Source: Muribaculaceae bacterium Isolate-104 (HZI) (lineage in GTDB: Bacteria > Bacteroidota > Bacteroidia > Bacteroidales > Muribaculaceae). From it: a stretch of DNA of 33,012 nucleotides. A program made the translations under genes and the position numbers. The first letter of the stretch is position 1. The number at the start of each line of letters is the position of its first letter. Shown here in pieces: positions 1-33,012 of this stretch. The notes below the pieces were generated by a model that was given only the letters and a program-made list of their open reading frames with translations, was not told the DNA's origin and made no database searches. The stretch spans positions 1 through 33,012 of the forward strand of contig RIBJ01000048.1 in assembly GCA_003762715.1 (NCBI GenBank). Direction: 5' to 3'.

Positions 1-259
1 TGGATAGCCTATGATGAATCTCTGCCAGTGCCTCCAAAATAATGTTGTGAACAGCAAACTTACATGTCTGATTTACTCATCGTTGGAGGCACTGTTAAAC
101 ATAAATGTCATCGCCACATTAGAAGATTCGTTCAATTCGACCCCGTGGCAGCAGACCTTCGAGTTCAACAGCAAAGACAGTGGTGACAATGACGGCGGCA
201 AGACACCTGGCATCATCAACCCTGTCAATCCCGGAACCATAACACCCATCGGCTTATGA
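1..259 (+). pseudogene. 3' part of a TraQ/DUF3872-like conjugation gene, split by a frameshift
   Basis: The gene enters from outside the window. Frame 1 reads WIAYDESLPVPPK and stops at 40-42. Frame 2 continues with NNVVNSKLTCLIYSS and ends in a low-complexity Gly/Asn/Pro tail at 259. Removing one A from the run at 36-39 joins the frames smoothly, as PVPP then NNVVNS, so I read this as one gene with a one-base insertion. The segment VIATLEDSFN followed by QQTFEFNS resembles the C-terminal end of DUF3872 (TraQ-type) proteins of Bacteroidetes conjugative transposons, from memory of the family. The next gene is a lysozyme, which is the usual neighbour. The stop overlaps the lysozyme start (ATGA). 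The frameshift could be real or a sequencing error. The ATG at 11 is probably not a true start. Confidence 0.5.
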
Positions 260-753
260 AAAAACTACTGATATTCCTCATGGCGTTAGTGACCCTCTCG
301 GTCACTACGCCAGCCTTCGCCGCAAAGCGAAGCATAATGGATTTACCTCCATACGAGAGAGCAGTTCTAATCATCAAGCACCATGAAACCTTGCATGACT
401 CCCGGAAACATTGGCCCTACCTCGGATATGGTCATAGAAAACTCCCCGGAGAAAAATACTTTCGTGGTTATAAGATGAATGAACGGGAGGCTGATGCGCT
501 TCTGCGCAAAGACCTCAACAAGTTCATCGCACTTTTTGCCGGATTCAAACCGATGGATGCGCTCCTTTTAGGTGTGTTGTCATACAATATCGGTCCGGGG
601 GCAGTTATGAAAAGTTCGGTCTTTCGTAAACTAAAAGCCGGTGACCGTAATATTTTCAAGTCATACACTGCCCACTGCAAATATAAAGGCAAATTCCATA
701 AGGGTCTATATAAACGTCGCTGTCAGGAGTTTGCAGCTCTTTACGTCCCCTAA
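256..753 (+). CDS. Conjugative-element lysozyme (GH24-like), secreted
   Basis: This is a 165-residue protein with a clear N-terminal signal peptide (MKK, a hydrophobic stretch, then a cleavage region near PAFAAKR). Residues of about 38-60 carry the phage-type lysozyme signature: a likely catalytic Glu in KHHETLHD followed by PYLGYGH. The segment LLGVLSYNIGPGA matches the second conserved block of GH24 enzymes (usually NVG). It should act in the periplasm, cutting peptidoglycan to let the conjugation channel through. In Bacteroides-type ICEs a lysozyme of this size follows traQ at the end of the transfer operon, as here. The start at 256 overlaps the upstream stop by four bases, suggesting translational coupling. 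A strong hairpin follows at 761-797. It is the last gene of the left ICE block before the restriction cargo. Confidence 0.85.
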   Translation: MKKLLIFLMALVTLSVTTPAFAAKRSIMDLPPYERAVLIIKHHETLHDSRKHWPYLGYGHRKLPGEKYFRGYKMNEREADALLRKDLNKFIALFAGFKPMDALLLGVLSYNIGPGAVMKSSVFRKLKAGDRNIFKSYTAHCKYKGKFHKGLYKRRCQEFAALYVP

Positions 754-760
754 AATATAT

Positions 761-797
761 ACAAATGGATATGACTCATTGAGTTGTATCCATTTGT
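761..797 (+). terminator. Hairpin ending the lysozyme/transfer operon
   Basis: The 17-bp stem pairs 761-777 with 781-797, with two G-T wobbles, around an ATT triloop. It starts 7 bases after the lysozyme stop and precedes the silent hsdS segment. The U-run after it is weak, so it may act mainly as an RNA 3'-end stabiliser or as a boundary between the ICE backbone and the cargo. Confidence 0.6.
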
Positions 798-805
798 TGT
801 ATTGT

Positions 806-867
806 GATAAATCCCACTATCAGAACTTCACCCCGCCTTTCGACATCCCCGAATCATGGCAGTGGGT
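806..867 (+). repeat. Shufflon inverted repeat A, left copy
   Basis: These 62 bases are identical to the reverse complement of 4629-4690. The repeat encodes the segment just before TRD1 of HsdS (DKSHYQNFTPPFDIPESWQW). Inversion between the copies would exchange the whole TRD1-central-TRD2 part of the expressed hsdS. Confidence 0.95.
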
Positions 868-1396
868 TAAAATAGATGAAATAGCATCATCGAATATTGG
901 ATTAACATACTCGCCTCAGGACATCGTAGATGATGGTGTCCCTGTTTATCGTTCTAATAATATCAGGGATAACAAAATCTGTTTGGACGATATTGTTTAT
1001 GTGTCTTGCCCTATACTTGAGAAACAATATCTTAACAACGGAGACCTTTTAATATGCGCTCGAAATGGCAGCAGAAGATTAGTCGGGAAAAATGTTATCA
1101 TTGAAAATTTAGAACGTCCCACTTCATTTGGTGCTTTCATGGCTGTATGTCGTAGTTGTTATAATCCGTGGATAAAGCTTTTATTGGATTCTGCGTATTT
1201 TAATAGCTATTTGGATGAATCTAACTCTACAGCTATCAATCAAATTACGCAAAAGATGCTATTAGACTTTATCTTACCTTTACCGCCAAAAGAAGAACAA
1301 AGTCGAATAATTTCAGCATTTCATTCTATCGTAGGTGTTATAGATGGTATCGACCAAAGTAAAAAAAATCTGAGTGAAAGTATTGCCAATCTGAAG

Positions 1397-1520
1397 TCCA
1401 AGATCCTTGATCTTGCGATGCAGGGCAAACTCGTGCCGCAAGACCCGGCGGACGAGCCTGCCGCCGAGATGCTCCGTCGCGTCAATCCAAAGGCAAAGAT
1501 AATAACGGATAACCCACATT
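1397..1520 (+). repeat. Shufflon inverted repeat B, left copy
   Basis: These 124 bases match the reverse complement of 4006-4129 with only a few differences, and 1457-1520 is a perfect 64-base match. The repeat encodes the central conserved region of HsdS. Inversion between the two copies would exchange only TRD2. Confidence 0.95.
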
Positions 1521-1553
1521 ATCCGCAATTGCCGGATAACTGGGTGCTGACCA
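1511..1553 (+). repeat. Shufflon inverted repeat C, left copy
   Basis: These 43 bases are identical to the reverse complement of 2543-2585. The repeat encodes the entry to TRD2 (NPHYPQLPDNWVLT). It overlaps repeat B by ten bases. Inversion would swap the second TRD of the plus-strand silent copy with the minus-strand half-copy. Confidence 0.95.
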
Positions 1554-2045
1554 GAATCAAAGATGTATTTGAAATCAATCCGAAGAACAAGGCTTCGGAT
1601 AATATTCAAGCAGGCTTTGTTCCGATGGCGTCAATCCATGACGGCTACTCTAACAAATTTCATTATGATGTAAAACAGTGGGGTGAAATAAAATCAGGAT
1701 TCACACATTTTGCAGACGGAGATATTGCGGTAGCCAAAATATCACCATGTTTGGAGAATCGAAAATCTATGATTCTACGAGATCTCCCAAATGGGATTGG
1801 CGCAGGAACAACAGAACTGCTCATATTCAGAAGCACAATATTGATTCCTGAGTTCTCATTACTATTCTTCAAGTCAGATAACTTCATTAAATGTTGTACG
1901 GGAACTTTTAATGGAGTTGTTGGCCAACAAAGAGTTGGAAAATCAATCGTTGAGGATATACATATCCCGATACCACCATTGAACACACAGCGTGCTATTA
2001 TTGAACGTGTTCAAGGGTGGTTTAATTGTTTGGATAATATTATCG

Positions 2046-2585
2046 TTAGTCTATTGAAATAGAGAAATTTGATAATAATTCTGAAATTTTGCTTAATTTC
2101 TGAGTGATACGCTTCTGTTCATTTATAGGAGGAATGGGTATAATACCTTTACGAGCATCGGTGGTGCTTAATCGAGGCATCTTAACTCCATAACAACATT
2201 CAGCAGTATAAGAGAGAAAGAATGGCGAACGTAGCCATGCGCAGAGATATTCAGGTATAACACAATCGTAGGATTTTACCGGGATTATCTCTGTGGTGCA
2301 ATAACCATCTGTCGGAGCTACCAATACTTTGTTGAGATAGGTTCGGAGTTTTGAGTATAGAACATCGCCCTTGACGAATCTATGTCGAACTCCATTGACT
2401 GTTCTATCTTTCTTAGACCTCTGAGCAACAACGCACCCACTATCTTTTTCGATATCTTCCAATTCAAGTATCCACTCAGAAAGGGCAATTTCATCAACGT
2501 TAACATTCTCTGAATAGCCATAATCACAGACCGAATCAATGGTGGTCAGCACCCAGTTATCCGGCAATTGCGGATAATGTGGGTT
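2046..2585 (-). pseudogene. hsdS: Silent hsdS half-segment carrying one TRD2
   Basis: This is one target recognition domain of about 175 residues on the minus strand. It starts in repeat C (PQLPDNWVLTTIDSV), ends with the usual HsdS coiled-coil tail (PPINEQKRITQKLSKISELL) and stops at 2046-2048. It has no conserved N-terminus and no first TRD, so it is a storage cassette and not a working gene. Its 3' end overlaps the 3' end of the plus-strand silent copy by 17 bases, tail to tail. It can reach the expressed gene in two steps: inversion through repeat C into the plus-strand copy, then inversion through repeat B or A. Confidence 0.88.
2543..2585 (-). repeat. Shufflon inverted repeat C, right copy
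   Basis: This is the perfect inverted partner of 1511-1553. It lies only a few bases upstream of the hairpin that contains the recombinase start codon. Confidence 0.95.
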
Positions 2586-2587
2586 GC

Positions 2588-2634
2588 GTTATCTTATTAT
2601 CATGTTCAACTTAAATTGAATGTGATATGATAAC
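2588..2634 (+). promoter_or_regulatory. Hairpin/dyad enclosing the recombinase start codon
   Basis: A 12-bp stem pairs 2598-2609 with 2616-2627 (two G-T wobbles, loop CTTAAA). A further 6-bp stem pairs 2588-2593 (GTTATC) with 2629-2634 (GATAAC). The ATG of the recombinase at 2627-2629 lies inside the paired region. This could limit translation or be a recombinase binding site for autoregulation. The structure is seen; the role is inferred. Confidence 0.45.
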
Positions 2635-3430
2635 CAAGTACAAATCATTCCTTTCGCGCCAAGATTTGGCGGCGAACACTGTCCGCTCGTATGTGTGGAC
2701 GGTGACACACTTCCTTGAAAAATACAAGGAGGTGACACGCGAGAATCTGCTCGCCTATAAAGGCTATCTGGTGGAGAACCACAAGCCTCAGACCGTCAAC
2801 CTGCGCCTACAGGCCATCAACAAGTATCTGGAGTTTATCAGAAAGGAGAAACTCAAAATGCGCTTCGTAAAAGTGCAGCAGAAAAACTTTCTCGAAAACG
2901 TAATCAGCGATGCTGATTATAAATTCCTCAAAACCCGACTGAAACGAGACGGTCACACCTCATGGTATTTCGTGGTGTGGTTCCTTACAGCCACTGGAGC
3001 CCGCGTCAGTGAACTCCTGCAAATCAAAGCCGAGCACGTCCAGCAGGGCTATCTCGACATCTACTCCAAAGGTGGGAAATTACGTAGGCTTTACATTCCA
3101 AAGAGCCTCCGCGCCGAGGCATTAGTGTGGCTCAAAGAGCGAAACCTCGAATCGGGCTATATCTTCCTCAACCGTTTCGGCGAACGAATAACAGCCCGAG
3201 GCATAGCCCAGCAACTCAAACTGTTCGCCCAGAAGTATGGTATCAATACAGCAGTAGTCTATCCCCACTCATTCCGTCACCGCTTCGCCAAAAACTTCCT
3301 TGACCGCTTCAACGATCTTGCTCTGCTCGCTGATCTTATGGGTCATGAAAGCATTGAGACCACGCGCATCTACCTCCGCCGTACCGCTACCGAACAGCAA
3401 GCCATAGTTGACAAGATAGTCAACTGGTAA
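2627..3430 (+). CDS. Tyrosine site-specific recombinase, hsdS invertase
   Basis: This is a 267-residue phage-integrase-family protein. Residues of about 1-85 form the SAM-like N-terminal core-binding domain (NTVRSYVWTVTHFLEKY). The catalytic domain has Arg126 in GARVSE, a beta-hairpin Lys near 148-151, His214 and Arg217 in HSFRHRF, His240 in GHES and the nucleophile Tyr249 in TRIYLRR. All key residues are present, so it should be active. It lies between silent and expressed hsdS segments. In Bacteroidetes and streptococcal Type I shufflons a recombinase of this type inverts hsdS segments through the shared repeats. It converges with the expressed hsdS, with a long hairpin between them. The start codon sits in a hairpin. 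It is much shorter than ICE integrases, which argues against a role in element excision. Confidence 0.9.
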   Translation: MITKYKSFLSRQDLAANTVRSYVWTVTHFLEKYKEVTRENLLAYKGYLVENHKPQTVNLRLQAINKYLEFIRKEKLKMRFVKVQQKNFLENVISDADYKFLKTRLKRDGHTSWYFVVWFLTATGARVSELLQIKAEHVQQGYLDIYSKGGKLRRLYIPKSLRAEALVWLKERNLESGYIFLNRFGERITARGIAQQLKLFAQKYGINTAVVYPHSFRHRFAKNFLDRFNDLALLADLMGHESIETTRIYLRRTATEQQAIVDKIVNW

Positions 3431-3445
3431 CCAACTCCCTTTCAC

Positions 3446-3489
3446 AAGCGTCTTTGCCCTCTTGACCATTCAAGATTGCAAAGACGCTT
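3446..3489. terminator. Bidirectional hairpin between recombinase and hsdS
   Basis: 3446-3457 (AAGCGTCTTTGC) pairs with 3478-3489, and inside it 3460-3465 (TCTTGA) pairs with 3470-3475 around the loop CCAT. The 18-bp stem has a single 2x2 internal mismatch. It covers the hsdS stop codon at 3470-3472 and the last codons of hsdS. It could end transcription of both convergent genes. Confidence 0.6.
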
Positions 3490-4864
3490 CTATCTGATCA
3501 AGAACGGAATATAGCTCCTCAATTTTTGCAACGATACGCTTCTGCTCATTATATGGCGGAAGAGGTATCGCTAATTGGTGCAATGATTTTGACGAAAATC
3601 CTTGTAAAGCAATTCCCTTACCTCCAATCAAATCCTTATCTTTATAATGCCTAAACACATGATAATAAAGTGGAATATGAATTTCATTGGCAATCGGGCG
3701 CAGTCTATGTAAATGATTTTGAATCATAATATTTCTATCAAGATTCCATATCGCTGCTCTACCAACATCACCACCTTCACAAACGAGTAAATCACCATGA
3801 CGTACAGTACATTTTTCAAGTTCATTCTTCTTGAAAGGCATTTTCTTCAAATCATCAAGTTCAAACCTATTCCAATAAACATTGGAAGTTGTAATATACT
3901 CATACTCTATGCCATCGCGATTCGAGGAATTAAGTGCCTTTCCTGTGTTATGCTGAAAAATATCTCCGAGCTGACACCAAGTCCAGGTATTTGGAATGTT
4001 CCAAGAATGTGGGTTATCCGTTATTATCTTTGCCTTTGGATTGACGCGACGGAGCATCTCGGCGGCAGGTTCGTCCGCCGGGTCTTGCGGCACGAGCTTT
4101 CCCTGCATCGCGAGGTCAAGGATCTTGGATTTCGTTAATGCTATAGACTGAGATAATTGCTGTTTAGATTCCCTAATTTCACAAATAATAGACATCAACG
4201 ATTCTATCATTGTTAAGATACGCCTTTGTTCTTCTATCGGGGGAATTGGCAAATGTATATTATTCAGATTGTCTTGCGATAGTTTAGGCTGTGCAGAGCC
4301 TGTTATATAATCGTCTAATGGTATGGTATTGATATAAAGGGCAACAAATTCTAAAAGGAATTTATCACTGGAATCTAAAACATGTGCGTGATTATTAACC
4401 CAATACTTACCATCCGCAAAGAACGCATTATCCTTTGTGCGGCTCAATAAATTAGCACCATCTTCACCAATCAATAAAAGACGTTCATCAAAGATGTAGT
4501 TATCCACTTTATCAATGGCTCCTGCCGCTCCGTAATAATCATAAATTTTATTACTTTGTTTGCTCCTTATCGTCGAAGCGATTGGAACTCTTTCGCCATC
4601 TCGATTTATAACATAATCACCTAATCTTACCCACTGCCATGATTCGGGGATGTCGAAAGGCGGGGTGAAGTTCTGATAGTGGGATTTATCGGTAGATTTT
4701 TTTGCTTTGGGGCGTTTGAGTTTGCCCTCGGCTATGAGACGTTCCTTCTCGGCGCGGATGCGGTCGAGAAGGACGGATGCCGGTTCGTCATTGGGGTCTT
4801 GTGGCAGGAGTTTACCACGGATGGCGAGGTCGAGTATGCGCTGGCGTAGTTTCTGAGTATCCAT
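3470..4864 (-). CDS. hsdS: Type I restriction-modification specificity subunit HsdS (expressed copy)
   Basis: HsdS gives the HsdMS methylase and HsdRMS nuclease their DNA target. This is the only hsdS in the window with the conserved N-terminus (MDTQKLRQRILDLAIRGKLL). TRD1 covers about residues 80-215. The central conserved region KSKILDLAMQGKLVPQDPAD is at about 245-265. TRD2 follows, ending with the coiled-coil tail YNEQKRIVAKIEEL. The length of about 464 residues is normal. I prefer the ATG at 4864; a GTG at 4873 would overlap the upstream stop. It is the last gene of the hsdR-hsdM-GIY-YIG-hsdS operon. Repeats A (4629-4690) and B (4006-4129) inside it match silent segments in inverted orientation, so the gene is subject to allele switching. 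The current TRDs are those of the state sequenced. Confidence 0.95.
   Translation of the reverse strand: MDTQKLRQRILDLAIRGKLLPQDPNDEPASVLLDRIRAEKERLIAEGKLKRPKAKKSTDKSHYQNFTPPFDIPESWQWVRLGDYVINRDGERVPIASTIRSKQSNKIYDYYGAAGAIDKVDNYIFDERLLLIGEDGANLLSRTKDNAFFADGKYWVNNHAHVLDSSDKFLLEFVALYINTIPLDDYITGSAQPKLSQDNLNNIHLPIPPIEEQRRILTMIESLMSIICEIRESKQQLSQSIALTKSKILDLAMQGKLVPQDPADEPAAEMLRRVNPKAKIITDNPHSWNIPNTWTWCQLGDIFQHNTGKALNSSNRDGIEYEYITTSNVYWNRFELDDLKKMPFKKNELEKCTVRHGDLLVCEGGDVGRAAIWNLDRNIMIQNHLHRLRPIANEIHIPLYYHVFRHYKDKDLIGGKGIALQGFSSKSLHQLAIPLPPYNEQKRIVAKIEELYSVLDQIEASLQS
4006..4129 (-). repeat. Shufflon inverted repeat B, right copy (inside expressed hsdS)
   Basis: This is the inverted partner of 1397-1520; 4006-4069 is a perfect 64-base match to 1457-1520. 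Inversion here changes only TRD2 and would flip the recombinase gene and the half-segment with it. Confidence 0.95.
4629..4690 (-). repeat. Shufflon inverted repeat A, right copy (inside expressed hsdS)
   Basis: This is the perfect 62-base inverted partner of 806-867, placed just before TRD1. Upstream of it (4691-4864) lies the constant hsdS 5' end that carries the start. Confidence 0.95.
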
Positions 4865-4869
4865 AATTG

Positions 4870-5694
4870 TCACTTATTACGATAAATCTCATCAAGGGTC
4901 TGTCCCTTATCGTTTTTCCATTCTACCCAGCCATTTGAGCTGCATCCTCCGCAAATGCTCGCAGCTGTACTTGGACTTGAAAATGAAATATCGGATGTCA
5001 AAACCGGGTTGCCATTTTCATTTGTCTGAGAGTAATCCTTGATAATCATTTCCCGTCTTTCGATGGTATGGCAAGAGTTTACAGTATCTTTGGATAATAT
5101 ACTCCCTCGCAATACAGTAAAGCCATTTCCATCATACACACCTTTTGCATTTGCGCCTCTACGCTTAAAATGGAAAACGGGTAGTTGATTAACCGAAGCT
5201 GTTTCAAAAATGCTTATCCCAATAAAAGATGTCAGGAATTTGATGTCCTCGAAGAACTCATCCATAGCATCTTTCTGATATTCCGGAAGGTTCGGTTCTT
5301 TCGGAGTCTGCTTGTTTTCCTGAAGACCATATCGGTTGATATTCTTTGCCTGTTGCACGGCAAGATATTCCAGATATTGCACATCTGTTTTGGTCATATC
5401 CGCATCTTTTGAAACGAATATAAGAGCTTTCTGCCAAAAGGTTTTCTTTTGGTCATGGTCTTTTACCCTCTCCCTGAAGTTTTCGGTTTCTCCAATATAA
5501 GCCTGCGGTTTTGCCATTTCATCTTCGCCAATAAGAATATAGAATGCCGGCTTGTGTAGTTTCTTCTGTTTGTCGAGATAGTCAAGATTTGAACGTGGCA
5601 CGACAAACATCTGGCATATCTTATTGCTGATAAAAGCATAGCGGGTTCCTTTGGGATCTCCGTCCACGAGGTATGTAGTTACTGTCTTACCCAT
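4870..5694 (-). CDS. GIY-YIG nuclease-fold protein with C-terminal DUF4357
   Basis: This is a 274-residue protein between hsdM and hsdS. A GIY-YIG core runs from about residue 50 to 120: FYILIGE, then AYIGETENFRERVKDH with the likely catalytic Arg, and DVQYLEYLAV with the metal-binding Glu. The C-terminal ~80 residues (from VLRGSILSK, ending CGGCSSNGWVEWKN) match my memory of DUF4357, which often follows GIY-YIG in proteins coded with Type I methylases. Spacing is 3 bases to hsdM and about 5 bases to hsdS, so it is in the operon. GIY-YIG enzymes cut DNA; its part in the restriction system is not established. It may add a nuclease step or limit self-damage. Key residues appear intact. Confidence 0.8.
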   Translation of the reverse strand: MGKTVTTYLVDGDPKGTRYAFISNKICQMFVVPRSNLDYLDKQKKLHKPAFYILIGEDEMAKPQAYIGETENFRERVKDHDQKKTFWQKALIFVSKDADMTKTDVQYLEYLAVQQAKNINRYGLQENKQTPKEPNLPEYQKDAMDEFFEDIKFLTSFIGISIFETASVNQLPVFHFKRRGANAKGVYDGNGFTVLRGSILSKDTVNSCHTIERREMIIKDYSQTNENGNPVLTSDISFSSPSTAASICGGCSSNGWVEWKNDKGQTLDEIYRNK

Positions 5695-5697
5695 GGC

Positions 5698-9869
<4,172 letters not shown>

Positions 9870-9926
9870 GTTCCTATATCTTTATATTATCGGAAGTTGT
9901 AGTTCAAAAAAAACAATCGCATATCA

Positions 9927-10169
9927 CTATTCTCCATAGTTTAACTCCGGCTCTGATGCAATGGCTGAATCATTTGGATTCAAAAGCGTGCGAACATCAA
10001 TATGCAGACACTCGGCAATATCGTGAAGTGTTTCCAGTGAAGGTTGAGCGGTGTTCGTACACCATTTTGAAACCGTTGCAGGATCTTTGCCGAGTTCCCG
10101 CGCAAGCCAAAGATTGGTCTTGTGCTGCTCTGCAAGCACTACTTTGATTCGGTTTATATACTTTGCCAT
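9927..10169 (-). CDS. Small XRE-family regulator heading the restriction operon
   Basis: This is an 80-residue helix-turn-helix protein (NLWLARELGKDPATVSKWCTN, SLETLHDIAECLHID). It is coded immediately upstream of hsdR in the same direction. I chose the start at 10169, not the longer frame from 10223, because a Bacteroidetes-type promoter (TTG at 10221-10223, TAAATTTG at 10194-10201) lies between the two. A dyad ATTTGC-N7-GCAAAT at 10180-10198 overlaps the promoter and is a likely operator. Small XRE proteins of this type act like controller proteins, timing nuclease expression after the element enters a new host. That role is inferred from position and fold. Confidence 0.85.
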   Translation of the reverse strand: MAKYINRIKVVLAEQHKTNLWLARELGKDPATVSKWCTNTAQPSLETLHDIAECLHIDVRTLLNPNDSAIASEPELNYGE

Positions 10170-10179
10170 AGTCAATGCG

Positions 10180-10223
10180 ATTTGCGAATTATGCAAATTT
10201 AGTGATAAATTCTGAAACCGCAA
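10180..10223 (-). promoter_or_regulatory. Restriction operon promoter and dyad operator
   Basis: On the minus strand, TTG (10221-10223), 19 bases, then TAAATTTG (10194-10201) fits the Bacteroidetes sigma-ABfr consensus. The inverted repeat ATTTGC-N7-GCAAAT occupies 10180-10185 and 10193-10198, over the -7 element and likely start site. It is well placed for autoregulation by the XRE protein. Confidence 0.6.
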
Positions 10224-10300
10224 TGAAACAGGCTGATTTTCTGTAAAAATCCGTGGGGGAAAGACCGAAAAGGGCTGAATTAAATGGGTTGCAACACAAA

Positions 10301-10336
10301 ATACGGTCGCACCAACTTAAACTGGAACGACCGCAT
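10301..10336 (-). terminator. Terminator of the cargo operon ending in the DUF2807 gene
   Basis: 10301-10309 and 10328-10336 form a 9-bp stem (one G-T pair) with further pairing in the loop. On the minus strand it is followed by TTTTGTGTT. It lies about 23 bases after the DUF2807 stop. Confidence 0.6.
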
Positions 10337-10358
10337 TATTTTATTTCGTATTAGAGGG

Positions 10359-11246
10359 TTAAAACCTATTATGGATGTCGCCGGAGCCTCTGACTCGGTC
10401 AGAGAGCCGTTCGACATTACAGCGTATATCGCCGGAGCCGGCAACGGAGGCTTTGCCTGTATCTGCCTTGAAGTCGCTTGCGTCTATGTCTCCGGAGCCT
10501 GCTATTGAGAAATTGACAGATTCCGTACTTCCATTGATTTTCACATCGCCTGAGCCTTTTATGTAAATGGAGCATATCTTCGTTTTGGCAGTGCCGCAGT
10601 CAACATCAGCAGAACCGGATATGTGTACCATGAAAACATAAGCCTCTACTCCGGCAAGCTCTATATCGCCGGATCCGGATGTGGAGATTGTGACATCTTT
10701 CTTAGCCGCTTTTATGACCCCGCATTTGAAGTCGCTGCTTCCGGAGTTGCGAACTGTGAATCCATCAATGGCATTCAGGTCGCCATTGACTGTAAAATCG
10801 CCGCTACCGGAAGATGATACATCTTTCAATATCTTGTTACTGACATAGATTGTGGGAGCTTCACCATTAACGACAACGTTTTCGTATGAACCTGATTTCA
10901 TGGAGATGTATAGCGTTCCGCCCGAAACCTCAATATTCATCTTTTTGATAAGGTTCTCGGGCAGTCTTCCTCTGACATCAAAATCCTCGTCTTTATCAGA
11001 TTGGGTGAATACCACATCGACAAATCCTTTTGATATGATGGAATCGAAATCCGATGAAACATCGAACTTGTGGTCTGTCATCTTGCCGGGTGTAAATGGT
11101 TTGTAGTCTTCTCCCGTTCCGGCCTCAGATTCCGGAACATAGTGAATTCCATCAACATAAACTTCTCCGTTAATGATAGAGATATTTCTGCCGTTTAGAT
11201 TGCAGGAAGCCATACCACCTGCGAATATGTTTGGGTATCGTGCCAT
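10359..11246 (-). CDS. DUF2807 (GIN domain) repeat protein
   Basis: This is a 295-residue protein whose C-terminal two thirds are made of about eight repeats of roughly 20 residues marked by GSGD/SGSGDI (for example SSSGSGDFTVNG, TSGSGDIELAG, GSGDVKING, AGSGDIDASD). This is the GIN/DUF2807 domain, predicted to form a right-handed beta-helix and often described as an adhesin-head-like fold. Most relatives are exported, but this one has no signal peptide: it begins MARYPNIFAGG followed by NISIINGEVYVDG. That N-terminal pattern occurs in a non-secreted branch of the family, as I recall. It is the last gene of the cargo run, 32 bases after tag, with a terminator beyond. The function is unknown. 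Confidence 0.8.
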   Translation of the reverse strand: MARYPNIFAGGMASCNLNGRNISIINGEVYVDGIHYVPESEAGTGEDYKPFTPGKMTDHKFDVSSDFDSIISKGFVDVVFTQSDKDEDFDVRGRLPENLIKKMNIEVSGGTLYISMKSGSYENVVVNGEAPTIYVSNKILKDVSSSGSGDFTVNGDLNAIDGFTVRNSGSSDFKCGVIKAAKKDVTISTSGSGDIELAGVEAYVFMVHISGSADVDCGTAKTKICSIYIKGSGDVKINGSTESVNFSIAGSGDIDASDFKADTGKASVAGSGDIRCNVERLSDRVRGSGDIHNRF

Positions 11247-11278
11247 ATAACTTTAACAACAATATGGGGATAATGTTA

Positions 11279-11842
11279 TTATTTGCCCTGATATAAATAG
11301 CAGTCGGGTTCGTGAGAGTTAAATACTCCTATGGACTGAAGGAAGGCGTGGATTGTGGTAGAGCCGACAAACTTCATGCCCCGTTTACGCAGGTCGGCTG
11401 ACAGGGCATCTGAAATTGTGGAGGTTGTGGACGTATGGTCGAAAATAGGCTCTTTGGGACAGAAGCCTGAAATATAAGCATCGAACGAACCAAATTCCTC
11501 CTGAATAGACTTGAAAACCGAAGTGTTCGAGATTGCCGCTTTGATTTTGGCTCTGTTACGAATGATTCCGGAAGTGGACATAAGTTCGTCAACCTTTATT
11601 TCATCGTAAGCGAGTATAGCATCGCGGTCAAAGCCATCGAAAGCTGCGCGGAACGTCTCTCGCTTGTTAAGCACACACTCCCATGACAGCCCCGCTTGAA
11701 AGCACTCCAGAATAAGCAGTTCCAACAACTTTGAATCATCGTGAACCGGCTGTCCCCATTCCTCATCGTGGTATTTTATATAGAGCGGATTTTTAGGATT
11801 CGCCCAAAAGCACCGTTTCATTTGTTTCTGTCGTTCTTTCAT
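11279..11842 (-). CDS. tag: DNA-3-methyladenine glycosylase I (Tag)
   Basis: This is a 187-residue protein with the Tag signature: CFWANPKNPLYIKYHDEEWG at the N-terminus and LECFQAGLSWECVLNKRETF. It removes 3-methyladenine from alkylated DNA, the first step of base excision repair. The zinc-binding set is visible: the Cys and His in the N-terminal block and His-x3-Cys in NSHEPDC near the end. If translation began at the internal Met at residue 8, the first Cys would be residue 4, as in E. coli Tag. The annotated ATG overlaps the YjbR stop (ATGA), which favours translational coupling. It is part of the long minus-strand run; a repair enzyme as mobile cargo is reasonable next to RecD2. Confidence 0.95.
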   Translation of the reverse strand: MKERQKQMKRCFWANPKNPLYIKYHDEEWGQPVHDDSKLLELLILECFQAGLSWECVLNKRETFRAAFDGFDRDAILAYDEIKVDELMSTSGIIRNRAKIKAAISNTSVFKSIQEEFGSFDAYISGFCPKEPIFDHTSTTSTISDALSADLRKRGMKFVGSTTIHAFLQSIGVFNSHEPDCYLYQGK

Positions 11843-12213
11843 AAAGTATCCAATAATTCTGTGAGACCAAACTGGGTCTGTATCTTCTTTGGGAGTTTCT
11901 TAGCTGTCTGACAATAGGAATGATAAATAAGCTGTTCTTGAAGTTTATCCGGCACATCACCGTAAAAATCCACAGAGATCCAATGACGTTTGTTCATATG
12001 GTAGCCGGGGCGTATTCCTGAAAATCTGTCACACAACTCCACTCCATAATCAGGAGCGACTTTGAGATTATAAAAATCCCACTGTCCGTCAAGGGCCATA
12101 AGACAAAACATTCTCCCGCCAATCTCCATAGCGAGAGTGTCCGGACCGAACGGACACTTTTCGGTGGCAAATGGTAATGAAAGACAATATTCCCGTACTT
12201 TCTCTATATTCAT
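11839..12213 (-). CDS. MmcQ/YjbR family protein
   Basis: This is a 124-residue protein with the family pattern: MNIEKVREYCLSLPFATEKCPFGPDTLAMEIGG split over the first 33 residues, then LKVAPDYGVEL, GYHMNKRHWISVDF and LIYHSYCQTAKKLPKK. YjbR proteins have a CyaY-like fold and are proposed to bind DNA, but the role is not established. Both ends overlap the neighbouring genes by four bases (tag and the small membrane protein), so it is tightly coupled within the operon. YjbR-type genes are often found near DNA repair genes. Confidence 0.88.
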   Translation of the reverse strand: MNIEKVREYCLSLPFATEKCPFGPDTLAMEIGGRMFCLMALDGQWDFYNLKVAPDYGVELCDRFSGIRPGYHMNKRHWISVDFYGDVPDKLQEQLIYHSYCQTAKKLPKKIQTQFGLTELLDTL

Positions 12214-12443
12214 TTTCGTAGTTTATTGATGATTGCAATCGCGAAGTGAACGAATATGCCATAAACCATAGTTGCCAGTATAGCCATCCCTTCATTGATT
12301 ATGATGATGTGCGACAAGGGCATAGACCATTCCGGTTGCTCTTGATGGAACGCCGCGACAATGGCGCATACCGAGAGGACGATGAAAACAACTATCATCG
12401 ACAACGGTGCGAATCCCAATTTATATCTGCCTATCTGTATCAT
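12210..12443 (-). CDS. Small two-helix membrane protein
   Basis: This 77-residue protein has two hydrophobic segments, about residues 13-32 (APLSMIVVFIVLSVCAIVAA) and 45-70 (IIIINEGMAILATMVYGIFV), and a short Lys/Arg-rich tail. I do not recognise a family. It overlaps the META lipoprotein stop-to-start by four bases upstream and yjbR downstream, so it is translated as part of the run. It is likely an inner-membrane protein. Confidence 0.65.
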   Translation of the reverse strand: MIQIGRYKLGFAPLSMIVVFIVLSVCAIVAAFHQEQPEWSMPLSHIIIINEGMAILATMVYGIFVHFAIAIINKLRK

Positions 12444-12922
12444 TTTATCTCTATCGGAGCCTTGCGAAGTACGATGTATTCCGACGGATTGCGGCTGTCG
12501 AGACGTGCGATGGAATCATTCTGAATATAGACCGTGGCGATATTCGGGAGAATCCTGCGAATTGCATCTTCGGTAGCCATGTTGTCGCAGGCCATTTCGG
12601 TCATCATGCCGTCACCGAGTGTGATCGAATCACCTTTGACCGTGTAAGAGCCGGAGAATGTGTTGCAGTTGGTCTGGATAAAGTAAGTGCTGTCCTCGAA
12701 AACGATATACTGACGCACTCCGGGTACTTTCTCCGACGGGCGTACATAATCGGAGTCACTGAAAACGATATTTTCCAGATACCACTGACCATGTACGTCC
12801 ACATTCGCAACAGTCTCTTTCTGCTGATTGTCGGCAGTCTCCTTATTTTCCTTGTTACCTCCGCATGATGCGGTGAGTATTGCCAGCGCCGTGGCTACCG
12901 ACAGAATTGATTTTCTTGTCAT
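12440..12922 (-). CDS. META-domain lipoprotein (HslJ-like)
   Basis: This 160-residue protein has a lipobox (LTASC, Cys20) after a short signal peptide, followed by a Lys/Glu/Gln linker. The mature part matches the META/HslJ fold: VHGQWYLENIVF, then QTNCNTFSGSYTVKGDSITL and MTEMACDNMATEDAIRRILP. Such proteins are anchored lipoproteins linked in some bacteria to envelope stress or novobiocin tolerance; the substrate is unknown. It overlaps the genes on both sides by four bases. The acidic residues after the Cys are absent, so export to the outer membrane surface cannot be judged. Confidence 0.85.
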   Translation of the reverse strand: MTRKSILSVATALAILTASCGGNKENKETADNQQKETVANVDVHGQWYLENIVFSDSDYVRPSEKVPGVRQYIVFEDSTYFIQTNCNTFSGSYTVKGDSITLGDGMMTEMACDNMATEDAIRRILPNIATVYIQNDSIARLDSRNPSEYIVLRKAPIEIK

Positions 12923-13419
12923 TGATTAATTATTTCGTTTATTGCATTGACCATTTTGGGAGTATCCTTGCAGCCGAGCATATATTTCTTGCCGTTTTTA
13001 AGCGTTACGAGGAAGCAGTCGGAGGCTTTGCCGTAATAGGCGAAATACTTGCCAAGGTCTTTCTCCGAGAACCAGCCATACCATCCGAACCATCCGCCGC
13101 TGCCGCAGATTCGTTTTGCGCCCATAGTCGGAGCGCACAGCTTGACATTCGCAATCTCTGTCAATGGAATTGATTTGATTTTCAAGGACCTGTTGATGTT
13201 CAGGCTTTCATTATCCAACGAAATGGATAATGGCATATAGCATAAAGCTGACAGGAACAAGACCGCGACAGCAACTCCCCATAACCATACTGCAATATCA
13301 TTATCAGCTATTTTTAAGCAGCAAATGAACATGCCGCAGATAAAAGCGGTTGTCAGAGATGTTATAATCCAGCAATAAGAGCTGAGTTCCACCCGCTGTT
13401 TGATTGTCGTTCCTTTCAT
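12919..13419 (-). CDS. Membrane protein with bacterial PH-like domain
   Basis: This 166-residue protein has two transmembrane segments at about residues 15-36 and 43-63. A C-terminal PH-like beta domain of about 95 residues follows (LSISLDNESLNINRSLKIKS, IPLTEIANVKL, YFAYYGKASDCFLVTLKNGK, ending in a helix TPKMVNAINEIIN). This organisation is common in bacterial PH-domain proteins of unknown function. A Trp/Gly-rich loop (GSGGWFGWYGWFS) is notable. It overlaps the META lipoprotein gene by four bases and follows the DKNYY gene by 2 bases. Confidence 0.75.
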   Translation of the reverse strand: MKGTTIKQRVELSSYCWIITSLTTAFICGMFICCLKIADNDIAVWLWGVAVAVLFLSALCYMPLSISLDNESLNINRSLKIKSIPLTEIANVKLCAPTMGAKRICGSGGWFGWYGWFSEKDLGKYFAYYGKASDCFLVTLKNGKKYMLGCKDTPKMVNAINEIINQ

Positions 13420-13421
13420 AT

Positions 13422-14042
13422 TCAGTCAATTTTTCTTCCAAAATAGTAAGTATTCCAAGTATCCTTGGCATAGCCGTCACGAAGCACCTTGAAACCCTCA
13501 GGGGAAGCCCCTTCAATCTTAACTGCGTCGAAATACACGCTCCAAGTATCTTTGGCGTAACCGTCACTGAGTACCTTAAAACTGTCTGATGACGCTCCGT
13601 TGATTTTCTTGCCGTCGAAATAAACATTCCATGTATCTTTGGCATAACAATCGGAAAGGACATCAAAACTATCAGAGGATGCGCCATCTATCTTGCAACC
13701 GTCATAATAGACGTTCCACGTGTCTTTGGCGTAGCCGTAGCCCAATACCTTGAATGAGTTGCTTGAAGCCCCGTCCATTTTTGCGCCACAATAATAGACG
13801 CTCCATGTATCCTTGGCATAACCGTCGCGCAGTATGGAGAACCCCGAAGCCGAAGCGCCCTTGATTTCTCTGTCATCAAAAAAGACCTTATTTTCACTGA
13901 CGAAGTATGGCGAACGATGATGTCGGCCTCGATGCTCATAACATGGTCTGTCTTCGTGATGACTGTCGCACCGTTGCTGAGCTGATGCGACTGAAGCCGA
14001 CAGACTTGCGACCATAGTTAATATAAAAAGAATCTTTCTCAT
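13422..14042 (-). CDS. DKNYY-type repeat protein, secreted
   Basis: This 206-residue protein starts at 14042 (MRKILFILTMVASLSASVASAQ is a clear signal peptide when read from there; the longer frame upstream overlaps the rhodanese gene). A His/Arg-rich linker follows. Residues 59-203 are five tandem 29-residue repeats with the pattern K-I-x-G-A-S-S-x-S-F-K-V-L-x-x-G-Y-A-K-D-T-W-x-V-Y-Y-x-G. This is the DKNYY family, whose members are envelope proteins of unknown function. The repeats are alike at DNA level (87-bp unit), so copy number may vary between strains. It lies in the minus-strand cargo run. Confidence 0.88.
   Translation of the reverse strand: MRKILFILTMVASLSASVASAQQRCDSHHEDRPCYEHRGRHHRSPYFVSENKVFFDDREIKGASASGFSILRDGYAKDTWSVYYCGAKMDGASSNSFKVLGYGYAKDTWNVYYDGCKIDGASSDSFDVLSDCYAKDTWNVYFDGKKINGASSDSFKVLSDGYAKDTWSVYFDAVKIEGASPEGFKVLRDGYAKDTWNTYYFGRKID
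13434..13868 (-). repeat. Five tandem 87-bp repeats inside the DKNYY gene
   Basis: The unit is 29 codons and recurs in exact 87-base register (for example TCCAAGTATC at 13454 and 13541). The most conserved stretch encodes GYAKDTW. Because the unit is a multiple of three, gain or loss of units keeps the frame. Confidence 0.85.
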
Positions 14043-14080
14043 TGCAGTTTTCTTTATTAGACTATTCAGACAAGCGAAAG

Positions 14081-14494
14081 TTAATTCTCCTGCTCTGACA
14101 CCACCGGCAGACCGTCCCCCTTCCACTCGATGATACCGCCTTTGAGGTTAACCACCTTGTAACCACAGTTGGTCAGCATCTCGGCTGCGTCCAATGAGCG
14201 GCGACCGCTTCGGCAGTAGACAAGCACGGTAGAATCCTTCGACAAATTTCGCTGAGCCATATCCTTGAAATCATCGGACTGCACATTGATGTTCAACGCT
14301 CCGTCGATATGTCCTTCGGTGTATTCCTGCGGAGTGCGGACATCAACCAGTTGAACCGAATCAGATTTGATTTCTTTTTCAAATTCCAGTGCAGAGACAG
14401 AGACAATATTGTCATTGTGAGTACAACTGGAAGCTTGCATAGCACATGTAGTCATAACTATGAGGTATATAGCCAATTTAATTGATTTAAGCAT
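14081..14494 (-). CDS. Rhodanese-like lipoprotein/periplasmic sulfurtransferase
   Basis: This is a 137-residue single-domain rhodanese. The N-terminal signal ends in a possible lipobox near Cys24 (MQASSCTHND). The rhodanese blocks are clear: QLVDVRTPQEYTEGHIDGALNI, the active-site loop VYCRSGRRS with the catalytic Cys, and GYKVVNLKGGIIEWKG. It transfers sulfane sulfur or handles thiols in the envelope. Its 3' end lies 38 bases upstream of the DKNYY start, and its 5' end is 6 bases from the upstream lipoprotein. A Cys-x5 loop of the CRSGRRS type is typical of GlpE/PspE-like enzymes. Confidence 0.92.
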   Translation of the reverse strand: MLKSIKLAIYLIVMTTCAMQASSCTHNDNIVSVSALEFEKEIKSDSVQLVDVRTPQEYTEGHIDGALNINVQSDDFKDMAQRNLSKDSTVLVYCRSGRRSLDAAEMLTNCGYKVVNLKGGIIEWKGDGLPVVSEQEN

Positions 14495-14500
14495 TTATAT

Positions 14501-15328
14501 TTATCTGATTTGAAATTCAACGTATGCCGTATCGCTCTTCTGAATCGGATATGGAGGATAACTGAATGTCTTGACAAGGCGGTAAGCGGCAGACTTATCA
14601 CTCAGATCATATAGCCATGACTTTACTGTCATTCTGAATGAGCCGTCTGGTTTCAATGAATATCCTATACCATTGAAGCATACCTCAGTTCCCTTTGCCA
14701 AGAGGTCAAGATACTGTTTTGAGTACGGTGCCTGAATCCAGTTTCCTTCATCAGATTTAGTATCTATTCGATACCATTCTCCGGTAGTCAAATCTGCGTT
14801 ACTATTGTTTGTAAATTCCACAACGAGAGAATCCACAGGAATTTTGACCGGGTCAGGGCTGACAATCCTCATTGTCATACCCTCAGCCGTGGCATAGCTC
14901 TTCTGAGGCATTACATACGGAGGCTCAATTTTATCACAGTCGAGAGAATTGTATATTTCAAGTATGAGCTGTTTGTCGGAGCTGTTGATTGAGAAACTGC
15001 CTCTTTCTATACGGCAGTTTACGGTGGGAGCCATGATTACAGAATCCTTGTAAACAAACCCGATACGTTTGCCGATCCTTTGTTCTGTTGCATCTGTCCA
15101 GTCGGAAATTCTATCCTGTTTCAAGATGCCTTGAATAAAGGCAATGTCAGGATCAGTCACTGTATCAAGAGACACTCTTTCAAAATCATTTGTCGTTGCG
15201 ATTGCTTCTCCTTCGATATTATCAGAATTATCCACCGGATACCAACCATTGTCTTGATGTGTGGTCGAGCACGCATAGAGTGTCAGCGATGTGATTGCGA
15301 GTGCAATCAGGTTCTTAACTTTTCCCAT
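14501..15328 (-). CDS. Lipoprotein with C-terminal bacterial Ig-like domain
   Basis: This 275-residue protein has a lipobox (LTLYACSTT, Cys20). The middle contains a compact region (KRIGFVYKDSVIMAPTVNC). The last ~130 residues resemble a Bacteroidetes Ig-like domain (Big_11 type): EGMTMRIVSPDP, DSLVVEFTNNSNADLTTGEWYRI, WIQAPY, GIGYSLKPDGSFRMTVKSWLYDL and YRLVKTFSYP. Such domains often occur beside or fused to envelope sensors and beta-lactamase genes in Bacteroidetes. It is 3 bases downstream of the beta-lactamase, so the two are probably co-translated. The function is not known. Confidence 0.75.
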   Translation of the reverse strand: MGKVKNLIALAITSLTLYACSTTHQDNGWYPVDNSDNIEGEAIATTNDFERVSLDTVTDPDIAFIQGILKQDRISDWTDATEQRIGKRIGFVYKDSVIMAPTVNCRIERGSFSINSSDKQLILEIYNSLDCDKIEPPYVMPQKSYATAEGMTMRIVSPDPVKIPVDSLVVEFTNNSNADLTTGEWYRIDTKSDEGNWIQAPYSKQYLDLLAKGTEVCFNGIGYSLKPDGSFRMTVKSWLYDLSDKSAAYRLVKTFSYPPYPIQKSDTAYVEFQIR

Positions 15329-15331
15329 AAA

Positions 15332-16492
15332 CTATTTGCTACCTATCAACGATTTGAAAACGATTTCCGATATGTCTGCTATAATCTTCGAGGTCTCCGT
15401 CATATCGTAGGCAGAATCAGCGACAAAGACGGCTATTGTATATTGTGTGCCGTTTGGCAGATGGATATAGCCACAGTCGTTTATTGCCGATATTCTGCCT
15501 TCGGGTGTCGGGAATCCGGTCCCGGTCTTATGACCGACAATGGCATTTGTCGCGATAAATGGAGCTGCCAGTCTGTCAAGACCTGTGCGGCATTGTTCCA
15601 GCATGACGGATATATCTGAAAACGATTTTGAACGGTTCTTTATTTCAGTGTCAAATCGGTCGAACAACGTAGCCATAGCCAGCGGTGTAGAACGATTGAG
15701 ATAACTCGTATAGGGGTCTTGGTGCATATTCTGTTCGGATGCGCCTATCGTAATATCCAATTCGCCCGCTACATCTTTCAGTAATGTAGTAGCACAGGCT
15801 GTACCTCCGACTCGTTTCAGCAATAAATCCGCAGCGTTGTTATCACTTTCAATCAACGACCATTCAAGGAGTTCCTTAAAGGACATTTTATACAATCCCG
15901 AGCCATATTTCTTCAGCATCGGGCTATAAGTGTCTTTTATCAAGGCTTTCGGCCCGAAAGCAATACTGTCGTTTAGAGACATTCCGTTTGAATCCACCCA
16001 TTTAGCCACCGCTAATGCCAGCGGAAACTTGAACACACTCATCATCGGAAAATCCTTTGAACCATTCACGCTTACGGTATCCTTGCCGTTGATAATAACC
16101 GCAATACCTATTCGGGCATCTTTATTTTCAACAAATGAAGTCAACTCATTCTGAAGACTACGGATTGAATCCACATAAACATATTCATCCTCTCCGGGAA
16201 TATATAGCTTGAGTTTTACGTCAAGCCGTTCATTTTCTACTTTTATGGTATCACTGACAGTTCCTACATACGAAAACACCAAAGCATCACCTTTCACAGC
16301 CTTGACTGTGTAATGCCCGGTCTCATCTCCCACAAATGTTTTACCATCCGACAATCTCATGATAAACGGATGAACGAGGACAGGATTATCACCTTCACAA
16401 GAAACAAGCCCTGAAACTTCTATGGAAGTTTGCTTCGTTCTGCAGGAAGTGAATGCCAGTGCCAATATGATTAGTAAAAATAACTTCTTCAT
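15332..16492 (-). CDS. Class A (A2-like) beta-lactamase lipoprotein with N-terminal carboxypeptidase-regulatory-like domain
   Basis: I start this 386-residue protein at 16492, where MKKLFLLIILALAFTSC gives a lipobox at Cys17; the ATG overlaps the recD2 stop by one base. Residues of about 24-97 look like a carboxypeptidase-regulatory/TonB-plug-type beta-sandwich (VSGLVSCEG, GDETGHYTVKAVKGDALVFSYVG, KVENERLDVKLKLY). The beta-lactamase domain follows. Ser152-x-x-Lys155 (SVFK), Ser216-Asp217-Asn218, Glu253 (SEQNM, the place of Glu166) and Lys322-Thr-Gly (HKTG) are all present, so it should hydrolyse beta-lactams. ECRTG-like EQCRTGLDR and STPLAMATLF match the CfxA/CepA branch of Bacteroidetes. The extra domain is unusual for that branch. 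A serine-hydrolase with another role cannot be excluded. Confidence 0.88.
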   Translation of the reverse strand: MKKLFLLIILALAFTSCRTKQTSIEVSGLVSCEGDNPVLVHPFIMRLSDGKTFVGDETGHYTVKAVKGDALVFSYVGTVSDTIKVENERLDVKLKLYIPGEDEYVYVDSIRSLQNELTSFVENKDARIGIAVIINGKDTVSVNGSKDFPMMSVFKFPLALAVAKWVDSNGMSLNDSIAFGPKALIKDTYSPMLKKYGSGLYKMSFKELLEWSLIESDNNAADLLLKRVGGTACATTLLKDVAGELDITIGASEQNMHQDPYTSYLNRSTPLAMATLFDRFDTEIKNRSKSFSDISVMLEQCRTGLDRLAAPFIATNAIVGHKTGTGFPTPEGRISAINDCGYIHLPNGTQYTIAVFVADSAYDMTETSKIIADISEIVFKSLIGSK

Positions 16493-18624
16493 TATATATC
16501 GTTTAGCCGCTCTTTCAGCTTGGTGTTGCGCTTGGAGACGGTGTTTTGTTTTATGGCGTATGCGAGGGCTTTGGTGGTGCCTACGAGTACGCATATTTTC
16601 TTGGCGCGGGTTATGCCGGTGTAGATGAGGTTGCGCTGGAGCATAACGAAGTGTTTCATCGTCACAGGCATCACCACAACCGGAAACTCCGAGCCTTGGC
16701 TCTTGTGAATTGTGACGGCGTATGCTAATACAATCTCGTCAAGCTCGGTTATGTCGTATTCTACAAGGCGGCTGTCGAATGTGACGGTCAGAGTCCGTTC
16801 GTTGGCATCGACAGCGGTGATATAGCCGATGTCGCCGTTGAATACGTTCTTGTCGTAGTTATTGCGAATCTGCATCACCTTGTCGCCCTGTCGGAAAGTA
16901 TATCCGCCACGTGCAAGTGACGGCCCCGACGGATTAAGCGCGTTTTGCAGTTCAATGTTGAGATTGCCGGCTCCGACTGTGCCGCGTTGCATTGGGGTCA
17001 ATACTTGAATCTCTTTTGCCGGATAGCCGTATTTCTTCGGCAGACGGTCGCGCACGAGTCCGATAATCAGCTTGACAATATCATCGGCATCCTCCTGACC
17101 GATGAAGAAGAAATCTGTGTCAAGACCGTTTTTGATATTCGGAAACTGCCCGGCGTTTATAGCATGGGCGTTCATAACTATTCGGCTCGACTGTGCCTGA
17201 CGGAAGATGCGAGTGAGCCTGACAACCGGGATCTGTTGGGAGTCTATGATGTCGCGCAACACATTACCTGCCCCGACACTCGGCAACTGGTCGATGTCGC
17301 CCACGAGTATCAGACGCATATTCGATGGAATGGCTTTCATCAGATTGTAGAATAGGAGAATGTCAATCATAGAACATTCATCCACAATCAGTGCGTCACC
17401 ATCCAGAGGATTCTCGTCATTGCGTTTGTATCCGTCCATCGGGTTGTATTCCAACAGTCGGTGGATAGTCTTTGCCTCCATTCCGGTGGCTTCAGTCATT
17501 CGCTTGGCGGCCCGACCGGTGGGAGCGGCAAGAAGAATGCTCATGTGCCGGGCTTTGAAGGCTTCGATTATCCCTTGTGTTGTGGTAGTCTTGCCTGTTC
17601 CCGGTCCGCCTGTCAGCACCATCACTTTTGAATCAAGAGCCTTTTGGATTGCCGCCTGTTGCACGTCGTCATAGACTATGCCGCCCGGCTTAGCGCCATA
17701 TTCAGCCTTCGGTTCTGCCGCAATGTCCGCATTGAACAAAGAGGTGTCGGAAAGCAAGGACTGCAACCGCTTTGCGGAACCATTCTCAGCATGGTAGAAT
17801 GGAGGCAGATATATTACCTCGTTGTCCAAGACAACATCGTTGGTTTCAATCATCGAAGCGAGGGCCTGACGTACCGGCGATTCCTCAGCGTCCAGCAATT
17901 TGACAGCGGCATCAACTAATTGCTCCGGCTCGGCATAGACGTGTCCTTCCTCGGCAAGTTCGTTGAGGGTATATAGTATTCCGCTGCGGCAACGGCGAGG
18001 GTCGTTCTTCTCATAGCCCATCTTGGAGGCTATACCGTCGGCGGTCTTGAAGCCGATACCCCAGATGTCATCGGCAAGCTGATAGGGATTTTCTTTTACC
18101 TTGGCAATGGATTCCTTCTCGTATTTGCGATAAATCTTGGCGGCGAAAGCGGTGCTGACACCATAGCCCTGAAGGAACACCATTACTTCCTTGATGTCTT
18201 TCTGTTTCTCCCAGCTTTCGCGTATTTTCTCCATCCGTTTCCGACCAAGACGGGGAACTTCGAGCAACCGCTCGATGTCGTTCTCTATAACATCTATCGT
18301 TTCGAGACCAAAACGATTGACAATGGCTTTTGCATATATCGGACCTATACCTTTAATCAGACCGCTGCCCAAATATTTCTCAATGCCGTAAATTGTAGCG
18401 GGCATTACTTCCATCCATGACTGTGCAACAAACTGCTGACCGTATCTCGGATCAACACGCCAGTCTCCGTCAACGAGAAGGACGCTACCAACGGGTACGT
18501 CGAGCAACGAACCGGTCAGGGTCACGAGATTGTCATATCCCTTGACCTTGACTTTCATCACCGACCAGCCGTTTCCCTGATTCTGGTAAGTGATATGCTC
18601 GACAACACACCGCAGTTTAACCAT
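16492..18624 (-). CDS. recD2: RecD2-family SF1B DNA helicase
   Basis: This is a 710-residue helicase. The N-terminal OB-like part (residues 1-75) and helix-hairpin-helix region (LIKGIGPIYAKAIVNRFG, EVPRLGRKRMEKI) are typical of RecD2 and absent from RecBCD RecD. Helicase motifs follow: Walker A GGPGTGKT at 339-346, Walker B VDECSMID near 414-421, QLPSVGAGNVL, RLTRIFRQ, and the C-terminal YAVTIHKSQGSEF motif. It should unwind DNA 5' to 3' and take part in repair or replication restart. RecD2 is usually chromosomal and single-copy; here it lies in a cargo run, overlapping the ExoIII-like gene by 8 bases and the beta-lactamase by one base. Confidence 0.93.
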   Translation of the reverse strand: MVKLRCVVEHITYQNQGNGWSVMKVKVKGYDNLVTLTGSLLDVPVGSVLLVDGDWRVDPRYGQQFVAQSWMEVMPATIYGIEKYLGSGLIKGIGPIYAKAIVNRFGLETIDVIENDIERLLEVPRLGRKRMEKIRESWEKQKDIKEVMVFLQGYGVSTAFAAKIYRKYEKESIAKVKENPYQLADDIWGIGFKTADGIASKMGYEKNDPRRCRSGILYTLNELAEEGHVYAEPEQLVDAAVKLLDAEESPVRQALASMIETNDVVLDNEVIYLPPFYHAENGSAKRLQSLLSDTSLFNADIAAEPKAEYGAKPGGIVYDDVQQAAIQKALDSKVMVLTGGPGTGKTTTTQGIIEAFKARHMSILLAAPTGRAAKRMTEATGMEAKTIHRLLEYNPMDGYKRNDENPLDGDALIVDECSMIDILLFYNLMKAIPSNMRLILVGDIDQLPSVGAGNVLRDIIDSQQIPVVRLTRIFRQAQSSRIVMNAHAINAGQFPNIKNGLDTDFFFIGQEDADDIVKLIIGLVRDRLPKKYGYPAKEIQVLTPMQRGTVGAGNLNIELQNALNPSGPSLARGGYTFRQGDKVMQIRNNYDKNVFNGDIGYITAVDANERTLTVTFDSRLVEYDITELDEIVLAYAVTIHKSQGSEFPVVVMPVTMKHFVMLQRNLIYTGITRAKKICVLVGTTKALAYAIKQNTVSKRNTKLKERLNDI

Positions 18625-19405
18625 GTTCGTTCAGCGTGAGAATTATGGGCGCACTCTGACCCGTTCCGAAGTCTGTCAGCACATCGCAATCAATAACGTC
18701 AGGCAATAATGAACGACTAATGAGGAAATAATCAATGCGGTTTCCTATACCTAAAAATCTGAAATTGCCATAAAAGGAAGGTTTCCGTTCTTCCGGGTGT
18801 ATTGAACGGAAAGCGTCGACCAGATTGGACTCTGACAACAAAGCATCGAATGCCTCTCTTTCCCATTGAGAGAAACAGGGCCGATTCTGAATGTATTTGT
18901 CCTCAAAGGTATCTTTATCCGTGTGTACGATATTCATATCTCCGCAGATGATAATTGGCAATTTCCCTGACAGTTCAACTATAAGTTTACGAAACCGCTC
19001 GTCCCACACCTTGCGATATTCTTCTGCGCCTTCAAGTTGAGGATTGGCAAAAGGCACATAAGTATTGGCAAGGTTAAAGTGTCCACAATCATATACCTGA
19101 AGATGCCCTTCGGCACTCAATAGCGGAGTCAATATGCGTTTGGGCATAGAGTCAAGTTGCAGAATCGGCTCGATTCCCTCCTTGATTCTTGTGTATATCA
19201 TGACCCCACTCATAGAACCATAATCATCGAATGTGAACAACGAGTGATACCCCGGAATCGTAAATTTGTCGAGAGATGTCTTGTTCCTGACTTTTTGAAG
19301 ACAAATATAGTCGGGATTATATGCTTCAGCGAGTTGTTTCAGTTCGTCGTAACGTCTGCCGATGCTGTTTATATTCCAGCTGATAATGGTAGTCTTGTTT
19401 GACAT
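18617..19405 (-). CDS. ExoIII-like endonuclease/exonuclease/phosphatase protein with altered active site
   Basis: This 262-residue protein has the ExoIII/AP-endonuclease layout: SWNINSI with Asn11, NTYVPFA with Tyr116, GDMNI with Asp156 and Asn158, and NRIDYFLIS with Asp225. Two essential positions differ. The metal-binding Glu of LQE is Lys38 (CLQKVRNK, codon AAA). The SDHxP motif that supplies the catalytic His and its Asp near the C-terminus reads GQSAP at 249-253. The protein therefore probably lacks normal nuclease activity, although the fold and DNA-binding frame seem intact over the full length. It overlaps recD2 by 8 bases and follows a TetR gene by 10 bases. It may be a structural partner for RecD2, or an inactive enzyme on the way to loss. 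Confidence 0.85.
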   Translation of the reverse strand: MSNKTTIISWNINSIGRRYDELKQLAEAYNPDYICLQKVRNKTSLDKFTIPGYHSLFTFDDYGSMSGVMIYTRIKEGIEPILQLDSMPKRILTPLLSAEGHLQVYDCGHFNLANTYVPFANPQLEGAEEYRKVWDERFRKLIVELSGKLPIIICGDMNIVHTDKDTFEDKYIQNRPCFSQWEREAFDALLSESNLVDAFRSIHPEERKPSFYGNFRFLGIGNRIDYFLISRSLLPDVIDCDVLTDFGTGQSAPIILTLNEHG

Positions 19406-19415
19406 GGCACCTTTG

Positions 19416-20030
19416 TTATTGATTGGAAATCAAGCGATATATACTGTTGAACTGGCGTAACATGCCGTCGGTATAGTATCGGGAACCCTCGATGTTGGAG
19501 CGATAATTCTGACCTATTACCACGTTCATAAACAAATCGACTATCACAGACGGGATTATGTCCGATTTAATCTCGCCGTTCTGAATAGCACGTCCGACAA
19601 CAAGTTCCAGCACCGATGCTTGCCTATGCTTAAGTTCTGTGCATTTGTTTCTGAAATCAGGTAAGTTTCTTAATGCGTCGGCTTCGAGACTCAGGAATGT
19701 CCCGGCAACGTTCCGAATCCCGCCATTCATCATTTCCAAACATTCTTCCTCCAGCATCGAAACATATTTGACATAGAAATCTTTCAGGCGTCCACGGTAT
19801 TCTTCCGGTACGGAAGAGAACATGACACGATTGAGATAGTATTTGTTGACAGTCTCCTCAAAAAGTCCCAGTTTAGACTTAAAATGATAGGCAATGGCAC
19901 CACGGGTCTGATTGAGGTCTTTCTCAATTACAGATATTGATGTTGCGTCATATCCTTTGGAACCGAATAGTTTAGCTCCTGTAAGCAACAATAATTTCTT
20001 TGATTGCTCTATTATCTCTTTATGTGTCAT
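19416..20030 (-). CDS. TetR/AcrR family transcriptional regulator
   Basis: This 204-residue protein uses the ATG at 20030 (MTHKEIIEQSKKLLL). The N-terminal TetR DNA-binding domain is clear: LLLTGAKLFGSKGYDATSIS, then LNQTRGAIAYHFKSKLGLFE. The C-terminal ligand-binding region is variable and helical. It is the first gene of the long minus-strand run and is 10 bases from the ExoIII-like gene, so it may control that run, including the beta-lactamase. The longer frame to 20102 adds residues unlike TetR proteins. No operator is obvious upstream. Confidence 0.88.
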   Translation of the reverse strand: MTHKEIIEQSKKLLLLTGAKLFGSKGYDATSISVIEKDLNQTRGAIAYHFKSKLGLFEETVNKYYLNRVMFSSVPEEYRGRLKDFYVKYVSMLEEECLEMMNGGIRNVAGTFLSLEADALRNLPDFRNKCTELKHRQASVLELVVGRAIQNGEIKSDIIPSVIVDLFMNVVIGQNYRSNIEGSRYYTDGMLRQFNSIYRLISNQ

Positions 20031-20127
20031 GCTTTTACTGTATTTGATTCGTTCTGGCGATGGCTGCTTATGTTTGGAGTTTAATAATGACGGCCTTGTC
20101 AATGCAACAATCGTAGTATATCATATT

Positions 20128-20277
20128 TCAATCCCAGTCATTGAGGCTGGCGATGTAGTCGTCAACCGATGCTTCATCGAAAAGTTCCGGCAATTCGCCG
20201 GTATTGATATGATAATCGTAATCGGTCATCATATCTTCAACGGGATTTTCACCGTATTCATTATGTTCGTTATCCAT
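20128..20277 (-). CDS. Small acidic protein, 49 residues
   Basis: A short frame begins at 20277 (ATG GAT AAC GAA) and stops at 20128-20130. The product is strongly acidic (many Asp and Glu, almost no Lys or Arg) and ends DDYIASLNDWD. It begins 5 bases after the stop of the preceding gene at 20283, a spacing that fits an operon with HU and the conserved protein. I know no family for it. The position, clean frame and biased composition support a real gene; an acidic partner for the basic proteins coded just upstream is one idea. Confidence 0.55.
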   Translation of the reverse strand: MDNEHNEYGENPVEDMMTDYDYHINTGELPELFDEASVDDYIASLNDWD

Positions 20278-20282
20278 AAATA

Positions 20283-20621
20283 TCATTCTGCATTAAGAGA
20301 TTGGTCATCTTGCTCTTGCGCAGCCTTTCGGCGGGTATCTTTAGCTTTCTTCTTGGCGGCTCGTTTGGCAGCATCCTCTTGGAGCTGCTGTTTCAGTGAT
20401 TTCACAACCTCTGGCTGCTCACGCTTAAATCGTTTCAAATAGAGGTTCTCAATGTGTTGTGGCAACGGGGTTTTCCACGGCTCCTGCTTGTGGTTGTCAA
20501 TCTTCCGTAGAGAATCCGGTTTGAATCCAAGCTCACGAGCCATCTGCACCTGCACATCGGAAAGATGGTGGCGTTTCTGCGCCACCATCCATTCCTCTAT
20601 TATAGCACGTCTGGATGCCAT
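20283..20621 (-). CDS. Conserved protein of unknown function, basic C-terminus
   Basis: This 112-residue protein has a conserved N-terminal core: EEWMVAQKRHHLSDVQVQMARELG, FKPDSLRKIDNHKQEPWKTP and LPQHIENLYLKRFKREQP. This pattern recurs in many unrelated bacteria, as I recall, without an assigned function. The rest is a highly charged helix rich in Lys, Ala, Arg and Gln (LQEDAAKRAAKKKAKDTRRK), likely coiled coil or nucleic-acid binding. The ATG overlaps the HU stop by one base (TAATG), indicating co-translation with HU. Confidence 0.75.
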   Translation of the reverse strand: MASRRAIIEEWMVAQKRHHLSDVQVQMARELGFKPDSLRKIDNHKQEPWKTPLPQHIENLYLKRFKREQPEVVKSLKQQLQEDAAKRAAKKKAKDTRRKAAQEQDDQSLNAE

Positions 20622-20896
20622 TATTTTGCGACTTCTTCCTTGAAGGAATTGGCGGGTTTGAATGCCGGGATATTGTGCGCCGGGATTATGATTGTTGTGT
20701 TCTTACTGATGTTCCGGGCCGTTTTCTCTGCGCGGGTCTTGACGATGAATGAACCGAATCCACGGAGATATACGTTCTCGCCGTGAGCGAGGCTGTCTTT
20801 TACAACAGTCATAAACTGTTCGATTACAGAGATAACGGCAGTTTTCTCGATCCCTGTCGATTTTGATATTTCGTTTGCTATTTCTGCTTTTGTCAT
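20621..20896 (-). CDS. HU/IHF-family nucleoid protein
   Basis: This is a 91-residue HU-type protein starting at 20896 (MTKAEIANEISKSTGIEKTA). VYLRGFGSFIVKTRAEKTARNISKN matches the HU DNA-binding arm region, and IPAFKPANSFKEEV the C-terminal helix. It forms dimers that bend DNA. The longer frame upstream to 21028 has no HU character. It heads a three-gene unit with the conserved protein and the 49-residue acidic protein. In a mobile element it could support recombination or packing of incoming DNA. Confidence 0.93.
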   Translation of the reverse strand: MTKAEIANEISKSTGIEKTAVISVIEQFMTVVKDSLAHGENVYLRGFGSFIVKTRAEKTARNISKNTTIIIPAHNIPAFKPANSFKEEVAK

Positions 20897-20937
20897 ATTG
20901 CGAGGTGTTATGTTGAGGTTGATACGCTTTATAACTG

Positions 20938-20945
20938 CAAAATTA
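20938..20945 (-). promoter_or_regulatory. Probable -7 element for the HU unit
   Basis: The minus strand reads TAATTTTG, fitting TAnnTTTG, 41 bases upstream of the HU start. No clear -33 element is seen at the right distance. Confidence 0.4.
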
Positions 20946-20973
20946 CTAAAAATCGGGCGAATAAGCATAAGAA

Positions 20974-20996
20974 AGCCTGCCCAAAATGAGCAGGCT
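20974..20996 (-). terminator. Terminator of the radical SAM gene
   Basis: AGCCTGC (20974-20980) pairs with GCAGGCT (20990-20996); on the minus strand it is followed by TTCTTA. It lies 20 bases after the radical SAM stop at 21016 and upstream of the HU promoter. Confidence 0.65.
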
Positions 20997-21015
20997 GGAA
21001 ACAGGATTAGAGTCT

Positions 21016-21909
21016 TCACAGATGCCATATCCTGCTGCGATATGCTTTCAGTTCCTTTTCCGGAAACTGCGCTATCGCCTTATCAAATTCTCGGAGTATC
21101 GCGGCTTTGTCATCCGGTAATGCTCCCGTGATTGGTACCGTATTGGAGATATGGTGACCGAGCAGGTTGACACGTATATTCAGTTTGTCGATAAGTGTCC
21201 GCATCTCCATCAGTCGCTCTATCTCCGGTTCCTCTATATACGTGCCGTCTTGCACTTCCTGATATAACTGCGACTCCGGAAAGATTGTCAACGACACTAT
21301 GTTGATGATGCAGGGATGGAGTTGATTCAACACCTCGGCGGTCGCTATCGCGCTTGCCTCGCCATTGCCCTTGCCGCTGAGTCCGTTAAGATAGAATACA
21401 TTGTAGCGGATTCCTGCCTCGTCGAGTTTTGTGAGCTGTTCAAGAATGTCGGCGGCGTGATAGCCCTTGTTCATCCGCTCCAATGTCGGGTCATGGGCAG
21501 TCTCTATGCCAATATTGATGCTGTCGAGTTTCAAATGGTGGAGGTTCTTCAGTTCTTCAACTGTCTTGGACGTAATGTCCGTTACGCGGGCGAACATCCC
21601 GAACGACACCATGTGCGGAAGATACTTCCTTAACAGCAAAGCAACATCCATGAGTTTGTTGTAACTCAACGCGAAAGGGTTCGCTCCGGTGAGATAGACA
21701 CGTCGTGCGCGTGGTTGCCACTGCCGGATGACTATAAGGTCTTCCTCCACCTCTGAAAGAGGCGACATTCGGAAGGGTGTACCGTGGTATAGACTGCAAA
21801 ACTTGCATTTGTGCCATGTGCAGCCGGAGGTCAGTTGCAGCAGCTGGGAACTGGCTTCGTATGGAGGTCGCCACACCTGACCTGTGAAATGTAGCTCAGG
21901 ATATATCAT
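21016..21909 (-). CDS. Radical SAM protein
   Basis: This ~297-residue protein uses the start at 21909 (MIYPELHFTGQVWRPPYEA). The cluster motif CTWHKCKFC (Cys-x4-Cys-x2-Cys) near residue 30 binds the 4Fe-4S cluster that cleaves S-adenosylmethionine. The usual later radical SAM landmarks are visible: VYLTGANPFAL, LDSINIGIETAHD and YNVFYLNGLSGKGNG. The cluster spacing is Cys-x4-Cys rather than the common Cys-x3-Cys. It resembles the broad group of Elp3/HemN-like radical SAM proteins of unknown substrate. It is divergently transcribed from hxlR, with a good promoter at 21940-21970. Confidence 0.85.
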   Translation of the reverse strand: MIYPELHFTGQVWRPPYEASSQLLQLTSGCTWHKCKFCSLYHGTPFRMSPLSEVEEDLIVIRQWQPRARRVYLTGANPFALSYNKLMDVALLLRKYLPHMVSFGMFARVTDITSKTVEELKNLHHLKLDSINIGIETAHDPTLERMNKGYHAADILEQLTKLDEAGIRYNVFYLNGLSGKGNGEASAIATAEVLNQLHPCIINIVSLTIFPESQLYQEVQDGTYIEEPEIERLMEMRTLIDKLNIRVNLLGHHISNTVPITGALPDDKAAILREFDKAIAQFPEKELKAYRSRIWHL

Positions 21910-21939
21910 ATCTCGATATTTTTTGTTAATTTTGTAATG

Positions 21940-21970
21940 CAAAATTAGGTGATAGTCAGAGCCAAAGCAA
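21940..21970 (-). promoter_or_regulatory. Promoter of the radical SAM gene
   Basis: On the minus strand TTG (21968-21970), 20 bases, then TAATTTTG (21940-21947) matches the Bacteroidetes promoter. It is 31 bases from the chosen start at 21909, which supports that start over the one at 21942, whose codon overlaps the -7 element. Confidence 0.6.
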
Positions 21971-21974
21971 CAAC

Positions 21975-22008
21975 TTACCGAAAGGTTTGACCCTTACCTA
22001 AAAGTTTG
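21975..22008. promoter_or_regulatory. Pair of 15-bp direct repeats, candidate HxlR operator
   Basis: TTACCGAAAGGTTTG (21975-21989) and TTACCTAAAAGTTTG (21994-22008) agree at 13 of 15 positions with a 19-base period. They lie between the divergent radical SAM and hxlR genes, directly beside the -33 element of the former. Control of both genes by HxlR is an inference. Confidence 0.45.
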
Positions 22009-22044
22009 TTTTACTCGTTATCAGCCTGTTTTGCATGACAGTAT

Positions 22045-22395
22045 ATGGCAAAAAAACTGGATTACGAATATTGCAAGGCCGCCCCGATGCTCGAATGGCT
22101 CGGCAACAAGTGGGCGCTGGTCGTTCTCGTGAAGATTTCCGAGAACGAGCCGGTGCGCTTCAACGAGTTGTACCGCAATATCCCGTCTGTGTCTGAAAAG
22201 GTACTGTCGCAGGTTCTCCGTCAGTTGACGACCGACGGCATAATCCGCCGCGAACTGTTCCCGGATGTGCCGCCTCGCACGGAATATTCCGTCACTGACT
22301 TCGGCAGAACACTTTTGCCCCACGTCGAAGCCCTCATCAACTGGGGCCGCGACAACTTCGACACCATAATGTCAAACCGCCAAAAACAGAAATGA
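22045..22395 (+). CDS. HxlR-family transcriptional regulator
   Basis: This is a 116-residue winged-helix protein with the HxlR pattern: CKAAPMLEWLGNKWALVVLVKI, RFNELYRNIPSVSEKVLSQVLRQL, TDGIIRRELFPDVPPRTEYSVT and a final helix LLPHVEALINWG. Cys10 near the N-terminus is at the place used for redox or electrophile sensing in HypR/YodB-type members. It heads the plus-strand run, 3 bases before the DJ-1/PfpI gene, which is a frequent redox-linked partner. A pair of direct repeats at 21975-22008 may be its operator. Confidence 0.92.
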   Translation: MAKKLDYEYCKAAPMLEWLGNKWALVVLVKISENEPVRFNELYRNIPSVSEKVLSQVLRQLTTDGIIRRELFPDVPPRTEYSVTDFGRTLLPHVEALINWGRDNFDTIMSNRQKQK

Positions 22396-22398
22396 ACT

Positions 22399-23004
22399 AT
22401 GAGCAACGAAATTCTTTATATTCTGCTACCCGACTTCGCGGCGCATGAGGTAGTGTATCTCGCGCAGGCAATCGCCTCCGATGAGTATGCGCTGAAAGAA
22501 TATCCCAAATATGTCAACAAGATTGTAGCGCCGACACTGGATCCGATTAAATCTATCGGCGGTTTCCGAACATTGCCGGACTATGCGTTTGACACGATGC
22601 CCGACGATTATGCTGCGCTGGTGCTGATTGGTGGCTTCGGCTGGAGCACGCCCGTCGCTGACAAAGTCGTGCCGATAGTCCGAAAAGCCATTGAAGAAGG
22701 CAAAACAGTCGGTGCTATCTGTAACGCAGCTTCGTGGATGGCGAAACATGGTTTTCTCAATGCCGTGAAACATACCGGCAACGGATTGGAACAACTTAAA
22801 ATTTGGGGTGGTGAGATCTATACGAATCCCGAAGGGTACATCCACACGCAAGCCGTAAGCGACAACCGCATTGTGACTGCAAACGGTTCGGCTACGCTTG
22901 AATTTGCAAAGGAGTTGCTTCTGTTGCTTGAAAACGACACGCAAGAGCGTATAGAAATGTACTATCAATTCAACAAGCAGGGCTTCTGCTCTTTATTTCA
23001 ATAG
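22399..23004 (+). CDS. DJ-1/PfpI family protein
   Basis: This is a 201-residue protein of the DJ-1/PfpI superfamily. ILYILLPDFAAHEVVYLAQAI is the first strand-helix with a likely conserved acidic residue. The nucleophile elbow is VGAICNAASWMA with the reactive Cys near residue 112. VLIGGFGW is the strand-loop before it. Members act on glyoxals, as chaperones or on glutathione-linked stress products. It begins 3 bases after hxlR and one base before the DUF169 gene. The redox-type regulator upstream fits a stress role. Confidence 0.88.
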   Translation: MSNEILYILLPDFAAHEVVYLAQAIASDEYALKEYPKYVNKIVAPTLDPIKSIGGFRTLPDYAFDTMPDDYAALVLIGGFGWSTPVADKVVPIVRKAIEEGKTVGAICNAASWMAKHGFLNAVKHTGNGLEQLKIWGGEIYTNPEGYIHTQAVSDNRIVTANGSATLEFAKELLLLLENDTQERIEMYYQFNKQGFCSLFQ

Positions 23005-23005
23005 G

Positions 23006-23731
23006 ATGTCTCTTATGATGAACCCGTCAGAATTCATAGCAGAATATCGGGAGTGTTTCGGAGCATCTGTGCCGTTGACTCTCGCTGTGGTATATGCCGA
23101 TAAGCCTCTCAGTGAGCCTTGGAATATCGCGGGCTGTATGTTCAAGCAATTTCATAGGGCATATAAAGGGGAAACAGTAACTTTCGACGCCGAGAGTCTC
23201 ACATGCGGAGGCGGCAAGCTGTACACAGGTCTCGGGCCGGTACAGGAGCGTATATATGACTTCGTCTCAAAAGTGGAAAAATACAAACAGTCGCCGGAAC
23301 TGGTTCGAGGTTATATAACGGCACTGAACCCACGTCTGTCCGAAAAGCCATATCTGAATATCGTGCCGGTCGGCAATCTTGACAATTTCGATGAAATAGA
23401 GGGTCTGATATTCTTTGTGACGCCCGACGTGCTTTCCGGTCTTTTCGCTTGGGCCAACTATGACAGCTCGGATCTTAATGCCGTGATGTCTCCGTGGGGT
23501 TCAGGCTGTGCGTCGGCAATAACGACGATGGTCAACGAAAACCGCGCAGGCGGCAAACATTGTTTTATCGGTATGCTTGATGTCTCAGCACGTCAATTCT
23601 TCCACCATGACATTCTCAGTTTCTCAATTCCCAGGAGCCGATTCGTGGAGATGTGCGACACGATGCGGCAATGCTGCATCTCCGGCAGCCCCGCATGGCT
23701 CAAAGTGAAGAAAAGAATAAACAACACATAG
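23006..23731 (+). CDS. DUF169 family protein
   Basis: This 241-residue protein matches DUF169: an N-terminal FIAEYRECFG, a central Cys-containing stretch (GCMFKQFHRA, LTCGGGKLYTGLG) and a C-terminal WGSGCASAITTMVNEN followed by FIGMLDVSARQFFHHDILSFSIP. These conserved cysteines and the repeated glycine motifs are the family hallmarks. The function is unknown. It starts one base after the DJ-1 gene's stop (with another Met at codon 4) and is followed after 2 bases by the TIGR04076 gene. Confidence 0.85.
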   Translation: MSLMMNPSEFIAEYRECFGASVPLTLAVVYADKPLSEPWNIAGCMFKQFHRAYKGETVTFDAESLTCGGGKLYTGLGPVQERIYDFVSKVEKYKQSPELVRGYITALNPRLSEKPYLNIVPVGNLDNFDEIEGLIFFVTPDVLSGLFAWANYDSSDLNAVMSPWGSGCASAITTMVNENRAGGKHCFIGMLDVSARQFFHHDILSFSIPRSRFVEMCDTMRQCCISGSPAWLKVKKRINNT

Positions 23732-23733
23732 GT

Positions 23734-24126
23734 ATGAAACATAAAGTGAAAATCACTGTGCTTGACACCAAGCTCTATCCCGAATATCAGCAGCAATACT
23801 GCGTGAATCCTTGCTCCGGCAAATGCCCTGTCTACAACAAGGGCGATGAGTTCATGTTCTATCGTGATGACGTCCGGGATGACTTCTGGCACTGTGGACT
23901 CGACACGCTCGTGAAAACCGACGGCAATCCTGATGAGGTGGCAGGTGGTCCGAAAAAGCCATTCTGCTCCGAGGCGTGGGATGCTATCTCCAGATACATC
24001 TACGCCGGATTGCAGGGCGGCTCCATCATGAAGGGTTGGATGCGCGATGAAAACACCATGATCACATGCTGCAACGACGGGACGCGCCCTGTAATCTTCA
24101 AAATTGAGCGCATCGACTATGAATGA
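23734..24126 (+). CDS. TIGR04076 family protein
   Basis: This 130-residue protein uses the ATG at 23734, 2 bases after the DUF169 stop; the longer frame from 23653 overlaps DUF169 and adds unrelated residues. The sequence starts HKVKITVLDTKLYPE, carries the Cys set CVNPCSGKCPVYNKGDEF and FWHCGLDTLV, and ends DGTRPVIFKIERI. This matches the TIGR04076 family, which has no proven function; the cysteine pattern suggests metal or thiol chemistry. It is followed 3 bases later by an acetyltransferase gene. Confidence 0.85.
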   Translation: MKHKVKITVLDTKLYPEYQQQYCVNPCSGKCPVYNKGDEFMFYRDDVRDDFWHCGLDTLVKTDGNPDEVAGGPKKPFCSEAWDAISRYIYAGLQGGSIMKGWMRDENTMITCCNDGTRPVIFKIERIDYE

Positions 24127-24129
24127 AGC

Positions 24130-24705
24130 ATGATAGAAACTGACAGACTTATCCTGCGACCTTGGCGAGAGGACGATGCCGAGGCTCTTTATAAGTACGC
24201 TTCTGACCCTGCAATCGGTTTGGTTGCAGGTTGGCCGCCGCATACTTCCGTGGAAAACAGCCTTGAAATTATCCGGACTGTGTTTTCCGCGCCGGAAACT
24301 TATGCCGTTGTATTGAAAGAGACTGATGAGCCTGTGGGTTGTTGTGGTATAATGTTCTCCAACAGTTTACATGCCGCTGAAATGCAAACAAATGAGGCAG
24401 AGATTGGCTATTGGATTGGCAAGCCATATTGGGGACAAGGATTGATACCGGAAGGGGTAAAAGCCTTGTTGTCAAGATGCTTCAATGACCTTGAACTCGG
24501 TGCCGTATGGTGCGGATATTATGACGGAAACGACAAATCAAGACGTGTCTGCGAGAAATGCGGATTCAAGTATCACCATACTAATCCCGATATTGTCTCG
24601 CCTCTTGGGGACAGGCGTACCGAACAATTTTATCTAATGACAAAAGAAGATTATCATGCCATACATATCAATAGAGAGCGACAGGCTGACCGCAGAACAG
24701 AATAA
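24130..24705 (+). CDS. GNAT family N-acetyltransferase (RimJ/RimL-like)
   Basis: This is a 191-residue acetyltransferase. ETDRLILRPWREDDAEALYKYASDP at the N-terminus, IGYWIGKPYWGQGLIPEGVKALLSRCF (acetyl-CoA binding loop GKPYWGQGL) and NDKSRRVCEKCGFKYHHTN at the C-terminus are the standard motifs of the Acetyltransf_3 group. It would acetylate an amine on a protein or small molecule; the substrate is unknown. It begins 3 bases after the TIGR04076 gene. Its last 50 bases overlap a truncated tautomerase frame (24656-24730). Confidence 0.9.
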   Translation: MIETDRLILRPWREDDAEALYKYASDPAIGLVAGWPPHTSVENSLEIIRTVFSAPETYAVVLKETDEPVGCCGIMFSNSLHAAEMQTNEAEIGYWIGKPYWGQGLIPEGVKALLSRCFNDLELGAVWCGYYDGNDKSRRVCEKCGFKYHHTNPDIVSPLGDRRTEQFYLMTKEDYHAIHINRERQADRRTE

Positions 24706-24730
24706 GCAGCAGATTCGGATGCCATGGTAA
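24656..24730 (+). pseudogene. N-terminal remnant of a 4-oxalocrotonate tautomerase-like gene
   Basis: A 24-codon frame starts MPYISIESDRLTAEQ and ends after QQIRMPW with TAA at 24728-24730. The beginning matches the N-terminus of 4-oxalocrotonate tautomerase-like enzymes (Pro after the initial Met is the catalytic base; the SIES-x-LT-x-EQ pattern is typical). Full members have about 60-75 residues, so the gene is cut short. The frame overlaps the end of the acetyltransferase gene. It may be a relic of a further gene lost from this run by deletion. Confidence 0.5.
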
Positions 24731-24751
24731 GAAATCTTAAATAGATTATCA

Positions 24752-25534
24752 ATGAGAATCTATCAACCGAAGGAGAAACTGCGCCCGTATGTGCGCTACT
24801 ATTGGGTGCTGGAAAGCGATGCGCCTTTCAGCGTCCTGACATATCCTATCGGTTGCCCGCAGATGATTTTTCATCGGCGCACGCCTCTATTCATCCCCGA
24901 ATTATCATGTCGGCAGGATAAATTCACTATCAGCGGGCAGGTGAATTTCCCGGCTAATATTACCTCTTACGGCGACACGGAAATGGTTGTCGCGGTTTTC
25001 TATCCCCATACCATCGGGATGTTCATTGACACTCCACCGTCGGCTTTCTACAATCAGGAGATTTCCGGCTACACTATAGGGAACAAGCAGTTGAATCGGC
25101 TTGCCGACCAGATTTTTGATTGTGCGGATTCCAAAACGGCAATATCGCTGATAGAACAGTGGCTAACCGCACGAATCATCCCATCGTTGAACATTGAAAG
25201 AATCGGGGCTTCGCTCTCCGCGTTGCTCCGTTCGCCGTCAACTTCGGTTGAGAACCTCGCCGGAATCGCCTGTCTGAGCAAGAAACAATACGGTCGCCTG
25301 TTCCGCGAATATGTCGGCATGAATCCTAAGGAATACGGACGCATAGCCCGGTTCCAGCGGGCTTTGAGGATGATGCAGCTCGGTTCTCGCGATTATGCCG
25401 GAATTGCATACGCCAACGGGTACTCCGACCAGTCGCATTTCATCCGCGACTTCCGCCTTTTTAGCGGCATTACACCCAAGCAACTGGCTGAATACCAGAT
25501 ACCATACTCCGATTTATATACCGTTCCGGTATAA
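24752..25534 (+). CDS. AraC-family transcriptional regulator (DUF6597-type N-terminus)
   Basis: This is a 260-residue regulator. The N-terminal domain begins YQPKEKLRPYVRYYWVLESD, the pattern of the DUF6597 sensor domain. The C-terminal AraC domain contains two helix-turn-helix parts: TSVENLAGIACLSKKQYGRLFREYVGM and DYAGIAYANGYSDQSHFIRDFRLFSGITPKQ. It lies 46 bases after the acetyltransferase gene and 57 bases before the CAT-like gene, which it may regulate. The dyad at 25578-25600 lies just in front of that gene. Confidence 0.92.
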   Translation: MRIYQPKEKLRPYVRYYWVLESDAPFSVLTYPIGCPQMIFHRRTPLFIPELSCRQDKFTISGQVNFPANITSYGDTEMVVAVFYPHTIGMFIDTPPSAFYNQEISGYTIGNKQLNRLADQIFDCADSKTAISLIEQWLTARIIPSLNIERIGASLSALLRSPSTSVENLAGIACLSKKQYGRLFREYVGMNPKEYGRIARFQRALRMMQLGSRDYAGIAYANGYSDQSHFIRDFRLFSGITPKQLAEYQIPYSDLYTVPV

Positions 25535-25572
25535 ATGTCCCTTTTCTTCTATCCGGGCTGAAAGCGAAGTGA

Positions 25573-25600
25573 TAATTTTGCATCAAAAAAGATGATGCAA
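25573..25600 (+). promoter_or_regulatory. -7-like element and perfect dyad over the CAT-like start codon
   Basis: TAATTTTG (25573-25580) fits the -7 consensus. TTGCATCA (25578-25585) and TGATGCAA (25593-25600) form a perfect 8-bp inverted repeat with a 7-base spacer, covering the ATG at 25592. No good -33 element is seen. It may be an operator or an RNA hairpin hiding the start. Confidence 0.4.
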
Positions 25601-26209
25601 GAAGTCAATCCCGTGGAAACAACCCGTGCTTACGCCTTCGAAAAGTGGATGAAGGCCCCGATGCCGATGGTAACGCTGTTCAAGACGCTCGATGTGACCC
25701 GGCTGCGCCGTATCAGCCGCCGTCGCAGACTGAAATTCAATATGCTGATGTGTTGGTGTATAGGCCGGGCCGCATCGCAGGTCAAGGAGTTCTACCTGCT
25801 CCCTGTCGGCAGCAAACTGATGCGCTATGACTCGATAGCCGTCAACACTATCGTGCTCAATCGAAAAGGCGAGGTCAGTTCATGCGACATTCCCTATACC
25901 GACGACCTCGCCGTTTTCAACGTCGACTATCTGCGCCTGACCAATAAGGTGGCTGAGACCTGCGAAAACAATGACATCGCTGACAGCATGGTTATCGGCA
26001 CGTCGGCATTGGCGCAATACGATATTGATGGGGCTGTCGGAATGTATAGCGGAGTATTCAACAATCCTTTCCTGATATGGGGACACTACCGCAATGGCTT
26101 CTTCAAAACTCGGCTGACTGTATCATTACAATTCCATCACACCCAGATGGATGGCGCCCATGCCGCCGGTTTTATCGGTAAGTTACAGGATGTAATCAAT
26201 TCCATATAA
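25592..26209 (+). CDS. Chloramphenicol acetyltransferase-like acyltransferase
   Basis: This is a 205-residue protein with the CAT fold. The catalytic motif QFHHTQMDGAHAAGFI near residues 185-200 supplies His-x3-Asp-Gly, with the His acting as general base. Upstream patterns also fit: RRLKFNMLMCWCIGRAAS, LPVGSKLMRYDSIAVNTIVL and NNPFLIWGHY. True CAT enzymes are trimers that acetylate chloramphenicol; many homologues in Bacteroidetes have unknown substrates, and the sequence does not let me decide. It is the last gene of the plus-strand run, ending before a clear terminator. An alternative ATG lies at the next codon. Confidence 0.85.
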   Translation: MMQEVNPVETTRAYAFEKWMKAPMPMVTLFKTLDVTRLRRISRRRRLKFNMLMCWCIGRAASQVKEFYLLPVGSKLMRYDSIAVNTIVLNRKGEVSSCDIPYTDDLAVFNVDYLRLTNKVAETCENNDIADSMVIGTSALAQYDIDGAVGMYSGVFNNPFLIWGHYRNGFFKTRLTVSLQFHHTQMDGAHAAGFIGKLQDVINSI

Positions 26210-26226
26210 CTGAAGAATTCTCCAAC

Positions 26227-26242
26227 GCCGCCTTTTGGCGGC
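26227..26242 (+). terminator. Terminator of the plus-strand hxlR-CAT run
   Basis: GCCGCC (26227-26232) and GGCGGC (26237-26242) pair around TTTT, followed by CGAAATTTTT. It lies 17 bases after the CAT-like stop. Confidence 0.8.
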
Positions 26243-26260
26243 CGAAATTTTTGACAAAAT

Positions 26261-26295
26261 GAACGGAGCGACTTCATCACGAGGTCGCTCCGTTC
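26261..26295 (-). terminator. Terminator of the pcfJ operon
   Basis: GAACGGAGCGAC (26261-26272) pairs with 26284-26295 in a 12-bp stem. On the minus strand it is followed by ATTTTGTC and further T-rich bases. It lies 17 bases after the pcfJ stop and stands back to back with the plus-strand terminator. Confidence 0.75.
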
Positions 26296-26312
26296 TGACT
26301 ATGACAAACATA

Positions 26313-27587
26313 TTATGCTGTTATTCTTTCTTTGATGAGGTGGGCATTGGCGTTGATGAGGTTGATGATGCGGTCGTGGTAGGCGGTGTTCTTGTTGCAG
26401 ACGCCTCTTGACTGAACCACTCTGAGGGTGCGGAGGTCGACTTCGATGGTCTCGATTATCCTGCCGTCTATCCTCGCCGAGAAGATAAGGCTGTCCTCAC
26501 GCTGGTCGTAGGCTGCGCTGAACAGGCAGATGTGCTGACTTTCGGCTTCCTGCCGGTATTCCTCAACGCTCTCCAATACCTTGACCTCAATCTCTCCGTC
26601 ATTGATGCGGATGCCGAAGAATTTCTCTTTCTGCTCCTTAAAATTCGCCTCACGTTCCTGAGCCTTGCGGATGTCCTCAGCTCTCTTGGCTTTGGCTTCT
26701 ATCTCACGTGCTTTCTTGACGTAATGGTCGTGAGCCTCTTTGAGATTGGTGGGGCAGATATATCTTGGGGATTGGATGTCCTTGCCACAACGCTCCAACA
26801 TCTTGATGTAGTCCATCCACATCTGCGAGTCCTTGACCTCGTAGCCGTTGCGGTTGGCTACCTTGATGGTGTTCCAATAGGTGTCGATGTCCACCTTGTA
26901 GGTTGGTCTTGCACATAGGTATCGGAGCAATTCTATCTCGTTGGCTTTCATCAGCGTCTCTGCCTTGGGGTTGGTCAGCAACTCTTGGAACATCGTCACG
27001 GGGTGGATATGGTGGCAACTCCCTTTGAAGCCGTTGCGTTTTATGGTGTCAGTGACATTGATGCGCGGATAGACCCATTCATCTGATATGCGCTGGAAAG
27101 CCTCATTGTCATGCCTTATCTCCAACGGAGAACCGAAGGCGAAACAGTCTATGTAGTGTCCCAATGTCCTCTGCAAACCTACTACGGTAGTCTTGCCATT
27201 GCTGTCAATCCAATAACTGCCGATTTCAAGATAGGCGGGATTAGCCTTCATTCCCTTGCGCATTTCCACTATCATCAGGAACATTCTCACTACCTGATAG
27301 TCCTCAATGGTGGTGATAACGTTGAAATAGGACTTGTCACGGATAACACGCTCTTTGGTGTCCTTGATTTCAATCCGAGTGCCACATTCGGGGCATAGGC
27401 AAATTCCGTTCCTTGTCTCCAGCCACTCGTGACCGCATTTCATACAGGTACACATTCCGGATTTGAGCCTGTAGCCGTAATGGTTGATGGTTGAATTGAG
27501 TGCCCAATTCATTTGGGGAGTGGTGAGCGGGCGAAGTCGCCCGTTCAGTTCCACTATATGTTTTTCTTTGAGATTGCGAGGTTTCAT
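26313..27587 (-). CDS. PcfJ-family conjugative-element protein
   Basis: This 424-residue protein resembles PcfJ-like proteins of Bacteroidetes conjugative elements (named after pCF10). The N-terminal third has a zinc ribbon: CTCMKCGHEW and, after about 15 residues, CLCPECGTRIE. A middle conserved part (YFNVITTIEDYQVVRMFLMI, YWIDSNGKTTVVGLQRTL) precedes a long helical, Lys/Glu-rich stretch at about 295-330 (REIEAKAKRAEDIRKAQ), and a conserved C-terminus follows. The function is unknown, but the gene is almost always next to pcfK. Here pcfK lies 12 bases upstream. It is evidence for an ICE backbone to the right of the cargo. Confidence 0.88.
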   Translation of the reverse strand: MKPRNLKEKHIVELNGRLRPLTTPQMNWALNSTINHYGYRLKSGMCTCMKCGHEWLETRNGICLCPECGTRIEIKDTKERVIRDKSYFNVITTIEDYQVVRMFLMIVEMRKGMKANPAYLEIGSYWIDSNGKTTVVGLQRTLGHYIDCFAFGSPLEIRHDNEAFQRISDEWVYPRINVTDTIKRNGFKGSCHHIHPVTMFQELLTNPKAETLMKANEIELLRYLCARPTYKVDIDTYWNTIKVANRNGYEVKDSQMWMDYIKMLERCGKDIQSPRYICPTNLKEAHDHYVKKAREIEAKAKRAEDIRKAQEREANFKEQKEKFFGIRINDGEIEVKVLESVEEYRQEAESQHICLFSAAYDQREDSLIFSARIDGRIIETIEVDLRTLRVVQSRGVCNKNTAYHDRIINLINANAHLIKERITA

Positions 27588-27599
27588 CTTCTTGGAGTT

Positions 27600-28046
27600 T
27601 TAGAGGTCGAAAAGACTGGGTTGAACATTGATTTCCTCTCCGGCTTTGGGAGCGGTGGCGGTCGCTTTGGGTTGAGCCTTCGGTGCTGACTGACGTCTGA
27701 TTTCTCGGAGTTGTTCCTCTCGGTATTGCTCCATAGCCTGCTCCTTGAGTTGAGCCTTGTCTTCCTCGGTAAGTTGGTCTTTGGAGATTACTACCTTGCA
27801 GTTGATGGGTTTGCCGATTTCCTCTGCGCTGACATCGCCGTCAAAGTAATGACAGGCAAGCGAATACACCTCATCGTTGGTCAGAACCGACACGCCTTGA
27901 TGCTTGACTTCGTTGAGTATATACTGACAGCACTCGGCTACGGATTTAGACGGCGAGGCATAGCGGATAGCGAAAAGGGTGTCGCTCGCTGCACGGCTGT
28001 CAAGATACTGACGGATAGTCTCGATAAAATTTTCAGATGATTTCAT
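27600..28046 (-). CDS. PcfK-family protein with C-terminal clamp-binding-like motif
   Basis: This 148-residue protein fits the PcfK-like family: FIETIRQYLDSRAASDTLFAIRYASPSKSVAECCQYILN spread over residues 7-45, then LTNDEVYSLACHYFDGD. A charged helix and an Ala/Pro/Lys linker (SAPKAQPKATATAPK) lead to the last residues QPSLFDL. Such a disordered linker followed by Q-x-x-L-F is the form of a bacterial sliding-clamp binding peptide. The role of the family in conjugation is not known. It lies in one operon with the upstream membrane protein and downstream pcfJ. Confidence 0.88.
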   Translation of the reverse strand: MKSSENFIETIRQYLDSRAASDTLFAIRYASPSKSVAECCQYILNEVKHQGVSVLTNDEVYSLACHYFDGDVSAEEIGKPINCKVVISKDQLTEEDKAQLKEQAMEQYREEQLREIRRQSAPKAQPKATATAPKAGEEINVQPSLFDL

Positions 28047-28058
28047 AGTCGTATGTCT

Positions 28059-28271
28059 TTAGAGTGTCATTATCCAATAGATTATCACAAGTGCGCTGAT
28101 GATTGATATTACCCAGCCGATACCTCGGAATATCGGTCGGAGGAAAGCCCACAAGGTCAGACCTATTATTGCTCCGAATATCCCTGCCAACCAAAGGATT
28201 GTTCTTTTTATTTGGTTGAACCTGAGGCTTGAAGCTTTGCCTTGACTATTTATGTGGCTGTTCGTTTTCAT
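28059..28271 (-). CDS. Small membrane protein of the pcfK operon
   Basis: This 70-residue protein has two hydrophobic segments, about residues 26-44 (LWLAGIFGAIIGLTLWAFL) and 50-69 (GIGWVISIISALVIIYWIMT), after a polar N-terminus (MKTNSHINSQGKASSLRFNQ). I know no family name. It lies 12 bases upstream of pcfK on the same strand and would be the first gene of the operon. Its position in ICEs of this group suggests an accessory envelope role, without direct evidence. Confidence 0.7.
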   Translation of the reverse strand: MKTNSHINSQGKASSLRFNQIKRTILWLAGIFGAIIGLTLWAFLRPIFRGIGWVISIISALVIIYWIMTL

Positions 28272-28332
28272 CGTTGCGACGTTTTTTTATTTGTATATCA
28301 CCATCGGTTTTGCTTGCTTGACACCCAAAGGG

Positions 28333-28446
28333 CGTGTGGCGGGAGAGAGGGGGATGTTCGGCCTTGGGATTAAAAATACTACCGACCGCAGGGAGCTGTG
28401 GAGATTTTTCATTCCAAAGCCAAAAGAATATCCCTTTCGCCACACG
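28333..28446. repeat. 9-bp inverted repeat CGTGTGGCG 100 bases apart
   Basis: CGTGTGGCG at 28333-28341 has its exact reverse complement CGCCACACG at 28438-28446. The region between contains a purine-rich stretch. It could bring two sites together in RNA or DNA; one 9-bp match in this length may also be chance. Confidence 0.35.
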
Positions 28447-28643
28447 TTAAGCAATGGCAAGCAAGTGAAATCGCTGGCTGATTGGACAATGAACAGGAGC
28501 CACGACTCCGGGACGGTGAATTGAAAATCGCCGCTCAAATAATAGGCAATAGCGGCAAAACGGACAGTCGCATAATCAACTATGAAAATAAATTCCCCAC
28601 TGACTGATAGTAAAATGGTACCGGGCGACACGACCAGCGTAGT

Positions 28644-28956
28644 CTGTGGTTGTCAGACAACGCAGGAAGGATGACGGCCACAGTCTATGCCGAGTGGCGT
28701 AGTTCCCGGACGGCAAGTGGTTGAGCGGACGGTAAAAATCCTTATCAGGCAACGGCGATAAAGAACACGGAGGAACGGCAATAAGTCTCAGAGGTGAGGC
28801 AGCGTCCCCGATGCAGACCTCGGAGGCGTTGCCGGTTATCGGTGTCCCGCCGTTGCCATTAGGCGCGAGGCGGTCGCAAGGTGTCAGTGGCTCGTCCACC
28901 GTCACGTTGCGGCGGCATCACGCCGCAAACACGGCAGTCCGCTCAACCTCTTGTCG
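28644..28956. ncRNA. Candidate structured RNA or cruciform DNA locus (strand unknown)
   Basis: Nested pairings are visible. An outer stem joins 28711-28730 to 28937-28956 (20 pairs with one T-T mismatch and one G-T; the core GGTTGAGCGGAC is exact). Inside it, GGCAACGGCG (28748-28757) pairs with 28848-28857, CGGCAA (28776-28781) with 28829-28834, and GAGGT (28791-28795) with 28817-28821. A separate hairpin joins TTGCGGCG (28907-28914) to 28921-28928 around GCATCA. In front, CTGTGG (28644-28649) pairs with 28678-28683 and contains TTGT-CAG-ACAA. This amount of compatible pairing points to a large structured RNA or a protein-bound DNA structure. No reverse transcriptase or intron protein lies beside it. 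I cannot match it to a known class. Confidence 0.5.
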
Positions 28957-29021
28957 GCCACCTTGACGGATTGTCTAAACTTTTTATGCTCTTGTATGGT
29001 TTACAAATGAGAAATATTTTG

Positions 29022-29029
29022 TAACTTTG
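29022..29029 (+). promoter_or_regulatory. -7 element for the XRE-ImmA/PIN unit
   Basis: TAACTTTG fits TAnnTTTG and lies 22 bases before the ATG at 29052. The -33 region has only a weak match (GGTTTA at 28998-29003). Confidence 0.45.
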
Positions 29030-29051
29030 TCAACTGAAAAGATTCTGCAAT

Positions 29052-30110
29052 ATGACTAAAGACTCAAACAACATATTCGGGCGTCGGCTAAATCAAGCCC
29101 GCCTTATCAAAGGGCTTACGATGGATGAACTTGGGAAAGAAGTTCAGCCCGCCGTGACCCGTCAGGCCATAAACAAGTACGAGAAGGGACTGACCATGCC
29201 AGACAGCCGGATGCTGATAGCCTTCAGTATGGCGTTGGGAGTGAAACCGGATTATTTCTTCCGTCCGTTTACCGTCGCCGTTGACAAGATAATGTTCAAC
29301 AAGAAGACCGGAGTATCGGAACGTGCAGTCTCATCAATACGCGAAAAAGTCAGGGAGGAATTGGAAAGATACCTCGAAATCGAGGAATTATGCGGAATCA
29401 GAACTGATTACACCCTTGAAAAAAGAGATGTGGAGAATGCTGACGATGTGAGGAGATATGCCGGTGAGGTGCGATCTATGCTCGGACTCGGGCATGACGG
29501 CATTTCAAACGTGATAGAGGTATTTGAAGATAACGGCATAAAGATTATCGAGATCTCCGAAAACAAGTCATTCGGAGGTCTCAGCGGCTATGCCAACGAC
29601 AATATACCTGTAATTGTCGTAAACAGGAATCTGCCTTCGGAGGAGAAGCGTTTTACGCTGCTCCACGAACTCGGACATCTTATTATCGGGCTTCCCGCAG
29701 GATACGATGTAAAAGAGATTGAACGTCTGTGCAATGTGTTTGCCTCGGAAATGCTGGTGCCGTCATCGGTGCTGAAAGGACGCCTCGGCAATACTCGCCA
29801 TGACATCTCATTGGCTGAATTATGCGATATTCAGAAACAGTATGGTGCTTCGATAGATACCATCATGTTGTCGCTGAAAGAACTCGGAGTGATAACCGGA
29901 AGAAGATATGAGGGATACCTTAAAAAGAAAAAGCTCTTCCCGGATTTCAACGCGATAGTCGAGAAATCGCTTTTTATCTCGGAGACGTCAGGCCGATTTG
30001 TGAGGATGGTATATCGCGCGGTTGCCGATGAGATTATCTCGCTGTCGAAGGCGGCATCGCTTCTCAACACCTCTGTTGACAGAGTGAGATCACAACTCCA
30101 GCTTGTATAA
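29052..30110 (+). CDS. XRE helix-turn-helix protein with ImmA/IrrE peptidase domain
   Basis: This 352-residue protein starts with an XRE DNA-binding domain (FGRRLNQARLIKGLTMDELGKE, AVTRQAINKYEKGLTMPDSR). An ImmA/IrrE zinc-peptidase domain follows, with HELGH at 205-209 (FTLLHELGHLI) and a likely third ligand Glu in the CNVFASEMLVP helix. This XRE-COG2856 arrangement is known as an antitoxin-like partner of PIN and other toxins, where the peptidase part responds to stress. The next gene starts 3 bases later and encodes a PIN protein, which supports such a pair. A C-terminal region of about 70 residues (ETSGRFVRMVYRAVADEIISL) may bind the partner. Confidence 0.9.
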   Translation: MTKDSNNIFGRRLNQARLIKGLTMDELGKEVQPAVTRQAINKYEKGLTMPDSRMLIAFSMALGVKPDYFFRPFTVAVDKIMFNKKTGVSERAVSSIREKVREELERYLEIEELCGIRTDYTLEKRDVENADDVRRYAGEVRSMLGLGHDGISNVIEVFEDNGIKIIEISENKSFGGLSGYANDNIPVIVVNRNLPSEEKRFTLLHELGHLIIGLPAGYDVKEIERLCNVFASEMLVPSSVLKGRLGNTRHDISLAELCDIQKQYGASIDTIMLSLKELGVITGRRYEGYLKKKKLFPDFNAIVEKSLFISETSGRFVRMVYRAVADEIISLSKAASLLNTSVDRVRSQLQLV

Positions 30111-30113
30111 ACG

Positions 30114-30620
30114 ATGAAGATATTAGTCAACGATACAAATATCTTCATTGACCTCCATTCGGTAGGTCTATTGGAAGAAATGTGCAGGCTGCCATACGAA
30201 ATTCACACTGTGGATTTAGTGGTGGCGGAAATTGCAGATGCCGACCAGCGAAGAATTTTTGATGAACTTGTTGCCCGAGGGGAAATATCCGTCGATGGAT
30301 TCACTGCTGATGAAGTGATTGAAATTGTTGAGGAACACTCGTCAGTTTCCGGCAATCTCTCCATACCCGATTGCTCGGTATGCTATTTCGCAAGAAAGCA
30401 TAACGTACCAATGTTGACGGGCGACCGACGGCTTAGACGCTATGCAGAAGAACAGTCAATCGAGGTGCATGGCATCCTCTTCATATTCGATGAGTTGGTC
30501 AGGCATGACATCATATCGACATCAATGGCGGCAGACCGACTTGAAGAATTATTCGCCATCAACGCCCGACTACCGAAGGCTGAAATCCGGGATCGTATCA
30601 ACCGTTGGAGAAACAATTGA
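30114..30620 (+). CDS. PIN-domain protein, probable toxin of the pair
   Basis: This 168-residue protein has the acidic PIN active site: Asp7 (VNDTNIF), Glu39 (VVAEI), Asp86 (SIPDCSVCYFARKH) and Asp104 (LTGDRRLRRYAE). PIN toxins are ribonucleases cutting tRNA, rRNA or mRNA; the target here is unknown. It is coded 3 bases after the XRE-ImmA protein, in the usual antitoxin-first order. The last 40 residues (ADRLEELFAINARLPKAEI, then RINRWRNN) are basic and helical, likely an added region for RNA or partner contact. Confidence 0.87.
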   Translation: MKILVNDTNIFIDLHSVGLLEEMCRLPYEIHTVDLVVAEIADADQRRIFDELVARGEISVDGFTADEVIEIVEEHSSVSGNLSIPDCSVCYFARKHNVPMLTGDRRLRRYAEEQSIEVHGILFIFDELVRHDIISTSMAADRLEELFAINARLPKAEIRDRINRWRNN

Positions 30621-30681
30621 GATTACAAAATAAGAGCTTGATATGATAAACGGGAAGATACGATAATGAACCGAATAAGAT

Positions 30682-30712
30682 TTTGTTAATTCGGCAATTA
30701 TGATTACCTTTG
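30682..30712 (+). promoter_or_regulatory. Promoter of the AbiEi-Fic gene
   Basis: TTTG (30682-30685), 19 bases, then TACCTTTG (30705-30712) is a near-perfect Bacteroidetes promoter. The start of transcription should be near 30718-30720, at the first AAATACGAG repeat, leaving a leader of about 90 bases. Confidence 0.7.
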
Positions 30713-30716
30713 CAGC

Positions 30717-30773
30717 AAATACGAGTATCTCTGCAACAACAAATACGAGCAATCATCCGTTAATAAATACGAG
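30717..30773 (+). repeat. Three AAATACGAG repeats with exact 24-bp period
   Basis: The 9-mer occurs at 30717-30725, 30741-30749 and 30765-30773, all on the plus strand and exactly 24 bases apart. They cover the likely transcription start and leader of the Fic gene. A regular array like this suggests cooperative binding on one DNA face or a repeated RNA element. The winged-helix N-terminus of the encoded protein is the obvious candidate binder, by inference. Confidence 0.7.
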
Positions 30774-30811
30774 AAACTCTCATTGAACAAAGACTAATAA
30801 GATGTGACAAT

Positions 30812-32326
30812 ATGGCGACTATTCAAGAATTGCTGGCTGATTCGCTGGAGGTGCTTCGGCAGCTTCAGGATAAAGAACCAAATTTAATCCTGCGCGGTAC
30901 GGAGGCCATTTCGCGTACCCATCTGAACCGTCTGTTGGCAAACGGATGGCTTCAGGAAGTGATGAAGGGATGGTATATTCCTTCACGACCGGGAAGCGAG
31001 GGCGACACCACCGTGTGGTACACGTCATATTGGCATTTTGTGCGTGCCTACGCCGATTCACGTTTCGGCTCTGACTGGAGTCTGTCTGCCGATTCTTCAC
31101 TTGATTTCCATTCCGGCAAGACCACTGTTCCGGGCCAGTTGATTCTTAAATCTCCAAAAGCAAGCAATAACATAGTCAGTCTTCCATACGGCCACACCCT
31201 GCTTCCGCTTAAATCGGAACTTACACAAAATATTGTCGTAGACCCCATATATGGGTTGCGTCTCTATAGCCTTGAATCCGCATTAGTATACGCTTCCCCA
31301 TCATATTATTCCAATGACCCCATGTCTGCACGGATATGCCTGTCGATGATCGACAACGCAAGCGAATTGTTGAAGATTCTGACTGATAAAGGAGCCACGA
31401 CAAGAGCCGGACGCATTATCGGTGCGCTTCGGAGTGTCGGCAAAGGGGCTATTGCAGATGAGATACTGTTGACGATGAGAGATTTTGGATATGCTGTCTC
31501 TGAGTACAACCCATTTTCTGCCGAGACAGACACGACAGCCATATATGCCAAATCGCCATACGCGGCACGTATAAGAATGATGTGGGCGACAATGAGGGAA
31601 CAGGTATTGGAAAATTTTCCGCAAACTCCTGAAGCGGTCGCCGACATAGAATCGTATCTCGAACATGTGGATGAAAAATATCTTGAAGACGCCTATCACT
31701 CTCTTTCCATAGAGGGCTATCAGGTATCGAGAGAACTTATCGAAAAGGTTAGATCGGGCAATTGGAAACCGGACAGTGACGACAAGGAACAAAAGAGCGC
31801 ACTTGTGGCGCGTGGCTATTATCAGGCATTTCAGTCGGTAAAGGAGTCGGTCAGAAAGATACTTGCGGGACAAAATGCGGGCGGCGTTTTGGAAGAAGAT
31901 CATTCCCGATGGTATCGCCAGATGTGGATGCCGTTTGTCACCGCCGGTATTCTTACAGCGTCAGACCTCATCGGGTATCGCACAAATCAGGTCTATATTC
32001 GAGGTTCACAGCACATTCCTCTTAATCCCCGCGCTGTGTCGGACGCCATGCCGGAATTGTTCCGACTGATAAGTGAGGAGCCTGATCCGAGAGTAAGAGC
32101 CGTGCTGGGGCATTTTATGTTTGTATTCATACATCCCTACATGGATGGGAACGGACGTATGGGACGCTTTATCCTTAACGCCATGCTTGCCTCGGGGGGC
32201 TATCCATGGACTGTTGTACCGTTAGAGAAACGTCGGGAATATATGTCCGCTCTTGAAAATGCAAGCGTCCGGGGCGACATATCGGATTTCACCAGACTGA
32301 TTTCCGGTCTCGTTGCGAGGCCATAA
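30812..32326 (+). CDS. Fic-domain protein with AbiEi-like winged-helix N-terminus
   Basis: This is a 504-residue protein. Residues of about 10-60 (LRGTEAISRTHLNRLLANGWLQEV, MKGWYIPS) look like the winged-helix antitoxin domain of AbiEi/type IV antitoxins, and the following ~150 residues (DFHSGKTTVPGQL, LYSLESALVYASP) continue that fold. The Fic domain occupies about 290-504: the inhibitory motif SLSIEG at 297-302 (S-x-x-x-E-G) lies N-terminal to the catalytic motif HPYMDGNGRMGR at 441-452, which is complete. Fic enzymes transfer AMP or similar groups to proteins. Here DNA-binding control, self-inhibition and toxin are in one chain. It has its own promoter and three phased repeats upstream. 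The target is not predictable. Confidence 0.9.
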   Translation: MATIQELLADSLEVLRQLQDKEPNLILRGTEAISRTHLNRLLANGWLQEVMKGWYIPSRPGSEGDTTVWYTSYWHFVRAYADSRFGSDWSLSADSSLDFHSGKTTVPGQLILKSPKASNNIVSLPYGHTLLPLKSELTQNIVVDPIYGLRLYSLESALVYASPSYYSNDPMSARICLSMIDNASELLKILTDKGATTRAGRIIGALRSVGKGAIADEILLTMRDFGYAVSEYNPFSAETDTTAIYAKSPYAARIRMMWATMREQVLENFPQTPEAVADIESYLEHVDEKYLEDAYHSLSIEGYQVSRELIEKVRSGNWKPDSDDKEQKSALVARGYYQAFQSVKESVRKILAGQNAGGVLEEDHSRWYRQMWMPFVTAGILTASDLIGYRTNQVYIRGSQHIPLNPRAVSDAMPELFRLISEEPDPRVRAVLGHFMFVFIHPYMDGNGRMGRFILNAMLASGGYPWTVVPLEKRREYMSALENASVRGDISDFTRLISGLVARP

Positions 32327-32372
32327 TATTTTAACAACCGGTCATAAAATTTTCTAAAATGAACCCTCGGAC

Positions 32373-32403
32373 TTGAATATCAGTGGAAAAAGCATTAACT
32401 TTG
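32373..32403 (+). promoter_or_regulatory. Promoter of the small-RNA unit
   Basis: TTG (32373-32375), 20 bases, then TAACTTTG (32396-32403) matches the Bacteroidetes consensus. No credible protein gene follows before the terminator at 32593-32626. Confidence 0.65.
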
Positions 32404-32525
32404 CAATACCCTTAGAATCCCTTTGGGTCACGTGGCGAGCGGCTGCGTGAGGATATAGAAATTTAGGTTGCAAATTCGCTACACACGAATGTTAACCAAT
32501 TGCAACTCGTTGATATGTGTACATT

Positions 32526-32557
32526 TGGAGCGTAAGGTTCAAGTTCCTCCAGCTCCA
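32526..32557 (+). other. tRNA/tmRNA 3'-end-like sequence, candidate attachment site
   Basis: TTCAAGT (32538-32544) has the form of a T-loop, and CAGCTCCA (32550-32557) is like the acceptor end of tmRNA or a tRNA. The T-stem is poorly paired (TAAGG with TCCTC) and no 5' half is present upstream, so it is not a working tRNA. This is what is expected for the attachment core of an element that integrates into the 3' end of such a gene. It is not proven. Confidence 0.4.
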
Positions 32558-32592
32558 CTATGTACTACCGAACTTTTTCGGACAAAACGAGT

Positions 32593-32626
32593 AAAACCTC
32601 GGACTATCAAGTAGTTCCGGGGTTTT
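32593..32626 (+). terminator. Intrinsic terminator of the small-RNA unit
   Basis: AAAACCTCGGA (32593-32603) pairs with TCCGGGGTTTT (32616-32626) with one G-T pair, followed by CTTTTATC. It is a standard Rho-independent terminator. Confidence 0.8.
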
Positions 32627-32690
32627 CTTTTATCTAATCCTTTCGATTCAGGACCGAAAAAAGACGCAAAAAGGACATCCCCAGACAGAG

Positions 32691-32750
32691 TTTAGGCACT
32701 AACCAGGCACTAAGATTTCAAAAATCTTTTTAGTGCCTAAATAGTGCCTA
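32691..32750. repeat. Palindromic array of four TAGGCACTA sites
   Basis: TAGGCACTA lies at 32693-32701, a copy missing its first base (AGGCACTA) at 32705-32712, and the inverted form TAGTGCCTA at 32731-32739 and 32742-32750. The centre AAGATTT/AAATCTT (32712-32718, 32722-32728) pairs around CAA. The whole is a 60-bp near-palindrome. Such sites commonly lie beside integrase genes as arm-type binding sites or operators. Confidence 0.65.
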
Positions 32751-32952
32751 AAACGCATCTAATAATCTTAATACCACATACTTACAAAGGCATAACTCGG
32801 AAGGAAGTCGGAAAACAGGCGACATTTTAACCCATTGGATTGTGGGTGTTAAAACGGGTGTCCGACACTATTTCCGATATTCCGACATTAGTGTCCACTA
32901 AAAAATCATAAAAGTTCTTTGAAAATATTGAAAGTTAGGTTGTTACAAAGGT
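32751..32952. other. Leader region without a gene
   Basis: No reading frame is convincing. A 7-bp inverted repeat GACACTA (32864-32870) and TAGTGTC (32889-32895) lies within a stretch holding several TCCGA copies (TCCGACACT, TCCGATAT, TCCGACATT). These may be binding sites for the product of the gene that starts to the right. Confidence 0.45.
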
Positions 32953-32984
32953 TTTGAGACCGCGCCGATTTGAAATTATCTTTG
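32953..32984 (+). promoter_or_regulatory. Promoter directed out of the window
   Basis: TTTG (32953-32956), 20 bases, then TATCTTTG (32977-32984) fits the Bacteroidetes promoter. The gene it serves starts beyond 33012. Given the att-like site and the palindromic array, an integrase is the likely product. Confidence 0.6.
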
Positions 32985-33012
32985 CCAGACCAACGTGGAA
33001 TGGCATATGCAT

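Follow-up and report, generated by a model that had tools for sequence, protein, structure and literature searches.

A two-domain folded element beside a divergent TM-pcfK-pcfJ operon in integrative islands of gut Bacteroidales

What is the folded stretch of DNA that separates a pcfK-pcfJ operon from a set of toxin-antitoxin genes in this Muribaculaceae contig? We refer to the whole 33,012-nt stretch analyzed as the window. A sequence-only reading of the window had marked positions 28644-28956 as a structured element within an integrative and conjugative element, and had proposed that it was either an undescribed structured RNA or a DNA structure used in replication or transfer. Computational analysis revealed a conserved folded structure with a preferred strand, a near-fixed operon arrangement, a cargo bias and an island end at ssrA. 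In many gut bacteria, the RNA is arranged divergently to the same three poorly understood protein genes, and it therefore probably works with those proteins in mobile DNA. The best explanation, to which we assign a probability of about 0.55, is that a two-domain Bacteroidales RNA and the operon proteins act together as a ribonucleoprotein in the service of an integrative island.

Extent, fold and strand of the element

The 20-bp outer stem and the exact 10-bp inner stem described in the sequence-only reading are both present. The outer-stem arms (28708-28730 and 28937-28959) are 23 nt long and 87% complementary, and they enclose 206 nt. The inner stem pairs 28748-28757 with 28848-28857, and both stems appear in the minimum-energy fold of 28620-28990. 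That fold has an energy of -183.3 kcal/mol on the plus strand, compared to -136.3 ± 5.6 kcal/mol for 100 shuffled sequences (z = -8.4); the z-score for the minus strand is -5.1. The region originally marked is therefore real and folded, but its coordinates are too short. Full-length homologues detected by blastn with 28300-28990 start near 28300 and end near 28956-28990, indicating that the element is about 650 nt long (about 28300-28965, plus strand) and that the first region corresponds to its 3′ half. The whole element (28296-28968) folds at -297.9 kcal/mol, compared to -228.1 ± 6.1 kcal/mol for 20 shuffles (z = -11.5).

The element consists of two domains, both on the plus strand. In the alignment of copies, the 5′ domain (28300-28520) forms a single long composite hairpin with 53 pairs, whose internal-loop sequences, AAAAAUAC ... 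CUGGAGAUUUUU, are invariant. Its core (28311-28477) was used as search model R1. The 3′ domain (28705-28962; model R2) has 78 pairs, with a 19-20 bp outer stem that closes two long arms. Between the domains is a variable middle (28521-28704), which contains no gene in the window copy. Here, the minimum-energy and centroid folds both place a hairpin at 28621-28709, immediately before the stem that closes the 3′ domain. The window contains no tRNA or tmRNA gene, and neither a terminator nor a consensus promoter was established for the RNA.

We aligned 15 full-length copies with MAFFT, including the copy from the window, and left out the near-duplicates L038 and L040 to give 13 counted sequences. 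In the 5′ domain, 96.8% of 686 cells are paired and 16 of 53 pairs show changes on both sides. The corresponding values for the 3′ domain are 95.7% of 1002 cells and 30 of 78 pairs. In 500 shuffles the observed numbers were never reached, though shuffling does not preserve relatedness. Sliding by 1-3 columns left only 1-4 such pairs in the 5′ domain and 1-9 in the 3′ domain, a control that somewhat favors the structure because the structure was drawn from the same alignments. Thus, homologues do show the covariation on which the sequence-only reading had staked its proposal. G-U cells outnumber A-C cells by 130 to 23 among the 1688 cells, which identifies the plus strand as the folding strand. 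This asymmetry fits an RNA, although a folded single strand of DNA would produce it too. We consider a genuine folded element on the plus strand to be virtually certain, and we hold with good confidence that it functions as RNA rather than as folded DNA.

Conservation of a protein in one reading frame had been named as the observation that would speak against a structured element, and neither tested frame of the window shows it. The longest frames over the element encode 109 residues on the minus strand (28576-28905) and 51 residues on the plus strand. The minus frame is interrupted by stops and frameshifts in all 12 other distinct copies. The plus frame contains stops in nine of the 12, and in the other three (L036, L045 and L046) it is partly out of frame. 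Substitutions hit all codon positions equally in the minus frame, and the plus frame lacks a consistent third-position bias. In every one of the 15 aligned copies, the minus strand has the longest stop-free stretch (79-177 codons), with no single conserved frame.

The divergent operon and its islands

Three genes are encoded on the minus strand, divergent from the RNA. The first (28059-28271; TM) encodes a 70-residue protein with a polar, basic N-terminus, a conserved RPxxRGxGWxIS motif and two hydrophobic segments, which we read by eye from the sequence. This protein matches no Pfam or NCBIfam family and is probably a two-helix membrane protein. Its start codon and the start of the RNA are no more than about 40 nt apart. 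The second gene (27600-28046) matches Pfam PcfK (E = 1.5e-35) and the third (26313-27587) matches Pfam PcfJ (E = 3.2e-38). PcfJ has a CxxC...CxxC zinc ribbon at its N-terminus and a C-terminal PcfJ domain with a weak match to a GNAT-like fold. DNA homology between copies extends from just beyond the end of pcfJ (about 26223) to the 3′ end of the RNA, and its left limit (26223-26312) contains a GCCGCC..GGCGGC inverted repeat downstream of pcfJ.

We also made two observations on pcfK itself. The protein ends in a conserved QPSLFDL tail (27600-27620), which is partly kept in PcfK relatives without the RNA and which we take to resemble a sliding-clamp (beta-clamp) binding motif. Further, pcfK is broken at about codon 47-50 in six loci from three genomes (L141, L142, L143, L144, L151 and L062), and thus looks like a preferred insertion site. 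The L143 insert carries three tyrosine-recombinase-like genes in a row, presumably of the recombinase-in-trio type.

The association between RNA and operon extends well beyond the window. Matches to 28300-28990 were found by blastn in at least 49 of 297 genomes from the same family. In a set of 99 same-family genomes, model R1 detected the RNA in 17 and PcfJ was found in 21; 15 genomes had both, two had the RNA alone and six had PcfJ alone (Fisher p = 3e-11, uncorrected for relatedness). The 51 R1 rows included 13 opposite-strand shadows of the same places, leaving 38 RNA places. pcfJ is within 8 kb of 27 of these and is divergent and upstream in every case, with a gap of 1487-1529 nt in 21 of the 27. 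Ten of the remaining 11 places retain TM or pcfK, complete or partial, and the other begins at a contig end. The TM gene is divergent from the RNA at most loci. Viewed from the protein side, R1 gives no hit within 8 kb of 25 of the 52 PcfJ matches. Some of these 25 belong to a distant clade in which the DNA ahead of pcfK is structured and matches R1 weakly or not at all; others lack such structure. A search of genome contigs, in genomes that overlap with the set of 99, identified the 5′ domain at 25 of 31 PcfJ loci of this clade. At the six loci that lack it, the match is preceded by no more than 628 nt, and elsewhere the 5′ domain is about 720-960 nt away. Cultured carriers include Heminiphilus faecis AM35 and Paramuribaculum intestinale DSM 100749.

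Across the order, R1 matched at least nine of 393 genomes in a Bacteroidales sample, two of them from the window's own family. Three of the seven out-of-family matches adjoin pcfK (G559, G460 and G679); in all, diverged copies stand next to pcfK in three further Bacteroidales families. The match in G363 is of similar strength to these three and its contig is cut, and those in G601, G385 and G643 look like chance. Separately, L169 and L081 belong to a different pcfJ clade and neither matches R1. DNA upstream of pcfK in L169 folds with z-scores down to -6.6 (10 shuffles per stretch), and this clade possibly has a second RNA that is unrelated or very diverged. We also noted that 7203 bp of the window (21816-29018) are 99.99% identical to L204, from a record named Palleniella muris NM73_A23, which could reflect recent transfer, a mislabelled bin or a very near genome.

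The other side of the element is occupied by cargo on the plus strand. The window encodes an HTH protein with an M78 peptidase domain (29052-30110; ImmA-like, RmrA in PADLOC), a PIN-domain protein (30114-30620) and a Fic-domain protein (30812-32326). The proposed position between pcfK/pcfJ and a toxin-antitoxin pair is therefore borne out, with PcfJ and PcfK confirmed by Pfam. The genes behind the RNA vary between loci. The 84 non-redundant downstream proteins from 31 loci include matches to RloB (5), AbiEii (3) and AlbA-type proteins (4). These proteins matched 142 PADLOC families, compared to 67 for 72 upstream proteins, a comparison that counts families rather than proteins, such that a single protein may match many. 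Some defence genes are found in the upstream flanks as well.

The cargo is followed by a right end of about 230 bp that is common to several islands (32330-32561, plus strand) and ends in a copy of the 3′ end of ssrA (tmRNA), CCTCCAGCTCCAC from position 32546. This copy is found downstream on the RNA strand at seven more loci (L036, L038, L040, L043, L056, L060 and L063) and is absent from most other loci examined; L056 has an additional copy on the other strand of its upstream flank. In G092, intact ssrA lies some 11 kb from the RNA on its upstream side; in the window's own genome it is on a different contig. The shared stretch with its ssrA end, of the kind that integrative islands have, suggests that these are likely tandem integrative islands at ssrA. 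The original assignment to an integrative and conjugative element is not supported: no relaxase or type IV secretion protein appeared among the 17 window proteins with Pfam tables, and we therefore use the term integrative island.

Two further features of the window were observed. An HU-like gene lies on the pcfJ strand near the pcfJ end, within 20283-21028 and about 5 kb from pcfJ in the window, and also at L042, L044, L047, L072, L073, L145, L146, L149 and L175, at times together with the small protein encoded at 20283-20621. This gene is possibly part of the island backbone. Positions 641-9869 contain type I restriction genes of the HsdM and HsdR types (Pfam). A tyrosine recombinase there (2627-3430) is surrounded by specificity-like frames on the two strands, and this region looks like a phase-variable hsdS shuffling locus.

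A proposed ribonucleoprotein and its alternatives

In the explanation we favor, an RNA of about 650 nt would be transcribed from the plus strand, divergent from TM-pcfK-pcfJ, and would bind PcfJ and PcfK to form a ribonucleoprotein. We think it probable that the RNA is a physical partner of the operon proteins. The particle would then serve the integrative island, close to its toxin-antitoxin and defence cargo. The small protein with two hydrophobic segments might tether the particle to the membrane, as OapA does for OLE RNA, though we put forward a membrane-tethered particle only tentatively. The role of the particle is the least secure part of this explanation. Our first guess would be protection or upkeep of the island, because the PcfK family includes the anti-CRISPR protein AcrIIA9.

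Some loci fit poorly with this model. In 25 of 33 copies, 83-275 nt separate the 5′-domain match from the 3′-domain match. The other eight have 380-4356 nt here, and each carries a gene or operon between the domains. In seven of the eight, the frame is on the plus strand, which is the RNA strand. The slot contains a GNAT gene in L044, L068 and L142 (Pfam) and in L047, where the protein start is the same as in L044. L045 has a small hydrophobic protein without a Pfam family, and in L060 the slot is filled by an operon that encodes HlyD and outer-membrane efflux proteins. L071 has an HNH protein, an assignment that rests on a weak 3′-domain match (the 3′ matches of L071, L145, L146 and L149 score 19.5-26.6 bits). 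L050 has a 153-residue frame without a Pfam family behind a fragmentary 5′ domain, whose end was placed by blastn in the absence of an R1 match. In addition, 3′ domains occur without a 5′ domain or operon in the examined flank at G159:C45 (two), G265:C2 (two), G265:C65, G078:C15 and G159:C88. The pairs in G159:C45 and G265:C2 are direct repeats around a LysR-like gene, and G195:C12 has a second 3′ domain behind an efflux-like cluster, both gene types having been named by sequence reading. Domains separated by 380-4356 nt of intervening genes are difficult to reconcile with a single rigid particle, and the orphan 3′ domains also count against one.

We considered the possibility that the element acts as folded single-stranded DNA on the plus strand, either as a recombination or gene-cassette site (in principle like integron attC) or as an island origin or transfer site. 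Folding of the DNA strand would yield the same covariation and G-U bias, the island is integrative and genes do lie between the two domains. Copies of the 3′ domain with a shared orientation flank gene clusters (G159:C45, G195:C12 and G265:C2), cargo begins shortly behind the 3′ stem, and the last ~25 nt are duplicated ahead of further cargo in two loci (L036/L192 and L050/L065). However, none of eight genomes has an integron integrase above the TIGR02249 cut-off (best score 107.5 bits, compared to 265). A second 3′ tail was found downstream in only three of 33 rows, in one of which the entire 3′ domain is duplicated, and homologous recombination between copies explains these cases. Moreover, the 3′ domain is 258 nt long with many covarying internal pairs, and known cassette sites generally need far less. 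We therefore regard a DNA site as unlikely.

The element could also be a structured untranslated region, acting as a leader or interdomain control of the cargo, or as an antisense or leader control of TM-pcfK-pcfJ. The window cargo and the slot genes of seven copies share the RNA strand, and the RNA starts very close to the TM start codon. Against this, the cargo changes between loci and the RNA remains, no Rfam cis-regulatory family matches above cut-off, and ~650 nt is large for a leader. Moreover, sequence reading of the window places between RNA and cargo a stretch that looks like a canonical Bacteroidetes promoter. Control of neighboring genes thus appears quite improbable as the main role.

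The gene slot and the orphan 3′ domains raise a further possibility, in which the two domains bracket captured genes. The 5′ domain, tied to TM-pcfK-pcfJ, would mark the start and 3′ domains would mark cassette ends. GNAT, efflux, HNH and toxin-antitoxin genes would pile up between and behind the domains, with PcfJ and PcfK as part of the machinery. This idea is a long shot. If true, gut Bacteroidales would possess a cassette system whose basis is a large folded RNA or the corresponding DNA strand. Finally, a non-autonomous, MITE-like mobile repeat that is rich in inverted repeats by chance and has no function of its own could account for several copies per genome (eight places in G092 with R1) and for orphan 3′ domains, but it is very improbable, because the near-fixed site by one operon, the compensatory changes in both domains and the persistence across families require selection.

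Comparison with known systems

Rfam includes OLE, ROOL, GOLLD, group I and II introns, and HEARO. No Rfam 15 family matches the element at gathering scores, and a search at E ≤ 10 returned only two chance-level matches, mir-3165 (21.5 bits) and the serC leader (12.6 bits), neither of which comes near its cut-off. Together with the covariation, the G-U excess and the conservation alongside a protein operon, this result supports the proposal of an undescribed structured RNA. Neither Rfam 15 nor our search of open-access papers yielded a description of the element. In the open literature, we found nothing that joins PcfJ to integrative DNA of Bacteroides and no structured RNA of Muribaculaceae. 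PcfK-like and PcfJ proteins are listed among genes common to several gut genera in the accessible portion of PMC10782964, and the main text of PMC8040213, in the portion available, names neither.

Large ornate RNAs form a small group, mostly without an established function. This RNA is accompanied by three linked proteins in a nearly fixed set, among them a member of the PcfK/AcrIIA9 family and the widespread, unexplained PcfJ. Its neighbors in gut Bacteroidales include defence and toxin-antitoxin genes. Together, these features make the roles of PcfJ, PcfK and a large RNA testable jointly.

Group II introns house a gene within a loop of their folded RNA, and genes may likewise sit between the two domains of this element. 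In contrast to those introns, the element has no Rfam intron match, and its slot is mostly empty or else holds GNAT, efflux or HNH genes. The sequence-only reading had also remarked that retron or group II intron neighbors were missing, and the six proteins around the element are indeed PcfJ, PcfK, TM, HTH-M78, PIN and Fic. At other loci, one of the 72 upstream proteins matches a PADLOC reverse-transcriptase model.

The OLE RNA of Firmicutes, with OapA, OapB and OapC, is an ornate RNA of about 600 nt with a linked membrane-protein gene and forms a large ribonucleoprotein, according to PMC12265935 (length from PMC9723947). Our element is similar in size and ornate fold, and its putative membrane protein and proposed ribonucleoprotein would extend the resemblance. 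The former source also states that membrane localization of OLE requires the linked protein OapA. However, our element has no covariance match to OLE, is found in Bacteroidales, is borne on an island and has a divergent operon with PcfK and PcfJ. Its 70-residue TM protein has two hydrophobic segments and is not OapA, which has four transmembrane helices in the same partial source. ROOL and GOLLD are likewise large ornate RNAs of unknown function on mobile DNA, as described in the available part of PMC12286853. In contrast, the element has no covariance match to either and the window has no tRNA, and its linked protein operon sets it apart from ROOL, which, according to that text, lacks any known partner protein. 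The middle operon protein belongs to Pfam PcfK, a domain present in AcrIIA9 according to PMC6739104, whose accessible part describes no structured RNA for that protein. Membership in the PcfK family does not by itself show anti-CRISPR activity. Thus, the general kind, a large ornate RNA of mobile DNA, is known, whereas, within the reach of our searches, the fold, the set of proteins and the gene slot are new.
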